This document shows, in pieces, positions 1-64,000 of a stretch of 64,000 bases of DNA. Location of the stretch: contig JAKBMB010000016.1 of assembly GCA_021831785.1 (NCBI GenBank), positions 62,001 to 126,000 of the forward strand, read 5' to 3'. Source of the DNA: Deltaproteobacteria bacterium (GTDB lineage Bacteria; Desulfobacterota; Binatia; Binatales; Binataceae). Numbering within the stretch: the stretch's first letter is position 1; each line of letters starts with the position of its first letter. The notes beneath the pieces are model-generated. The model was not told the origin of the DNA. It saw only the letters and a list, made by a program, of their open reading frames with translations, and did no database searches. Both the position numbers and the translations under genes were made by a program.

Positions 1-702
1 TAAGTCGCTGCGTGCGTCCCTCGACAGCAGTTGTCTTACGCGGCGCGCTCGCGCCATAGGCGTCCCGGCGTTCGCCATCCAGGTTTCCATCTCCGGCGTG
101 AGACAGCCGAAGTATAAGTCCTCTATCTCAAGCCCGCATGCGGCGAACATCGCGACCAGCTCGCCTAACGAGAGCGAGCGCATATGCGACGGGTCGCGCA
201 GCCGTTCAATATGGTTCAGATAAGCCGCTCGACTCGGATGCTCGCCGCCGATTAGGTCCTCGACCACTACCATGCCCCCCGGGCGGCATACGCGGCTCAT
301 CTCGATGAGCACCTGCCGCGGGTGCTCAAAATGGTGAAACGCGAACCGGCAGACTACGGCGTCGAATTCGCCGGGCGCAAAGCGTGTTCGCTCGGCGTCT
401 CCGCTTTCGAAGCGCGCGTTGTCCAGCCGGCGGCGGGACCGAATCTTCTCGGCTTGCGCGAGCTGCGCCTGGGTTAGGTCCAGCCCGATAACCTCGCGAC
501 ATACCCGCGCCAAGGCCATCGCTACGTGGCCCGGTCCGGTCGCCACTTCAAGTACTCTGGCCTCGGGCGCGGGTTTAATGGCCCGAACCAAACGCTTGAT
601 GCGCTGCGGGTCCGTGATCGATGGATTAACCGCGTAAACCGGGGCCTGCTTGGTAAACTCTTGTCGAATTACCGCCTTATGAGCGCGGCCGGCAGAAGCC
701 AT
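1..702 (-). CDS. Class I SAM-dependent methyltransferase, UbiE/Methyltransf_11 type (C-terminus beyond the window)
   Basis: The minus-strand frame opens with ATG at 702 and stays open for 234 codons to the window edge, so the stop lies outside. The SAM-binding motif I is seen as VLEVATGPGHVAMALA near residues 50-65, followed by an acidic loop (GLDLT) and a post-motif stretch FDAVVCRFAFHHFEHP near residue 115, then RPGGMVVVEDL. This is the usual Rossmann-like layout of small-molecule methyltransferases of the UbiE group. The substrate cannot be told. It lies upstream of and in the same direction as nothing visible here except mazG, which is transcribed the same way just upstream. Class is sure, role unknown. 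Confidence 0.85.
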   Translation of the reverse strand, partial: MASAGRAHKAVIRQEFTKQAPVYAVNPSITDPQRIKRLVRAIKPAPEARVLEVATGPGHVAMALARVCREVIGLDLTQAQLAQAEKIRSRRRLDNARFESGDAERTRFAPGEFDAVVCRFAFHHFEHPRQVLIEMSRVCRPGGMVVVEDLIGGEHPSRAAYLNHIERLRDPSHMRSLSLGELVAMFAACGLEIEDLYFGCLTPEMETWMANAGTPMARARRVRQLLSRDARSDL

Positions 703-812
703 AATCTAATCTTTCTCACGCAAGCCGTCTGCGCAACCCACTCTAGAGGTCGGCGGCAAGCGCGTAAAGGCGAGTAAGCGTTGCGCCCGATTGAGAGGCA
801 GGCCAAACGCTC

Positions 813-1640
813 CTAGGGTTCGCTGCGTGCGCGGTTTGCGGCCAGGCGCTGTTTGGCCTCCTGCCAGAGCTCTTCGATCTGCCGCGGGCTTAGCTGATTG
901 AGCGCGAGCCGGCGCTGGTCCGCCAGCCGCTCCAGCTCGGTGAATCGCGCGACGAACTTATCGCAAGCGCGGCGCAGCGTCTGTTCAGCGCTGGCCCCGA
1001 GAAAGCGCGGCGCGTTGGCTAGCGCCAGAAGCGCGTCGCCGAGCTCTTCGTCGGCGTCCTTGAGCTCGCCGCGCGCAAAAACGGCCTCGGCTTCGTCGAG
1101 CTCCTCGCGCGTCTTGGCCAGCACCGCGCGCAGGTCCGGCCAATCCATTCCGGCCACGCGCGCTCGTCGGCCGAGTTTTTCCGCGCGCAGCACCGCGGGC
1201 AGTCCGCCGGCGCCGTCGCCCAAGGCCGATCCCGCGCCGGCCTGTTTGCGTTCCTCGCGCTTGATCGCGTCCCACTGACGCACGACTTCTTCGGCGCTGT
1301 CGAGCGGCTCGGCGCCGTAGACGTGCGGATGGCGGCGGATGAGCTTCTCGCGCGCCTGCGAAAGCAACTCCGCGAGCGTGAACAGACCGCGCTCCTCCGC
1401 GACCACGGCATGAAAAACTATCTGGGCCAGCAAGTCGCCGAGCTCCTCGCTCACCGCGTCCGGCCTGCCGCCGGCGATCGCCTCGCAAGCCTCGTACGCC
1501 TCTTCGACGAGATAGCGCGCGAGCGTCTCAAGCGTCTGCTCACGGTCCCAAGGACATTGCCGGCGAAGCTCGCCGACGGTCTTGACCAGTTCGGCGAACA
1601 ACTCGCCGGTCGGCCGCTTCTCGCGCCCATCCTCACTCAT
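813..1640 (-). CDS. mazG: Nucleoside triphosphate pyrophosphohydrolase MazG
   Basis: MazG hydrolyses (d)NTPs to the monophosphate and pyrophosphate and is a housekeeping or stress-related nucleotide cleaner in the cytoplasm. The 275-residue product has the length of E. coli MazG (about 263). It shows the CPWDREQTLETL opening, the metal-binding helices LVEEAYEACEAI and SEELGDLLAQIVFHA near residues 45-75, and a second MazG-like repeat (REELDEAEAVF, ADEELGDALLALAN) near residues 180-215. The ATG at 1640 puts the start just before the conserved N-terminus. It is divergent from the large glycosyltransferase gene starting at 1991. Confidence 0.95.
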   Translation of the reverse strand: MSEDGREKRPTGELFAELVKTVGELRRQCPWDREQTLETLARYLVEEAYEACEAIAGGRPDAVSEELGDLLAQIVFHAVVAEERGLFTLAELLSQAREKLIRRHPHVYGAEPLDSAEEVVRQWDAIKREERKQAGAGSALGDGAGGLPAVLRAEKLGRRARVAGMDWPDLRAVLAKTREELDEAEAVFARGELKDADEELGDALLALANAPRFLGASAEQTLRRACDKFVARFTELERLADQRRLALNQLSPRQIEELWQEAKQRLAANRARSEP

Positions 1641-1990
1641 GGGCCAAACTTACTCGCCGGCTGCGCCCGGCGCCAGATGGAGACGAACGATCGAGCGTCT
1701 GTTGAAGCAAGCCCGCTCAAGTTCGCGGCGGTATCCAGCGCTCCTCGCGCGCAGAGCGCGAGCAACCGTCCTGGCACCGCATAGCGCCGGTGAAAGCAAA
1801 TTGAGAGCCTCCAAGGCGCCGTCGCAAAAAGCGATCACCACGCAAAGGTCCTTGGGCCGCGCGCTCAATGGCGGTCCGGACCAACCTGACCCTTTGAGTC
1901 CATTTCGCGCGCGCCCGTATAGTATCAATCTCATGCTCCTGACCGATCGAGCCTAGGCTTGGCCGGCCGGCGGGACATGGCAAGATCTTA
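1641..1990. other. Divergent intergenic region between mazG and the GT-C fusion gene
   Basis: No gene is supported here. Both flanking genes read outwards, so promoters for both should lie within it. A weak -10-like TATAGT is seen near 1918-1923 on the plus strand without a convincing -35 at standard spacing. No hairpin or repeat stood out. Confidence 0.4.
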
Positions 1991-4900
1991 TTGTCGGACC
2001 CAGTTGATTTGCTGAAATTTTTATCACCGGTGCTGAATCTCGAGCAGCCAACTTCAAAGCTCAAGCTGGGTGCGGCAAAAGGGTTCACCTTAGCGTTGAT
2101 ACTGGCGATGCTCTCAGGCGTCGCGACCGCCATGCCCGCATCCGCAAGTCCGGCGCCTCTGGGGTTAGACTACGACACGGGGCTCGGGCTGCTTGCGGGG
2201 ATCGTACTGCTTTGCGTTTGTGCGCGCTCAGTCTACGTAAACCTGCGGGTCTTGGCCGCACAACCGCGCGAGGAAACGGCGCTTATGCTCGCCGTCCTGG
2301 TCAGCCTGACCCTGATTAAATGCGCGCTGCTGGGGGTTTTTCCAGGGGTCGCCGTCGACGTTAACACCTATCAGGCATGGGCGAGCAAGCTTACGCTGCT
2401 CGGAGCGCGGCATGCCTACGAGCCCGGATATTTTCTCGACTATCCGCCGGGCTACCTCTACGTGCTGTGGGCCATAGGGTCCATCGCGCGGCATCTTAAC
2501 CTCGCGGGCGAGGGATTGCGGCTGCTGGTCGAAAGCCCGCCGCTTGTAGCCGACGCGTTGATCGGGGCGCTGCTGTTCGCGCGAATCAGGGAGCGGGGCG
2601 ACCGCGCGGCGGCGTTCGGCGGGATGTTGGTTTTCGCCCTCAATCCGGGCCTCTTGTTCGACACCGTAGTTTGGGGCCAGAGCGACTCGGTGCCGACCCT
2701 GCTGATGCTGTTGGCGTTGCTGGCGGCGCTCGACGGCCGCTACGCCTCGTGCTGGGCGCTTGGCGCGGCGGCGGCGCTGATCAAGCCGCAGGGCTTGATA
2801 CTGATGCCGCTTCTGGCGTGGTGGACGCTGCTCGAAGCGCCGGCGCGCCAGTGGCTGAAGTCGGCGGCAGCCGCGCTGGCACTCGCCCTGCTGGCCATCG
2901 CGCCCTTCCAGCTCGGCCATCAGCCGGGCTGGATTTTCTCCCTGTACCGCTCCACCGCGTCTTATTACCACGAGACTTCCGTCAACGCTTTCAACGTGAT
3001 GGCCTTAGTCGGGGGCTTGCGCGAGCCGGACGCGGGCACGCTGCTCGGAGTTTCCTACTTTGCCTGGGGTTTGACGCTGGCCGCGGGATGGTACGTTTTC
3101 GCCGCCGCCCTGCTTTGGCGCGAGCGCTCGGCTCGAAGCTTATTTCTGGCCGCGGCGATGGTCTTCTTCGGCTCTTTCATGCTGCTCCCGCGAATGCACG
3201 AGCGCTACCTTTACCCGGTGCTGGTGTTGCTTATTCCGCTGGCGCTGGACGATGACGTGGTGATGGCGGTCGAGGGAATCCTGACGGCCACGTTTCTGTT
3301 CAATCTTTATCAGGTGGCGCAGATACTTCAGAACGCGACGTTTCTTCGCTCGCGGGAACCCTCGGCGATGGTCGCCGCGGCAGTCAATGTCGTGGCGCTT
3401 GCGCTGCTGACGTTTCGCGCGGTCGAGAGGGCTTGGCCCCGAGCCTGCTTGCGGCTGGCGCACTGGGCCCGTGCGGCTCTAGGAGCAGCGGACCGGGCCA
3501 GCTCATCGGCGGACGGGGCCGGACCGCCAGCAGCCGCGGCCGTCGCGCCGCTCGAAGCCGGCTCGCGCGGTGGGCTATCGCGCGCGCGCGGCGTTCGCGG
3601 CGAGTCGGCGCATGAACGCGGCGGCATCGCGGCGCTCGAGGACGGCGGCGCGACCGGCGTGAAACTTTGGCTGGGACTCGATAGGATCGGCGCTCCGCCG
3701 CGATGGAGCGGGCTAGACACGCTCATTCTTACATGCCTCACTGCCCTGAGCACAGTGAGCCGGTTTTGGCGGTTAGACCGTCCGGCCTCGATTGTGTTCG
3801 ACGAGGTTCATTTCGTCACTCAGGCGCGTCATTACTTGCACGCGGAGTCTTTTCTCGATCCGCATCCGCCGCTGGCAAAGCTTTTGATCGCGCTGGGAAT
3901 CGGCCTTTTCGGCGACCACCCGATGAGTTGGCGCCTGGCCAACGCGGCGCTCGGAACCGTGTTGATCGGGCTCACTTATCTGCTCGGCCGGCGCCTATTC
4001 GGCAATCGTCTGGCGGCGGCGTTGGCCGGCGGCGCAGTTTTGTGCGACGGGATGTTTTTGGTGGACTCGCGGGTAGCGGTTATCGACATCGTTTACCTAA
4101 CCTGCGCTGCCTGGTCGTATCTGCTGTTGTTCCGCTTTCTTCAGAGCCGAGAGCAGGCGGACGCTAGGCGCACGCTCGGCTGGCTCGGCGTGAGCCTGGG
4201 CCTTTGCCTGAGCGCGAAGCTCTACGTGCCGGCGGCTACCTTTGTGCTGGTGGCCGGTTTTGTGCTGCTGCGGCTATGCAGCCCGCGGCTGGGGACTGCC
4301 GGCGGTCGAAAGCTCTTGGGGCGGCACGCGATCGGCGCCCTGGCCCTGCTTTGCGGGGTCAGCGCGACGGTGTACCTGGCGATTTTTTTGCCCCATTACT
4401 GGCTCGGCTGGTGGCGCGGGTTGGGCGACTTGTTCGCCTACTACGAGGGCGTTGTTTGGTACGAGCGCAGCGTCTACGCCGCGACCCATCCCTACGCCGC
4501 GCCGTGGTGGAGCTGGCCGCTGATGCTGCGTCCGATCGCCTACTGGCAGAATTTTCCCGACCGGGGCAATGTCGCGGTAATCTGGGGCGGCGGCAATCCG
4601 GTGCTATGGTGGGGCGCGCTTAGCGCTATCGCGATCACCGCGATGAAGCTTAAGCGCGGCGCCGACTTAAGCCGCGTCTTTCTGGTAGCCGGGTACGTGC
4701 TTTACCTTGCGATCTGGGTGCCGATCGGGCGCACGCTTTTTCTGTACCATTATATGCCCGCGGTTTACTGCGGCTTTCTCGCCCTCGGCGCGTCACTTGC
4801 GGAGTGCTGGGAAGGCCGCGCCGAAGCCTGGGAGCACGCGCTGTTGATGTTGCCGGTGGCCGCGGCTTGCCTGCTCGGCTTAAAGCCCGGCTTAGGGGTG

Positions 4901-5110
4901 CTGGCCGTCGCCGCGCTGGCCGGGCTCTACGCCGCCGTGCGCCGGTTGGACGAACCGCGCAGCGGCAAGTTTGTTTGCGCTGTGTTCACCGGCGCGGCGC
5001 TCGTCCTTTTCGTTTACTATTTCCCGGTCTGGGTCGGATCGCCGCTCCCGCGGGCGGCGTACTATCGGCGGATGTGGCTTCAAGGACCGGGCCTCGGCAA
5101 CTGGATTTAA
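1991..5110 (+). CDS. Fused double GT-C glycosyltransferase: N-terminal Gpi18/DUF2029-like module plus C-terminal PMT (GT39)-like module
   Basis: A 1039-residue, highly hydrophobic membrane protein. Residues about 70-480 carry a GT-C type fold with an acidic loop (VDVNTYQAWA) after the first helix and a YPPGYLYVL motif, like bacterial mannosyltransferases related to Gpi18. A hydrophilic Ala/Gly-rich linker (about 485-560) leads to a second module that closely matches protein O-mannosyltransferases: FDEVHF with the catalytic Asp604-Glu605 pair, HPPLAKLLIALG, then SWRLANAALG. Such enzymes use polyprenyl-phosphate sugars at the membrane. The frame starts at a TTG (1991) with no good ribosome site; GTG 2030 or ATG 2108 are alternatives, so the first 40 residues are unsure. 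The next gene follows after 4 bases. Confidence 0.85.
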   Translation: MSDPVDLLKFLSPVLNLEQPTSKLKLGAAKGFTLALILAMLSGVATAMPASASPAPLGLDYDTGLGLLAGIVLLCVCARSVYVNLRVLAAQPREETALMLAVLVSLTLIKCALLGVFPGVAVDVNTYQAWASKLTLLGARHAYEPGYFLDYPPGYLYVLWAIGSIARHLNLAGEGLRLLVESPPLVADALIGALLFARIRERGDRAAAFGGMLVFALNPGLLFDTVVWGQSDSVPTLLMLLALLAALDGRYASCWALGAAAALIKPQGLILMPLLAWWTLLEAPARQWLKSAAAALALALLAIAPFQLGHQPGWIFSLYRSTASYYHETSVNAFNVMALVGGLREPDAGTLLGVSYFAWGLTLAAGWYVFAAALLWRERSARSLFLAAAMVFFGSFMLLPRMHERYLYPVLVLLIPLALDDDVVMAVEGILTATFLFNLYQVAQILQNATFLRSREPSAMVAAAVNVVALALLTFRAVERAWPRACLRLAHWARAALGAADRASSSADGAGPPAAAAVAPLEAGSRGGLSRARGVRGESAHERGGIAALEDGGATGVKLWLGLDRIGAPPRWSGLDTLILTCLTALSTVSRFWRLDRPASIVFDEVHFVTQARHYLHAESFLDPHPPLAKLLIALGIGLFGDHPMSWRLANAALGTVLIGLTYLLGRRLFGNRLAAALAGGAVLCDGMFLVDSRVAVIDIVYLTCAAWSYLLLFRFLQSREQADARRTLGWLGVSLGLCLSAKLYVPAATFVLVAGFVLLRLCSPRLGTAGGRKLLGRHAIGALALLCGVSATVYLAIFLPHYWLGWWRGLGDLFAYYEGVVWYERSVYAATHPYAAPWWSWPLMLRPIAYWQNFPDRGNVAVIWGGGNPVLWWGALSAIAITAMKLKRGADLSRVFLVAGYVLYLAIWVPIGRTLFLYHYMPAVYCGFLALGASLAECWEGRAEAWEHALLMLPVAAACLLGLKPGLGVLAVAALAGLYAAVRRLDEPRSGKFVCAVFTGAALVLFVYYFPVWVGSPLPRAAYYRRMWLQGPGLGNWI

Positions 5111-5114
5111 TCGC

Positions 5115-6029
5115 GTGTCGTTGACCAGGCATGTCAGCGCCGCCCGGGCTGCGGCGCGCGCGGCGGGGGGCATCACGGTGCTGGCCCTGCTGCTCGGCGC
5201 GCCGGCGAGCGTCACCGTGCTGCTCGACGCGCCGGCGGTTTCAGCCGCCGTAGCCTCGGCGATTGCTTCGCGCTCGACACCAACGGGGCTCTCATCGGCC
5301 GTGCCGACCCTCTCGCATAACGCGCGGAACGCCGCGACAAACGCGCCCGCTGCTGCTGGAGGCGTTGGCGCGAAGCGCGGCACGGAAAAAAATCTTTTGC
5401 TTAACGGCGACCTGCGGGCAGGCTCCGACGACTCGCCCGACCATTGGCGCAGCGAAGCCTGGGAGCAAACGCTGGGGATGACGACTTTCCGATGGTCCCA
5501 TCCCCTCTCCGCGCCGGGCGAGCTTAGGGTGACCAATCGCAAACCAAACGACGCGCGTTGGGTGCAGAATCTTACGCTCGCCCCCGGATGGTTTTACCTA
5601 AGCGCCAAAATCCGCGCCGAGAACGTCTCGGATAGCGGACAGGGCGCCTCGCTCAGCATTCTCGAAGGCGCGATCGGCTCGGCCGATTTGCGCGGCACGG
5701 CCGAATGGCAGCGCCGCGGCTTTTATCTGAAGGTCGGCCCTAGGGGCGCTGACGTGGAAGTCGCCTGCCGCTTGGGCGGGTTTGGCAGCGTCAACACCGG
5801 CACCGCGATTTGCGCCGATCTCACGGCGGTTTCGGTTGCCGCGCCGCCGCCGGGTGTGGGCCCGATATTCGACCTGGATCAGGTTCGCCGCCAGTACATG
5901 ACCCCGCCCGTGGGCAGGCCATGGACGCTGGCCGGCGCCTTTGCCTTTACGCTTGCGCTGGCGCTCTTTGGTTGGACTATGTTGGGCGAGACCAATCGTG
6001 TCGATCCCGCTTCGGCTAATCCGCGCTAG
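5115..6029 (+). CDS. Secreted/membrane-anchored protein with a jelly-roll carbohydrate-binding-like domain
   Basis: The 304-residue product starts at a GTG four bases after the stop of the GT-C fusion, so the two are probably co-translated. An N-terminal hydrophobic stretch (ITVLALLLGAPASVTVLL) looks like a signal or anchor. The middle (about residues 90-240) has the pattern of a galactose-binding-like beta sandwich: NLLLNGDL at the start, then a DHW motif, VQNLTLAPGWFYLSAKIRAE and a cysteine-containing strand. One more membrane helix (WTLAGAFAFTLALALFGWTML) sits close to the C-terminus. This is the common architecture for a glycan-binding partner of membrane glycosyltransferases. Function is inferred from position; no specific family is certain. 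Confidence 0.7.
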   Translation: MSLTRHVSAARAAARAAGGITVLALLLGAPASVTVLLDAPAVSAAVASAIASRSTPTGLSSAVPTLSHNARNAATNAPAAAGGVGAKRGTEKNLLLNGDLRAGSDDSPDHWRSEAWEQTLGMTTFRWSHPLSAPGELRVTNRKPNDARWVQNLTLAPGWFYLSAKIRAENVSDSGQGASLSILEGAIGSADLRGTAEWQRRGFYLKVGPRGADVEVACRLGGFGSVNTGTAICADLTAVSVAAPPPGVGPIFDLDQVRRQYMTPPVGRPWTLAGAFAFTLALALFGWTMLGETNRVDPASANPR

Positions 6030-6095
6030 CCATCACCCGCAAAGACCCGGGTTGAGAGACGACCCGGGGCGCCCCAGAGCGGGCCAGCCGGCCGC

Positions 6096-6641
6096 TTGAT
6101 AGGCAGGCTGTATCTCGCGCCGGGAAAACTTGCGTTGCACGTGGTGACCGATTTTGCGCCCGACCAATCGCTGGAAATCGCGCACTGCGCCGACCTCGGC
6201 GCGTTGCTGGTCGAATTGGATCGGCTGCGCTCCTCGGACAATCTGTTCTACGCTATCCGAGTCGATGGCGATTTCGAGCTGATGCACACGCGCGCCATGT
6301 GCCGCGCCGAAGAAGGAGTGGCGCTGGCCGCAGCGGCGGCCCATCAGCCGGAATTCAAGCTGCCGGGCGTTTCGGGCACGATGGTGGGGTTTTGGTCGCC
6401 CAGTTATATCCAGGCGCTGGAAATCCCCGGTTATCACCTCCATTTTATCGACGTTCGGCGCGCCGCCGGCGGGCATGTGCTGGGACTGAACGGCGGGCCG
6501 CTGCGGATTCAGATCGCGCGCCTCAAGGATTTTCAATTAGCTTTGCCGACCAGCGTCGAGTACCTGCGGGCGGACCTGGGAAGGGACCCGAGCCGCGATC
6601 TGGAGCTTGCCGAGAAGGTCCGTCAAGAGGAGGCGAAGTGA
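6096..6641 (+). pseudogene. budA: Alpha-acetolactate decarboxylase, N-terminally truncated
   Basis: The 181-residue frame matches the last three quarters of acetolactate decarboxylase, which turns acetolactate into acetoin. The zinc-binding pattern HLHF...GGHVLG and the FWSPSYIQALEIPGYHLHFID core are intact, as is the PTSVEYLRADL tail. The family is normally about 235-260 residues; here about 55 N-terminal residues are missing and the first possible start is a TTG. The bases 6030-6095 do not encode the missing part in any frame I could read. It overlaps the acetolactate synthase remnant by four bases (GTGA), the relic of a translationally coupled operon. Probably non-functional. Confidence 0.75.
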
Positions 6642-7616
6642 GTTCGCAAACCGGCGCACAGTTGTTGGTCAAGAGTCTCGGGGCGCAAAGAGTGCGCCAT
6701 GTCTTCCGCATCCCGGGCGCCCAGGTTGATCGGGTATTCGACGCGCTGGTCAACCGGTCGATCCCCACCGTCGTTTGCCGCCACGAACAAAACGCCGCCT
6801 TCATCGCCGGCGCTACGCGGCCCGGCGTGCGCCGAAGCCGTTGGCCAGGCGGCGCGTTTGCTTAACCGGGCGCGCCGGCCGGTGCTGATGCTGGGCATGA
6901 TGGCGAGCACCGCCGCCAACGCGCGGGCGGTTCGCGACTTGCTGACACGACCGAAGATGCCGGTGGTCTGCACCTATCAGGGAGCCGGTGTAGCGCCGCG
7001 AACGATGCTGGCCTTGTTCGGCGGCAGAGTGCGCCTGTTCCACAATCAACCCGCCGACAAGTTGTTGGATTCGGCAGACGTGGTGGCCACGGTCGGCTTC
7101 GATCCGATTGAATACGGCCCAAGCTTCTGGAATCGCGGCAAGCGGCGGGAAATCATTCATATCGACGCGCTACCCGCGGATATCGACAACGATTATCGCC
7201 CCGCTGTCGAGCTTATCGGCGACATCGCGGCCTGTCTGGCGCGACCGGGTGAAAAAGTCATCTCGCTTTCCGGCGACGGCGGTTTCCACTTCTCGGCGAT
7301 GGAACCGGAAACCGCGGTGCGGCTTAAATGCCATTTCGTTCACCTAGTGTGGACCGACGGTTACTACGACATGGTTCGCATCCAACAGAAGATGAAATAC
7401 GGGCGCGAGGCGGCTGTGCGCTTGGGACCGGTTGACCTGGTTACCCTCGCGCAAGCCTTTGGCGCCGTCGGCATGCGTATCAAACATGCCGATGAGATCG
7501 CCCCGACGCTGCCCAAAGCCTTAGCTGCGACCGGCCCGGTGGTGGTGGATGTGCCGGTGGATTATTCCGAAAACTATCGCTTGATCGCGCAGTTGCATCC
7601 GGGGACGTTTCACTAA
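6638..7616 (+). pseudogene. alsS: Catabolic acetolactate synthase (AlsS-type), broken by two internal deletions and a frame change
   Basis: AlsS condenses two pyruvates to acetolactate. The GTG at 6638 opens a proper N-terminus (LLVKSLGAQRVRHVFRIPGAQVDRVFDAL, with the catalytic Glu in CRHEQNAAF) that stops matching near 6820. The match resumes in another frame at EAVGQAARLLNRARRPVLMLGMMAS, so roughly 120 residues of the PYR domain are gone. A second gap of roughly 85-90 residues lies at LARPGEKVISLSGDGGF (near 7238-7250), just before the ThDP-binding GDGG...WTDGYYDM motif. A natural C-terminus (PVDYSENYRL) follows. With the truncated decarboxylase it marks a dead acetoin operon. The gap sizes are estimates from memory of the family. 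Confidence 0.75.
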
Positions 7617-7875
7617 ACCCAAAAACTTCGGTTGACCCAGGAAAATACAGCCGGCCTGAGGTGGGGTTGGCGCGGTTTCCACGGTCTGGGACTTGATTTT
7701 TTGGTGTAGCCGGCGAGCTGCGCCACGTCGAGCACCGGTATCTGCTTGGGCAAAGTGCGTCCGTCGGGCAACGCCTGCGTCAACATCTGACGTACTCCGA
7801 GCTTCTCCAGGTGTCTCACCACGCCATCAGCCCGCTCCAGCCGCTGACCGGCTTGCCCGTATAACGCACTTTAAG
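7612..7875 (-). mobile_element. IS1380-like transposase remnant
   Basis: Read on the minus strand, 7872 to 7612 gives scrambled pieces of a DDE transposase: RYTGKPVSGW, then after a frame change VRHLEKLGVRQMLTQALPDGRT, and then, after a large deletion, PWKPRQPHLRPAVFSWVN. IS1380-type transposases have an xYTxxPVSxWGGL start and a GYNPxKPGRPSH motif shortly after the first catalytic Asp. The last part, 7612-7684, is nearly the same as the reverse complement of 40146-40216. No intact ends or target duplications were found, so the element is dead. Family assignment rests on these short motifs. Confidence 0.55.
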
Positions 7876-8346
7876 GCCGGTCGTCCGGACCTTGTCTTCT
7901 TAGGGGCTTGATTCGAAGGCACGCAGCATACGACGCGCGTAGGGCAAACCCGGCCGCTGTTGTTTCCTACCTTCGTCTTACGCCTCTTGACGGAAGCCTT
8001 GAATCGTCTTAATAGTTTATACACGTAGCTAAACGGACACGTGACGTAATTGGTATTGGCTAGTTTTATCTGGGTTTAGTTAGCTTACGTTGGCTTATTC
8101 GAAGGTGAAGACAGAATAAATCACATAAGTAGTTAGACGGGCAAATGACCCGGTTGGTATTAGTTGATTCTATTTGGGTCCAGCTAGCTTATGTTGACTT
8201 ATTCGAAGCTCGAAACAGACGCGCGCGCGGTTGCGTTTGACGCGTGCAGGAACGGGAGCCTTGAAAGACTGGAACAAAATCAATCGGCTTTTTGGTCCCG
8301 CAGGTCCGGGGCTGGGCATAGTCGGCCGGGCTCCACGAAGGGATGC
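7876..8346. other. Leader region of the exopolysaccharide locus
   Basis: No credible gene. The stretch is visibly richer in A and T than its surroundings and holds an imperfect tandem repeat (8021-8114 and 8125-8218). Since the antiterminator gene at 8347 is the first gene of a long co-oriented locus, promoters and leader-RNA signals are expected here. I could not assign -35/-10 boxes with confidence. Confidence 0.45.
8021..8218 (+). repeat. Imperfect tandem repeat, two units of about 94 bp with 104-bp period
   Basis: Unit 1 (8021-8114) and unit 2 (8125-8218) align without gaps at an offset of 104 bases. Shared blocks include TTGGTATT, TAGCTTA and GACTTATTCGAAG-like sequence (GGCTTATTCGAAG in unit 1). 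Most differences are A/G and C/T transitions. The repeat sits 130 bases before the RfaH-like gene, so a doubled promoter, operator or leader element is plausible, though unproven. Confidence 0.65.
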
Positions 8347-8847
8347 ATGATGGCGAAATGGTATCTGCTGCGAACCAAGGCTCAGGAGGAGCGCAGGGCC
8401 CACGGTTCACTCAGCCGTTTCGCCCCCGAAGTGCTGCTGCCACTGACTAAGGTGCGTGTGCGGCGGTGGGGGCAGATGGTTGAATCGATCGCCCCTCTTT
8501 TCCCAACCTATCTGTTCGCTCTGGTCGATCTAGAGCTTCATTACGGGTACGTCCGCTATGCCCGAGGGGTGCGCGGAATAGTAAGCTTCGGGGCGCAACC
8601 GGCGGTTGTGTCGGAGTGGATCATCAGTGAACTCAAGCAGCGTTGTTCGCGCGGGTTGGTGGAGTTACCAAGGCGTCCGCTTTTGCCAAAGCAAGGTGTG
8701 ATGATAACCGATGGCCCGTTTCGGGAGTTCGAAGGGATTTTCGAGCGCCATCTTTCGGGTCCCGAGCGGGTGGCTGTTTTGCTGTCTGTGATGGGTTGCG
8801 GAGCACGGGTCGTGTTACCGGCAAGTATGGTTGAACCCCTGGCCTGA
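8347..8847 (+). CDS. NusG/RfaH-like transcription antitermination factor
   Basis: RfaH-type specialised NusG paralogues ride on RNA polymerase and stop early termination in long polysaccharide operons. The 166-residue product begins AKWYLLRTKAQEERRA, the NGN-domain signature, continues with LFPTYLFALVDL and YARGVRGIVSFG, and ends with a KOW-like C-terminal part (DGPFREFEGIF...ERVAVLL). I chose ATG 8347 (ATG 8350 is equally possible) because the NGN domain starts right there and GAAGGG precedes it; the frame is open further upstream but without similarity. First gene of the exopolysaccharide locus, fitting an antiterminator of this locus. Confidence 0.85.
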   Translation: MMAKWYLLRTKAQEERRAHGSLSRFAPEVLLPLTKVRVRRWGQMVESIAPLFPTYLFALVDLELHYGYVRYARGVRGIVSFGAQPAVVSEWIISELKQRCSRGLVELPRRPLLPKQGVMITDGPFREFEGIFERHLSGPERVAVLLSVMGCGARVVLPASMVEPLA

Positions 8848-9112
8848 GGGGTCGTTGCGGTTAGACGCGGCTCGGTGCCCAAATCTGTTGGTGGGGCCGA
8901 CCGTGAGGCGATCGAGGCAGTGCTTGTCTTGAGCCTTCCCTCGCCGGGTGGGACCGGCGGGAGCGTGCCGTTCGCGCAGGCGTGAATCGTCGCCGGAGTT
9001 GCCCAGCGTAGCTTGACCCGGCGAACGGCTACCCGAGCAAAGCGATCTGTGATATGCATATGAGGATGGCCAAGGACAGAACGATCTCCAAACGCGTAGA
9101 GGAGAGACTTCG

Positions 9113-9670
9113 ATGAGAAGAGCAGTATCCATGCTGTTAGGGGCTGTAGTCGTAGGGATGCTTGGCGCGCAACAGGCGTCTTGCGCGGATCTGGTCGGTG
9201 GGGTGGCGGACACGCAAGCGCGCCCCATTCCTGACGTCAAAATCGTAGTTAACGACATGACAGGCAAGGTTGTCGGCGAGGCGCAGACCGATTCATGGGG
9301 CCAGTATCGCATCGCCGGGCTTAGACCCGGAACCTACAACTACGTTTTGGACCCGGTTACCTCGGGCTTTAAAGGCGGAGATGCGGTTGCCTACCTCGGT
9401 CCTAACGGGATGACCACTAACTGGAACGTCTCCACCACAACGCCATCTGTCGCTTCGGGCAGCGAAGGCGGGGAATTGACGGTTCCGCACGACCCCCCCG
9501 GTTCATTGCCCCTGCGTCTAAGGGCAGACCCGGTGGGCGTTGACCGGCAAAAAATCCTTGAACAAATTGCGAAAGACCGACAAAGAATTTCGCAAGAAAT
9601 CCCGGCGGCGAGAGAGAAGCTCCTGGCAGAAATCCAAAAAATTCGCCAAGCTGTCAGTCCGAGCCTTTAA
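9113..9670 (+). CDS. Secreted Cna-B / carboxypeptidase-regulatory-like protein
   Basis: A 185-residue protein with a clear signal peptide (AVSMLLGAVVVGMLGAQQASCA, cleavage after about residue 25). Residues 26-90 form a Cna-B-like or carboxypeptidase-regulatory-like beta sandwich (DLVGGVADTQARPIPDVKIVV...GQYRIAGLRPGTYNYVLDP). The C-terminal 45 residues are charged and likely helical (QKILEQIAKDRQRI...KLLAEIQKIRQ), perhaps a short coiled coil. A strong ribosome site (GAGGAGAG) precedes the ATG. It lies between the antiterminator and the export lipoprotein gene, so a periplasmic or surface role in polysaccharide export is likely by context only. Confidence 0.7.
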   Translation: MRRAVSMLLGAVVVGMLGAQQASCADLVGGVADTQARPIPDVKIVVNDMTGKVVGEAQTDSWGQYRIAGLRPGTYNYVLDPVTSGFKGGDAVAYLGPNGMTTNWNVSTTTPSVASGSEGGELTVPHDPPGSLPLRLRADPVGVDRQKILEQIAKDRQRISQEIPAAREKLLAEIQKIRQAVSPSL

Positions 9671-10012
9671 ACTCGGCGCAGCGAAGTTCTCAACCAACCG
9701 TCAAATAGTTGCGCCGGCCGCATCAGCCGCAACGTCACCCGTTGGCGCGTGGGTAGCATGATCAGCCGTTGGACCGCGGTCGGTTCGGTCCACGCTGAGT
9801 AAGGGTTTCACCGCTTCCAGGGCTATCGCCAGCTGCGGCCGCTCGCTCGCTCTCTGCGTGCGCAAGCCTCGGAGCTTGACGCAACTGTGGAGACCGCGCA
9901 GCAACGCCTACTATCACCGCTACCTTCAAGTTCAACACCCAACGGAACATCGGCGAAAAGTCTGGGCGGCGGCGGGTCCTCGTGCAAGCCTGCCTAATAC
10001 AAGGGCGTTCCC
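9671..10012. other. Intergenic stretch before the export lipoprotein gene
   Basis: I see no gene, repeat or convincing terminator in this 342-base stretch. Reading frames across it lack family motifs and any coding-like start. Confidence 0.4.
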
Positions 10013-11302
10013 ATGAGCCTTTGTGACGCGCGGGGTGCGAGCCGATGGAAGAAATTCGTGCGGTGCTATCTCTTGTTCGCGCGACATCATCGCGCGCCGT
10101 CGATTCTGTGGGCCAAGCTGTTCGCCCTGGCGCTGGCGTGTTGGTGGGCGAGCGCCTGCAGCCAGAGTGCGGCCCCCGAAAGGACCAGCCAAAGATCAGA
10201 GAGACTCGAAGCCGCGCCGGTGGGTGGGAGCACCGGAAATAAGGGTAGGCTAGAAGACCTGCGCGTGCAGCGCAGCAAAGATGCCTTCTCAAATAAATTG
10301 GCGATCGGTCCAGGGGACGTAATCAAGGTAACGGTGCCCGGTGTTCCCGAGCTCGACAGGTTCAAAGTTCGTGTTTCAGCGGACAACACGATTTCACTGC
10401 CGCTGGCGGGCGTTGTGCCGGTTAGTGGCATGACGGAAGAGGCCGTGAGAGAAGCGCTTTACAAGCGGCTCGAAAAACCCATGAAAAACCCGGATGTGCA
10501 GGTCTTCGTCGACGAATACCACAGCCGACAAGTGGCGGTTGTGGGTATGGTGCAGAAGCCGGGGCTGCACAGCATAACCAGCCGCACTGACACCATCCTC
10601 GATATGATAGGCCGGGCCGGCGGCATGACCGAGAACGCGAGCTCTCGGATCCTTTTTATCCCGGCATCTTCGTCCACAAGTTTCCAGCAGCTGGCCGTCG
10701 CAAAGACTGCGGCGGCATCCGCCGAAGAGGCTCCCGGCGCAGTCGAGCCGATGCGCTCGGCTTCGAACGGGCGCAAGCGCCAGTCGGCGGACAAGCCCGA
10801 CCGAGTAGCGCCCGAGCCGATCCGAGGGAACTCGTTGCCCGCCTCCAGCGCGGGTCAAAGTCGGCTGCTGTTGCTACCGGGGGCAATCGATCCGATCGAG
10901 ATTGACCTGACAAACGCCGCACGTGAAAGCGAGCTCGACGTTCCGGTGCGGCCGGGCGACACAATCATTGTGCCCGCAGCGGGAGAGGTCATGGTCGACG
11001 GGTGGGTGGCTAATCCCGGCGCTTTCCGCATCGTGCCGGGAATGACTGCGCTGAGCGCGGTCTCAGCCGCAGGCGGCGCGCTGTTCAGTCAGATGGCTGA
11101 GGTGCTGCGGACCAATCCCCACGGCAGCCGGAGCTCGATACCGATTGACCTGGCCAAGGTAAAAGCTGGAGAGGAACCCGATGTTCCGGTACAGGCGGGC
11201 GATGTTGTTTTCGTAAAGCGTTCAGCGACCGGCGCCATCCCATATGCGTTCTATGAGATCTTCACGAAATTTGGTGCGGGCGTGTTCATGCCAGTGCCCT
11301 GA
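10013..11302 (+). CDS. Wza-like outer-membrane polysaccharide export lipoprotein (PF02563/SLBB)
   Basis: Wza-type proteins form the outer-membrane channel of Wzx/Wzy-dependent export. The 429-residue product has a hydrophobic helix and lipobox (CWWASAC, Cys near residue 49), after an unusually long cationic N-terminus. Residues about 97-185 are the export domain (IGPGDVIKVTVPGVPELD, VRVSADNTISLPLAG, MTEEAVREALYKRL, NPDVQVFVDEY). Two SLBB-type segments follow: VAVVGMVQKPGLHSI...GGMTENAS and VMVDGWVANPGAFRIVPGMTALSAVSAAGG. Between them is a low-complexity insert (about 225-290). ATG 10013 is the only in-frame ATG before the lipobox. The BY-kinase gene follows after 8 bases. Confidence 0.88.
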   Translation: MSLCDARGASRWKKFVRCYLLFARHHRAPSILWAKLFALALACWWASACSQSAAPERTSQRSERLEAAPVGGSTGNKGRLEDLRVQRSKDAFSNKLAIGPGDVIKVTVPGVPELDRFKVRVSADNTISLPLAGVVPVSGMTEEAVREALYKRLEKPMKNPDVQVFVDEYHSRQVAVVGMVQKPGLHSITSRTDTILDMIGRAGGMTENASSRILFIPASSSTSFQQLAVAKTAAASAEEAPGAVEPMRSASNGRKRQSADKPDRVAPEPIRGNSLPASSAGQSRLLLLPGAIDPIEIDLTNAARESELDVPVRPGDTIIVPAAGEVMVDGWVANPGAFRIVPGMTALSAVSAAGGALFSQMAEVLRTNPHGSRSSIPIDLAKVKAGEEPDVPVQAGDVVFVKRSATGAIPYAFYEIFTKFGAGVFMPVP

Positions 11303-11310
11303 ATAGCAGC

Positions 11311-13617
11311 GTGCAAGAACTGTCCCCATACTTCATTCAGCGCGAGCCTTATCCAGGCTCGCCGACCGGCTATAGCGCATCGCCTGCCGAAGAGCCTGGG
11401 CTTCGCGACTATTGGGTCGTAATCCGTAAACACCTGCGCCTCATTGGAGCATTGTTCCTAGGCGCGGTGGGCCTTACCGCCCTGGTGGTTTTCAATCTCA
11501 CGCCGGTCTACACGGCGCAGAGCATCTTGCTGATCGAATCCCAGACGCCCCGGGTTTTGGACCCAAGGGAACCAGCCACCGAGCCGCCGCCATCGGCGGA
11601 TCACGACTACTACAAGACACAGTACGACATTCTCAGGAGCCGCGGTCTCGTGGCGAATGTGATTAGCGAGTTGAACCTTGCCGACGAGCCACTTTTCAGT
11701 GAAAACGGTTCGGCGAAGGGGCTGATATCGGAATGGTGGAGCGGGTTCAGAGGCCGGCTTAAACAGCTCCTTGAGCCGCCGGCCAATGTGGTGGAAGACT
11801 CGGAAATGTCGGGAGTGCCGTCCGGTGTCATCGACGCGTATTTGGAAAGACTCCAGATCGAACCGCGATTTGGCACAGAGCTGGTGGTGGTGGCTTTCAG
11901 CACCCCCGATCCCGAGCTTTCGGCCCGGATCGTAAACGCGCACGTCGGCGCTTACATCCACCGCGGCATGGAGCTCAAGGCTGATGCGGCAAAGAACGCG
12001 GGACAGTTCTTGTCGGGTAAGCTCACTGAGCTCAAGGACCGGGTGGAGAAATCGGAAGCAGCGCTGAACGCCTACCGGCGCGAGCACGGGGTGATCACCT
12101 TCTCGCTGAGTGAAAATAGCCGGGGCGAAATGCTGGAGCAGCGGCTTACAAACCTCAACAACATTATCGCCAAGATACAAGCGGAACGCATCGCGCTTGA
12201 GGCGCAACATGAGCTGATTCGCAGGGGCGAGGCGGATTCGCTGCCGGCTGTGATGCAAAACTCGCTCATTCAGACCCTTAAACAGCAGGTGGCGCAGCTC
12301 GCGGCCCAATACGCGGCTATGCGCAACCAGTTCAATTCGGGCTACTATCAACCGCTGGATAACCTCAAGGCAAAGCTGGACCAAAGCCGCACGCAACTGG
12401 CGCAGGAAATCAATCGTGCGGCGCATGAGGTCGAATCCGAGTACAGTGCCGCAACCGCGCGGGAGCGGATGCTGGAGCAGGAAATTGCGAGCGTCAAGTC
12501 ACAGGCGCTCGCCCTGAACGACGCGTCGCTACAGGATGCGGTGCTGGTACGCCAGGTAGATGCAAGCCGCAATCTCTACAAGAGCGTCCTTGAGCGCGTG
12601 CGCGAACTGGACGTTTCGGCTGACGCCCCGGCTTCGAACGTCTCGGTGGTGGACCGGGCCGCAGCGCCGCACGGCCCCTCGAGCCCGAAAAAGCTTTTTA
12701 GCCTTGAACTTAGTGGTTTTCTAGGACTTATCGGCGGGCTCGGCCTCGCCTTCTTCTTGGAATTTCTCGACGATCGGCTCAAAAGTTCCGAGGAGATCGA
12801 GCGTGAGCTTCAGCTCCCGAGTCTCGCGTTGGTGCCGGACTTCAGAAAACTCGTTTACAGCGGCTACGGGCGGTCTTTGGTCGGGAAACAGGCCGCAGAG
12901 GTGCCGGAGGTGAGCGCGAAGAAATACGGCACCGAAGAGGTCATGGTATCGCCGCAAGGCCGGTCACTCGCAGGCGGGATTTATCATACGATCTGCACGG
13001 CGCTGCTATTTTCACGGGCTGGTAAAACACCGAACAGCGTATTGATCACGAGCGCCGTGGAAAGCGAGGGCAAGACGGTGACGGCGCTCAACGTGGCGAT
13101 AGCCTTCGCGCAGATGGGCGGTAGGGTGTTGCTGGTTGACGCCGACCTCCACAAGGCGCGATGCCATAAAATCCTCGGCCTCGAAAATCATTCGGGGTTG
13201 AGCGACGTACTCACCGGTCAAAAGCAGCACGAAGAGGTCATCCACCAGACCGCAACGGGCTTGTTTTTTCTAAGCGGCGGGTCGGACTGTCCGAATCCGA
13301 CCGCGCTGCTGGGTTCTACTACGATGCGCGATCTGCTTGTCCGCCTGTGCGAGGAATATGATCGCGTGGTGCTCGACTCGCCGCCGGTGATGCCGGTCGG
13401 TGATGCGACCGCGCTGGCGGCCTTGGCTGACGGTGTACTTCTGATCGCCGGCGCCTCAACTTCCAAGAGAATAGTGCGACAGGCCTGCACACGACTCCGG
13501 CACGTAGGGGCGAAGATTTTCGGGGTCGTTCTGAACCGTGTCGACGCGGCGAGTGTCGATTTTTATTACTACAATCCCTACAAGTCGTCTTATTACGGCA
13601 AAGATTCAGCGCAATAA
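11311..13617 (+). CDS. Wzc-like polysaccharide co-polymerase with BY-type tyrosine kinase domain
   Basis: These inner-membrane proteins set chain length and drive export through cycles of tyrosine phosphorylation. The 768-residue product has a Wzz domain with a first membrane helix (LIGALFLGAVGLTALVVF, about 47-65), a long coiled-coil periplasmic part (about 220-430), a second helix near 470-490, and a cytoplasmic kinase. Walker A is SAVESEGKT with Lys588, Walker A' is VLLVDADL, Walker B is VVLDSPPV. The tail holds a tyrosine cluster (FYYYNPYKSSYYGK), the usual autophosphorylation site. Start is a GTG 8 bases after the export lipoprotein gene. The stop TAA (13615-13617) is in frame with the next gene. 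Confidence 0.92.
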   Translation: MQELSPYFIQREPYPGSPTGYSASPAEEPGLRDYWVVIRKHLRLIGALFLGAVGLTALVVFNLTPVYTAQSILLIESQTPRVLDPREPATEPPPSADHDYYKTQYDILRSRGLVANVISELNLADEPLFSENGSAKGLISEWWSGFRGRLKQLLEPPANVVEDSEMSGVPSGVIDAYLERLQIEPRFGTELVVVAFSTPDPELSARIVNAHVGAYIHRGMELKADAAKNAGQFLSGKLTELKDRVEKSEAALNAYRREHGVITFSLSENSRGEMLEQRLTNLNNIIAKIQAERIALEAQHELIRRGEADSLPAVMQNSLIQTLKQQVAQLAAQYAAMRNQFNSGYYQPLDNLKAKLDQSRTQLAQEINRAAHEVESEYSAATARERMLEQEIASVKSQALALNDASLQDAVLVRQVDASRNLYKSVLERVRELDVSADAPASNVSVVDRAAAPHGPSSPKKLFSLELSGFLGLIGGLGLAFFLEFLDDRLKSSEEIERELQLPSLALVPDFRKLVYSGYGRSLVGKQAAEVPEVSAKKYGTEEVMVSPQGRSLAGGIYHTICTALLFSRAGKTPNSVLITSAVESEGKTVTALNVAIAFAQMGGRVLLVDADLHKARCHKILGLENHSGLSDVLTGQKQHEEVIHQTATGLFFLSGGSDCPNPTALLGSTTMRDLLVRLCEEYDRVVLDSPPVMPVGDATALAALADGVLLIAGASTSKRIVRQACTRLRHVGAKIFGVVLNRVDAASVDFYYYNPYKSSYYGKDSAQ

Positions 13618-13785
13618 CGGCGCCGGCGCTTTACGCCCGCAGAGCGACATATAGAGCCGCACGCAAATGGCGGCTCGAGCATCCTGGCCCACGGGTTCGA
13701 CCAAACGATCGCGTGGGGGGTAGCGAGTCTTATTCTGTTCACGCCCCTTGCGGTTGGGTCGGTTGAACCGTGGGCGTTCGCCGCC

Positions 13786-16443
13786 ATGGAGGCGGTGATT
13801 TTTCTGCTCGCCGCCGCCTGGATGTTGAGGCTCCTGCTTATTGAAGCGGGCACGTTCGGATTGCGCGGCGGGGTCCTAAGCACAGTGTTGCCGGTTGCGC
13901 TTCTCGCCGGCCTGGTGGCTTTTCAATTGGCGCCGCTACCACCCGCGTTCGAGCGTATTATTTCCCCATCGACGTTTGAGCTCTACCAAAAGAGCTTGCC
14001 GGGTTGGCCGGAGCGGCCGGTCTATAACACACCGCTACCGGTCAGGGCGCATTCAGCAGATGAAGTGGTTCTGCTCCCGAGCCGAAGCGAGGTCGCCTTA
14101 GGCGCTCGCATCCCATTTGCTACGAATGGCGAGCAGGAGGCCTCCCCGCCAAACTTGGGCCATAGCCTCGGAAAGAAAATCATTGCCATCTGGCGTCCGC
14201 TTTCGGTGGCTGCATCGCTCACCCGGCCGGCCCTGCTCAAGCTTGTTTCGTACCTGTGCCTGTTCCTTTTGGTAGCGTCGTATCCCTTCGGCGAAAGCGT
14301 TCAACGGGGCTTTGGCCGAAGGCTGCTGCAAGCCGCGCTACTGGCCGGCGTTGTGGTCGCAACGCTTGCACTGGTTGAGCGGGCTTTTCCCAACGGGAAA
14401 GCGCTTTGGGTTTTTGTTCCATATGACTGGGGAAAAGGGGACCCATGGGGCTTGCGTGCAACGGGGCCGTTCGCCAACCCCGACCATCTCGCCAATTACC
14501 TGAACCTTGTACTACCGATTGCCTTGGTGGGGTTCTTCCTGCCCGCTGCTCTCACTACCCGGCGTCCCAGAGCAACGCGATTTTCCTGCGCGGCAGCGGT
14601 CATTCTCATAGCCGGCGCCCTTCTCTTAAGTTCTTCGCGTGGCGGATGGCTGGGCGCGCTGGTTGGTTTTGCAGTTCTGGCGGGGCTCTGGCCTCGGACA
14701 ACCCAACACGGTCGTTTTCCCCGCGCGGCCGGAATGGCTGCGGGCGCGAGCTTGGGACTGTTTGTACTACTGGTGCTTTTGTTTGTTGGCCCCGGGGGCC
14801 GGACCCAAGTCGATGTACGTCTTAAGGCAACGGTAACGCAGGACAGTCTTGTGGCCCGCCAGAAGTCGGCTGAGGTTTCTCTGAGGATGGTGCGGGATTT
14901 TCCGCTCTTCGGCGTTGGGCTCGGCTGCTGGCCGGAAGTCTTTCCTCGCTACCGTAAGCCGCCCTGGTTGCCGGTGTTCTGGAACGCTACGCATAACGAC
15001 TACGTTCAGATAGCCAGCGAAACGGGCCTGCTGGGCTTTGGCCTACTGGTTTGGTTCTTCGCTGCCGCGCTTGGCCAAGTTTGGCGCGGCATACGCGTGC
15101 TCAAGCCCGAAGTTGCGGCGTTGGTGACCGCATGCGTTGCCGGCATAGGCGCCGCCGCGGTGCATGAATTTGTCGACTTTCCCCTCCAGATTCCGGCCAA
15201 CGCCCTGCTGTCGACGGTGTTGCTGGGTCTTGCGTTGCGTCTGACGGGTCATGAGCGTTTGCAGCCGTCTGGCAGCGGTGGCAGAAAGACGAAACTGATA
15301 TGCGCGTTTGGACTGATTTCAGCCCTTGCGCTGACCGTTGCGGCGGTCACGCAGAAAAAGGTTCCCTATCCATACGACTTGAAACAGCCGGCGACTTTGG
15401 CGCAAGCCTACTCCCTGGTCAACGCGCATCCGGCCAACGCGAGCGTCCACCTGACGCTGATAAGCGCCATGGGCGAAGGAGCACCGCTCAAGCGCCGAAT
15501 GGAGGAGGTCCGGGCGGCGGTTTGGCTTGAGCCAATAAACCCTCTGGCCCGCGACCTCTACGCGCAGACTCTGCTGCGAGCGAATGCTAGGGATCAAGCG
15601 CTAAACGAAATTACCCGCGCGGTATCTTACTCGCCGGCGCTCGACAGCCACTTCTATCTGGAGCCGAGAATGATTCCATGGCTCTCATCGGCAGAGCGAG
15701 AAGCGGTGGAGCAAGGCTTTCAGGCCGCGGTTGCCAATCGTTACGACGGCGCTGTTCAGAACTTCGCGAGTTACTACGACGTTCTCGGAAACTTCCCTGC
15801 CGAAGCCGCCGTGTATGAGAAAGCGGCGGCGAGCGCACAGGATCGCGCGCAGCGCGCAGAATATTTCGCAGAGGCCGGAACCGTATACGCGAAAGCCAGT
15901 GAGCCAAAGAAGGCCGAAGCGGCCTTGCGCTCAGCGGCAGCTTCGACGCCCGAAGACTCGACACCCTATGTAGAACTGGTCTTGCAGGTGTTCGCACCGC
16001 AGAAGAAAGTCGCGGCGGCAAAGGCCGCGGTCGCACAAGGGATAGAGCAGGGCGCTGACCCTTTCAAGCTCTACCTCGCGCTGGCCGCGGCGGCGCAGAC
16101 ATCGGGAGACAGCAGCGAGGCCCGAGAGGCGCTGCACAAGGCGGTGGCTTTGCGGCCCTCGAGCTTTGAAGCCGTAATGCGCATGGGTCTGCTGGAGCTT
16201 GCGAACAGCCGATTCGACCAAGCGGCGATCTGGTTGCAGAGGGCGACACGGCTCAATCCGGGTTCGGCTGACGCCTTCTACAACCTCGCGCTTGCCGATG
16301 AGGGCGCCTACGAATATTTCGCAGCCGACAAAGCTTATCAGCGGGCGCTTGGTCTTGCGCCAACCGACGCCGGCCTTAGGGCGCATTACGCTGCGTTCCG
16401 CCAGAAGCTCGCCCAAAGCGAGCGTGAAACGCTCAAGCCGTAG
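13786..16443 (+). CDS. O-antigen ligase/polymerase (Wzy_C family) with C-terminal TPR repeats
   Basis: A multi-pass membrane protein of at least 885 residues that would polymerise or ligate lipid-linked glycan units in the periplasm. The Wzy_C core is seen as TGPFANPDHLANYLNLVLPI and later GVGLGCWPEVFPRYR...ATHNDYVQIASETGLLGF, with the conserved His in HNDY. The last 320 residues form several TPR units (ALHKAVALRPSSFEAVMRMG, WLQRATRLNPGSADAFYNLA). The ATG at 13786 falls after what looks like the true first helix (WGVASLILFTPLAVGSVEPW); the frame is open back to 13618, directly after the kinase stop, but has no ATG, GTG or TTG there. The real start is therefore unclear. Confidence 0.85.
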   Translation: MEAVIFLLAAAWMLRLLLIEAGTFGLRGGVLSTVLPVALLAGLVAFQLAPLPPAFERIISPSTFELYQKSLPGWPERPVYNTPLPVRAHSADEVVLLPSRSEVALGARIPFATNGEQEASPPNLGHSLGKKIIAIWRPLSVAASLTRPALLKLVSYLCLFLLVASYPFGESVQRGFGRRLLQAALLAGVVVATLALVERAFPNGKALWVFVPYDWGKGDPWGLRATGPFANPDHLANYLNLVLPIALVGFFLPAALTTRRPRATRFSCAAAVILIAGALLLSSSRGGWLGALVGFAVLAGLWPRTTQHGRFPRAAGMAAGASLGLFVLLVLLFVGPGGRTQVDVRLKATVTQDSLVARQKSAEVSLRMVRDFPLFGVGLGCWPEVFPRYRKPPWLPVFWNATHNDYVQIASETGLLGFGLLVWFFAAALGQVWRGIRVLKPEVAALVTACVAGIGAAAVHEFVDFPLQIPANALLSTVLLGLALRLTGHERLQPSGSGGRKTKLICAFGLISALALTVAAVTQKKVPYPYDLKQPATLAQAYSLVNAHPANASVHLTLISAMGEGAPLKRRMEEVRAAVWLEPINPLARDLYAQTLLRANARDQALNEITRAVSYSPALDSHFYLEPRMIPWLSSAEREAVEQGFQAAVANRYDGAVQNFASYYDVLGNFPAEAAVYEKAAASAQDRAQRAEYFAEAGTVYAKASEPKKAEAALRSAAASTPEDSTPYVELVLQVFAPQKKVAAAKAAVAQGIEQGADPFKLYLALAAAAQTSGDSSEAREALHKAVALRPSSFEAVMRMGLLELANSRFDQAAIWLQRATRLNPGSADAFYNLALADEGAYEYFAADKAYQRALGLAPTDAGLRAHYAAFRQKLAQSERETLKP

Positions 16444-16493
16444 ACAAAGCTTTTCCCGAACTCGCTAGATCTGATTTTGAGGACTGAGCGCAA

Positions 16494-17789
16494 GTGCGAG
16501 TCCTGGTGTTGGGGATTAACTATTGGCCCGAGCAGACCGGTATTGCGCCGTTTACGACCGGACGCTGCGAATATCTGGCCGCTCGCGGCCACGAAGTGAC
16601 CGTCTGTACGGCACTGCCGTATTACCCCGAGTGGCGGGTGCCACCCGCCTACCGGCGGCGGTTCTTGGTCCGCGAGGAGCGCAACGGCGTAACGATTCTG
16701 CGCTCTCGCATCTATGTACCAGAGCATGCAAATCCATTGCGGCGAGTCCTGCACGAAGGCTCATTCGTGCTCGCCTCACTGCTGCGAGCTTTTGGGCAGA
16801 GAAAACCCGACCTGATGATGGTGGTGTCTCCGCCTCTGGGGCTTGCGTTTCCGGCACTGATGTTGAGCCGCCGATGGCGTGTCCCCTACGTCTTCCACGT
16901 GCCCGATCTACAGCCCGACACCGCACTCGATCTCGGAATGCTCAGCGCAGGACGGGTGGCACGTGTACTGTACGCGGTTGAGCGGCTTGCGTACCGCAAC
17001 GCGGCCCTGATCTCTACGCTCACAGAAGCGATGCGCCAGCGGATTATCTCGAAGGGAATAGCAACGGATAAGGTGAAGCTGTTTTCCGATTGGGCCGCCC
17101 CTGAGCTTTTCACAATCCCGCTTGAAGATGGAGGAGCGCGTTTCCGCGCAGAGCACGGTTTCAACGGTGCGTTTCTCGTCCTTCACGCGGGGAACATGGG
17201 GGTCAAACAGGGTCTAGATGTGGTACTTGGCGCGGCCGAGCTTTCGCGCGCCGCCGGCGGACTGACCTATCTTCTGGTGGGCGATGGCGCCGCCCGGCCG
17301 ACGCTGGAGGCGCGCGCCGGGGCTGCGAAGCTGTCCAATGTCCATTTCATGCCGCTTCGGCCGCGCGCCGAGTTCATGGACTTGCTGGCCGCCTCCGACG
17401 CCTGTCTCATCACGCAGCAGCGGGTGGTTGCGGACATCGTATTTCCGTCGAAGACGCTGACCCTGATGGCGGCCGGCCGTCCGATAATCGCGTCGGTAAG
17501 CGCTGGCAGCGAGGTGGCGCGCGTCGTTAGGGAGGCGCGCGCCGGGATCGTCGTGGAACCGGAAGACGCTCACGCGCTTTTGCAGGCGATTAGCACGCTG
17601 CGCAGCGAGCCGCGGACGAGACGCACCATGGGCGTGCGCGCCCGCGGCTATGCGCGGGTGCGATGGGATCGCGGCCGAATTTTAGCCGCCACCGCGGCGG
17701 AGCTTGCGGCAGTGGCGAGACCATCAACCGAACCGCGCCGCGAGCGGCCAGGCGAAATCCCGGCTCAGCCGGTTGAAGAGGAGAACTGA
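16494..17789 (+). CDS. GT4 glycosyltransferase, WcaI-like
   Basis: A 431-residue GT-B glycosyltransferase. The N-terminus (VLVLGINYWPEQTGIAPFTTGRCEYLAARGHEV) and the ALPYYPEWRVPPAYRRR stretch are typical of the WcaI group of colanic-acid type transferases. The C-terminal half has LHAGNMGVKQGLDVVL and ADIVFPSKTLTLMAAGRPIIASVSAGSEVARVV, the GT4 nucleotide-sugar binding region. GTG 16494 is chosen because the conserved strand starts at once and GAGGA lies about 14 bases upstream. The epimerase gene begins 2 bases after its stop, so they share a transcript. Donor and acceptor sugars are unknown. Confidence 0.9.
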   Translation: MRVLVLGINYWPEQTGIAPFTTGRCEYLAARGHEVTVCTALPYYPEWRVPPAYRRRFLVREERNGVTILRSRIYVPEHANPLRRVLHEGSFVLASLLRAFGQRKPDLMMVVSPPLGLAFPALMLSRRWRVPYVFHVPDLQPDTALDLGMLSAGRVARVLYAVERLAYRNAALISTLTEAMRQRIISKGIATDKVKLFSDWAAPELFTIPLEDGGARFRAEHGFNGAFLVLHAGNMGVKQGLDVVLGAAELSRAAGGLTYLLVGDGAARPTLEARAGAAKLSNVHFMPLRPRAEFMDLLAASDACLITQQRVVADIVFPSKTLTLMAAGRPIIASVSAGSEVARVVREARAGIVVEPEDAHALLQAISTLRSEPRTRRTMGVRARGYARVRWDRGRILAATAAELAAVARPSTEPRRERPGEIPAQPVEEEN

Positions 17790-17791
17790 CT

Positions 17792-18784
17792 GTGGGAACA
17801 AAAGTGCTTGTCACCGGTGCGGGCGGTTTTATCGGCCATCACCTCATAAGCTACCTCAAAAGATCGGGTTACTGGGTGCGCGGCGTGGATGTGAAATATC
17901 CGGAATACGCGCCGAGCGTGGCCGACGAATTCGTGCTGCTCGACTTACGCCGCATCGAGAATTGCCTGCAAGCGACTGAGAACATAGAGGAGGTTTATGC
18001 TCTGGCTGCCGATATGGGCGGCATGGGCTTCATTTCAGAACATCATGCTCAGATTCTTCGCGACAATTCGCTGATCAACATTCATAGCCTGGAAGCGGCG
18101 CGGCAAAACGGCGCCAAACGCTATCTCTACTGTTCGTCGGCTTGCGTCTATCCCGAGTACCGACAGACTGAGATCGACGTCACACCGCTGCGCGAGGAGG
18201 ATGCCTATCCGGCACAGCCGCAGGACGCTTACGGCTGGGAGAAGCTGATTACCGAGCGGCTTTGCCGCCACTATCGCGAGGATTACGGGCTTGAGACTCG
18301 TATCGTCCGCTTCCACAACATCTTCGGCCCGCTCGGCACTTGGCAGGGCGGGCGCGAAAAAGCGCCTGCCGCGCTCTGCCGCAAGGTCGCAGTAGCCAAG
18401 CTTACCGGCAGCCACGAGATTGAGATCTGGGGCGATGGCGAGCAGACCCGCTCGTTCTGCTACATCGACGACTGCGTGGCCGGCATGCACAAGCTGATGC
18501 GCTCGGACTATCGCGAGCCGCTGAACCTCGGCCAGGACCGTCTGGTTACGATAAACCAACTCGCCGATATGATCGCGTCGATCGCGGGGGTGCGCGTCAT
18601 GAAGCGTCATGTCCCCGGCCCACAGGGCGTGCGCGGGCGTAACTCCGACAATACGCGCCTGCGAGAGGTGCTCGGGTGGGAACCGCAGATAAGCCTGGAA
18701 GAAGGCCTCGCCCGGACCTACCGCTGGATCGAACACCAGGTGGCAGCCACCCGCGCCCCCTCGGAGCATACGTCAGGCACTTAA
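17792..18784 (+). CDS. GDP-mannose 3,5-epimerase-like SDR enzyme
   Basis: GDP-mannose 3,5-epimerase converts GDP-D-mannose to GDP-L-galactose and is best known from plants. The 330-residue product has the NAD motif GAGGFIGHHL, the family-typical YALAADMGGMGFI, the catalytic region SSACVYPEY with its cysteine, QDAYGWEKL with the Tyr-x3-Lys pair, and FGPLGTWQGGREKAPAALCRK with the second catalytic lysine. These motifs are much closer to GME than to generic UDP-glucose epimerases. The GTG start is 2 bases after the WcaI-like gene. It probably supplies an L-galactose-type donor for the polysaccharide; the substrate is inferred from motifs. Confidence 0.85.
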   Translation: MGTKVLVTGAGGFIGHHLISYLKRSGYWVRGVDVKYPEYAPSVADEFVLLDLRRIENCLQATENIEEVYALAADMGGMGFISEHHAQILRDNSLINIHSLEAARQNGAKRYLYCSSACVYPEYRQTEIDVTPLREEDAYPAQPQDAYGWEKLITERLCRHYREDYGLETRIVRFHNIFGPLGTWQGGREKAPAALCRKVAVAKLTGSHEIEIWGDGEQTRSFCYIDDCVAGMHKLMRSDYREPLNLGQDRLVTINQLADMIASIAGVRVMKRHVPGPQGVRGRNSDNTRLREVLGWEPQISLEEGLARTYRWIEHQVAATRAPSEHTSGT

Positions 18785-18806
18785 CCCTGAAGCGAAAATA
18801 AATCTT

Positions 18807-18865
18807 AGTGGGGCGGGCCGCCGTGCCCGCCCGTGCCCAGCGCGGGCAGGACCGCCCGCGCCACT
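18807..18865. repeat. GC-rich hairpin-forming element
   Basis: The arms 18807-18818 and 18854-18865 pair with one mismatch over 12 bases (AGTGGGGCGGGC with GCCCGCGCCACT), and the interior holds further GGGC/GCCC runs. It lies in the 165-base gap between the epimerase and phosphotransferase genes. It resembles dispersed REP-type palindromes or a strong intrinsic RNA hairpin; there is no U-tract, so a simple terminator is not supported. Confidence 0.5.
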
Positions 18866-18949
18866 GAGGCCCAAGCGCAGAGTCTGCCTGTCGCTATATT
18901 CTGCAGTTCTCAGTAGGTTCCGCGCAGACTGACTCAAGGCTGTTCGCAG

Positions 18950-20365
18950 ATGCTTGTAGCTCGTAGACAGCTTCTCCGCCGAGCTTTGGCGCTCAGCGAC
19001 GCCGCTAATCTTGCCGCGAGCTTTGCCGGGGCCTATTTCGTCGCGGGCTTTCTATTCGGCCGCAACTTCGTCTCGTTTGCCGGCTATGCATGGCTGCTCG
19101 CGCTGATTGTGCCCATATGGCTCGCCTGCCTGCGCGTTTTTGGCCTCTACAACTCGGCCGCCTACGCCTCGCGGTACGGATTGCTGAACCGCCTGATGCG
19201 GGTGCAGTTTACTGCTGGCCTCGTGCTGCTCAGTCTCATGTATCTGACGCGCTCCGAGAACATCAGCCGCCTGTTGCTGCAGACCTTCCTGGCCGTCAGT
19301 TTCATCTTCCTGGCCGCGCAGAAGTTCGCGCTGCGCGCTTACCTTAACAACGCCCGTGGGCGGACATCTGCGCAGCGGTCCAAGGTCCTGCTGGTGTCGG
19401 TTCCGGCAGCCGCCGAGCGTTATCTGCGGCTGGCCCGCATGCAGGCCTGGGTGATGGCCGACGTAGTCGGGATGCTTACGCCCAGCGCGCCTAACGGCCG
19501 CGCCGCAGGTCCGGCCGTCCCACGCATCCTAGGCGCCGCTGACGACCTCCCGATGGTGCTGGACGAGACTATTGTCGATGAGGTCGTGGTGGTGTTGCCG
19601 CTGGAAAAGCCTCTGCTGGAGCGGCTCAGCCAATGCTGCTCGGTGCGGGGAATCCTCATGCGCATGTTGGTCGAAGTGCCGTCGCCTGCTATCGGGGTGT
19701 GGCACGCCGAGCATTTTGCCGAGGGCGCGTTTTTGTTCTCCCTCGCGACGATTCCGCAGAATACCTTCCATCTGCTCGTAAAACGAGTGGTCGACGTATG
19801 CGGCGCCGCCATAGGACTCATGCTGTTCGGCATTGCCTATATTTGGTACGGGATGCGTCTGCAGCGGGAAACCGGGGACTCGGCGCTGTTCCGCCAGTGG
19901 CGCGTGGGACAGAACGGGCGCCGCTTCACGCTGTATAAGTTTCGCACCATGTGCGCCGATGCGGAGCAGCTCAAGGCCGAGTTGAGCAGGCACAATGAGA
20001 TGAATGGCCCGATCTTCAAGCTCCGGGACGACCCGCGCATAACCCCCACCGGGCGCAAGCTGCGCCGCCGCCACCTGGACGAGCTGCCGCAGTTCTGGAA
20101 CGTTCTGCGGGGTGAGATGAGTCTGGTGGGGACGCGGCCGCCGACCGAGGATGAGACCGCCGTTTACGCGGAGCATCATCGTCGCCGCCTCAGCATGAAG
20201 CCCGGGCTGACCGGGCTCTGGCAGCTTAGCGGCAACGGCGCGGTCAAGGACTTCGAGCAGGTGGTGAAGCTCGACTGCGAATACATCGACAATTGGTCGC
20301 TGGGGCTGGATTTCAAAATCCTGGCCAAAACGGTAGCCAAGGTGATGCGCGCCGATGGCTGGTAA
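18950..20365 (+). CDS. Undecaprenyl-phosphate sugar phosphotransferase (WbaP/WcaJ type, polyisoprenylphosphate hexose-1-P transferase)
   Basis: This enzyme starts each repeat unit by moving a sugar-1-phosphate onto undecaprenyl phosphate. The 471-residue protein has four N-terminal membrane helices (about 10-130), a CoA-binding-like middle domain (about 140-270) and the catalytic C-terminal PF02397 domain with its re-entrant helix (KRVVDVCGAAIGLMLF). Catalytic motifs are YKFRTMCADAE, PIFKLRDDPRITPTGRKLRR, LDELPQFWNVLRGEMSLVGTRPP and KPGLTGLWQLSG. The ATG at 18950 precedes the first helix. Its end overlaps the next gene by 11 bases. Confidence 0.92.
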   Translation: MLVARRQLLRRALALSDAANLAASFAGAYFVAGFLFGRNFVSFAGYAWLLALIVPIWLACLRVFGLYNSAAYASRYGLLNRLMRVQFTAGLVLLSLMYLTRSENISRLLLQTFLAVSFIFLAAQKFALRAYLNNARGRTSAQRSKVLLVSVPAAAERYLRLARMQAWVMADVVGMLTPSAPNGRAAGPAVPRILGAADDLPMVLDETIVDEVVVVLPLEKPLLERLSQCCSVRGILMRMLVEVPSPAIGVWHAEHFAEGAFLFSLATIPQNTFHLLVKRVVDVCGAAIGLMLFGIAYIWYGMRLQRETGDSALFRQWRVGQNGRRFTLYKFRTMCADAEQLKAELSRHNEMNGPIFKLRDDPRITPTGRKLRRRHLDELPQFWNVLRGEMSLVGTRPPTEDETAVYAEHHRRRLSMKPGLTGLWQLSGNGAVKDFEQVVKLDCEYIDNWSLGLDFKILAKTVAKVMRADGW

Positions 20366-21749
20366 TCCGTCTATGGCCGAGGCGGCTCAAGCACGGCTTT
20401 CCGGCGCTGGGAGGAGCCAAGCTTGTGGCGGCGCGGCCCGCTGGTTCGCCCCGCCATTACCTTGGGCTGTACTGACCTTCGCGTTAGTCGCGGCGGCCGG
20501 ATGGCCAAAGGCACCGCCGCTGGCCGCCGACAGCATCGCTTACCGCGCGCTGGCACTGGGCCGGTTCGGCGAAGTTCTTGGCTCAATTTCCGGCCGCGTT
20601 CTGCATCCCGCGTTTGTCCGGTTCGTGAGTTGGGCGGCGGGCCTCAATATTGATCAGGCGTTCTTCGTCGTGGCGCTCATCACGCTCGCGCTCTTGATCG
20701 GAACCGTGGCCTGGATTCTGCGGCAGGTCACCGGCTTCGGAGCCTTGGTCTTGCCGCTGCTCTTAACGCCCGTCCTCGTCGACGACATATTCGGGCTGTA
20801 CTACTGTCAGGACTTATTTTACGCCGCATTGTTAGGCTGTTTTTTTGTGCTGCTGATCAGGGGCCGCACGTGGCTCGCGCTTGCCCTTCTACTTCCATTG
20901 TACGTTACGCGCGAGTCCACCATCTTGTTGGCTTTGGTCTGGGCCGCGATGGCTTGGTTTGAAGCGAACTTCTTCGTTGCCGGAGCATGCGTCGTCATAA
21001 CCTTTGTCGGGCTTTTTGTATCACGGAAATTCGCTTCCCTGGGGATGCCGAATGTCCATCATACGAACGAATTCGTTTTTCTTGTCCTTAAGCCGCCTTT
21101 CGACTCGTTAAGGAACCTCTTCGGGATCGTGCTGATACCGAGTGAGATGAAGGGCATGCCGGGCTTCACCTGCACTCCCCTCACTATCGTAAATCTGCCA
21201 AGGTATCTCAGCTACGGGTCCACGAGGCAGTTTGGGATCTGCCGTCCGGATCCGGGAATGCCGTTACATACATTCACGCTCTGGCTGAGCCTCTTCGGCA
21301 TCGGCCCGGCCGTCGTCCTGACAATTTTCAGGACCCATAATCGTCGAGCCTTTATGGACCGTCCCTTCTGGCTAAGGCTCGCGACGTTTTATGGGCTGCT
21401 GGCCTTTTTCGTGGCTCCATTTGTGAGTTTCTGGCTTGAGCGGGACATTGGTTACGCTTGGCCGGTCTATTGGCTTGCGGCGCCGGGCTTGTTGATGGTG
21501 TTTTGCCCTGCCGCGACGCCGCGCGCCGCGGCGGCGCTGTTGTTGGAGAATCTTGCTGCCTGCTGGATTCCCTATGCGCTCGCCGGCCAGCCCGAGGGAG
21601 GCTATCACGGGTTGTACTCCGTGGCCGCCCTGTGCACCGCGCTGGTGATGCAGGCGACAGCGCTGTGGACCCTGAGGTTAAATCGAAGCGGGGCGACGGC
21701 CGATTCAAGGACGCGCACGGGCCCTCGCTCAAACACTATTCTGCAATGA
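20355..21749 (+). CDS. Multi-pass membrane protein, possible GT-C or polymerase-like
   Basis: A 464-residue protein with about ten hydrophobic segments. The first loop (PKAPPLAADSIAYRALALGRFG) carries an acidic residue where GT-C enzymes have their catalytic Asp, and a long loop with cysteines (about 265-305) follows the eighth helix. There is no signature I can name. It overlaps the phosphotransferase gene by 11 bases, so it belongs to the polysaccharide transcript. A role as membrane glycosyltransferase or polymerase is possible; I treat function as unknown. Confidence 0.7.
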   Translation: MAGNPSMAEAAQARLSGAGRSQACGGAARWFAPPLPWAVLTFALVAAAGWPKAPPLAADSIAYRALALGRFGEVLGSISGRVLHPAFVRFVSWAAGLNIDQAFFVVALITLALLIGTVAWILRQVTGFGALVLPLLLTPVLVDDIFGLYYCQDLFYAALLGCFFVLLIRGRTWLALALLLPLYVTRESTILLALVWAAMAWFEANFFVAGACVVITFVGLFVSRKFASLGMPNVHHTNEFVFLVLKPPFDSLRNLFGIVLIPSEMKGMPGFTCTPLTIVNLPRYLSYGSTRQFGICRPDPGMPLHTFTLWLSLFGIGPAVVLTIFRTHNRRAFMDRPFWLRLATFYGLLAFFVAPFVSFWLERDIGYAWPVYWLAAPGLLMVFCPAATPRAAAALLLENLAACWIPYALAGQPEGGYHGLYSVAALCTALVMQATALWTLRLNRSGATADSRTRTGPRSNTILQ

Positions 21750-22179
21750 TCGACTGGTCCGCGATCAATCCCCAGTCGCTGGCGGGGCGCCTCTTACGCC
21801 TGCCGGCGCGCGCGCTTCCCCGCGGCGCGGTGATGCGTATCCGGCACGGCCCCGCAAAGGGAATGAAGTGGATAGCGGGAAGCTCGCTCCACGGATGCTG
21901 GCTTGGCACCTATTCCCGCCGCCCGACGTGATCAAGATGGACGTGGAGGGCGCGGAGTCCGCGGTCTTGCGGGGAGGGCAGCGGATGCTTAACGAAGCGC
22001 GCCCGGTGGTCTTCGTCGCGCTGCACGGCGAGGAGCAGCGCGAAATGAGCGCCGCGATACTCAAAGCGGCCGGATATAGCATGTACGGTCTCGGCGGCCA
22101 ACCCATAGACGATAGACCTTCGGTCGATGAGATCTACGCCGTGTCGAACGATGGTGACCCGATTGGCCAGAATCTCTGA
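21746..22179 (+). pseudogene. FkbM-family methyltransferase with a large internal deletion
   Basis: The ATG at 21746 (overlapping the previous stop) opens a frame that reads WSAINPQSLAGRLLRL...RIRHGPAKGMKWIAGSSLHGCWLG, the usual N-terminus of an FkbM-type methyltransferase. The match breaks off near 21920. Immediately after, in another frame, comes the C-terminal end of the same family: PDVIKMDVEGAESAVLRGGQRML to 22179. About 120 residues with the SAM-binding motif are missing. The gene is therefore dead, unless the deletion is an assembly artefact. Confidence 0.7.
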
Positions 22180-22891
22180 AGAAGCACTTCAGCGGGGATA
22201 TTACTCCGCGACGGCACACCGCTACGATGAGATGCACGTCGATGTGCACGACGAACACTACGTAGCGCTTGCGTACATCTCGGGGCTGCTGCGCCAGCTT
22301 CAGATTCGAACCATTTTAGACGTTGGATGCGGAACTGGCAGAGCGCTGACGCACCTGGCGAGGGCCAATACCGAGGCCGTTGGTTACGGCATCGAGCCGG
22401 TGTGGCAGTTGCTGAACCTGGCCATCGAAAAAGGGGGGCGAAGGAATTGCTTGGTGAACGGCAGCGGCATGAGCCTACCTTTTAGAAGCAACAGTTTCGG
22501 CGCTGTGCTTGAATGTGGCGTTCTTCATCATGTTCGGGAACCGCAACGTGTGGTCAACGAGATGATGCGAGTGGCTCAAAAAGCAGTGTTCTTGTCCGAC
22601 AGCAATATCTTCGGCCAGGGCAGGCCCATCCTGCGTTTTCTGAAGCTCGCACTGTACAGGGCGGGCCTGTGGAAGTTCGTAAAGCTGATCCAGACTGGCG
22701 GGAAGGGCTACACAGTATCGGAAGGCGACGGCCTTGCTTATTCGTACAGTGTATACTTTCAGCACGACCGCTTGCGAGATTGGGCGGACCGCGTGGTCGC
22801 TATCCCTTTAAGACAGCAGGGACGTATGCCGTTCTCCTGGTCGGCGGTGTGCTCAGCCGACACGGTCTTGCTCTGTGGGATACGCGAATGA
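22151..22891 (+). CDS. Class I SAM-dependent methyltransferase
   Basis: A 246-residue methyltransferase. Motif I is TILDVGCGTGRALTHLA near residue 55, followed by GYGIEPVWQLL, and the post-I region FGAVLECGVLHHVREPQRVVNEMMRVAQ. The C-terminal part with YSYSVYFQHDRLRDWADRV is of a kind seen in polysaccharide-cluster methyltransferases. ATG 22151 overlaps the dead FkbM gene end by 29 bases, which argues for coupling. The frame is open upstream to 22127 but the added residues do not look conserved. Sugar O-methylation is the likely role by context. Confidence 0.85.
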   Translation: MVTRLARISEEALQRGYYSATAHRYDEMHVDVHDEHYVALAYISGLLRQLQIRTILDVGCGTGRALTHLARANTEAVGYGIEPVWQLLNLAIEKGGRRNCLVNGSGMSLPFRSNSFGAVLECGVLHHVREPQRVVNEMMRVAQKAVFLSDSNIFGQGRPILRFLKLALYRAGLWKFVKLIQTGGKGYTVSEGDGLAYSYSVYFQHDRLRDWADRVVAIPLRQQGRMPFSWSAVCSADTVLLCGIRE

Positions 22892-23215
22892 TCGACCCCG
22901 CGTCGCCCTACGCGACGGCGGTATCGCGCTCGGCAGTACCGTCGCTGTCGATGAGATTCATGCACGGCCCGCGATTTGCGGGCGCGCGATAAAGAGGCCG
23001 CGCCGCTTGGGCTGGCTCGAATCACGCTTAGCGGTCTCGGGCGGCCGAGAACGCCTTTTGTACTAGCCGGCGAGCCGGGCACACACGCCGCCGGTCATTA
23101 TTCCCTGGTGATCTCGTTTAGGAAGGCGATGGGTGAGCAAATGGGGGCGCCGGGGCCGATCAGAGTTGCATCTTAAGCATCTGCCTGTGAGAGCAAGACG
23201 CAGGAGAAGGAACGG
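22892..23215. other. Stretch without a supported gene
   Basis: Several short frames exist (for example 22976-23176 on the plus strand, with PFVLAGEPGTHAAGHYSLV, faintly like the N-terminus of an alpha/beta hydrolase) but none has a convincing start or full domain. It may hold debris of a lost gene. Confidence 0.3.
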
Positions 23216-24136
23216 ATGCGGGCGGACGCGAGTGTGATGAGCCGAATTGCCGGGCAAACCGGGTTTCTCCTTCGGGTACTGCGCCAACGTGTCACCAGAC
23301 AGGACGCGGACTGTCCCTATTGCTCGAGCAGCGACACGGAGGTGGTAGATAGGAAGCGTTTTGTTCTGCAACTTAGGCGATGCGCCCAATGCCGCCTGAT
23401 GTTCCGTTGGCCCAAGGAGACGTCTGACTGGAATGTCTCATTTTACCGGAACAGGTATCGCGAGGGTCTGGTGACTGAACTGCCGGACCGGCGCGAACCG
23501 CGGGCGGCGATGGAACTTCTGCCGGATGAGGCGGCGAGATGGTTCGCTCCAAAGCTCGCCGTGCTAAGGGCGTTGGTTCCGGCGGGGCGAGTGCTTGACT
23601 ACGGATCCTCGTGGGGCTACTGCACGCTCCAGCTAAAGGCGACCGGGTATGACGCCGTCGGTTTTGAGATTTCGAAACCGCGTGCCAACTTCGGCAACGC
23701 TCGGCTGGGCCTTAACATTCTTCATGATCCCGATGCGCTTGAACGGTACGCCGGGTATTTTGACGTGATACTCGCCTCTCATGTTCTTGAGCATCTCCCA
23801 AGCCTCTTCGGAGTATTCGACCGATTTCGCCTGCTTCTGAAGCCAACCGGCGCGTTACTCGTATTCGTTCCCAACTGCGAGGGTAGGAATGCCCGAAAAC
23901 TCGGCGCTCGATGGGGCCCAATGTGCTGTGAAAAGCATCCGCTCGCCTTCGAGGCCTCGTTCTTTGAGGGCATCCTGCCACAACACGGATTCCCCAGCGT
24001 AGGAACCTTCTCGGATCCTTATGATCCGCCGGTCATCGCGCGTCTCTTGGCGGCCTCGCGCCGCGCCTCGGGCGATCTTTCGGGTGACGAGTTGATGGTG
24101 TGGGCGCAGAAGATGTCTCCGACGGAAAGCGCCTGA
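23216..24136 (+). CDS. Class I SAM-dependent methyltransferase with N-terminal zinc ribbon (Methyltransf_23)
   Basis: A 306-residue protein. Residues about 39-65 form a zinc-ribbon (CPYCSSSD...RRCAQCRLMF), then the methyltransferase core follows with RVLDYGSSWGYCTLQLKATGYDAVGFEIS and VILASHVLEHLPSLFGVFDRF, then LLKPTGALLVFVPN. This architecture is common among sugar methyltransferases in polysaccharide clusters. ATG 23216 has GGAGAAGG directly upstream. It is separated from its neighbours by 324 and 128 bases. Confidence 0.87.
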   Translation: MRADASVMSRIAGQTGFLLRVLRQRVTRQDADCPYCSSSDTEVVDRKRFVLQLRRCAQCRLMFRWPKETSDWNVSFYRNRYREGLVTELPDRREPRAAMELLPDEAARWFAPKLAVLRALVPAGRVLDYGSSWGYCTLQLKATGYDAVGFEISKPRANFGNARLGLNILHDPDALERYAGYFDVILASHVLEHLPSLFGVFDRFRLLLKPTGALLVFVPNCEGRNARKLGARWGPMCCEKHPLAFEASFFEGILPQHGFPSVGTFSDPYDPPVIARLLAASRRASGDLSGDELMVWAQKMSPTESA

Positions 24137-24264
24137 AGCTCAACGCGATGGTTTTGGCCGCAACGCCTATGCGACGGGCAACCGCCGCTGCAAGCTTCGC
24201 TTCGCGCCGTTAAGCCGGCGGTGTTGCTCGGCACGATCCGCGGCCCACGGCAAATCCCAATCTA

Positions 24265-25626
24265 ATGCAACCTTTGATCCGTCCCATCTGGCGCCGGATG
24301 CGCGCGGCGACCGCCTTCGGCGCGGATACCGCGCTTACCGTGGGCACCAACGCGCTACTTGCCGCCGAAGGCATGGTGAGCGGCATCATGGCGGCGCGCC
24401 TGCTCGGCCCCAAGGGACGTGGAGAGCTTGCCGCGATCCAGGCCTTCTCCGGCTTTATCGCGGCGGTGGCGATACTTGGGATGACGGAAGCGGTGGTCTA
24501 TTATTGCGCGCGAAACCCGCAAAGGTCCGGCCGTTACATCGGTTCGGCCGCTACGATCGCGCTGCTTGCGTGCGTTCCGGTTCTGCTCGGCGCGTATCTC
24601 GCGATGCCGATCCTGCTCGCCGCCCAGTCAGCGAGCGTGGTCGGCGCGGCGCGCTGGTATTTGCTGATCGGGCCGGTCTACGCGCTGGTGGCCGTGCCCG
24701 CTCATTCTTTGCGCGGCCGCGGCGACTTCCTGGCGTGGAACGGTGTGCGGCTTGCCCCCAACCTGGTCTGGATCGTCGTGCTCATGGCGGCTTGGTTCGT
24801 CTCTGTCCGCAGCGCCGCTATCGTTGCCGCGGCGTACGTCGTGGGCCAGGGACTGCTCCTATTTCCGGTCCTATACGTCGTCGCAAAACGGGTTAACGGC
24901 CCGTTTCGGCCATCGCCCCGGGACTGGGGCGCAATGGTCAGGTACGGGCTTCCGTGCGCCCTGACCAGCCTACCCCAGTTGCTTAACCTGCGGCTCGATC
25001 AAATTGCGATGGCGGCGCTGCTCCCGGCGCGCCAGCTTGGCACCTACGCTGTCGCCGTGGCGTGGAGCGGAGCCGCCGCGCCGCTTCTGGGCGCGCTCGG
25101 GGCGACATTGTTGCCTGCGATCGCTTCGCGCGCCGATCGCGGGGCAAGCGCGCGCAGGTTTTCCGAGGGAGCACGCCTGGCGTCGCTCCTCGCGCTGAGC
25201 ACCTGCGCGCTGCTGATGGCGCTTACTCCGTTCGCCGTGGTCGTGCTGTTCGGCCAAGCCTATCGCGCCGCGATACCGGCCGCGCTGGTGCTCGTGCCGG
25301 CGGGCTCGATCCTGGCTCTGAACTCCGTGCTCGAAGAAGGGCTCCGCGGCCTCGGCCATCCCTATCCGGTGCTATATGCGGAACTTACCGGACTCGTGAT
25401 GATGGTGGTAGGACTCACGCTGACGCTTGGGCCATTCGGGATCATGGGTGGCGCAGTATCGTCACTGATCGGCTATTCGACCGTATCCGTCGCGCTACTG
25501 GTAAACGCTCGGCGGCTCATCGGGGTCTCGCCCGCCGCGTTGCTCTGGCCGCGCATCGAGGAACTTCAAGTCGGGCTGCGCCGGGTTGAATCGTTGGTTC
25601 GCGCGCTGGCGGCGCCGGCCGACTGA
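24265..25626 (+). CDS. Wzx-like polysaccharide flippase (MVF/MOP superfamily)
   Basis: A 453-residue protein with about 12-14 membrane helices. The start GTNALLAAEGMVSGIMAARLLGPKGRGELAAIQAF is the standard opening of oligosaccharide flippases (LGPxGRGELA). Later segments such as YGLPCALTSLPQLLNLRLDQIAMAALL and PLLGALGATLLPAIASRA agree. It would move lipid-linked repeat units to the periplasmic face. It is the only flippase seen in the locus. Confidence 0.9.
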   Translation: MQPLIRPIWRRMRAATAFGADTALTVGTNALLAAEGMVSGIMAARLLGPKGRGELAAIQAFSGFIAAVAILGMTEAVVYYCARNPQRSGRYIGSAATIALLACVPVLLGAYLAMPILLAAQSASVVGAARWYLLIGPVYALVAVPAHSLRGRGDFLAWNGVRLAPNLVWIVVLMAAWFVSVRSAAIVAAAYVVGQGLLLFPVLYVVAKRVNGPFRPSPRDWGAMVRYGLPCALTSLPQLLNLRLDQIAMAALLPARQLGTYAVAVAWSGAAAPLLGALGATLLPAIASRADRGASARRFSEGARLASLLALSTCALLMALTPFAVVVLFGQAYRAAIPAALVLVPAGSILALNSVLEEGLRGLGHPYPVLYAELTGLVMMVVGLTLTLGPFGIMGGAVSSLIGYSTVSVALLVNARRLIGVSPAALLWPRIEELQVGLRRVESLVRALAAPAD

Positions 25627-25646
25627 CGATATCGCGGAGAAGAAGA

Positions 25647-26918
25647 GTGGTGCGAGGCTCGGTCATCGTGGCGCATCCGGGAAGGCAGCACTCCTATGAA
25701 GCCGCGCTTGCGATGCAAGAGGCAGGGCTTCTCGCGAGCTACATAACCGGAATCTACTACAAACCCGAGAGCATGTGCGGCCGCGCCGTGCGGCTCATAG
25801 GGCCCGCCGAGCGAGGAATGAGGCGCCGTTATCAGGACGGCTTGGCCTGCGAACTCGTTCGCCAGTATCCGCTGGGCGAGCTGCTCTACCTGGGCGCCAG
25901 CCGCCTGCGGCCTTTTGCAAGATATGCGCCGGGGATCGTCCGCTGGCGAAACGATCGGTTCGACCGGTTCGTCGGCCGCGTCGTCGAACGCGAGCGGCCC
26001 ATGGGCGTCATCTGCTACGACACCTGCGCACTCCAAACCTTCAGGAAGGCGGGCGATCTCGAGGTCCTGCGGGTGCTCGACCAGAGCGTCGGCCATTGGC
26101 GAACGCTTGCGGCAATGATGCGGGAGGAGGCCGCGCTGCAGCCCGATTTTGCCGACAGCCTGCCGCTTAAGGCGCCCGAGCGGTTTCTCGCGCAGTGCAC
26201 CGAGGAAGCGCTCCTCGCGGACGTAATCCTGGCGGGGTCGCAGTTTGTGAAGGACACGATGGTGCGCCACGGAGTTGAGCCCTCGCGCGTTGCCGTGATT
26301 CCTTACGGAGCCGACATCGAGCGGTTCCGGCCGGTGAGGCGAGCGAAGGACGGGCGCTTCCGCGTGCTTTTCGTCGGCCAGTTGAGCCAGCGCAAGGGGA
26401 TCAAGTACCTGCTCGAGGCGGTCGCCGCGCTTGGGATTCCCGGGCTGGAACTATTGCTCGTGGGCGGCGTGGTAGGGAGCGGGCGCGGGCTTGCGGCCTA
26501 CCGCGGCCATTTCGCGCACGTATCGAACGTGCCGCATCACGAGGTGCAGCATCATTTTCAGCAGGCCGACATCTTCGTCTATCCCTCGCTTTACGAGGGT
26601 TCGGCGATCGCCATATATGAGGCGCTCGCCTCCGGCCTGCCGGTCGTTACGACATCCAACAGCGGGTCGGTAGTAAGGAACGGGGTCGAAGGATTTATTG
26701 TGCCGATTCGCGACGTTGAGACGCTTAAGGAGAAAATCCTGCTGCTCTACGAGGATCGCGAACTGCGCGCGGCGATGGGGACAAACGCCCGCAAACGCGC
26801 CGAGCAGTTCACCTGGGCCGCCTATCGGAAAAAGGTAGGCGCTCTGCTCGGAAGCATCCTGATAGAGAAAGGCCTCGGCGATGGCCGCCGGCCGATGCAC
26901 TCAAAGCCGGCGCCTTGA
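25647..26918 (+). CDS. GT4 glycosyltransferase
   Basis: A 423-residue GT-B enzyme starting at GTG 25647 after GGAGAAGAAGAG. The N-terminal domain opens SVIVAHPGRQHSYEAALAMQEAGLL. The C-terminal domain has VLFVGQLSQRKGIKYLLEAV, ADIFVYPSLYEGSAIAIYEALASGLPVVTTSNSGSVV with the GT4 E-x7-E element, and VEGFIVPIRDVETLKEKI. It follows the flippase after 20 bases. Sugar specificity cannot be read from sequence. Confidence 0.9.
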   Translation: MVRGSVIVAHPGRQHSYEAALAMQEAGLLASYITGIYYKPESMCGRAVRLIGPAERGMRRRYQDGLACELVRQYPLGELLYLGASRLRPFARYAPGIVRWRNDRFDRFVGRVVERERPMGVICYDTCALQTFRKAGDLEVLRVLDQSVGHWRTLAAMMREEAALQPDFADSLPLKAPERFLAQCTEEALLADVILAGSQFVKDTMVRHGVEPSRVAVIPYGADIERFRPVRRAKDGRFRVLFVGQLSQRKGIKYLLEAVAALGIPGLELLLVGGVVGSGRGLAAYRGHFAHVSNVPHHEVQHHFQQADIFVYPSLYEGSAIAIYEALASGLPVVTTSNSGSVVRNGVEGFIVPIRDVETLKEKILLLYEDRELRAAMGTNARKRAEQFTWAAYRKKVGALLGSILIEKGLGDGRRPMHSKPAP

Positions 26919-26961
26919 GGGCGCGACAACAGCATCAGGTAGAGGCCCCGGTTCAGTCACA

Positions 26962-27864
26962 ATGCCGTTTTGGAGGACCCACTTCGGGTCTGAGGAGGAG
27001 AACCGCCGTGTGGAGCTTGAGCGGCGTTTGCGGGCTTTTTATTCCACAGTTAACAACTACGAAGCCTATCGCGAGGAAAACTGGAAACCGGAATTTTGGG
27101 CACCTATCCGCTTGGCGATTGAGAATTCCCTTTCTCACCGCTCTTGTAAAGTTCTAGAAATCGGTGCGGGCAGGACAGGATTTGCGAATTATTTGGGTGG
27201 TATCAGAAGCCGGGTGGAATTCCATGTTCAAGACGTCACGGGACGAAACAATGAATATTTGCGCACGGTTGCAGACAAGGTCTGGATCTGTGATGTCACA
27301 CAAATCCAGGAGAGTTACGACGTCATCTTCAGCACCTTTGTCTACGAGCACATGACGGCACCCAAAGCCGCCCTCGATTATATCTTAATGATGCTCAGAC
27401 CCTCGGGCAGTCTTTTTATCGCCTCGCCCCGATATGACTTTCCAGGTTATCTAAGCCCCTCCGCTCGGCACCTCTCCCGAGTAAAGCGGCTCACGATAGT
27501 TATGGAGCTCATGCTGAGACGAGCGCGGGTCATCTCCGGTGGTCCAGCGCTCTTCTTGCTTCATTTCGATCCGGCGGTCTTTCACCGGCCGTGGTTCCGG
27601 GACGCGGATGCCGTGCATTGGCCGTCGATCTGGGACCTGAAACGTTTTCTTCATGAGCGTGGCGGTGCGGTGATGGAGCGGTTGCGAATAGAGCCGGAAG
27701 GGCTAAGACACGCCTTCTGGGCACGCTTCCTGTTGCTGTTCGTTCGGATTCGCCTCCTTCCTACGCCGGCTCTGCCGTCTGCGCAGCACGTGAGCGGCAA
27801 GGCATCGACTGACCAGAGAAGCGACTCGAACTGGAACAGCGGAAATAGAGAATGCCCGAACTGA
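26962..27864 (+). CDS. Class I SAM-dependent methyltransferase
   Basis: A 300-residue product with KVLEIGAGRTGFANYLGG (motif I), VWICDVTQIQESYDVIFSTFVYEHMTAPKAAL, and LRPSGSLFIASPRYDFPGYLSP. I chose ATG 26962 because the conserved part starts shortly after; the same frame is open back to 26881 inside the previous gene. Base composition is noticeably less GC-rich than in the flanking genes. It overlaps the following glycosyltransferase by 13 bases. Confidence 0.85.
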   Translation: MPFWRTHFGSEEENRRVELERRLRAFYSTVNNYEAYREENWKPEFWAPIRLAIENSLSHRSCKVLEIGAGRTGFANYLGGIRSRVEFHVQDVTGRNNEYLRTVADKVWICDVTQIQESYDVIFSTFVYEHMTAPKAALDYILMMLRPSGSLFIASPRYDFPGYLSPSARHLSRVKRLTIVMELMLRRARVISGGPALFLLHFDPAVFHRPWFRDADAVHWPSIWDLKRFLHERGGAVMERLRIEPEGLRHAFWARFLLLFVRIRLLPTPALPSAQHVSGKASTDQRSDSNWNSGNRECPN

Positions 27865-29021
27865 AGGTTGCGGTCGTCTTCATCAATTTTGGGCCGTATC
27901 ATTTCGCTCGCGCGAAAGCTCTGGGCGAAACCGAGGGCGTTTCGCCATTTTTTATTCAGCTTGCAAGGTCGATAGTCACCCATTCATGGCAAGTGCCAGA
28001 CAAATACCGCTCTTCGATAAGGCTAATCACGCTCTCCGAACTTCCGTTCGAGCGCTGCGGTTATCTTGAGTTATCGCGGCTGCTCCGGAAGGCGCTGGAC
28101 GAGATCGATCCGGCAGTCGTCGTAACCGCATCGTTTCGTCCTTTCATCATGTTGAGCGCGGCGCGCTGGGCGCATTTCCGCAACCGGCGCACCGTTCTCT
28201 TCTATGAGACAACGCCGTGGGACAAGCGCCGCCGCGCGCCGGTGGAGACGGTTAAGCGCTGGACGCTCAGGCAATATTACGATGCCGCCTTCGTTGGGGG
28301 CAGTGTGCATCGGGACTACCTGAAGGAACTCGGGATGCCCGAGCACCGCATCTGGCAGCCCTACGACGTGGTGGACAACGATTACTTCGCAGCCAAGGCA
28401 GCCCTGGTCCGCGCCGATCCCGAACGCTGGCGGAAAACACTGGGCCTGCCCGACCGCTACTTTTTGTACGTGGGCCGCTACGCGCCGGAAAAGAACCTGC
28501 TGCGGCTGCTCGAAGCGTATGCACTCTACCGAGAGAGTTCCGCTGCCGGATGGTCATTGGTGCTGGTGGGCGACGGCCCGCAGCGCTCCGAGCTTGAGCG
28601 CTACGTCTCGAGCACCGGGCTTGAGGGCGTATTCTTGAAGCACTTCGCGCAGCTCGAGAATCTCCCCGCTTACTACGCGCTGGCCGACTGTTTTGTATTG
28701 CCCAGCACGGTTGACCCGTGGGGACTGGTCGTCAACGAGGCGATGGCTTGCGGCCTTCCGGTCATTGTCTCGAAGCTCTGCGGCTGCGTCCCGGAGCTGG
28801 TCCAGGAGGGCGAGAACGGTTTTCACTGCGATCCGTATGACACGCTTGCGATCGCGGCCCGGCTCGGACGAATGGCGTCTCTTGACACAATCTCTTTACA
28901 AAACATGGGTGATCTCTCAAGGAAAATCATTTCCGGGTTCACGCCCCGGATATGGGCCAATAATCTCGCCCAATGCGTAAAGGTTACGGCCGCGGACAAT
29001 TGGCGAGGGACCGGCTCGTGA
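27852..29021 (+). CDS. GT4 glycosyltransferase
   Basis: A 389-residue GT-B enzyme: VAVVFINFGPYHFARAKAL at the start, then the C-terminal FLYVGRYAPEKNLLRLLEAYALYR, LVLVGDGPQRSELERYV, and DCFVLPSTVDPWGLVVNEAMACGLPVIVSKLCGCVPELV. The last of these is the GT4 donor-site signature. It overlaps the preceding methyltransferase by 13 bases and the following polymerase by 4, so translation is coupled across the three. Confidence 0.9.
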   Translation: MPELKVAVVFINFGPYHFARAKALGETEGVSPFFIQLARSIVTHSWQVPDKYRSSIRLITLSELPFERCGYLELSRLLRKALDEIDPAVVVTASFRPFIMLSAARWAHFRNRRTVLFYETTPWDKRRRAPVETVKRWTLRQYYDAAFVGGSVHRDYLKELGMPEHRIWQPYDVVDNDYFAAKAALVRADPERWRKTLGLPDRYFLYVGRYAPEKNLLRLLEAYALYRESSAAGWSLVLVGDGPQRSELERYVSSTGLEGVFLKHFAQLENLPAYYALADCFVLPSTVDPWGLVVNEAMACGLPVIVSKLCGCVPELVQEGENGFHCDPYDTLAIAARLGRMASLDTISLQNMGDLSRKIISGFTPRIWANNLAQCVKVTAADNWRGTGS

Positions 29022-30451
29022 GCGCGGGCTCCATCTCCATCGCGCTTTCGGCGGATACACGCATCGCAGCGCCGCGTATCGCGTTGGTGCCCTGGGCCAT
29101 CGCGCTCCTCACGGCCATCATATGGCTTTGCGCCGCCATCGACGGTCCTTCGCCGGCGTTGGCACAGTCTTTCGGAATGGGGATTTTGGCCGTCCTTGCG
29201 CTCTACCTGGCTACCGCGCTGCTGGTGCGTCCTCAGGAAGTATGCCGGCCGATGAGTCTTTTCTGTATAGGCTGCATTAATTTTTTTATCTTGGACGCAG
29301 CCTTTCTCTTGCATCGGGCGAGAGACTTCGACCCGGAGAGCCTGCTCGCGGCGGATACGCTGATCACAATATTCCTAATTGTAACAACCTTAACACACAA
29401 CGTGGCAAAGTTCCGGAGAAGTTTTCTGGCTGCATTGTTTAAACGCGCGCCTGGATACCTGAGCGGCAATGCGTATCTCCTTGTCGCTGTTGCCGCGGTG
29501 GCGTTCGAGTACCTGCGGCGCCTTTATTTTGTGGACTTCAGCCTGTCCCGTCTATGGCATGATCTGCTTCTCGCTAGAAGTGGCGGCGCGTTCCGCATGG
29601 GGGTCGAGAACAATTGGCGAGTTGTTCTGGCACCGATTACAGTGCTTTTCCTTTTGACCACGGTTTTTGCCGATCTCGCGTGGCGTCGGGGCATATCGCG
29701 GCCCAAGAAGGTTTTTCTGCTTGTGGTAGTCGCCGTGCAACTCGGAACTCTGGTGCTGGACACCGTTCGTGCCGACCTCTTTACGGCGATACTGACGCCG
29801 ATCTTTGTCCGCGCGGCGCAGGACGACAGCTCTGTGGGGCGCTTGCTCGGCGTGCTGGTGCTCGGCTTGCCGCTTTTAATTCCGCTGATGAACGTGATGA
29901 ACTATGCTCGGGGCGGCTGGCAAGGCCTGCAAGTAGGCGAACATGCGTTTCAGGAACCTGGTGAGGATGATTTCTTCTGGCTCACCAATCTTGCGGCCTA
30001 CAGATCGCAGGATCCCGGCCTACTTCAATACAAGGGCGCTTTCGGTTTCGCCGAAGGACTTGGCGAAATTGGGCGCGACTGGGTAATCATCGCCATACCC
30101 CGTGTGGTCTGGCCTGAAAAGCCGAAGTACCAGGAGCAGCATTACGATACGCGCGGATGGTACGCTGCTGAATCAGTGGTTGGCGATCTCTTTCAGGCAG
30201 GTGGGGTCTCGTGCGTGATCGGCGGAGCGATTCTGTTCGGTCTGTGGCTGAGCCTGCTCGACGGCATTTATGCCGCGCTGAAAAGCGACGGAGAGGCTAT
30301 TGCGTACGTCTTTCTCGCGGTCAGTGTCGTATCGATGACAAGGACCGCGCTCCCATTCGGTACCGTGCCGCTGTTGCTTTCTTGCCTGCTCTTCATTATC
30401 GGCTGGAATATGTCGCGGCTGTTTCCGGCACGGCGGCAGCGCTGGGCATAG
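29018..30451 (+). CDS. O-antigen polymerase-like membrane protein (Wzy, oligosaccharide repeat unit polymerase)
   Basis: A 477-residue protein with about 11-12 membrane helices and a large periplasmic loop (about 300-370) holding EDDFFWLTNLAAYRSQDPGLLQYKGAFGFAEGLG and RVVWPEKPKYQEQHY, features of bacterial Wzy polymerases of the O-antigen polysaccharide polymerase type. I prefer GTG 29018, which overlaps the previous stop as GTGA and has GAGGGA upstream; ATG 28973 in frame is an alternative. This is the second polymerase candidate in the locus, besides the Wzy_C protein at 13.8-16.4 kb. Confidence 0.82.
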   Translation: MSAGSISIALSADTRIAAPRIALVPWAIALLTAIIWLCAAIDGPSPALAQSFGMGILAVLALYLATALLVRPQEVCRPMSLFCIGCINFFILDAAFLLHRARDFDPESLLAADTLITIFLIVTTLTHNVAKFRRSFLAALFKRAPGYLSGNAYLLVAVAAVAFEYLRRLYFVDFSLSRLWHDLLLARSGGAFRMGVENNWRVVLAPITVLFLLTTVFADLAWRRGISRPKKVFLLVVVAVQLGTLVLDTVRADLFTAILTPIFVRAAQDDSSVGRLLGVLVLGLPLLIPLMNVMNYARGGWQGLQVGEHAFQEPGEDDFFWLTNLAAYRSQDPGLLQYKGAFGFAEGLGEIGRDWVIIAIPRVVWPEKPKYQEQHYDTRGWYAAESVVGDLFQAGGVSCVIGGAILFGLWLSLLDGIYAALKSDGEAIAYVFLAVSVVSMTRTALPFGTVPLLLSCLLFIIGWNMSRLFPARRQRWA

Positions 30452-30491
30452 GAACTTCCCATGCGGCAGCCGCATGTGTCAGTAGGCTATC

Positions 30492-31172
30492 ATGGCAAAT
30501 CCTGAGCGCTTTTATAAAGGGGCAAATGGCCAGCGCTACTTCAACCGGTTTCCGGAGCCTCACTCGGACGTCGCCGGTTTATGTTTCCAGGAGAAGACCC
30601 GGGATTGGATTAAATGCGCGGACCGGGTTCTCGAGTTTGGTGCAGGGACCGGGGCAAACTTAATGCAATTACAGGTCGCGGAAAAAGCCTGCTACGACGT
30701 CAGCGAAGTCGCGCGTGCGGCCTCGTCACAGGCAGGGCTGATCGTTTACGACAACAGTGAATCCATACCGCGAGCATATTGGAGCGTGGTGATTTGCCAT
30801 CACGTGCTTGAGCACGTGGCGTCGCCGCTGGACACCCTGCGTTTGCTTGGCGAACTGCTGAGACCCAACGGGCGGCTGATTCTTACCGTGCCCCTGGAGG
30901 GCCACCGGCGGACGCTAATTCCGCACGACCGGGATCCTGATCATCACCTGTACTGCTGGAATCCAACCACCCTTAGGAACTTGGTCGAAGAGGCGGACTT
31001 CTCGGTGGTCGAAATCTGTTGTAGGATCGCCGCCCGTGAAGATATCTTCGCGCCCATGATGCGTTATTCTTGGCCTCTCTTTGAGCTCGCCGCCTGGAGC
31101 GCGGGCATGATCCTGCGTCGCGGCGAGATGACCTGCATCGCTGTCGCCCGGACGCAAAATGAAGAGACTTAG
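30492..31172 (+). CDS. Class I SAM-dependent methyltransferase
   Basis: A 226-residue methyltransferase: RVLEFGAGTGANLMQLQV (motif I), YWSVVICHHVLEHVASPLDTLRLLGELLRPNGRLILTVP, then a segment HHLYCWNPTTLRNLVEEADFSVVEI. The last motif is common in Methyltransf_23-type enzymes that act on sugars. ATG 30492 is close to the conserved start. It overlaps the next glycosyltransferase by 14 bases. Confidence 0.86.
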   Translation: MANPERFYKGANGQRYFNRFPEPHSDVAGLCFQEKTRDWIKCADRVLEFGAGTGANLMQLQVAEKACYDVSEVARAASSQAGLIVYDNSESIPRAYWSVVICHHVLEHVASPLDTLRLLGELLRPNGRLILTVPLEGHRRTLIPHDRDPDHHLYCWNPTTLRNLVEEADFSVVEICCRIAAREDIFAPMMRYSWPLFELAAWSAGMILRRGEMTCIAVARTQNEET

Positions 31173-32397
31173 AATCGGACTGGTTGCGCCGGGGATTCCC
31201 AGATCGGCCACCGGCCCCGCTTTCTGGATCAAGGAGCTGTCGGCTGGACTGTGTGATGCCGGCCACAGCGTGACGGTGGCCGCCGGCGATGCGCCCGTGC
31301 GACGCGACAAGCCCGACCCAACAGTAGGGATAGACCGCCGCGCACGGGTTGTCCTCTTTCCAGCGCGATCCTACCTGGAATGGCGTCTTCACTATAACCC
31401 ATCGTTGAAGCGCTGGCTTAGAGACAATATCGGCGGCTTCGATGTCGTGGACATTCAGGGGGTGTGGTCGTTCGCCGCCGCTCACGCGGCCCACGCCTGC
31501 ATCAGCGCCGGCGTGCCGTACATTCTGACTCCACACGGACAGATGGCGGCTTGGGACTGGAACAAAAAGTACTGGCCAAAGCGCGCGTTCTTTGAGTTGG
31601 TCAGTCGAGACGTGTGGCGCGCGGCGGCAGCTATCCGTTTCGTCTCACACGGTGAAGTGGAACGTTCGCAGGTCAGCCCTGGAGAGCGCGGAACCGTCAT
31701 TCCTTATTGGGTAAGCTTGGGCCCCAATCCTTTGAGTCGTGGTGCCAACGCAAGCGTAAAGGCGCAGATCGGCATACCGGAGAGTTCCCCACTTGTGATT
31801 TTTTTCGGGAGGATCAGCGCTCAGAAAGGAGTCTTGGAGATCGTTCTTGCCTTCGACCGCTTGTGGCGACGACGGCCGGCGCTGTTCCTGGCTATCGTCG
31901 GACCGCAAGATGGTAGTTACGGCGCTCAAGTACTGCGTGCAATTGCGGGTCTGCCTTGCAAATCCAATATTCGCGTCCTTCGTCCGGTTTATGACCAGCG
32001 TAAGTATGACCTCTTGTCGGTTGCCTCGCTTTTCATAACCTTGTCGAAGAACGAAGGCCTCCCCATCACGGTGCTGGAAGCTATGGCGTGCGGTGTTCCG
32101 GTCGTGATAACCGCGCAAGCGAACATTCCGGAGGTCGGGCTTTATGGCGCCGGCAGGATTGTTCCCAATGAGCCAGGGGCGGTTGCGGCCGCGCTTGAGG
32201 CGTTGCTCGAGGATCCGGCGGCTCTGCAGCGGATGAGCGAGCGAGCCAGAAGGCTGGTTGCAGAGCGGTTTTCACCGGCTGTCGTTTTGCCTAAGTTGGC
32301 CGCCCTGTATGAACGCGTCGCGACCAACGGCCTTTCGCGGGCAGCGGGGAGCGTGCCGGGCTCTGAGCAAGCGAGAGGAACAGCTGTTGAAGGTTAA
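31159..32397 (+). CDS. GT4 glycosyltransferase
   Basis: A 412-residue GT-B enzyme. N-terminal: IGLVAPGIPRSATGPAFWIKELSAGL, and PYILTPHGQMAAWDWNKKYWPKRAFFEL, a pattern typical of EPS-cluster GT4 enzymes with the conserved TPHG. C-terminal: VIFFGRISAQKGVLEIVLAF and ASLFITLSKNEGLPITVLEAMACGVPVVITAQANIPEV. It starts inside the end of the preceding methyltransferase gene. Specificity unknown. Confidence 0.9.
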   Translation: MKRLRIGLVAPGIPRSATGPAFWIKELSAGLCDAGHSVTVAAGDAPVRRDKPDPTVGIDRRARVVLFPARSYLEWRLHYNPSLKRWLRDNIGGFDVVDIQGVWSFAAAHAAHACISAGVPYILTPHGQMAAWDWNKKYWPKRAFFELVSRDVWRAAAAIRFVSHGEVERSQVSPGERGTVIPYWVSLGPNPLSRGANASVKAQIGIPESSPLVIFFGRISAQKGVLEIVLAFDRLWRRRPALFLAIVGPQDGSYGAQVLRAIAGLPCKSNIRVLRPVYDQRKYDLLSVASLFITLSKNEGLPITVLEAMACGVPVVITAQANIPEVGLYGAGRIVPNEPGAVAAALEALLEDPAALQRMSERARRLVAERFSPAVVLPKLAALYERVATNGLSRAAGSVPGSEQARGTAVEG

Positions 32398-32484
32398 AAT
32401 CCCACGCGTGGCTTGCTGAGGTCACGCTGGGGAAGACGTCCAAACCAGCGGTCCTGCTCTGTTTTAGTGTCCGGGTTTTCGCTT

Positions 32485-33639
32485 GTGGATATCACAATAG
32501 TTCAGGGGCCTTTCTATCCCATTCCGCCGCTCTTGGGGGGAGCGATAGAGAAGGTGTGGTTCGACCTTGGCCGCGAGTTTGCGCGTCGGGGGCATCGGGT
32601 GGTTCACGTCTCTCGTAGATTCCGTGAGCTTGCGCCAAGGGAATGGATCGACGGTGTCAAGCATGTGCGTGTTGCGGGCTTTAGCGCCCCCAGATCCAAA
32701 GTGCTGTACCGGATACTGGACCTTATTTACTCCGCCAGAACACTCTCCGTATTGCCCACGGCTCACGTCGTGGTTACCAACGCGATATGGCTGCCGATTC
32801 TGATCAGGGACTCCCGCTACGGCGCACTTTATGTGCACGTCGGCCGCTACCCAAAAAAACAGATGTGGCTCTACCGGCACGCAACTCGCCTCCAGACCGT
32901 TTCCACGGCGGTGGCACACGCGATTGCCCGCCAGAGCCCGGGGTGCGCTCATAAGGTTCGCGTAATTCCCTACCCGGTGGCCCACGCTACGGAGCCAGCC
33001 GAGGTGAAAAACTCCTGGAGCGGTCGAGGAAAGACCATCCTTTACGCCGGTCGCATCCATCCCGAAAAGGGGCTTGAGATACTGCTCAAGGGTTTTGCAC
33101 AATTCATCCGATCTGCTGACACGGGATGGCGCCTTTCAATCGTCGGTCCCTGGGAAACGAGCGCCGGGGGCGGGGGAAAAGAGTACTACGAACGTTTGCG
33201 CGCCATCTCTGCGCCGCTTGATGGTAAGGTGGATTGGGCCGGTCCCGTATTTGAGCGCCAACTGCTGGACGGCTTTTATCGCGAGGCGAGCCTTTTCGTC
33301 TACCCTTCGGTCGCGGAGGTCGGCGAGAGTTTCGGCCTCGCTCCGCTGGAGGCTATGTCCGCTGGCTGTCCCGCCTTGGTTTCGGCACTAGCATGCTTCG
33401 CCGATTATATCGCCGACGGGGAGACGGGTTTTGTATTCGACCATCGTTCGGATGATCCTGCCGCCCGTCTGGCCGAAAAGTTGTCGCAGATTGTCTCCGA
33501 ACCTGCGAAGCTGGGTCGCGTTGCCGAAGAAGCTTGCCGTACGGCATCGCGCTTTGCGCTGCCGCTTGTAGCGGAAATGTTTCTCGATGACTTCGCCAGC
33601 CTGGTGAACCATCGGACAACCTCAGTGCCATTACATTGA
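32485..33639 (+). CDS. GT4 glycosyltransferase
   Basis: A GT-B enzyme of 384 residues from GTG 32485, where the family-typical start ITIVQGPFYPIPPLLGGAIEKVWFDLGREFARRGH begins. The frame is open back to a TTG at 32413 and also offers GTG 32467; none has a clear ribosome site. The C-terminal domain has ILYAGRIHPEKGLEILLKGFAQF and ASLFVYPSVAEVGESFGLAPLEAMSAGCPALVSALACFADYI. A glycine-rich loop (TSAGGGGKEYYERL) lies before the donor site. Confidence 0.87.
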   Translation: MDITIVQGPFYPIPPLLGGAIEKVWFDLGREFARRGHRVVHVSRRFRELAPREWIDGVKHVRVAGFSAPRSKVLYRILDLIYSARTLSVLPTAHVVVTNAIWLPILIRDSRYGALYVHVGRYPKKQMWLYRHATRLQTVSTAVAHAIARQSPGCAHKVRVIPYPVAHATEPAEVKNSWSGRGKTILYAGRIHPEKGLEILLKGFAQFIRSADTGWRLSIVGPWETSAGGGGKEYYERLRAISAPLDGKVDWAGPVFERQLLDGFYREASLFVYPSVAEVGESFGLAPLEAMSAGCPALVSALACFADYIADGETGFVFDHRSDDPAARLAEKLSQIVSEPAKLGRVAEEACRTASRFALPLVAEMFLDDFASLVNHRTTSVPLH

Positions 33640-33657
33640 CGGCAACCCTTGCACCTT

Positions 33658-34566
33658 ATGAACCTGTCGGTTGTGATCCTGACCTTTAACTCTGAGCGCA
33701 CGATCGGCGAAACGATCCGTGCGGCGGCCCTGGTCTCGGACGATATTCACGTAGTGGATTCATTCAGCTCAGACGCGACCTGCGCCGCCGCCCGCCAACT
33801 TGGAGCGCATCTGGTTCAGCATGAATTCCTCACCTATGCTGCGCAGCGAAACTGGGCCATCGAAAATCTCCCGCTCAAGCACGACTGGGAGCTGCATCTG
33901 GATGCTGATGAGCATTTGTCGGACACTCTCGTGGCGGAGCTCAACCGATTGAGGCCGGAGGAAATGCCCGGCGGCCTCGCGGGATACCACGTGGCTCGGC
34001 TTGTACGGTTTCTCGGCCGCCCGATTCGCCATGGGGGGATGTTCCCGATCTGGCATCTGCGCCTGTTTCGGCGAGGTGCGGGCCGGTGCGAAGACCGGGA
34101 ATATGATCAGCACTTCATCGTCAGCGGGCCGACCGGCAAGCTGCGCGGTTGGATTGTCGACGACATTCGAATGCCGCTCAGCGAATGGATTGTCCGGCAC
34201 AATCGATGGTCGGACGCCGAGGTGCGCAATCTGCTTAACCGCGCTCCGGGTTCTCTCCAAGTCCGTCCTGATCTCTTCGGCAGCCCCGTCCAGAGAAAGC
34301 GGTATCTGCGGAAAGTATATGGACGGTTTCCGTTGTTCAGCCGCGCTTTTCTTTTGTTTTTTTACCGTTACATTTTAAGGGGTGGTTTCCTTGACGGAAA
34401 GGAAGGGGCTGTGTTCTTCGTCTTGCAGACATTGTGGTTCCGCTTCCTTGTGGATGCCAAGCTCTTCGAACAAACTCTCGGGAGTGCGGCAACAACGGCT
34501 GACACGGCTTGCATTGCGGAGACTCCGCGCTCGCTTATATCCGGCGGTCCGGCTGGGGACCGATGA
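33658..34566 (+). CDS. GT2 family glycosyltransferase (WaaE/KdtX-like)
   Basis: A 302-residue GT-A enzyme: LSVVILTFNSERTIGETIRAA, then DIHVVDSFSSDATCAAARQLGAHLVQHEFLTYAAQRNWAI and the metal-binding LHLDADEHLSD. The AAQRNWAI and DADE motifs place it with WaaE-type lipopolysaccharide-core-like transferases. ATG 33658 is chosen over an in-frame TTG nine bases earlier because the first beta strand begins at once. It is the only GT2 gene of the locus. Confidence 0.88.
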   Translation: MNLSVVILTFNSERTIGETIRAAALVSDDIHVVDSFSSDATCAAARQLGAHLVQHEFLTYAAQRNWAIENLPLKHDWELHLDADEHLSDTLVAELNRLRPEEMPGGLAGYHVARLVRFLGRPIRHGGMFPIWHLRLFRRGAGRCEDREYDQHFIVSGPTGKLRGWIVDDIRMPLSEWIVRHNRWSDAEVRNLLNRAPGSLQVRPDLFGSPVQRKRYLRKVYGRFPLFSRAFLLFFYRYILRGGFLDGKEGAVFFVLQTLWFRFLVDAKLFEQTLGSAATTADTACIAETPRSLISGGPAGDR

Positions 34567-34630
34567 AATGGGTTGGACTGCTTCGTCCCACACTCAGAGT
34601 TTGTGAGTTTTTTGGGTTCCGCCCAATCTT

Positions 34631-34726
34631 GTGTCATCTTGAGCGAAGGCCGGCGCGGCGGGAGTCGAAAGACCCCTAGTTTTTCCGCGATCCTTCGACT
34701 CGCGCAACGCTCGCTCAGGATGACAC
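34631..34726. repeat. MITE-like inverted repeat
   Basis: The ends 34631-34646 and 34711-34726 are inverted repeats: TGTCATCTTGAGCGA pairs with TCGCTCAGGATGACA with one mismatch. A second inner pair, GAGTCGAAAGA near 34662 and TCCTTCGACTC near 34691, extends the foldback. This TGTCATCCTGAGCGAAG...CTTCGCTCAGGATGACA pattern is a dispersed palindrome known from many bacterial genomes and looks like a small non-coding mobile or REP-type unit. It fills the gap between the GT2 gene and the next methyltransferase. Confidence 0.7.
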
Positions 34727-34808
34727 CGAACGCTAACGTTAAAAAAATCACAAACACTCAGGTCGGATGCGCGGGTTTCCGGATGGCCGATCCGGCGAGC
34801 GCCGGACC

Positions 34809-35537
34809 ATGCAGGCTCGGGTAAAGGAACTCACACAGCGATTCTACTATCGTCGGCCGGGCTGGGTTGACGGGACCTCGCAGTTTGCCGCGCTGATTCA
34901 AAAGCGGCTGGCACGCAACGCGCGCATGCTGGACCTCGGGGCCGGAAGAGGCAAGGCCGGACCGGTCAACTTTCGGGGCGAAGCACGGATAATCGTTGGT
35001 GTCGACCCGGATTCGGGGCTGAGCGAAAACCCCGGCGTTGACCGCCGCGTGCTCGGGCTTGCCCAGAACCTGCCGTTTCGCGCCGGCACTTTCGACTTGG
35101 TTTTCAGCGATTGGGTGGTGGAGCATCTGCCCGACCCCGCCGCAGCCGCCACGGAAGCTTTTCGCGTGCTTAAGCCGGGTGGCTTTCTTATCTTTCGCAC
35201 CGGGAACCTTTTTCACTATAGCTACGCGATTGCCGCGGCGACGCCGCACTGGTTCCATCGGCTTGTCGCCAACCGGGTGCGCGGCCTTGCCGGCGATAGC
35301 GGCGACCCCCATCCCACCTATTACAGAATGAATACCGCGGCAGCCGTGCGCCGATGCCTGGGACGGGCCGGCTTCGTCGAGGAGCAACTGTTGATGGTGG
35401 AAGCGGAGCCGAGTTACCTGATGTTTTCGGTCCCGACGTTTCTCCTGGGACTGGCGTACGAGCGGCTGGTCAATCGCGCTCCGTCGCTGTCGAGGTTGCG
35501 CGCTTGCATTTTTGCATGCTTCCGCAAGCCGGTTTGA
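34809..35537 (+). CDS. Class I SAM-dependent methyltransferase
   Basis: A 242-residue methyltransferase: ARMLDLGAGRGKAGPVNFRGEARIIVGVDPD (motif I and acidic loop), FDLVFSDWVVEHLPDPAAAATEAFRVLKPGGFLIFRTGN. ATG 34809 is chosen because the N-terminal QARVKELTQRFYYRRPG looks conserved; the open frame extends to 34767. It overlaps the FkbM gene by 22 bases. Confidence 0.86.
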   Translation: MQARVKELTQRFYYRRPGWVDGTSQFAALIQKRLARNARMLDLGAGRGKAGPVNFRGEARIIVGVDPDSGLSENPGVDRRVLGLAQNLPFRAGTFDLVFSDWVVEHLPDPAAAATEAFRVLKPGGFLIFRTGNLFHYSYAIAAATPHWFHRLVANRVRGLAGDSGDPHPTYYRMNTAAAVRRCLGRAGFVEEQLLMVEAEPSYLMFSVPTFLLGLAYERLVNRAPSLSRLRACIFACFRKPV

Positions 35538-36394
35538 TCGCAAGCACGCTCCGCGAGCGATTTCATCCGCTCTACCGCCTGCGCAAGTACGCTTTCGCCC
35601 GCGCGGTCCTGACCCGTCTCGACATCCCGGTCTGGGTCAGGATGCCTGGGGTCAACTGGAAGGTACGCGTTCGCCTGATAAGTCATGCGGCCTACTACGT
35701 CAGAGGGGCGTATCCGGAGATGGAAATCGCTGCGATGCTGCTGGCCATCGACAAGTTGCTTGCGCCCCGGTCGTATTGGTGCGTTGGCGCCAACATCGGC
35801 TACTATGGCTGGCTGCTCAAGAGCAGCGACCCGGGGCTCAGGGTCGTCATGTTCGAGCCGAACCCGGCAAACGTACACCTGATTCGCGCGACTCTGCGAA
35901 GAAGCCGCCTTTCGGACATCGTCGTGCAACCGTCTGCGGTAAGCGACACTGTGGGTATCCGGCCGCTGGCGGTCGACCGTCAGACCGGCGCTACGTCGAC
36001 GCTGGAGGGCATCGAAACGTCGTTCGGCCGAACGCACTGGGGCGTCGTCGGCGATTCGGTGCCGGTCAGCACCGTCACAATCGACAGCGCACGGAGCGAA
36101 CCGATCGACGTCATCAAGATTGACGTTGAGGGCCACGAGGAAAACGTGTTGCGCGGAGCGGATAAAACGCTGCGGTCGGATCAACCGATCCTTGTGGTCG
36201 AGTGCTTTCACGAGGGGGCATGCCTTGCTAAGACGCTCAAGCCGCTTGGCTACCTGGCGCTTGACGCTCAGCGGATGGACGAAGACCTGACTAGGGGCTG
36301 CAACTTTCTTGCGCTACCGAGACGGCATCGACCGCTGCTTGGTCAACTGAGGAAAGCATGGTCAGCCGAAGTCGTTCGGTTGCGCGGAGCGTGA
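35516..36394 (+). CDS. FkbM-family methyltransferase (intact)
   Basis: A 292-residue product. The SAM site is slightly unusual (SYWCVGANIGYYGWLLKSSDPGLRVVMFEPNPANVHLIRATL) with Cys-Val-Gly-Ala in place of the common D-x-G-A. The family hallmark IDVIKIDVEGHEENVLRGADKTL is intact near residue 200, followed by ILVVECF. FkbM enzymes O-methylate hydroxyls on sugars and related compounds. ATG 35516 lies inside the previous gene. The frame is open further upstream but without similarity. It overlaps the next gene by four bases (GTGA). Confidence 0.85.
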   Translation: MLPQAGLIASTLRERFHPLYRLRKYAFARAVLTRLDIPVWVRMPGVNWKVRVRLISHAAYYVRGAYPEMEIAAMLLAIDKLLAPRSYWCVGANIGYYGWLLKSSDPGLRVVMFEPNPANVHLIRATLRRSRLSDIVVQPSAVSDTVGIRPLAVDRQTGATSTLEGIETSFGRTHWGVVGDSVPVSTVTIDSARSEPIDVIKIDVEGHEENVLRGADKTLRSDQPILVVECFHEGACLAKTLKPLGYLALDAQRMDEDLTRGCNFLALPRRHRPLLGQLRKAWSAEVVRLRGA

Positions 36395-37221
36395 GCACCA
36401 TGTTGAGTGGCGGCCGAAATCTCGCCAAGCAAGCCGCGAAAACCGCGCCGCATCTTGCCCAAGGCGACGCCCGCTCGCAGCAGCGCCATTTCTACGAAGA
36501 GGAGTGCGACCCGGAGTTCGAAATCGCGCGGCCGCACGGCTGCGGCCGGCTCTACCAGTTCCTGATCGAACACAAGTTCCGGACCGGGTTGCGCGTGCTG
36601 CACCTCGACCTCGCCGGGCGCTCTGTGCTGGAAGTCTGCTGTGGCTCGGGCATGATGTCCGAGAAGTTCGCGCGCGCGGGTGCAACAGTCACTGGAACTG
36701 ACTTTTCGCCGGCGGCGATCGCACGCGCGTGTGAGCGGGCGCGTCGCTACGGCTTCGCTGCCAGATTCCTCGTCGCTGATGCCGAGAACTTGGCGTTCCC
36801 CGACCGCAGCTTTGACGTCGTTGCCGTCCACGACGGTCTCCACCATCTTGACGATCCACAGCGCGCGATCCGCGAAATGGCGCGTGTCGCGCGCCGCGGC
36901 GTGCTCATTCTCGATCCCGCGCAAGCGGCCTTGACGAAACTCGCCGTCCGGCTAGGCATAGCGGTCAACGTCGAAGAGGCTGGAAATGAGGTCAAACGCC
37001 TTGTGCCCCGAGCGGTGGCGGCGATCCTGCGAAAAGAGGGCTATGGCCGCGTGGCCTGGCGCCGCACCCTTATGTATTACCCGCATCGGCCGTTCGGCTG
37101 GTTCGCGTGGTGCGACAACTTGTTATTGTTCTATCTTTTTCGCGCGCTCTTCAGCAGTGCCAACTTGGTCCTCGGCTCCTGGGGCAACAAGCTCGCGCTA
37201 GGCGCGACTCGAAGCGGATAG
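36391..37221 (+). CDS. Class I SAM-dependent methyltransferase
   Basis: A 276-residue protein from GTG 36391, which overlaps the FkbM stop as GTGA; ATG 36358 and ATG 36400 are alternatives. Motif I is SVLEVCCGSGMMSEKFARAGATVTGTDFS, followed by NLAFPDRSFDVVAVHDGLHHLDDPQRAIREMARVARRG. The C-terminal tail (WFAWCDNLLLFYLFRALF) is hydrophobic, perhaps membrane-associated. Last intact gene of the polysaccharide locus. Confidence 0.86.
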   Translation: MSTMLSGGRNLAKQAAKTAPHLAQGDARSQQRHFYEEECDPEFEIARPHGCGRLYQFLIEHKFRTGLRVLHLDLAGRSVLEVCCGSGMMSEKFARAGATVTGTDFSPAAIARACERARRYGFAARFLVADAENLAFPDRSFDVVAVHDGLHHLDDPQRAIREMARVARRGVLILDPAQAALTKLAVRLGIAVNVEEAGNEVKRLVPRAVAAILRKEGYGRVAWRRTLMYYPHRPFGWFAWCDNLLLFYLFRALFSSANLVLGSWGNKLALGATRSG

Positions 37222-37344
37222 TTAACGGGCCACGCGATCGCCGCCAAGCCGTCTTTGCTCCACGCTCGGCGCTGACAACGAGGAACCGGCAGGGGGCGAC
37301 CGGCGAAAACCGCGCCGCACCATGACAACCCGACTTTTGGCAAT

Positions 37345-37560
37345 TTGCGAGAAATGTATGCCAACGATTCCTATCTGCGGCTCTTTCGCTTGAAGTCGCT
37401 CGTCCGTGCGGCGCTAGATCTTGGAGCCAATCGCGGTTTGTTCTCTCTCATCGCGCTGATGGCGCTCGAAGCGGAAATTGTGGTGGGCGTGGAACCGTTA
37501 GAATTTTACGAACCGGTGATGCGAATCCTGCTTGATGCGAATGGTGGTGTGCGGCGAGCC
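37345..37560 (+). pseudogene. Fragment of an FkbM-type methyltransferase (N-terminal SAM motif only)
   Basis: The frame reads REMYANDSYLRLFRLKSL...ALDLGANRGLFSLIALMALEAEIVVGVEPLEFYEPVMRILLDANGG, a well-formed motif I with acidic loop of the FkbM kind. After about residue 70 the similarity ends abruptly, and the open frame to 37839 has no recognisable domain and overlaps the next gene start. The catalytic half with DVEG is absent. A decayed copy, the second broken FkbM gene of the window. The bases 37561-37835 hold nothing else I can identify. Confidence 0.6.
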
Positions 37561-37835
37561 GCGTGGTTCGCTACAACAAGTTTAGGTGAGGGCGTCGATT
37601 GGAGGTTGCGTTGGCCAAGTGTTCGGTTTCTTGACCGGACTCGCGACGGCTCAGGGAGCTGCCAGAGCCGCGCAGCAGCCTTGCAGCGCGATCGGAACGG
37701 CTCCATCAGGGCCGCCGCTGGCAATGGGCCGGAACTGTCAGGCGGGCGGCGAATTGACGCCGGAGCGGCTACCGGAGTAAAAGTCACCTGTTCGGAAGGC
37801 CAAAAACAGAAATTCCCGATAAACGGAGATTTCGC

Positions 37836-38966
37836 ATGAACCCGGAGAGCAAGGGCAGGGTCGCCCGCCAGGCTCATGTCGAGGTGCCGGAAGGCACCTT
37901 CGAAGAAGAGCACGGCCGGCAGGGTTTCTTCGGCAGGAGCTCTCACCTCTACCATTTGCGCCAGCCCACCGGATGGACCCGCATCGAGGGTCCGTTGAGG
38001 CCGCGTTGCTTCGAGGGGGAAAAGCTCGACCCGGACGACGCGGGCGATTCCCGAGGCGGCCCGGTAGAGGTCGCGCGCAACGACGATTGCGCCGTGCTCA
38101 TCTCGCGCAGAAGCGCGCCGATGCCATATTTTTTCCGCAACGCCGATGCCGACGAGCTCCATTTCGTACACCGAGGCGCCGGCGTCTACGAGACCGACTA
38201 CGGCGTGATGAGCTACGCGGCCGGCGACTACGTCTACCTCCCCAAGGGCACTACCTACCAGCTCGTTCCCCGCGCCGCGGACAACTTCTTCCTGGTCGTG
38301 CGCAGCGCTGCCGAGTTCCAGTGGCCCGATCGCGGGCTGCTGGGGCGCCATGCCTTTCTAGACCCGCAACTGCTGGAAAGCCCCGAGCCCGCGCCGCATG
38401 ACGAGACCGGCGGCGACTGGGAGCTTCGGGTGCTGCGCGGCGGCGAGTTCACGAGCTTCTTCTATCCCCATCATCCGCTCGACGTCGTCGGATGGCGCGG
38501 GGACCTTGCGCCCGTGAGGTTCAACGTGCGCGATATGCGCCCCATAGCGAGCGCGCGCTACCACCTCCCGCCCACGGTTCACGCGACGCTTTTCGCAGAG
38601 GCTTGCGCGATATGCACCTTTGCGCCGCGGCCGCTGGAAAGCGATCCAGGCTGTCAAAAGGTGCCGTACTTCCATCGCAACGTCGATTGGGACGAGCTTA
38701 TTTTTTACCACTCGGGCAACTTCTTCAGCCGCTCCAGCGTCGGCGCGGCCTACCTCACCCTTCATCCGCAGGGAATCCATCACGGACCGCAGCCGGGCGC
38801 CTTCGAGGCGGCGAAGACCCGCGCCGCGACCGAGGAGGTGGCGATTCTTATCGAGACCAGGCGCCCGCTGTGGGTGACTGAAGTCGCGCTGGCGGCGGAG
38901 GTGCGCGATTACGCCACGAGTTGGGCGCGCGAGGCGGCGGCGCGCGAGCGAAGAGCGGGGCGATGA
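37836..38966 (+). CDS. Homogentisate 1,2-dioxygenase-like cupin enzyme
   Basis: Homogentisate dioxygenase opens the homogentisate ring with Fe(II) in tyrosine breakdown. The 376-residue product is shorter than classic HmgA (about 430-445) and of the bacterial HGD-like group. Ligand-like residues are present: YFHRNVDWDEL (His280, Glu287) and GIHHGP (His315/316). The N-terminal cupin half has PYFFRNADADELHFVHRGAG, and DYVYLPKGTTYQL. It overlaps by four bases a broken luciferase-like oxidoreductase gene and no other tyrosine-pathway gene is in the window, so the true substrate may be another hydroxylated aromatic. Confidence 0.8.
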   Translation: MNPESKGRVARQAHVEVPEGTFEEEHGRQGFFGRSSHLYHLRQPTGWTRIEGPLRPRCFEGEKLDPDDAGDSRGGPVEVARNDDCAVLISRRSAPMPYFFRNADADELHFVHRGAGVYETDYGVMSYAAGDYVYLPKGTTYQLVPRAADNFFLVVRSAAEFQWPDRGLLGRHAFLDPQLLESPEPAPHDETGGDWELRVLRGGEFTSFFYPHHPLDVVGWRGDLAPVRFNVRDMRPIASARYHLPPTVHATLFAEACAICTFAPRPLESDPGCQKVPYFHRNVDWDELIFYHSGNFFSRSSVGAAYLTLHPQGIHHGPQPGAFEAAKTRAATEEVAILIETRRPLWVTEVALAAEVRDYATSWAREAAARERRAGR

Positions 38967-39957
38967 GGTTCGGCATCTTTTCCGTCGTCGGCCACCATCC
39001 GCGCGAACTGACGCGTACGGTGGGCGAGTTTTACGACCAGCTTCTGGAGCACGTTCAGCTTGCCGACGAGCTGGGTTTCGAATCTTTCCGGGTTTCGGAG
39101 CATCACTTTCATGAATACGGCGCGATTCCGTCGCCGCCGGTGTGAATGGGAGCCGCTGCCGTGTGCACGCGGCGAATCCGGCTTGGCTCGGCGGTGAGCG
39201 TGCTGCCGTTTCACAATCCGCTGGTGGTGCCGAGCAGTACGCGATGGTAGACGTGCTTTCGGGCGGGCGCCTGGAGTTTGGCGTCGGCTCGGGCTATCTC
39301 AAGCACGAGTTCTCGAGCTTCGGGGTTGATTTCGCCGAAAAGTACGAGCGCTTCGATGAAGCCCTCGAAATAATTCGCATGGCGTGAGGCGGCGAGCGCT
39401 TCAGTTATCACGGGAAGTCCACCACCGTAAAGGACGTTGCGCTTCAGGTCGTTCCGGTGCAGCGCCCGCTGCCGCCGATCCTGATCGCAATTTTGCGCAG
39501 CGAGGCGGCCCGCCGCGTCGGCGCGCGCGGCTATCCCGTGATGACGATTCCCTACGCCGTTAGCGGCGGCCTGCGGGAGCTGGCGCATATGGCGAGCGAA
39601 TACAAGGCGGCCTACCGACAGGCTGGGCATGGGGACCCGAGCCGGCCGGTTATTTTGTGCGCCGTGCACACGCACGTGGCGGGAGATTCGGCCGGCGTCG
39701 ATCGCTGCGCAAAACCCGCGATCGACCGCTATGTGCGCACTCGCTTGTACGCCATCTCGCGGCCGTTCGAAGTGCTCGACGAAAAGAAGCTCATCGCCTG
39801 CGGCGAGGCTGACAAGGTAATCTCCGTGATTCGGAGCTACGAGCAGGCCGGCTTCAACGTCTTTCTCGCCATCTTCGATTATGGGGGCATGGAGCGCGGC
39901 GAAGTGATACGTTCGACCGAGCGGTCCGCCAGGGAAGTTCTTCCGGCCTTCAGGTAG
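38963..39957 (+). pseudogene. Luciferase-like (LLM) flavin-dependent oxidoreductase with two in-frame TGA codons and one frameshift
   Basis: Reading on from ATG 38963 gives a clear LLM protein: RFGIFSVVGHHPRELTR, LADELGFESFRVSEHHFHEYG, RRIRLGSAVSVLPFHNPLVV, MVDVLSGGRLEFGVGSGYLKHEF, FDEALEIIRMA, then GGERFSYHGK and a full C-terminus to 39957. The frame is cut by TGA at 39143-39145, by loss of one base near 39227 (GTGGTGCCGAG where GTGGTGGCCGAG is expected), and by TGA at 39385-39387 where family members have Trp. Otherwise the sequence is well kept, so the damage is recent or, in part, sequencing error. Confidence 0.8.
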
Positions 39958-40406
39958 GACCATCGCCCCTTATCGGGCCGGATCACCTGAGGCGCAAGGG
40001 GCGCGAACGGCGATGCCGGTGCGGCGCTGTAGCAGTTTGCATGACGCCGCTTGCAGGCGCCGGCGCTGGGCGCGGTGCTGGATTTGGATTCCGCCGTGTT
40101 CGAGCGCTATCGGCGCCGGCAGCGTCCAGTCTCAAGGGCTACAATCCGTGGAAACCGCGCCGACCCTACCACAGGCCGGCTTTACTTTCCTGGGTCAACT
40201 GAGGTTTTTGGGCTAATGCGGCCGGCGATGACACCCGGGAGTAATCCCGCGCATGCCCGTCCGCGGTGTGCGGCTGCGGGTGAGGCGCGCGCTAACGACG
40301 CCCTTTGCGCGCAGAGCGCCCGCGGCGTGCATCACAAAGGCGGCCGCAAGCGCGCCGGCCTAGGCGCGCGCGCCAAACGCCGATCGGCTCGCAGCCGGCG
40401 CAGAGG
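39958..40406. other. Intergenic stretch with an IS remnant and no intact gene
   Basis: Apart from the IS1380-like fragment at about 40030-40216, I see nothing coding. The remainder, 40217-40406, is GC-rich without a convincing frame, repeat or hairpin. Flanking genes end convergently here. Confidence 0.4.
40030..40216 (+). mobile_element. IS1380-like transposase remnant, opposite orientation to the copy at 7.6 kb
   Basis: The plus strand reads LGAVLDLDSAVFERYRRRQ, the region of the first catalytic Asp of IS1380-type transposases (LDxDS), and then, after a frame change, KGYNPWKPRRPYHRPALLSWVN. The last 71 bases (40146-40216) match the reverse complement of 7612-7684 at roughly 85-90% by eye. 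Only this core is left; terminal repeats are not visible. Confidence 0.6.
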
Positions 40407-41486
40407 CTACTTGGGCGACGTTTTGCCGGGCGCCATCGATGCCCCGGCAGCGGGCGGCTTTGAGCGAGCGGACGTGTCGGCGGTCGAGCGCGCAGATGCT
40501 GAGGCGAGATACAGCGGAACCTGGGCGCGCTTGCCGTTGCGCAGCACATTGAGATAGACAACATCGCCAGGTTTGACCGCGCGCAGCTCCTCGTCCAAGT
40601 CCAGGGCATGGGCGGCGCGTTCGCCGTCAATTCCGATGATCAAGTCGCAGGCCTTCCCGATGCGGTTCTCGTCGTTCATCGACCACGCCCAGAGGTAAAG
40701 AGCCGGGGGGAAAAAAATGCCGGTCACCACTGCCACGAGCGTGAGGGCCCCTTCACGGGAACGATTGGGCTCCGCGTTGAGCGCGCGCAGGCCGGCCTTG
40801 GCCGCCGGGGTACCGGGCGCGACGCTCACCACGGCTAGGCCAGGCACGATGAGCTGGTCGGAAACCCGGCCCACAGCGGCGCGCACTTCGAGGCCCAGGA
40901 CGGGAACGTAGTAGTCTTCATTAGGCAGCTCGACGACCGGAGACGGTTGGGAGCCTTTTGGCCCAGCCGGCGCCCCGAAACCGGGCGGGATTTGGTTTGA
41001 GTACGGCGGTCCACCCGACCCTCCGCCCGGCGGGAGCGCGATCGGGAAACCAGGGCCGAAAGCCAGCTCCATCGCATGGGGACCGCCGATCGCACCGGAC
41101 CGGGCACTTGTCGCGGCAAGCCAAGCGGGAGATGCCACGAGCCAAGGCGGCATTAGGGTTGGCCGGCGGGCCGCATCGTCAGCGATAGCGCCGCTTGAGC
41201 CCGCATTCGCTATTGAGGGCGGTCGGGGTGCGAATTTTTCGCCGATAAACGAAAATCCGGGAGCCGGCACGCGCCCCATTACCGAGCGGCTTTCTCTAGC
41301 AGTGAAAGCGTAGACGGCAGGTGCTGGTCTATCAAACCCGAACCGGCGCGGCCCGCAGGCACAAGCGTCGGGCGAATTGGCGTTTGCCGCCCGTCCGCCA
41401 AGCGTCGCCAAAAGCAGCGATACGCCGAGCGCGAGAACCCGGGCGACTCTCGGTATCGCCGCGCCGCCCGTGCATGAAGAGCGCAT
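40407..41486 (-). CDS. Signal-peptide protein with C-terminal PDZ-like domain
   Basis: From ATG 41486 the product has 359 residues: a signal sequence (VARVLALGVSLLLATLGGRAANA), a long low-complexity Pro/Gly/Ala-rich region to about residue 190, and a PDZ-type domain. The domain starts PVLGLEVRAAVGRVSDQ...VVSVAPGTPAAKAGLRA and is interrupted by a hydrophobic segment (ALTLVAVVTGIFFPPALYLWAW) before it resumes GKACDLIIGIDGERAAHALDLDEELRAVKPGDVVYLNVLRNGK. No protease triad is seen, so it is a periplasmic or membrane PDZ protein of unknown role. A start at 41531 is possible; 41486 puts the signal peptide at the N-terminus. Confidence 0.7.
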   Translation of the reverse strand: MRSSCTGGAAIPRVARVLALGVSLLLATLGGRAANANSPDACACGPRRFGFDRPAPAVYAFTARESRSVMGRVPAPGFSFIGEKFAPRPPSIANAGSSGAIADDAARRPTLMPPWLVASPAWLAATSARSGAIGGPHAMELAFGPGFPIALPPGGGSGGPPYSNQIPPGFGAPAGPKGSQPSPVVELPNEDYYVPVLGLEVRAAVGRVSDQLIVPGLAVVSVAPGTPAAKAGLRALNAEPNRSREGALTLVAVVTGIFFPPALYLWAWSMNDENRIGKACDLIIGIDGERAAHALDLDEELRAVKPGDVVYLNVLRNGKRAQVPLYLASASARSTADTSARSKPPAAGASMAPGKTSPK

Positions 41487-41542
41487 GCCCTTCACCCCCT
41501 GGCCTAGCAGGCGGCCACGCTGACGCGGCATCCGAAGGCTTG

Positions 41543-42433
41543 CTAGCTAGGCCCTTTAGAGCCCGCCTGCGGCGGCTTGTTGAAACCGCCGTTAGAGACG
41601 GATGGCACGCCGGTACGGCCGTTCGCGATTATACTAGGAATTTGGTCGAGCGTTCCAGATGCTCGGTCGGCAAAACGCATCGTCTTCTCAGCCATGAAAT
41701 CTTGAGCCGGGCGCTCATTCGCCAGCTCCAAAACCATCTTGAGAATCCCCGGTTGCCACAAAACAGCCTTAAATCCGAGGCTGATAAAGGTGCGCAAGGC
41801 AGGGTAGTTATCGGCCAGCACATACACGGCCAGCCGCATGACGCCGTTCGCATGGGCCGCTTCGATGAGACTGCGAGCTAGCGCGCGGCCAAGACCATGG
41901 CGTTGGTAGACATCAGCTACTGAGATCGCAGCTTCCGCTTGGCCTTCGCAGCCGGGATCGACAACGTAACAGGCCTCCCCAACAATCCGCTGGTCGCCAG
42001 TTTCGCCCCCCACTACGGCAATTAGCGTAAATTCGTTTGGACGTTGGCAATTCCGGCGACGGCTTGCATCGGTTGCTTCGCCGCCCGCCGGCAACGCCCG
42101 CGGGTTGCTCGCCCGGCCACTGCTGCAATGGTGTTCATTCTGCGCGGCTAAAGGGGCGCCGAGAACACAGAGACGGGAATGAGCTGAATCTCGACTAAGG
42201 CAGGAGAAGTAACGGTTGAGACGCTGACAATCACCCTCATGGCCGATAGGGCGAATCAGTATCTCGCGCCCGCAACAGCAATATGTTGACAACGACTGGC
42301 GATCCTCAGCCTTCACGCTGTTCGCCAAGGCCGCTGGTTCAGGTGGATTCGAACGCTTCAACGTCCGTCCGCTCCCTTTTGAGTCTTCGCTTGGCGAGCG
42401 CGTGCCGGTAGACAATAGCGTGGCGTTCGCCAT
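41543..42433 (-). CDS. GNAT-family N-acetyltransferase
   Basis: A 296-residue frame with a GNAT domain in its second half: LIRPIGHEGDCQRLNRYFSCLS is the first strand and helix, and VADVYQRHGLGRALARSLIEAAHANGVMRLAVYVLADNYPALRTFISLGF is the acetyl-CoA pyrophosphate loop (Q/R-x-x-G-x-G/A) with the following helix. About 55 N-terminal residues and the stretch 85-130 are low in similarity and rich in Ser/Arg/Cys, so the start at 42433 may be too early or the gene may be partly eroded. Substrate unknown. Confidence 0.65.
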   Translation of the reverse strand: MANATLLSTGTRSPSEDSKGSGRTLKRSNPPEPAALANSVKAEDRQSLSTYCCCGREILIRPIGHEGDCQRLNRYFSCLSRDSAHSRLCVLGAPLAAQNEHHCSSGRASNPRALPAGGEATDASRRRNCQRPNEFTLIAVVGGETGDQRIVGEACYVVDPGCEGQAEAAISVADVYQRHGLGRALARSLIEAAHANGVMRLAVYVLADNYPALRTFISLGFKAVLWQPGILKMVLELANERPAQDFMAEKTMRFADRASGTLDQIPSIIANGRTGVPSVSNGGFNKPPQAGSKGPS

Positions 42434-42848
42434 CCTTCGCTGGGTTTACATTAAAGCCGGCTCCGATTACTGCTCGCTATCTTGTACACGGTTCTCTAGT
42501 ACGATGAAAGCCCCGAACGCTCAACTACCCGGGCCCGGTATTCCAGCTCTGACTCTGTCAGCTCAGAATGCATGCTTTGTGCCACTGACGTCTCGCTTGG
42601 ATTATCAAGCGTTAGCTGGCTCCGGTCTTAATTGAAGGGTGTATCCGTTTTGCGTAATGCGAGGCGATACGCGCTTTAGGAAGGATCGCTGACGATACAT
42701 CGCGGGGGCTGTCGGGCGCGCCTGCTCACGCGGGCATCGGCACACCGACGCCGTCCCAGCGGCGTTGAGAGAGGCCGCCGAGCTTTGCCGGCGAGGCGCC
42801 TATAGCCAAAAAGGGCCTAAATCGCTGGCGGAAAGGCGCGCCAGTCCC
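42434..42848. other. Intergenic stretch, nothing recognised
   Basis: No gene, RNA or repeat could be supported. The stretch is less GC-rich than the surroundings. It lies upstream of the minus-strand GNAT gene and so may hold its promoter. Confidence 0.35.
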
Positions 42849-43403
42849 TCACAACCTCGCGCCCGCGCCCCCGGCGCCCGAGCCCGTGGGGGTCTTGAAC
42901 TCTGGGCGATGCAGTGTGGCGGCCATCTGTTCTACCTGATGCAACAACCGGCCCTCCGCCACCCCCAGCGACACGCAGGTGACGCTTTGGGGCGGATGCA
43001 GCGGCACGTCCACGGGCGTGGAAAAAACCGCCTGCACCGTCACCGTGCTGCCCTCGCGGCCCCTCGGCATGATGTAGAAATTGAACACTGCCGACGCGTC
43101 CTCGGTGGGCATCGCGGCGATCTTACCGGTGCCGGTCCTCACCTGCCCGCAATCAGCATCTCGTGCGCGAAAGCCTCGAGCCTGAGCCTCGATCACTCCA
43201 CTGGACGGGTCTTGCGCGTGCAAGGCAAGCTTGTCCTGCTTTGCCACAGCAATAACGGCCTCGAAAGCAACGTCGTAGGGCACAGCAAGCTCGACTTGGG
43301 TTTGTTTGAAGAGCGGCGGCTGTTCCATCGGCGGATAGAAGCAACCGCAAAGCCAGCCGCAAACCCCGACCAGCCCGATCATACCCCCCCGACGCCGTTT
43401 CAT
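42849..43403 (-). CDS. Putative lipoprotein of unknown function
   Basis: From ATG 43403 a 184-residue protein begins KRRRGGMIGLVGVCGWLCGCF, a cationic start, hydrophobic core and a lipobox-like LCGC, so an outer- or inner-membrane lipoprotein is likely. The mature part starts with a VPYDVAFEAVIAVAKQDKLALHAQDPSSGVIEA segment, a pattern seen in small periplasmic domains that carry paired helices and strands, and ends in a Gly/Ala tail. I do not recognise the family. It is divergent from yebC. Confidence 0.65.
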   Translation of the reverse strand: MKRRRGGMIGLVGVCGWLCGCFYPPMEQPPLFKQTQVELAVPYDVAFEAVIAVAKQDKLALHAQDPSSGVIEAQARGFRARDADCGQVRTGTGKIAAMPTEDASAVFNFYIMPRGREGSTVTVQAVFSTPVDVPLHPPQSVTCVSLGVAEGRLLHQVEQMAATLHRPEFKTPTGSGAGGAGARL

Positions 43404-43573
43404 CGCACCGCTACGCAATCATAGCTTAAACCGAGGCGCAACCGGAACCGAGGCGCGCAAGCGTTCAACTTCGGTCGTGGTTCACTTTGAGCCTCTGCCA
43501 TGTTATGAGAGAGACAGTAGCCGTTACGGCGCGGGCCCGTGCTTGGCAGCGCAGGGGGAGATTCGTTTAAGTC

Positions 43574-44323
43574 ATGTCTGGCCATTCGAAATGGAGCTCG
43601 GTCAAGCACAAGAAAGCTGCGCGCGACGCCAAGCGCGGCAAGGTGTTTACCAAGCTGATCAAGGAAATCACCATCGTCGCGCGCCTGGGCGGCGGTGACT
43701 TTGGCGCCAACCCGCGGCTGCGCACCGCGGTCCTCGCGGCCAAAGCGCAGTCGATGCCCAACGAGAATATCGAACGCGCGATAAAGCGCGGCATCGGCGA
43801 GCTCGGCGGCGGCCAGTTGGAGCAGGTGAGCTACGAGGGCTACGGGCCCGGCGGCGTCGCCATCATCGCCGACGTGCTGACCGACAACCGCAATCGCGTG
43901 GTGGCCGAGATACGCCATCTCTTCTCGCGTCACGGCGGCAACCTCGGCGAGGCTGGGTGTGTCGCCTGGATGTTCAAGAAAAAAGGCATTATCACGGTCG
44001 ACAAGAGCGCTGTCAGCGAAGACCGCCTGCTCGAAGTCGCGCTCGAGGCCGGCGCCGAGGACGTCAGCTCCGGCGCGGATGCCTTTGTGGTGATCACGGC
44101 TCCGGAAAATTACACGGCGGTCAGAAAAGCACTCGACGACGCCACGATTCCCGTCGCCGAAGGCGAGCTTACGCTTTCTCCCGAAAACACCGTGCGCGTC
44201 TCGGGTCACGACGCGCAGCAAGTCCTCAGGCTCATCGAAGAGCTTGAAGAGCACGATGAGGTACAAAGCGTGGCCGCCAATCTGGAGATAGACGACGAAG
44301 AGCTCGCCCAGCTCACCGCGTAG
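43574..44323 (+). CDS. yebC: YebC/PmpR-family DNA-binding / translation-assisting protein
   Basis: The 249-residue product carries the family start SGHSKWSSVKHKKAARDAKRGKVFTKLIKEI and later GYGPGGVAIIADVLTDNRNRVVAEIRHLF, GGNLGEAGCVAWMFKKKG. YebC proteins are described as transcriptional regulators, with more recent work pointing to relief of ribosome stalling. A purine-rich AGGGGGAGA lies about 12 bases before the ATG. It stands directly upstream of ruvC, a common order in proteobacteria. Confidence 0.95.
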   Translation: MSGHSKWSSVKHKKAARDAKRGKVFTKLIKEITIVARLGGGDFGANPRLRTAVLAAKAQSMPNENIERAIKRGIGELGGGQLEQVSYEGYGPGGVAIIADVLTDNRNRVVAEIRHLFSRHGGNLGEAGCVAWMFKKKGIITVDKSAVSEDRLLEVALEAGAEDVSSGADAFVVITAPENYTAVRKALDDATIPVAEGELTLSPENTVRVSGHDAQQVLRLIEELEEHDEVQSVAANLEIDDEELAQLTA

Positions 44324-44660
44324 CTGCCGGCGCCGTGGCGTGGCCGGCGTGTTGCCACCCGCCGCGGCCCGATCCGTGACCGGGACCCAAGCCAAGTCTG
44401 CCCCAGTTGGGCCGCATACCGGCCGTATCCGCCGAGCGACGGCCGCGTCGGCCTTCTCAGAGGCTCAAGTTAGATTCGACGAGAGTCGCACAGGCGACCG
44501 CTTTGCCCACGCTGGTTTTGCTTGGCGGGCGCGGGTTTGGTTAGCGCGGTCCTTTTCGGTCGTGGGCAGCACGCAAAAGTAAGAGGGCTTCGCAGACGGT
44601 ACGCGTCGGCGTGAGGGATTTAGAGCGCCGCTTGCGGCACCTGGATGGAACCGCTTGACG
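44324..44660. other. Intergenic stretch between yebC and ruvC
   Basis: I see no gene or RNA. Frames across it lack motifs. The gap is longer than usual for this gene pair and could hold a separate ruvC promoter. Confidence 0.35.
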
Positions 44661-45215
44661 ATGCGGGTAATTGGGATTGACCCCGGCTCGATAGCAACCG
44701 GCTTTGGCGTCCTGGATGGCGATGCCAAAGCGCCCGCTTATGTGACCTCCGGCGTGCTGCGGGCCAAAGCGGCGCAGCCGCTAGCGGCGCGCCTGTATCG
44801 CATTTTCGTGGGCCTGCGCGAATTGCTCGCACGCTACAAGCCGCAGGCGATGAGCCTTGAGCAAAGCTACGTTGCGGCCAATGTTCAGACCGCGCTGCGC
44901 TTGGGCCAAGCGCGCGCGGCAGCGCTGCTGGCCGCGGCCGAGGCGGGTATCGCGCTTTTCGAGTACCCGCCATCGCGCGTTAAGCTCGCCGTGGCTGGTG
45001 ACGGCGCAGCGGACAAAGGCGCGGTGCAGGCGATGGTGCGTCGCGCGCTGAAGCTCGACGCGGCGGTAAAGCTCAATGCCGACGCGGCCGACGCGCTCGC
45101 GCTTGCGCTGTGCCACTTCTGCTTCGCGCGCATGCCCTTCCACGACGGCTCGAGGCGCCCTGCGACGCGAGGCAGGAAGTCCTCCAAGAAGTCCTCGACG
45201 GCCGGCGGCTCGTAA
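44661..45215 (+). CDS. ruvC: Holliday junction resolvase RuvC
   Basis: RuvC cuts Holliday junctions in the RuvABC resolvasome. The 184-residue product has the four acidic catalytic residues in the expected places: Asp7 (IGIDPG), Glu67 (MSLEQSY), Asp141 and Asp144 (NADAADALALALCH). E. coli RuvC has 173 residues; the extra C-terminal part here is basic (RRPATRGRKSSKKSS). ATG 44661 gives the canonical RVIGIDPG start. ruvA and ruvB follow downstream after an unrelated dehydrogenase gene. Confidence 0.96.
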   Translation: MRVIGIDPGSIATGFGVLDGDAKAPAYVTSGVLRAKAAQPLAARLYRIFVGLRELLARYKPQAMSLEQSYVAANVQTALRLGQARAAALLAAAEAGIALFEYPPSRVKLAVAGDGAADKGAVQAMVRRALKLDAAVKLNADAADALALALCHFCFARMPFHDGSRRPATRGRKSSKKSSTAGGS

Positions 45216-45349
45216 ATTGGTGGCGAGTGAGCAGCAACGTGTCCGAATGCGCAGGGTTGTAACTTGCGCCGCCGGTGAGACAAAATCCTCTAGCGAACCC
45301 GCTTGCGGCCGGCATCATGGCCGGCGGGATCAGTGGGAGGCGCGATGAG

Positions 45350-46231
45350 ATGAAGGGGCCGGCTCTGGATGTTTCATTCATAGGACTGGGCGTGATGGGC
45401 TTCCCGATGGCCGGGCATTTGGCCACGGCCGGCCACAACGTCACCGTGTATAACCGGAGCGCGGCCAAGGCGAAGGCCTGGGTCGAGCGCTTCGGCGGCA
45501 AAGCCGCGCCCACTCCGGCGCAAGCCGCCGATGGCGCGGCGCTGGTCTTCGCTTGCGTCGGCAACGACGACGACCTAAGACAGGTCGTCCTGGGCGAGAC
45601 CGGCGTGTTCGCCGGGATGAAGCCCGCAGCGGTCTTCGTCGACCATACTACCGCTTCGGCCAAGGTCGAACGTGAACTGGCGGCCTACGCCGCCCAACGC
45701 GGCGTCGAGCTTCTCGATGCACCGGTTTCGGGCGGACAGTCGGGCGCCGAGAACGGCACGCTCGCGATCATGGTCGGCGGCAGGCCCGAGGTTTTTGCCA
45801 AAGCGCAGCCGGTGATGAGCTGCTACGGGCGAACAATCTCGCTGATGGGCCCGGTCGGGGCCGGTCAGCTTACCAAAATGGTCAACCAGATTTGCATCGG
45901 CGGCCTGGTCCAGGCGCTCGCGGAAGGGCTTAGTTTCGCCGTCAAAGCCGGCCTTGACGCCGAGCGTGTGGTGAGCGTTATCTCCAAAGGCGCGGCCTCT
46001 TCTTGGCAAATGGAAAATCGCTGGAAAGCGATGGTCGAGGGAAAGTTCGATTTCGGCTTCGCCGTAAACTGGATGCGCAAGGACTTTGCTATCTGTCTGG
46101 AGGAGGCGCGCAGCAACGGGGCGCATCTGCCGGTAACCGCATTGGTTGACCAGTTCTACGGCAAGGTGCAAAGACTTGGCGGCGGGCGCTGGGATACGTG
46201 CAGCCTGATTAAGCTCCTAACTGACGCGTGA
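45350..46231 (+). CDS. NAD(P)-dependent beta-hydroxyacid dehydrogenase (3-hydroxyisobutyrate / tartronate semialdehyde reductase family)
   Basis: A 293-residue enzyme: NAD-binding [17 protein letters not shown], the substrate loop [22 protein letters not shown], and the catalytic lysine region [16 protein letters not shown]. These define the beta-hydroxyacid dehydrogenase family; the [10 protein letters not shown] loop fits tartronate semialdehyde or 3-hydroxyisobutyrate types, but the exact substrate is open. ATG 45350 is chosen with GGGAGG upstream; the frame is open to 45275. Its position between ruvC and ruvA is unusual and likely just a shared transcript. Confidence 0.88.
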
Positions 46232-46342
46232 GCCGGGCCGGCGCTCCTGGGATGAAACCGGCGCGGGAATTTTGCCGCTGCCCGGCGCGGCTTTAGGATC
46301 GCCGTGGCTTTACGAGCAGCAGGCGGACGAGACGCTTAGCGG

Positions 46343-46951
46343 ATGATTGCGACTCTGAGGGGTACGGTTCAACTTCGCGAGCCGGGGCGGGTGGTGCTGG
46401 AGACCGGCGGCGTGGGCTACGAGCTCTTTGTGCCGCTGGCCACTTATCATCGGCTTCCCCAGCCGGGCGAGTTGGCGCGTCTGGAGGTGCGCCAGGTGGT
46501 GCGCGAAGACAGCCTCACGCTGTACGGTTTCGCGACCGCGGGCGAGAAGCGGGCCTTTGAGTTGTTGATGCAGGTGCAGCAGGTAGGACCGAAGCTTGCG
46601 CTGGCGATTCTTTCCGCGCTCAGCGCCCACGAACTGGCCAGCGCGATCCAGCGCGACGACGTGCGCTTGCTCGACGCGGTGCCGGGTGTGGGCCCCAAGG
46701 TCGCCGAGCGAATCGTGCGCGAGCTGCGCGACAAAACCGACGCGATCGCGTCGACCGCGCCTGCTCCCGCGGGCACGAACGGAGGTTCGACGCTGTCCGA
46801 AGACGCGGTGTCGGCCTTGGTCAACCTGGGCTACAAGCCGCTTGAAGCGCGCCGCGCAGTGGAAAAGGTGGCGCCCGCCGCGGTCGCTGGCGGCGCCGAT
46901 TTGGAAACGGTAATTCGCAAATCTTTGGCGCTGTTGCTGGGTGAAAGGTAA
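46343..46951 (+). CDS. ruvA: Holliday junction branch-migration protein RuvA
   Basis: A 202-residue Ruv[32 protein letters not shown] (domain I), [41 protein letters not shown] with helix-hairpin-helix motifs, a second [17 protein letters not shown], and a C-terminal RuvB-binding domain ([20 protein letters not shown]). It overlaps ruvB by 11 bases, so the two are co-translated. Confidence 0.96.
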
Positions 46952-48014
46952 TAAAGGCCGCGGTTCGGCAAACCCACCGGTAGACGCTCGCGCGCCCGAA
47001 AAGCCGAGTGCGCCGCACGCGACGGCCTGCGCCCCCACCGACGAAGAGCGCGTCACCGATCTTACGCTGCGCCCGCGCAGCCTCCTCGAGTTCGTCGGGC
47101 AGGAGCGCCTCAAGACCGTTCTGGGAATGACCATCGAGGCGGCGCGCAAGCGCGGCGACGTGCTCGACCATGTGCTGCTTTCCGGCCCGCCCGGGCTGGG
47201 CAAAACCACGCTGGCGCATATTATCGCGCGCGAGATGGGCGTCAATCTGCGCCTGACCTCGGGCCCGGCGATCGAGCGCGCCGGCGACCTCGCGGCGATC
47301 GTCAATGACCTCGAACATGGCGACGTGCTTTTTATCGACGAAATCCATCGCCTGCCGCGCGCGGTCGAGGAAATCCTGTACCCGGCGATGGAGGACTTCG
47401 AGCTTAATATCGTGGTCGGCAAGGGGCCGAGCGCGCGTTCGATGCGGCTGGCGATAAAGCCGTTCACGATGATCGGCGCGACCACGCGCTCGGGGCTGCT
47501 GAGCTCGCCGCTGCGCGACCGCTTCGGCCAGGCCTTTCATCTCGAATTTTACGCGCCCGAGCAGCTCGCCCAGATCGTCCACCGCTCGGCCCGCCTGCTC
47601 AAGGCCGCGATCGACGAGGCGGGCGCCCAACAGATCGCCGCGCGCTCGCGCGGAACGCCACGCATCGCCAATCGCCTGCTGCGCCGCGTGCGCGACTTCG
47701 CCCAGGTCGCAAGCGCGCCGGTGATCACGATCGAGGTCGCCGTGAGGGGCCTTGAACTGCTCGGCATCGACTCGCGCGGGTTCGACCGGATGGACCGCGC
47801 GATTCTCGAAGCGATCGTCGATAAATTCGGTGGCGGTCCGGTCGGCGTCGAGAGTCTGGCTGCGGCGATCGGCGAGGAGCGCGAGACGATCGAAGAGGTC
47901 TACGAGCCGTATCTGCTCCAGGAGGGCTTTATCGCGCGCACCGCGCGCGGCCGCGTGGCGAGCCCGCGCGCCTATGAGCACCTGGGACGTCCCAAGCAGG
48001 GCCTGCTGCTCTAA
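46941..48014 (+). CDS. ruvB: Holliday junction ATP-dependent helicase RuvB
   Basis: A 357-residue AAA+ motor: [20 protein letters not shown], Walker [15 protein letters not shown], Walker [25 protein letters not shown], sensor 1 [19 protein letters not shown], and the C-terminal winged-helix domain ending EHLGRPKQG. It starts at a GTG within ruvA. An unconserved 30-residue N-terminal stretch precedes the domain. Confidence 0.97.
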
Positions 48015-48214
48015 GCCCGCGCCGGCGGCCCGCCCCCGCGCCGCTGCCAGCACCACAGCCGTCTGATCTGTGTCGTTGTCGATCACGTATGGGACGCGCA
48101 TTCGGCAAAGCCGCTATGCCCTGGGGATCCGCGAGGCAACGCGAGTTATCTATGGTACGGCAACGGCCCAGCGTAGTATCCTCGAACGCAATGAGGTCCA
48201 AGGGAGAGACTCAA

Positions 48215-48472
48215 GTGGCAGTCACGCCAGTGCACGGCTCCTACCGCTACACGGTTTATTTCAAGCCGCAAATAGACGGAAGTTTCGCGGTTGTCTTTCC
48301 TGCGTTTCCTGAGATCGTCACATTCGGTAGGACGCTGGAGGAAGCGCGGGCGATGGCGCGCGACGCGTCGCGCTGCCATCTGGCAGGCCTGCGCAAGGAC
48401 GGCGAGACGATTCCGGCGGAAACCCCGCCGCGCGGCCAGCCGCTCCGCAAAGAGGTGGGGGTAGCAATTTGA
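48215..48472 (+). CDS. HicB-family antitoxin-like protein, without a HicA partner
   Basis: From GTG 48215 the product has 85 residues: SYRYTVYFKPQIDGSFAVVFPAFPEIVTFGRTLEEARAMARDASRCHL, the partial RNase-H-like fold of HicB antitoxins, with no clear DNA-binding domain after it. AGGGAGAG stands 8 bases before this GTG; ATG 48191 is an in-frame alternative. HicA would be a roughly 60-80-residue gene next to it, but none can be read in 48015-48214 or 48473-48622. An orphan antitoxin or a stand-alone regulator. Confidence 0.75.
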   Translation: MAVTPVHGSYRYTVYFKPQIDGSFAVVFPAFPEIVTFGRTLEEARAMARDASRCHLAGLRKDGETIPAETPPRGQPLRKEVGVAI

Positions 48473-48622
48473 GCCCAACTGAGGCGCGAAAGGTCCACCC
48501 AAGTTGCGGAGCCGGAAAGTCCGGCGACGCTGTTTGCGCTCTTGGTGGCTAAGGTCGTAAGCGTCTTCGATAAGCAGCTCCAGCTCTTCTTCAAGGCGAA
48601 GCTGCCACTTGACGACCTCACT

Positions 48623-48955
48623 TTATGCCTTGAACAAAGTCCGCACGGCCGTGGCTAACGCGCGCCGGTCGGGCTCCGACAACCTCCCCGTCTTGTGCAA
48701 AATCAGCCGGTTGTCGAGCGTGAAGAGCTTCATGCGAACCTTCGAAGGGGCCCGAAGACCCGCCTCGCCAGCATCAATCGGCACGTCCATTGGCCACGGA
48801 GGATGGGCGGCGCTGGTGATCATCGCCAAGACGGTGTGACCGCTGTCGACGCTAAACGCTTCAGAGGAAAGGGCCAGCGCCGGCCGCCGCTTGCTCGCGC
48901 GGCGGTCGCTGAAGGGAAACGGCACGACAACGACGTCGTAGGGCTTACAGGTCAC
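48623..48955 (-). CDS. mazF: MazF/PemK-family toxin (mRNA endoribonuclease)
   Basis: A 110-residue toxin: YDVVVVPFPFSDRRASKRRPALALS is the N-terminal beta strand region of MazF/PemK, with the basic RR-P motif, followed by VLAMITSAAH and SKVRMKLFTLDNRLILHKTGRLS near residues 70-93. These toxins cut mRNA at short sites unless bound by the antitoxin. Its start overlaps the antitoxin gene by 11 bases, the usual coupled order antitoxin-toxin. Confidence 0.9.
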   Translation of the reverse strand: MTCKPYDVVVVPFPFSDRRASKRRPALALSSEAFSVDSGHTVLAMITSAAHPPWPMDVPIDAGEAGLRAPSKVRMKLFTLDNRLILHKTGRLSEPDRRALATAVRTLFKA

Positions 48956-49205
48956 GGTAAGCCCGGTCGTCGTTCTCCGAATTCCACTCGGATAGCGTGC
49001 TCTCTAGCGCGGAGAGAAACTCGAGGTCGAGAGGTTCGGCCTTGCGAATGCGGACTGCTCCACCTTCCCATTCCTCAAATATCACCGTGTCTCCCGGCCT
49101 GAGATTCAGTTTCTTGCGCACGGGAGCCGGAACGGTGGCTTGGCTTTTACTCGTCAGCCGGCTGCTGGCAATGGCACGAGTCGCGCGACGCTTTGGAAGT
49201 GACAT
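48945..49205 (-). CDS. mazE: AbrB/MazE-family antitoxin (SpoVT-AbrB fold)
   Basis: An 86-residue protein: SRLTSKSQATVPAPVRKKLNLRPGDTVIFEEWEGGAVRIRKAE is the swapped-hairpin AbrB DNA-binding domain, and the acidic C-terminal tail (ALESTLSEWNSENDDRAYRDL) would wrap the toxin. The ATG at 49205 is preceded on this strand by AGAAAGGC. With the overlapping mazF gene it forms a complete type II toxin-antitoxin pair. Confidence 0.9.
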   Translation of the reverse strand: MSLPKRRATRAIASSRLTSKSQATVPAPVRKKLNLRPGDTVIFEEWEGGAVRIRKAEPLDLEFLSALESTLSEWNSENDDRAYRDL

Positions 49206-49308
49206 AAAGCCTTTCTCCCGTTGGTATTACGCTATGGCGAGTAATACCGCATAGCAGATCGTGCTGCAAGCCAGCCGCCGCGTCACAGGCGTTCATTCGA
49301 AAACCGCT

Positions 49309-49650
49309 CGCGCGGGCGGCGATGCTCAGGCGATGCGCCGACCCGACTCCGGGTCGAAAAAGTGGAAGCAGTCGCTTGGGGCGTAAAGGCGCGCCGGTTC
49401 GCCGGGTTTGAGCGGCGTCGGAAATTCCGCGCTGAGCGTGGCCTCGCCCAGGCGCAGGCGCACCAGATAGCGCGCGCCTAAAAACTCGGCGGTCTCGACC
49501 ACGATCGGAAGCTCGACCGCCCCGAGCGTAGCGTTGAGGCTCAAATCTTCGGGGCGGATTCCCAGCATCAGATCGCCCGTGAGCGAGCCCGGGGGCGTGA
49601 GCTCGATGCGCGCCTCTCCGACCCACAAGCCGCGCCGGCCTTCGCTGATC
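49309..49650 (-). pseudogene. Duplicated 3' end of the sugar ABC transporter ATPase gene (left copy of a 342-bp perfect direct repeat)
   Basis: By eye, base for base the same as 50744-51085, at an offset of 1435. It encodes the C-terminal TOBE-like part (ISEGRRGLWVGEARIELTP to PESGRRIA and stop) of the ATPase at 50761-51819 but lacks the nucleotide-binding domain. In frame upstream it is joined to foreign sequence at 49651. It cannot make a working ATPase. The lack of any difference points to a very recent duplication, gene conversion, or an assembly artefact. Confidence 0.85.
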
Positions 49651-50054
49651 GGTCCCGGCAGAAAGTCGTTCTTCAGGTATCCGAGATTTTCAGGCCGACC
49701 GACCTCATCGCTCCAACATTGTCGGCTTTGGCCTGGGCGTCCTGCACAACATCGGCGTCGAAGGGGGCGGCCTTTCAATTGTTCCAGGAAGTTTGACCTC
49801 GCCGGTGCGCGCTACTTTCCCGTTCTTGTCGTAGAAACGAAGGTCCTGCCGCTTGCGCTGCTGCTTGCCCGAGCCAAAGCCCTCGACTTACCTCGTCAAA
49901 GGTGGAACTCGAGGCCGGTTTGAAGATATCGTCGGCCCACTTCGCGGCTTGCGCGCAAAAGTCTTGCTCATGAATTCGAGTCGAAACGCTTTCACTCACT
50001 CCCGCCCCCCATTTCAACCAGCACTCTCCGGAACCACGATCGACCCGCTTCGAG
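49651..50054 (-). pseudogene. Frameshifted N-terminal fragment of a restriction-methylase-like protein (PD-(D/E)xK nuclease segment)
   Basis: Pieces in different minus-strand frames line up as one protein start: FCAQAAKWADDIFKPASSSTFDEV (about 49978-49903), then QQRKRQDLRFYDKNGKVARTGEVKLPGTIE (about 49866-49776), then APFDADVVQDAQAKADNVGA (about 49773-49714). A D...LRFYDxxGxxxxTGEVKLP stretch with its GEVK is the nuclease core at the N-terminus of Eco57I-like N6-DNA methylase fusion proteins, as far as I recall. The methylase part is absent. Family call is tentative. Confidence 0.45.
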
Positions 50055-50459
50055 TCAGGCCTTAATCGCATCCAGGAACGCTCTTGGGCTCAAAATCCGG
50101 ATTCGCCGGAACGCACCCAAATCGCGGAGGTGCGAATCTCCGCTGACGATTACCGTCGCCTCCGCGGCGAGCGCACACTCCAGGACACGGTTGTCCGGCT
50201 CGTCCTTCTTGATCTCGAAAACCCGCTCCTGTGGATCGACTTTTCTTGCGTATTCGCCTATCAGGGCCAGAGCCTCGCGGATTCGACTCGCGGGCCACTG
50301 GAATTTCTCCTTCAGTACCCCTTCGATCTCGTCGATTATCGGCTTCGAGATGAACAGCACCACCGCGCCCCTGCGCGACAGCGTCAAAACCTCATCCGGC
50401 ACTCCGCCGAAATTGAGCGCCGAAACATAAACGTTGGTATCCGCCACAATCCGGAGCAC
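50055..50459 (-). CDS. PIN-domain toxin (VapC-like, TIGR00305 type)
   Basis: A 134-residue PIN-domain RNase: RIVADTNVYVSAL gives the first catalytic Asp7, PIIDEIEGVLKEKF the second acidic site, and DEPDNRVLECALAAEATVIVSGDSHLRDLG the third and fourth. It starts at a GTG directly after the stop of the ribbon-helix-helix gene, as expected for an antitoxin-toxin pair. Confidence 0.88.
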   Translation of the reverse strand: MLRIVADTNVYVSALNFGGVPDEVLTLSRRGAVVLFISKPIIDEIEGVLKEKFQWPASRIREALALIGEYARKVDPQERVFEIKKDEPDNRVLECALAAEATVIVSGDSHLRDLGAFRRIRILSPRAFLDAIKA

Positions 50460-50699
50460 TCACCGCTCCGTCCGGTACTCTTGCACCAGCCGCTCGACAT
50501 CGGATTCCTTGATTCGGAGCTTGCGCGCCTGCGCGCGACCGAACTCCTGAAGCCCGCGCCAGCGACTGTCCGCCACGTAGCGCCGGAGCGCCTCGCGGAG
50601 AAGCTCGCTCTTGGTGCGCCCTTCACGTCGTGCAAGCCGCTCGGCCTCGCGCAACAGCTTCGGCGGAAGCGACAGCGATGTAACCTTGGTGGTCCGCAT
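50460..50699 (-). CDS. Ribbon-helix-helix (CopG-type) antitoxin
   Basis: A 79-residue protein from ATG 50699: TTKVTSLSLPPKLLREAERLARREGRTKSELLREALRRYV is a textbook ribbon-helix-helix DNA-binding domain; the C-terminal part (IKESDVERLVQEYRTER) should bind the toxin. A GTG at 50717 is an in-frame alternative. Its stop abuts the PIN toxin start. The pair lies between the two 342-bp repeats. Confidence 0.88.
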   Translation of the reverse strand: MRTTKVTSLSLPPKLLREAERLARREGRTKSELLREALRRYVADSRWRGLQEFGRAQARKLRIKESDVERLVQEYRTER

Positions 50700-50743
50700 A
50701 ATACTTGTTATTAACACGAATTGCGGCGAAATGGGAGGCGCGG

Positions 50744-51085
50744 CGCGCGGGCGGCGATGCTCAGGCGATGCGCCGACCCGACTCCGGGTCGAAAAAGTGG
50801 AAGCAGTCGCTTGGGGCGTAAAGGCGCGCCGGTTCGCCGGGTTTGAGCGGCGTCGGAAATTCCGCGCTGAGCGTGGCCTCGCCCAGGCGCAGGCGCACCA
50901 GATAGCGCGCGCCTAAAAACTCGGCGGTCTCGACCACGATCGGAAGCTCGACCGCCCCGAGCGTAGCGTTGAGGCTCAAATCTTCGGGGCGGATTCCCAG
51001 CATCAGATCGCCCGTGAGCGAGCCCGGGGGCGTGAGCTCGATGCGCGCCTCTCCGACCCACAAGCCGCGCCGGCCTTCGCTGATC
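50744..51085. repeat. Right copy of a 342-bp perfect direct repeat
   Basis: Matches 49309-49650 without any difference I could find. This copy is the natural one, since it forms the 3' end of the intact ATPase gene. The repeat starts at CGCGCGGGCGGC, 17 bases beyond the gene's stop codon, and ends inside the gene at CTTCGCTGATC. The segment between the copies is 1093 bp. Confidence 0.9.
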
Positions 51086-51819
51086 CGGCACTTGACGAGA
51101 TTCATCGGCGTGTCCCCCAGAAAGCGCGCGACGAAAAGGTTGGCGGGATAACGGTAGATCTCCGTCGGCGCGCCGATCTGCGCGACCTCGCCGTTTTGCA
51201 TCACCGCCATGCGGTCCCCCAGGATAAACGCGCTCACATGGTCATGGGTCACGTAGACGATGGTTCGCCCGGTGCGGCGCTGAAACTCCTTAAGCTCCAG
51301 GCGCAGGGCGTTGCGCAGTTGGGTATCGAGCTGCGACAGCGGCTCGTCCATCAGGATCACGCGCGGCTCTCGCACCAGGGCGCGGGCCAGCGCGACACGC
51401 TGGCGTTCGCCGCCCGAGAGCTGCCCGGGGCGTCGGCCAAGATCGATTTCGAGCCCCGCCAGCGCCGCGGTCTCGCGCACGCGCTGCTCGATCTGCTGGC
51501 GGCCGAGCCGCATCATTCTTAGAGGGAAGGCGATATTGTCAAAGGCGCTCATGTGCGGGTAAAGAGCAAGGCTCTGAAAGACCATCGCGACGGCGTTGTC
51601 CGGGCGCCGCAAACCCACGATTGAGCGCCCGCCGATCTCGATATTCCCGCTGTCGGGCCGCTCCAGGCCGGCGATCATCCGCAACAGCGTGCTCTTGCCG
51701 GCGCCCGAGGGGCCGAGCAAAACGAAGAACTCGCCCCGCTCCACGGTAAGCGACAGGTCGCGCACTCCGCGGTCGTCGCCGAAGGCTCGCGTGACGTTGT
51801 TTATGGCTAGCTCGATCAT
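50761..51819 (-). CDS. Sugar ABC transporter ATP-binding protein (MalK/UgpC-like)
   Basis: A 352-residue ATPase: Walker A LLGPSGAGKSTLL, Q-loop VFQSLALYPHMSAFDNIAFPLRMM, signature LSGGERQRVALARAL, Walker B VILMDEPLSQLD, switch His in IVYVTHDHVSAF, and a C-terminal TOBE domain (MLGIRPEDLSL). It energises the carbohydrate importer made by the genes to its right, all on the same strand. A 206-base gap separates it from the permease gene at 52026. Confidence 0.93.
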   Translation of the reverse strand: MIELAINNVTRAFGDDRGVRDLSLTVERGEFFVLLGPSGAGKSTLLRMIAGLERPDSGNIEIGGRSIVGLRRPDNAVAMVFQSLALYPHMSAFDNIAFPLRMMRLGRQQIEQRVRETAALAGLEIDLGRRPGQLSGGERQRVALARALVREPRVILMDEPLSQLDTQLRNALRLELKEFQRRTGRTIVYVTHDHVSAFILGDRMAVMQNGEVAQIGAPTEIYRYPANLFVARFLGDTPMNLVKCRISEGRRGLWVGEARIELTPPGSLTGDLMLGIRPEDLSLNATLGAVELPIVVETAEFLGARYLVRLRLGEATLSAEFPTPLKPGEPARLYAPSDCFHFFDPESGRRIA

Positions 51820-52025
51820 CGGGCTCTGCCACTTTATCCGGTTCGGCGCGCGGTCAAGGGTTTTCCTCGCGCTCCAGCATCTTATCCGAGCTTAGTACGC
51901 TGCTTCCTCAACTCGCTTGCAGCCCTGACGGCCCCCGGGTTCGAGTCTCTAACCAGCTGCGACCGGACCAGGCACGGCGCATCGGCTTCGTCCGTTCGCT
52001 CCCGCCAAATCCCGGCCCGCGCGCG

Positions 52026-52844
52026 TCATCGGGCGCGCCCCCTCAATCCGTGAAGCAGCACCGGACGCAAAGCGATCAGCGCGATCAGGACCGGCACCGC
52101 GGAGACCAGAGCGAGCGCGCTTGCCGCGCCCGCGTCGCCGAACACGGTGTAGTAGTAAATCAGCGGGGGCAGAGTGCGGTTGGTCGGTTGGAGCAGGAGC
52201 GCGAAACCGAACTCGTCCCAGCTCGCCAGAAAGCTCAAGACAAACGCGGCGGCCAGGGCGCCGCGCACCAGCGGCAGATTGAGCCGCAGGAAAATTGCCA
52301 GCGGCGAAGCGCCGTCCAGATAGGCGGCGTGCTCCAGCTCGAGCGGAATTTTGACGAACGCGCCGAAAAGCAGAATCGCCGCCGCCGGCAAAGCCAACGC
52401 GCCGTGCACCAGCGCGAGACCCAGGCCGCTTGCGGTATCGTAAAGGCGCAGCCTTATCAGGATTGTCGCCAGCGGCATCGCCGCCGCTACCATCGGCAAA
52501 AGCCGCGTCACGCTAAGGGCCGCCAGACCGAGACCGCGCGCCCGCGCGTCGCGCGCCATCGCGTACGCCAGCATCGTGCCCAAACCCGTGGCCAGCAGCG
52601 CCGCCGCGACCGCGACCCGAGCGCTCAGCATCAGCGCCACGCGCAACTCGCCGGTTGCGATCACTCCATTCAGGTAGGTCAACGTCAGCGATTTGGGCAA
52701 CCACGCCGGGGGCCAGGCGAAGCTCTCGAGCTCGGGCGTCAACGCCTGCTTTATCAGCAGATAAAGCGGGATCGCCGCGGCCGCGATAACCAGCGCCGAC
52801 AGCGCGCGCCGGCAAAATGCGAGCAGCTTGTCTTCGACGCTCAC
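52026..52844 (-). CDS. Carbohydrate ABC transporter permease (MalG-like)
   Basis: A 272-residue inner-membrane protein with six helices and the EAA loop (EHAAYLDGASPLAIFLRLNLPLVRGAL). GTG 52844 is chosen since it overlaps the stop of the upstream permease as GTGA; the frame is open further, but over the neighbour's coding region. MalG-type second subunit of a CUT1-like importer. Confidence 0.9.
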   Translation of the reverse strand: MSVEDKLLAFCRRALSALVIAAAAIPLYLLIKQALTPELESFAWPPAWLPKSLTLTYLNGVIATGELRVALMLSARVAVAAALLATGLGTMLAYAMARDARARGLGLAALSVTRLLPMVAAAMPLATILIRLRLYDTASGLGLALVHGALALPAAAILLFGAFVKIPLELEHAAYLDGASPLAIFLRLNLPLVRGALAAAFVLSFLASWDEFGFALLLQPTNRTLPPLIYYYTVFGDAGAASALALVSAVPVLIALIALRPVLLHGLRGRAR

Positions 52845-53707
52845 GCCGCCAGGTACTCCCATGAACCCTCGCCGCGCGCGCCCGCGCGCCGGCGCAAAAC
52901 GAGCACCGCGAGCGAGAGCAGCGTGATCAGCAGCGCCAGCATGACCGACGCGGCCATCGCGACCCGCGGCTCGAGCGCGTCGCTCCATAGCTGATAGGCA
53001 TAGGTGGAGAGCACCGGCGTTCCTTCGGCGCCGGTCAGCACCAGCACGGTGGAGAAGATGCGCAGCGCATCGACTCCGCGCAACAAAAGCGCCGCGAACA
53101 GCGCGGGCTTAAGAAACGGCAGCGTAACGTGGCGCAAACGCGCAACCGCGCCGGCGCCGTCGAGATGGGCCGCCTCGTACAGCTCGGCGGGAATCGTCTG
53201 CAACCCGCCGAGCAGCACCAGCGTAACTACCGGCGTGACGTGCCAGGCGTCCACCACGATCACGCTCGCCAGCGCAAGCCCGCTGCCCGGGTTCAACCAG
53301 CCCGCGCCGCCGAATCCGGCGGAGAACAGCGCTCCGTTGAGGTACCCGCGAGGCAGCAAAATGTAGCGCGCGATGCTTAGAAAGACTATCTCAGGAATCA
53401 AAAACGGCAGCAGAATCGAAATCTCGGTCACGATCGACACGCGGCGCGCTGAGCTCAGCAGCAGCGCGAAGAGCAGTCCCAAAACGAATTCCAGGCAAAG
53501 ACTCAAGGCCGGCAGGATAAGATTGTTTGCCCACGCTCGCCAAAAGAGCGGGTCATGCAGCACAAAACCGTAGTTGGCGAGCGAAAACCCGCCGGCGGCG
53601 AAAGACATCACGATTCCGCTCACCAGCGGAAGCGCAAACTGCGAGGCCAGATAGGCGAGCGGTACGCACAAAAACACCAGCTTAAGAAGCCGGCCGAACT
53701 GATTCAT
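52841..53707 (-). CDS. Carbohydrate ABC transporter permease (MalF-like)
   Basis: A 288-residue permease from ATG 53707 with six predicted helices, the segment NLILPALSLCLEFVLGLLFALLL and the EAA loop ELYEAAHLDGAGAVARLRHVTLPFLKPAL. It overlaps the solute-binding protein gene by 26 bases and the second permease gene by four, so all three are coupled. Confidence 0.9.
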   Translation of the reverse strand: MNQFGRLLKLVFLCVPLAYLASQFALPLVSGIVMSFAAGGFSLANYGFVLHDPLFWRAWANNLILPALSLCLEFVLGLLFALLLSSARRVSIVTEISILLPFLIPEIVFLSIARYILLPRGYLNGALFSAGFGGAGWLNPGSGLALASVIVVDAWHVTPVVTLVLLGGLQTIPAELYEAAHLDGAGAVARLRHVTLPFLKPALFAALLLRGVDALRIFSTVLVLTGAEGTPVLSTYAYQLWSDALEPRVAMAASVMLALLITLLSLAVLVLRRRAGARGEGSWEYLAA

Positions 53708-54995
53708 ACGGCAGTCCCTCAACCCAGGCGGTCACTGGCTTAAGCGCGACAACCGCCGGCGTGTCTGCGAACAGGATCGCCGCGAGCGCGCGCTGCCAGC
53801 GGTTGCTCAGCGCCTGATAATCAGGCACCGTAGGCCGCGCGCGCATGTACGGGCGCATCGCCGAGAACCCCCCATACAGCAGCGCAGCCTGCGCATCGCG
53901 CTTTATCGGCAGCGCGTTTTGCCAGCCGAGCTCGCTGACTAGCCGCTGCTGAACATCGCTCGTAAGCAGAAAACGCAAAAATAGCTGCGCGCTGTCGGGA
54001 TGCGGCGCCGAACGCGGAATCGCCAAATAACCCCCGCCCAGCACGGTAGCGCGCCCCTTCGGCCCGGCGGGGATCGGCGCGCTGAGGTCGACCAACGGCG
54101 CGAGCCCCTTGTCGTGAAGATAGGTCATCGCGAACGGCCAGTTAAAGTGAATCCACACCTCGCCGCGTGCCTGCGCCTCGAGCACGGACATTTCTCTGAA
54201 CACCGCCGAGCGCGGGTTGAGCCCCGGGGCAAGGCCGGCCAAAAAGTCCAACCCGGTCAACGTATCGGTCGAAGTCGGCTGAAGCACGGACCCTCCCGCT
54301 TCCCACACGAACGGCGCCACGTCGCACAGAACGCCCTCGTACAGCGCGCCCTTGATGGCGAGCTTGCCCGGATGAGCGCGCACGAAGCGGGCCAACTCCT
54401 CCCAGTCCGCGGGCGGGTGGGGAACTCTAAGCCGGTTGTAGATCATCGCCTGCCACATGATGCGATGGGGCACGAAATAGAGCTGGTTGGCAATTACGCC
54501 GACGCGCCAGGCGGCCGCGGGAAACAGCTTGCGCTCAGTGGCCAGCAGGCTCGGCTCGAGCTCGCGCACGTCATCGCGCGCCTGACCCAGGGTTGCGATG
54601 TCCAGCTCGACCAGATCGAAGCGTCCCCGGCCGGCGCCGGACTCCGCCTGAAGAAGATGTAGGATGTCGCCATATGTCTCGGTAACCAGTTGAACCCGGG
54701 TTCCCGAGACGCTCTCGAAATCCGCCAAGATTTTGCGATAGACGATGGCCTCGCCGGGAAACAGCGCCATCGCCACCGTGAGCGAGCTGCGCGGCACCTG
54801 CGGCGCGCCGCATCCTACAACGCACAGCCCGAGGGCCAGCGACAGGCGGGTCAGCGCGGCGCAAAGTCCGCGGCTTCGCGAACGCGCCGTGGCCCTCGCG
54901 CTCGACCTGCGGCCCGGCGATGGCCGTCCCGGTCCGTCGCGCTCAGCAGAGCATTTCGCCTTCACGCGCTCGCTTGCCAGCCGAAAGTGTGTCAC
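53682..54995 (-). CDS. Extracellular solute-binding lipoprotein of the sugar ABC transporter
   Basis: From GTG 54995, which has AAGAGG six bases upstream, the product has 437 residues. A hydrophobic stretch and lipobox (LSLALGLCVVGCGAPQ) sit about 55 residues in, so the true start may be a little later, although no ATG/GTG/TTG lies closer than GTG 54965. The mature part is a family-1 solute-binding protein: FESVSGTRVQLVTETYGDILHLLQAE, FDLVELDIATLGQA, VPHRIMWQAMIYNRLRVPHPPADWEEL, GGGYLAIPRSAPHPDSAQLFLRFLLTSDVQQRLV. First gene of the operon; ligand likely a sugar. Confidence 0.85.
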   Translation of the reverse strand: MTHFRLASERVKAKCSAERDGPGRPSPGRRSSARATARSRSRGLCAALTRLSLALGLCVVGCGAPQVPRSSLTVAMALFPGEAIVYRKILADFESVSGTRVQLVTETYGDILHLLQAESGAGRGRFDLVELDIATLGQARDDVRELEPSLLATERKLFPAAAWRVGVIANQLYFVPHRIMWQAMIYNRLRVPHPPADWEELARFVRAHPGKLAIKGALYEGVLCDVAPFVWEAGGSVLQPTSTDTLTGLDFLAGLAPGLNPRSAVFREMSVLEAQARGEVWIHFNWPFAMTYLHDKGLAPLVDLSAPIPAGPKGRATVLGGGYLAIPRSAPHPDSAQLFLRFLLTSDVQQRLVSELGWQNALPIKRDAQAALLYGGFSAMRPYMRARPTVPDYQALSNRWQRALAAILFADTPAVVALKPVTAWVEGLPYESVRPAS

Positions 54996-55465
54996 AGCGG
55001 ACCTCTTGCGCGCCGTACGCCCGCAGCGCCGCGACGGCTTAAGTCCGGCGCGCCAAAGTTTCTCTGCCCGATGAATTCGCGCCGAAAAAACTCCCCATGC
55101 GTGCAAAGCATGTCGCGCCAGCGCTTTGGACCGACGGCCAAGCGGGCGCAATCGCCAAGCGTCAAGGCCGGCGCTGTGCGCTCCGGTCGCCTTCGCCCGC
55201 TGGAGGTCCCAAACGAGCGCGTTGCGCCAGGTCTCCGAAAGGACCTCAGCGCGAAGCCCGACCGCGTTATTCTGCGTGTGCGGCAAGGCGCTCGGCTTAT
55301 CGCCTCGCGATCGCCCGGCAGCAGCCGTTGGCGCTTACCGCATTGTGCGGCACCACGCCGATATGCAACGACCGGCTCCTTTCGTGTGTAGCTCTGCGCT
55401 ACTTTTCTCCGATTCCCAGCGTGACCTACGTTATCCGCTAATCGGAGCCGTTCGTTGCATACTGA
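54996..55465. other. Intergenic stretch upstream of the sugar ABC operon
   Basis: No gene supported. Long open frames run through it in several phases because of high GC, without motifs. Near 55410-55446 a short palindromic pair CCGATT...AATCGG could be an operator. Promoter of the ABC operon is expected here. Confidence 0.35.
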
Positions 55466-56803
55466 CTAGGGCGCCACGAGCGCCTCGATCTCGTCAACCG
55501 TCTTGGGCACGCCCGCGGTCAACACCTCGTGACCCTGCGCGGTGACCAAGATATCGTCCTCGATGCGGATGCCGGTTGCGCGCATCTCGCGAGCGGGCAC
55601 CGCTTCCTCGGCGGGGCTCACGTAAAGACCCGGCTCCACGGTGAGCACCATCCCCGGTTCAAGCTGTCGCGACTTGCCGTCGCGCCGATAATCGCCTACG
55701 TCGTGCACGTCCATGCCGAGCCAATGGCTGGTGCGATGCATGTAAAAGCGCCGATACGCGGCGGTGGTGATGATCTCCTCGGTCGAGCCCGACACTAGGC
55801 CAGCCGCGCGCATCCCTTCGACAAGCGCGTGGACGGCCGTGTCATGCACCTCTTCGAGCGAGATGCCCGGGCGCACGCTGTCAATCGCGGCGAGCTGGGC
55901 CGTAAGGACGATCTGATATAGTTCGCGCTGACACGAGCTGAAGCGCGCTTTGAGGGGAAAGGTCCGCGTGATGTCCGAGGCGTAGTAGTCATATTCGCAC
56001 CCGGCGTCGAGCAGCAGCAGCTCGCCGGCGCCCAACCGGCGATCGTTGGTCACATAATGAAGGATGGTGGCGTTGGGGCCGCCGGCGACGATCGGCGGAT
56101 AAGACGCCCCGCTGGCGCCGCGGGTGCGGAAAACATAGTTGACCAGCGCTTCGACCTCCCATTCCATCATTCCGTGCCGCGCGCGGCGCATCGCTTCGCA
56201 ATGCGCGGCGGCGGCGATCCGCGCCGCCTGGCGCATCGCGTCGATCTCCGGCTCGCTCTTGAACAACCGCATCTCATGGATTATCGCGCGCGGGTCGAGC
56301 AGCGCGCGCGGCCCTTGCCCCAGACGCTCGCGCGAGCTTTGCGCCGCGCGTATCAGCCGCAGCATCGTGACGTCGAGCCGCTCGTTGACGCCCAACGGGT
56401 AATGCACCTGCGCGGCGCTTTCGAGATAACGCGGCAAGATGCGCTCTATCTCCTCGCTCAGGCAGGCGCGGTCCGCGCCGTAGTCTGCCACCGCGCCCTC
56501 AACCCCGGCCCGCGGCCCGGTCCAGGTCTCGCGCTCCTTGTCGCGCGGCCGCACAAACAGCACGAACTCGCCGTCGGGATGGCCGGGAGCGAACACCGCC
56601 AAGGACTCGGGCTCGGGAAAGCCGGTCAGGTAATAAAAGTCGCTGTTCTGGCGGTAGGTGAACTCGACATCGTTGGAGCGAATCGCTACCGGCGCGCTGG
56701 GCAAAATCGCCGGCGCACCGTCCAGCGTTTTGAGAAAGCGTTCGCGCCGATGCTTGAACACCGTGGGCGCGAGCCGCTGCGGTTGAAGGTCGAAGTGAGT
56801 CAA
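55466..56803 (-). CDS. pepP: Xaa-Pro aminopeptidase (M24B, PepP-like)
   Basis: A 445-residue metallopeptidase that releases N-terminal residues next to proline. The N-terminal creatinase domain has the PepP-type RSNDVEFTYRQNSDFYYLTGFPEPE. The catalytic domain shows the dinuclear metal ligands LLLDAGCEYDYYASDITRTFP (two Asp), HRTSHWLGMDVHDVGDY (His), VLTVEPGLY (Glu) and GIRIEDDILVT (Glu). Length and motifs agree with E. coli PepP (441). Confidence 0.95.
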   Translation of the reverse strand: MTHFDLQPQRLAPTVFKHRRERFLKTLDGAPAILPSAPVAIRSNDVEFTYRQNSDFYYLTGFPEPESLAVFAPGHPDGEFVLFVRPRDKERETWTGPRAGVEGAVADYGADRACLSEEIERILPRYLESAAQVHYPLGVNERLDVTMLRLIRAAQSSRERLGQGPRALLDPRAIIHEMRLFKSEPEIDAMRQAARIAAAAHCEAMRRARHGMMEWEVEALVNYVFRTRGASGASYPPIVAGGPNATILHYVTNDRRLGAGELLLLDAGCEYDYYASDITRTFPLKARFSSCQRELYQIVLTAQLAAIDSVRPGISLEEVHDTAVHALVEGMRAAGLVSGSTEEIITTAAYRRFYMHRTSHWLGMDVHDVGDYRRDGKSRQLEPGMVLTVEPGLYVSPAEEAVPAREMRATGIRIEDDILVTAQGHEVLTAGVPKTVDEIEALVAP

Positions 56804-56828
56804 GGTAAACGCGGAAATCTTGGCGTGT

Positions 56829-58070
56829 TCAGTTTAGCGCGCCGCCCTCCCGCAGCTTCGCCAGCTCTGCCGCGCTGTAGCCGAGCAGCCTGGTTAGAAC
56901 CTCGTCGGTATGCTGTCCCAGCAAGGGCGCCGGCGCCTGGACCCGACACGCGTTGCGGCTAAGGCGCCAGGGAATTCCGCAATGCTTGCGCGGGCCGATC
57001 TCGGGATGGTCGAGCTCGACAAAGAACCGGCGCCGGTTCAGATGCGAGTCTTCGGCCAAATCCTTGTTCGCGGCGCAGGTGAAAGCGGCTACGCCCGCAT
57101 CTTGCAAGATTTTGGTCGCCTCCTGCGGCGAGCGCTGTGCAGTCCACGCGGTAACTATCTCTTCTAGTTCGTCCTCGTTATGCTTGCGCGCAGAGGCAAG
57201 CGCGAAGCGCGGGTCGCTCGCCAGCTCGGGCCGTCCGACCGCGCGGCATAGGCGCTGCCATTGGTCGTCGTCCGCGACCGCGATCGATACCCAGGTGTCC
57301 ACCACGCCGCCGCCGATCGGCTCCGGCAAATCCTTGCAGCGAAACACCCCATGGGGAGCCATCCAGGGGTCGCGATTGCCGCGGCGGGCCGGCTCGCGAT
57401 GGTTCATCTGGTATTCAAGCAAGCCTTCGGTGGTCAGCGCCGCCGCGCACTCCCACAGGCTTGCGTCGATGAACTGCCCCTGGCCGGTTTTCCTGCGATG
57501 ATACAGGGCGGCCAAAACCGCGAAGGCGGCATGAACACCCGCGTTGGGATCGGCGTAACTCAGCGCGGTATGCATCGGCGGCCCGCCTGCGTACCCGGTC
57601 AACGCCGAGAAGCCGGCCAGCGGCACTTGCGCGGGCCCGTAAGAAATATACGATGATAAGGGGCCGGTTGCGCCGTAGCCGGACAGCGCGACCATGATTA
57701 TGTCGGGCTTGAGTTTTTTCACGTCGTCATAGCCCAAACCGAAACGTTCCATCACGCCGCGCACGAAATTATGGGCCACTACGTCGCTCTTCTCGATCAG
57801 GCGGCGCGCGGCCGCGATGCCTTCGGGGTGCTTTAGGTTTAAGGTGATCGAACGCTTGCCCTGATTGTACTGATTAAAGTACCCGGAGCGGTTCAGTCCG
57901 AACTTCTCATCCGCCCAGGGCGGCAGCATTCGCGTGACACAGGGACGCCGCGCAGTTTCCACCCGTATCACTTCGGCGCCCATATGGGCCAACTGAAGCG
58001 TGCAGTAAGGCCCGGCCCAGACCCAGCTAAAGTCGGCGACGCGAATTCCCTTGAGCGGCGGCGCGGCCAT
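56829..58070 (-). CDS. CaiB/BaiF family III CoA transferase (with catalytic Asp)
   Basis: A 413-residue enzyme: GIRVADFSWVWAGPYCTLQLAHMGAEVIRVE, NQGKRSITLNLKHPEG, DVVAHNFVRGVMERFGL. The catalytic Asp of the family is present as Asp174 in LSYADPNAGVHAAFAVLAAL. These enzymes swap CoA between acids through an aspartyl-CoA thioester. It shares one base with the stop of the second CoA transferase gene upstream, so the two are surely co-translated and may form a heteromer. Substrate unknown. Confidence 0.92.
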   Translation of the reverse strand: MAAPPLKGIRVADFSWVWAGPYCTLQLAHMGAEVIRVETARRPCVTRMLPPWADEKFGLNRSGYFNQYNQGKRSITLNLKHPEGIAAARRLIEKSDVVAHNFVRGVMERFGLGYDDVKKLKPDIIMVALSGYGATGPLSSYISYGPAQVPLAGFSALTGYAGGPPMHTALSYADPNAGVHAAFAVLAALYHRRKTGQGQFIDASLWECAAALTTEGLLEYQMNHREPARRGNRDPWMAPHGVFRCKDLPEPIGGGVVDTWVSIAVADDDQWQRLCRAVGRPELASDPRFALASARKHNEDELEEIVTAWTAQRSPQEATKILQDAGVAAFTCAANKDLAEDSHLNRRRFFVELDHPEIGPRKHCGIPWRLSRNACRVQAPAPLLGQHTDEVLTRLLGYSAAELAKLREGGALN

Positions 58071-59287
58071 TAGATCACTCCGCTTTTGTCAAGCTCGGCC
58101 AACTCCGTCTCCGTGAGTTCAAGTTGCCCGACAAATACTTCGCGGTTGTGTTGGCCCAAAAGCGGCGCCGGGCGGCGTATCTCCCAAGGAGTGGCGCTAT
58201 ATTTTACCGGCGCGCCGGGATAGCGGTAGCGCCCGGCTTGCGGATGGGCGAGCTCGACGAAAAATCCGCGCGCCTTGAGATGTTCCGCGCTCAGCAGGTC
58301 GCCCATCGTCGACACCGGCGCGAACGGGATTTTGCGCTCCAGCGCCTGGCGGTAAAGCTCATGCACGCTTTGCCCACCGACCCATTCCTCCAGCAAGGGA
58401 CGCAGCGCGTCCCAGTGCGCCGCCCGCTTGAGCCGGTCGCTGAAAATTTCCTCAGCGGCCCACTCCGGACGCCCCATTAGTTCGACAAAGGAGTGCCACT
58501 GATGCTCCTCGATGCAGCATATGAAAATATAGCCGTCCTTGCATTTCATAACTTCCAGGGGCTGAATGGGCTTTTGTCCCAGGCGCGAGGCGATCATACC
58601 GACGTAGGGCCAGAAGGCGAAAGTCATTTCCAGGATCGAAGCGACCGCCTCTTGGACCGAGACCTCAACGTGCTGCCCCGCGCCGTCGCCGAGCCCGGCC
58701 AGCAGCGCGCCCATCGTCGCGACCGCCGCATGCGCTCCGCCCTGGTAGTAAGCCTGCTGCCCGAAAGTGCTGAGCGGCGGCTTCTCCGGATGCTGCGGGG
58801 AGCCGTTGAGATAGCTCGCCCCGCCCGCGCACCAGAGCGTCAGGTTCGCGGCGCGGTAATCGCGATAAGGGCCGTCCAATCCGAACGGCAGGATCGAGGT
58901 CATGATCAGCTTCGGGTTGGCCTTGCTGAGCCGTTGAAAATGCAGGCCAATTCGGTCCATCTCCGGCGGCGCGAGGTTATGAATCAAGACGTCGGCGTTC
59001 CGAATCATCCGCTCCAGGAGCGCGAAACCTCGCGCGCTCGCGATATCCAGGGTGACGCCGAGCTTATTGCTGTTCAGGTAGAGAAACAGACCGCTTTTCT
59101 CGGGATGCGGCTGGTCGCCCGCAAACGGCCCGCGCCTGCGCGCCGGGTCGCCGATGCCGGGTCGCTCGACCTTGATCACTTCGGCGCCGGCGTCGGCCAT
59201 CAGCTTGGCCGCGTAGGGCGCCGAGACCATCTCGCCGACCTCGACAATCCTGAGTCCAGCAAGCGCGCCAGCCATCCCGTCCTCCAC
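58070..59287 (-). CDS. CaiB/BaiF family III CoA transferase homologue lacking the catalytic Asp
   Basis: A 405-residue homologue: LRIVEVGEMVSAPYAAKLMADAGAEVIKVERPG, NSNKLGVTLDIASARG, DVLIHNLAPPEMDRIGL. When lined up with the neighbouring enzyme through GGAHAAVATMGALLAG, the catalytic Asp position falls on Tyr180 (TFGQQAYYQGG). This suggests a non-catalytic partner, as in two-subunit enzymes of the benzylsuccinate CoA transferase kind. It is preceded by a YciI-family gene 12 bases upstream on the same strand. Confidence 0.88.
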   Translation of the reverse strand: MEDGMAGALAGLRIVEVGEMVSAPYAAKLMADAGAEVIKVERPGIGDPARRRGPFAGDQPHPEKSGLFLYLNSNKLGVTLDIASARGFALLERMIRNADVLIHNLAPPEMDRIGLHFQRLSKANPKLIMTSILPFGLDGPYRDYRAANLTLWCAGGASYLNGSPQHPEKPPLSTFGQQAYYQGGAHAAVATMGALLAGLGDGAGQHVEVSVQEAVASILEMTFAFWPYVGMIASRLGQKPIQPLEVMKCKDGYIFICCIEEHQWHSFVELMGRPEWAAEEIFSDRLKRAAHWDALRPLLEEWVGGQSVHELYRQALERKIPFAPVSTMGDLLSAEHLKARGFFVELAHPQAGRYRYPGAPVKYSATPWEIRRPAPLLGQHNREVFVGQLELTETELAELDKSGVI

Positions 59288-59299
59288 GCCGAGCCCGCT

Positions 59300-59572
59300 T
59301 TATTCGGGGAGAACCTTCTGGAAGGGCTTGACCTCCACGCGGGCAAAGACGCCTTCTTTCATGTACGGGTCGCCCTGAGCGAATTTCGCCGCTTCCTCCG
59401 GGGACTCGGCGTCGAGAACGATCAAGCTGCCGCTGCCGTCAGTAAAGCGGCCGCCCAGCACAATCTTGCCCCTCTGAGCTGCCGCGCGCACGTACTCGAG
59501 ATGAGTCGGCCGCACCTTGGGTCTGAGCTCCTGGCCTCTGGGGCCGTCGTGTCCGATCAATACGAAGAGCAT
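59300..59572 (-). CDS. YciI-family protein
   Basis: A 90-residue protein: FVLIGHDGPRGQELRPKVRPTHLEYVRAAAQRGKIVLGGRF and SLIVLDAESPEEAAKFAQGDPYMKEGVF, with the conserved His/Asp pair (RPTHLEY, GDPY) of the YCII domain. Such small proteins are often linked to catabolic operons, some having dehydrochlorinase-like chemistry. First gene of the three-gene CoA transferase operon. Confidence 0.9.
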   Translation of the reverse strand: MLFVLIGHDGPRGQELRPKVRPTHLEYVRAAAQRGKIVLGGRFTDGSGSLIVLDAESPEEAAKFAQGDPYMKEGVFARVEVKPFQKVLPE

Positions 59573-60024
59573 TCCCCGGTTCCTCCTTGCTTGCGCGCAA
59601 AGATAGTTTACTCAAGCTTGCCTGCAAAGGCGAGGCTCGACACCGTTCGTGCCCCGGTTACGCTTAGGCACTAAAGAAAAGGCATAACTGTTTGTGCTAC
59701 GGCGGGCAGCGGATTAAAGGTATCGTAGGCCGAGGCGCCAAGATCGGCAGCCTCAAGGAAAACGCCGTGCTTTCGGCTGCAGCTGCTCGGGCGAGCGTGC
59801 CTCCGGCCGTCGAGCCCCGGAAAGCAATTCTAAGGCCGGTCCTTTTGCAACCGCTTGGAGCAGCGTGAGCACGCGAGGTCCGACCGCAGACCGCCGGCGC
59901 TCAAGAAAATGGGGGACTGGGCGGATTCGGACCGATGCGGGGTTTGCCGCAGCCGCGATCAACCCGCCTTCGGCCGCATCGGTATCGTCACCGGCGACAG
60001 ATCGAAACCAAGGAGAGATTTGGA
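59573..60024. other. Divergent intergenic region
   Basis: Lies between the minus-strand YciI/CoA transferase operon and the plus-strand O-methyltransferase gene, so it should contain two promoters. I could not assign boxes. No gene, RNA or strong hairpin seen. Confidence 0.4.
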
Positions 60025-61041
<1,017 letters not shown>

Positions 61042-61221
61042 CAGCGACGAGCGTTCGGTGTCTGGTTTTACAGCGCCTGTTTTCCGTCGCGCTACCTCTG
61101 AAGATGAATGGCAAAGCACAAACCGCCGCTCAAGTCTCAGGTGGACACCAGCACCAAATCTGAGTTACGACAGGAAAACGCGCGGTGCTATGATATGAGG
61201 GCGTAAAAAACGGAGGCCTCG

Positions 61222-62671
61222 GTGACATTGGAGCAGACCGAGCGCAGGATGGCGGCGATTCTCGCGGCGGATGTCGTCGGCTATAGCCGGCTGGCTGGCG
61301 CCGACGAGGAGCGTACGCCGGCGCGGCTGCGCGCCTTACGCGGCGACCTTCATCGATCCAGCCACCGCAGCCCATCATGGCCGCGTGGTGAAGCGCACCG
61401 GCGATGGTGCGCTGGTCGAATTCCGCAGCGTGGTCGATGCTGTGCACTGCGCCGTCGAGGTGCAGAACGGCATGGTCGAGCGCAATGCCGGTGTGGGGCC
61501 GGAGCGGCGGATCGCATTCCGCGTAGGCATCCATGTTGGCGATGTCGTGTGCGAAGCGGACGGCGATCTGATGGGCGACGGCGTCAATATCGCCGCGCGG
61601 CTCGAAGGGATTGCCGAGCCGGGCGGAATTTGCCTTTCCGAGGACGCTTGGCGCCAGGTCCGCGACAAGATTAAGGAGTCGTTCGTCGACCTCGGCGAGC
61701 AGACTCTCAAGAACATCGCACGGCCGGTGCGCGTCTACCGCGTTGAGATGCAAGCCGCGCCGGAAGCGTCGAAGCCCAGATTGGCGCTGCCGGCCAAGCC
61801 CTCGCTCGCGGTGCTGCCGTTCCAGAATATGAGCGGCGATCCGGAGCAGGAATATTTTGCCGACGGCATGGTGGAAGACATCATCACCGGCCTGTCGCGC
61901 ATTAAGTGGGTCTTCGTGATCGCGCGCAACTCGAACTTCGTCTACAAGGGCAAGGCCGTCGATGTGAAGCAGGTCGGGCGCGAATTGGGCGTGCACTATG
62001 TGTTGGAGGGCAACGTGCGCAAAGCCGGCAACCGCGTACGCATTACCGGCCAGCTCGTCGAGGCCGAGACCGGCGCTCATCTATGGACCGACAAATTCGA
62101 TGGCGTGCTGGATGATGTGTTCGATTTGCAGGACCTCATTACCGCTGGCGTCGTGGGCGCGGTCGAGCCGAGCCTGCGCCGGGCCGAGATCGAACGCGCC
62201 GGCCGCAAGCGGCCCGACAATCTCGACGCGTATGATCTCTAATCTTCGCGCGTTGCCTTTCACATTTTCCGTGATGCCGGCAGACGCCCGGATCGCGATG
62301 AACTATCTCGAAAAGGCGCTCGCGCTCGATCCGCGGTACGCTGCCGCCCATGCGCTCACAGCGTGCTGCCACGAAACCCTTTTTGTGCGCGCTGGCTGCG
62401 ATGAGGCGGACAGAATCGCAGGCATTCGCCATGCGCGCACCGCGATCGCCAGCGGCACGGATGACGCCTTCGCGCTGGCCCTGGCCGCGGTCGTCATTCT
62501 GCATCTGGACCACGATAGCATGACGGCGCTGAACGTCGCCGACCGCGCCCTATCGTTCAATGGCGCGGGCGCCACTGCGCTCTATATCGGGGCCCATGTC
62601 GCCGCTTTCTGTGGCAACCCCGAAGCGGCGATCGATCGCGGCGACCGCGCGCTGCGCCTCAGTCCATTTTA
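61222..62671 (+). pseudogene. Class III adenylate/guanylate cyclase with TolB-like and TPR regions, twice frameshifted and truncated
   Basis: GTG 61222 opens TERRMAAILAADVVGYSRLAGADEE, the cyclase N-terminus with the first metal Asp. Near 61335-61350 the frame changes to HHGRVVKRTGDGALVEFRSVVDAVHCAVEVQNGM...GIHVGDVVCEADGDLMGDGVNIAARLE. A TolB-like part (SLAVLPFQNMSGDPEQEYFADGMVEDIITGLSRI) follows to DNLDAYDL, where a one-base shift at about 62237-62245 creates a TAA. The third frame continues ALPFTFSVM...MNYLEKALALDPRYAAAHAL to a stop at 62671, where the family would continue. Dead gene of a type abundant in alphaproteobacteria, possibly acquired. Confidence 0.8.
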
Positions 62672-62988
62672 GCCTGCCGGAATGAGCGGTCTGCGGGAGG
62701 CGATGCGGCATCCATCGCCGTGAAATTTACGAGTAGCCTACCGTAGAACGTGGGGATGGAAATTTCCGTTTATGAGTCTCAGCGTCAATCTTCCCGGCGA
62801 GTTCTCCCAGCGAAAAAGTAAGGGACGATTCGCGATTCAACGTAAAGGCTGACCGCCTGCTGACAGGAAATCGGCCTTCTCAACCCAACCGTCGCGAAGA
62901 CGTCACGGCGTTGCATCGTCCGGATGACGGCGGCGTGCGGGCTCAGTGACCAGAGGCTCCTGGCCGCAGCCTGCGCGCACTTGGTTGA
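62672..62988. other. Intergenic stretch, nothing recognised
   Basis: Convergent gap between the cyclase pseudogene and the ECF transporter genes. No gene, repeat or clear terminator found. Confidence 0.35.
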
Positions 62989-63777
62989 TCATTCACCAAC
63001 GTTGATCGCGCCATAGCCGAGGAGATAGGCGAGGAAGCTTCCCGCCCCCAACGCGCTGAGCGCCAGCACGCCGAGCCAATCGGCCGGCCTGAAACGATAT
63101 TCGACCAAGCTTGTAGGCCGATTGGTATGGCCGAAGCCGCGGGCCTCCAGGGCCATCGCCATGTTGTTGGCCTTGCGCAGCGCGCCCATGAACACCGGCA
63201 CCATGACCGGCGCGTACCCGCGCATCCGCGCGATCGGCCCGCCGCGGCTAAAGTCGTGGCCCCTTAATTTTTGCGCCGCCACCACATCCAGCGCGCTGTC
63301 GATGAACAGCGGCGCCAAGCGAAACGCGAGCGTCACCGCGAACCCGATGCGATGCGGCATGCCCATCCAGGTAAGCCCATAGGCAAATTCTTCCACCCTG
63401 GTCGTGGACAAAAAGAGAATCGTCGCCGCGATAAGCTCAGCCAGCTTGAATGCGCGGCCGAAACCGAACTCAAGCGAAGCGCGGCTGATTGGAAACGGCC
63501 CAAGCATCAGTAATGGGCTTCCCTGCCGATAGAAGATGACCCACACGGCCGCGGTGAAAAACATAATCAGGAGCAGCAACCAGCGCAGCCGGTAAAAGTT
63601 GGACCATGAGCCCGAGTACTGAGCGGCCAGCAGCAAGATGGCCCCGATGGGTGCGAGCGCCAGCGGCTGGTCGAGCCAGTAGATTGACCAGAAAATCGTG
63701 AACAGAGCGAGAATCTTCACCCCGGGATGAAGCCGATGCAGGGCCGTCGCGCGGTCGAGGTAAAGATAGATCGGCAT
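62989..63777 (-). CDS. ecfT: Energy-coupling factor transporter transmembrane protein EcfT (CbiQ-like)
   Basis: A 262-residue membrane protein that couples ATPase motion to a substrate-binding S component. It has hydrophobic segments ILALFTIFWSIYWL, ALAPIGAILLLAA and LLLLIMFFTAAVWVIFY, then the family signatures ALRKANNMAMALEARGFG (Ala-Arg-Gly box) and AFRLAPLFIDSALDVVAAQKLRG. ATG 63777 overlaps the stop of the ATPase gene (TGATG), so the two are coupled. No S component lies in the window, so the vitamin or metal substrate is unknown. Confidence 0.9.
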   Translation of the reverse strand: MPIYLYLDRATALHRLHPGVKILALFTIFWSIYWLDQPLALAPIGAILLLAAQYSGSWSNFYRLRWLLLLIMFFTAAVWVIFYRQGSPLLMLGPFPISRASLEFGFGRAFKLAELIAATILFLSTTRVEEFAYGLTWMGMPHRIGFAVTLAFRLAPLFIDSALDVVAAQKLRGHDFSRGGPIARMRGYAPVMVPVFMGALRKANNMAMALEARGFGHTNRPTSLVEYRFRPADWLGVLALSALGAGSFLAYLLGYGAINVGE

Positions 63778-64000
63778 CAGCCGCGCCCTTCGATTAACTC
63801 CGCCAGCTCGTCGACCGAGAGCGCGACCAAGCCAAGGCGCAGACCAAGCGCGGTGACCTCGGGCAGCCTGAACGAAGAGTCGGCGAGTAATTGTTGGCGC
63901 GCAAAGAATTCGCGCACCGCGCCGTCGAAGATTTTGCGCCCCTCGCGCATCATCACCACTCGCCGCGCATAGGCGGCCACCAGCCACGGCGTATGGGTTA
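63777..64000 (-). CDS. Energy-coupling factor transporter ATP-binding protein, C-terminal part (N-terminus beyond the window)
   Basis: The frame is open to the window edge and reads HTPWLVAAYARRVVMMREGRKIFDGAVREFF, the H-loop and following strand of ECF/CbiO-type ATPases, then a regulatory C-terminal tail (LPEVTALGLRLGLVALSVDEL). Walker A and signature motifs lie outside. It overlaps the ecfT start by one base. Confidence 0.88.
   Translation of the reverse strand, partial: THTPWLVAAYARRVVMMREGRKIFDGAVREFFARQQLLADSSFRLPEVTALGLRLGLVALSVDELAELIEGRG

Follow-up and report, generated by a model that had tools for sequence, protein, structure and literature searches.

We propose that an open reading frame (ORF) in the 64,000-nucleotide stretch analysed here (the window) encodes a bacterial GDP-mannose 3,5-epimerase (GME, GM35E) and that the product of this enzyme serves the polysaccharide cluster in which the gene lies (Table 1). 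The identity of the ORF is very probable from its sequence, and we hold the reading as a whole with high confidence, leaving the WcaI step discussed below out of that judgement. The ORF has no internal stop and is a single copy in the genome; its GTG start follows the stop of a WcaI-like ORF by 2 bases, and a purine run, GAGGAG, stands just 5' of it.

Table 1. Features of the GME gene and of the polysaccharide cluster around it (positions in the window; At, Arabidopsis numbering)
Feature	Position	Strand	Basis
NusG-like factor, cluster member	start 8191		
Wza-like polysaccharide export protein	10013-11302	+	Pfam
Wzc-like chain-length determinant / tyrosine autokinase	11311-13617	+	Pfam, NCBIfam
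Wzy_C / O-antigen ligase-like polymerase or ligase, C-terminal TPRs	13786-16443	+	Pfam
WcaI-family GT4 glycosyltransferase, candidate user of GME product	16494-17789	+	NF007640, identity to WcaI
GME homologue, 330 aa, GTG start	17792-18784	+	score, residues, tree, fold
NAD-binding glycine motif GAGGFIG (GxxGxxG, residues 9-15)	17816-17836	+	alignment; meaning from PMC6678494
S116 (triad Ser, At S143) and C118 (catalytic acid/base, At C145)	18137-18145	+	alignment; roles from PMC8787198
Y147 and K151 of YxxxK (At Y174, K178; sites mutated in 2c5a, 2c54)	18230-18244	+	alignment
K190, second acid/base (At K217; site mutated in 2c5e)	18359-18361	+	alignment
R283 (At R306, believed to make the catalytic Cys acidic)	18638-18640	+	alignment; role from PMC8787198, PMC6678494
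Polyprenyl-phosphate hexose-1-phosphate transferase (WcaJ/WbaP-like)	18950-20365	+	PF02397, 202 bits
ORF without family, 464 aa	20355-21749	+	
Two methyltransferases	starts 22127, 23216		
Wzx-like flippase (Polysacc_synt)	24265-25626	+	Pfam
Five glycosyltransferases (25647, 27852, 31159, 32413, 33649)	within 25647-37221	+	
Five methyltransferases (26881, 30492, 34767, 35354, 36358)	within 25647-37221	+	
ORF without family, 492 aa	28973-30451	+	

What identifies the ORF as a GME? In a phmmer search against PDB sequences the match to Arabidopsis GME (2c59, E 2.7e-117, 395 bits, query residues 3-324) is, as a sequence match, far beyond chance. The five best of the 131 matches are all GMEs, four of them Arabidopsis entries (392-395 bits, spanning residues 3-324) and the fifth the GME of Myrciaria dubia (8sg0, 385 bits, residues 4-322). 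Identity is 53% to Arabidopsis GME and 29% to E. coli Fcl, and the six other short-chain dehydrogenase/reductase (SDR) matches that the GME query finds in the same genome score 23-114 bits. Could the ORF instead be a GDP-L-fucose synthase (WcaG/Fcl), or another extended SDR misread as a GME? The best NCBIfam match is indeed the Fcl equivalog NF047922, no GME model being present among the best 25 NCBIfam matches, but its 139.6 bits fall far short of the cut-off of 500, and the best PDB match other than a GME, the GDP-fucose synthetase 1bsv, reaches 115 bits against the 395 of Arabidopsis GME. We regard such a misreading as very improbable; a fucose-synthase identity in particular we reject in view of score, residues and tree.

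The residues in question are those of the active site. Aligned with Arabidopsis GME, the ORF retains each of the eight residues that have been assigned there to catalysis or to the substrate. The extended-SDR triad of Ser, Tyr and Lys is represented by S116, Y147 and K151, and the Cys/Lys acid/base pair with its acidifying Arg by C118, K190 and R283; the assignment of the catalytic acid/base Cys and the triad Ser follows descriptions of GME (PMC8787198; PMC6678494). The engineered Arabidopsis mutants K178R, Y174F and K217A align with K151, Y147 and K190 (Arabidopsis numbers in the PDB search rows are those of the literature plus 2). The Fcl family is described as having Cys/His and Lys where GME has Cys/Lys and Arg (PMC8787198), and in the three columns of C145, K217 and R306 E. 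coli Fcl carries C, H and K. The Lys and Arg of our ORF, standing where Fcl has His and Lys, thus speak against Fcl. Across 98 GME rows (the window, two plants and 95 loci) C145, Y174 and K178 are invariant, and S143, N203, K217, R243 and R306 are each kept in 97; these counts include L089, which is without three of the checked residues, L086, which has Thr for S143, and L106 and L108, each incomplete in one checked region. Stops were removed from translated rows; among the 80 contig rows L095 and L100 have one stop each, within the last seven residues. The four motifs that an earlier note had quoted as matching GME are all present in the ORF, and its identification is upheld by PDB score, residues, tree and fold alike.

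The predicted fold points the same way. An AlphaFold2 model built from 39 sequences has a mean pLDDT of 90.3, and in a VIA-align comparison six plant GME entries rank first (Z 40.9-44.3), followed by UDP-glucose 4-epimerase (Z 37.2) and E. coli GDP-fucose synthetase (Z 35.5). The model superimposes on the solved GME 8sg0 with Z 44.3 and an rmsd of 1.5 over 318 aligned residues, and on the Arabidopsis GME entries with Z 43.7-44.0. Since all compared entries belong to one superfamily, it is the gap in Z, not its value, that is informative.

A quick IQ-TREE phylogeny of 102 rows set 97 GME rows, both plants included, against five outgroup SDRs, namely E. coli Fcl, E. coli GMD and three of the genome's six further SDR matches; the minus-strand SDR matches of the genome, L007 and L108 are omitted from it. 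A single branch separates the 97 GME rows from the five others (SH-aLRT 97), the outgroup branches being flagged by IQ-TREE as very long. The phylogeny that the earlier note had named as a check thus leaves the ORF apart from Fcl, GMD and three SDR paralogues, not in another SDR group. In a more careful tree of 51 rows the window belongs to a set of 25 (support 90/77) whose 24 other members come either from bacterial records or from genomes belonging to the window's phylum. The two plants form a long branch that shares a set of 11 rows with bacterial ones (86/97), and we are unsure of the position of this branch among the GMEs. L008 and L033, with end branches of 0, are apparently one gene counted twice. 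The sample is biased towards the window GME, because its 80 contigs were taken from the top of the list of matches to it.

How widespread are these enzymes? The species collection encodes at least 588 relatives (588 of the 590 pattern matches listed), and the best 80 contigs among the matches listed belong to records that bear the names of many bacterial phyla and, in one case, of an archaeon. Within the window's own phylum, matches at E 1e-80 or better occur in 15 of 395 genomes drawn, that of the window included; at E 1e-60, four plasmid records have a match. A count by Yin and co-workers in 2011 had already put the close homologues of plant GME at 43 in bacteria and 2 in archaea (PMC3220709). 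The label "plant-type", which the earlier note had attached to the gene, is therefore misleading: many bacteria encode relatives, and the plant rows make up a single branch whose position is uncertain. A recent transfer from plants finds no support, the nearest rows being bacterial with identities of up to 83% (82% full-length) against 53% to Arabidopsis. In one genome (G037:C4:118198-123081; L015, L023) a second GME-like stretch, with one internal TAG and 221 matched query residues, stands 3.3 kb from an intact copy.

The gene lies inside a Wzx/Wzy-type polysaccharide cluster. Such a setting had been suggested from the letters alone, and Pfam and NCBIfam matches of the neighbours to Wza, Wzc, Wzy_C, Wzx and glycosyltransferases bear it out. 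The transferase downstream of GME scores 331 bits with TIGR03025 (cut-off 296) and 267 with the WcaJ equivalog TIGR03023, under its cut-off of 411. The two ORFs without family gave no Pfam match at E 1e-3 and no NCBIfam match at E limits of 1e-3 and 1e-20, and a search of the window with Rfam at gathering scores gave no match. Upstream of the cluster, at 1991-5110 (+), lies an ORF of 1039 aa whose C-terminal part matches a protein O-mannosyltransferase domain (PMT, PMT_4TMC); just past it, an ORF at 37836-38966 (+) matches the N-domain of homogentisate 1,2-dioxygenase over the cut-off (39 bits) and the C-domain just under it (20.6 against 21).

We infer the activity, product and acceptor of the pathway, and the content of the polymer, as follows. 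GME with bound NAD+ would oxidise C4 of GDP-D-mannose by means of Y147, K151 and S116; the C118/K190 pair would epimerise C5 and C3, with R283 keeping C118 acidic; and re-reduction of C4 would give mainly GDP-beta-L-galactose and some GDP-L-gulose. This product would enter the Wzx/Wzy-type polysaccharide of the surrounding cluster. The WcaJ-like transferase would place the lipid-linked first sugar and so start the repeat unit, onto which, less surely, the WcaI-like transferase would move the L-sugar from GDP; the model for this last step is E. coli WcaI, which is thought to transfer L-fucose. The likeliest consequence would be L-galactose in the polymer, with L-gulose as the main rival.

The substrate is probably at hand. 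In the genome assembly (3.68 Mb, 96% complete) a homologue of mannose-1-phosphate guanylyltransferase, that is, GDP-mannose pyrophosphorylase (L024), lies outside the cluster on another contig (C26); PF00483 and PF22640 are over their cut-offs, and it matches PDB entries 2cu2 (188 bits) and 2x5s (180 bits). GMD is found as well (507 bits, cut-off 415), and no Fcl is recognised in this 96% complete genome, the best score with the Fcl model besides GME itself being 80 bits. As the pyrophosphorylase homologue and GMD are found and Fcl is not recognised, GDP-mannose is probably available in the cell and GDP-L-fucose probably absent.

Two other uses of the same enzyme have to be weighed. The cluster might use a side product, L-gulose or D-altrose, a reading that overlaps with our own and that we think rather unlikely. 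GDP-L-gulose and GDP-D-altrose are side products of GME and L-gulose is known in Thermoplasma lipids (PMC8787198), and BlmG, proposed to supply the L-gulose of bleomycin, is 42% identical to Arabidopsis GME (PMC6678494). Against it, L-galactose is the main product of plant GME and of a characterised bacterial enzyme, with an 80:15:5 equilibrium (PMC6678494). The WcaI-like neighbour, kin of an annotated L-fucosyltransferase, also argues against L-gulose, L-fucose being 6-deoxy-L-galactose. A role in ascorbate synthesis, as in the Smirnoff-Wheeler route of plants, would share the same first committed step, and a single partial match to the ALO domain does occur in the genome. However, that match spans just positions 197-257 of 258 (32 bits, cut-off 23) and lies on another contig, no ascorbate enzyme is recognised by Pfam among 30 ORFs of the window, and the GME gene sits within a polysaccharide cluster; we give this role very little credence. 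Our preferred reading remains a GME that provides an L-sugar for the polysaccharide.

Which transferase would use this sugar? The earlier note had pointed to a WcaI-like transferase beside GME, and the subfamily assignment confirms it: the upstream ORF scores 346 bits with NF007640, 'WcaI family glycosyltransferase' (cut-off 276), and 217.5 bits with the colanic-acid WcaI equivalog TIGR04007, well under the cut-off of 800. Over 405 aligned positions it is 34% identical to E. coli WcaI, with which the four other GT4s of the cluster align over only 56-133. In the stretch compared around GME, a WcaI-like region is present in 8 of 80 related loci and absent from 72; in seven of the eight it lies less than 1 kb from GME, against 1.4 expected if 9 segments were evenly spread. 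In one of these seven, L108, it is in the opposite orientation to GME. When four GT4s of the cluster were used as control queries, one of which (32413) had no assigned region, 4 of 21 fell within 1 kb of GME. The pair also recurs in two of six loci from genomes of the same phylum (L116, L117). Within 1 kb of GME, Wzc-like genes (13 loci) and sugar-transferase genes (10 loci) are commoner than WcaI-like ones and likewise exceed the even-spread expectation; the association of GME with polysaccharide genes thus extends beyond the link to WcaI, which is not a general one. The cut-off of NF007640 is reached by one of ten WcaI-like neighbours scanned.

Gene order around GME is weakly conserved. The succession of WcaI-like gene, GME and sugar transferase recurs in none of L115-L120, and L031 comes nearest to it, with WcaI 1.7 kb upstream and a transferase 317 bases downstream of GME. 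No family dominates among the neighbours (at most WecG, 8 of 71 downstream, and AAA_31, 13 of 75 upstream), in approximate scans of 80 loci that rest on greedy ORF picks on either strand. Fcl gives a match of 289-506 bits in three of ten genomes with the pair, and in the other seven the best match is GME itself; these genomes, which do not include that of L108, are of unstated completeness, and contig positions were compared by hand. Fcl is likewise missing from four genomes without the pair in the stretch compared, where the best matches (122-147 bits) are again GME itself, and its absence is thus not tied to the WcaI-GME pair. In L038, an Armatimonadetes record, the genes for gmd, fcl and GME and a WcaI-like gene stand in a row on the same strand, from upstream of 8001 to 10291, and GDP-L-fucose as well as GDP-L-galactose may be products of this one cluster. 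In L053 (9118-12126) the WcaI-like domain beside GME occupies the N-terminal part of an ORF of 1003 aa, perhaps a fusion.

The best candidate for using what GME makes is the neighbouring WcaI-like transferase, though we are less sure of this step. E. coli WcaI is annotated as a colanic acid fucosyltransferase; wcaJ, wcaE and wcaI are reported to act at the start of colanic acid synthesis, fucose being joined at the second and third steps (PMC12075129). Several fucosyltransferases accept GDP-L-galactose instead of GDP-L-fucose, and in the Arabidopsis mur1 mutant L-fucose is replaced by L-galactose (PMC8787198). We offer, as a tentative suggestion that may well prove wrong, that GME and the WcaI-like enzyme make up a module that recurs in bacteria and has L-galactose where colanic acid has L-fucose; the WcaI-like enzymes beside GME would then be dedicated L-galactosyltransferases, acting with GDP-L-galactose as donor on the first, lipid-linked sugar. 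In a limited look at open papers, titles and abstracts mentioned no bacterial WcaI-type enzyme dedicated to GDP-L-galactose, and titles and the starts of abstracts no bacterial polysaccharide with proven GME-made L-galactose.

How does this system compare with those already described? Among the closest is MfGM35E of Methylacidiphilum fumariolicum SolV, shown to be active in 2019 and about 50% identical to plant GME. Compared by its description, it resembles the window GME in being bacterial, in its GxxGxxG, Cys/Lys/Arg and YxxxK features, and in having an adjoining glycosyltransferase and a methyltransferase nearby; its authors linked it to LPS, and the window GME lies in a Wza/Wzc/Wzx-type cluster (PMC6678494). 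Arabidopsis GME has the same residues and the same fold at the identity given above, but shows GxxGxxA where the window GME has GxxGxxG and, when the two are aligned, is shorter by four residues after GREKAPAAFCRK; it serves ascorbate and cell-wall L-galactose (PMC8787198). BlmG and the GME of A201A biosynthesis are, by description, likewise bacterial and GME-like, acting for L-gulose or L-galactose, but belong to antibiotic clusters (PMC6678494). The E. coli colanic acid cluster gmd-fcl-gmm-wcaI (L114) also combines WcaI with a GDP-L-sugar made from GDP-mannose; there the sugar is L-fucose, made through Gmd and Fcl, whereas the window genome has GME and no recognised Fcl.

What does the finding mean? 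Bacterial GMEs are already known, and in other respects the finding confirms known biochemistry. A large family of at least 588 relatives now joins the few bacterial GMEs named in the literature, and a testable guess is offered as to the transferase that would use GDP-L-galactose in bacteria. An enzyme of the plant vitamin C pathway most likely makes, in this organism, L-galactose or L-gulose for a surface polysaccharide.
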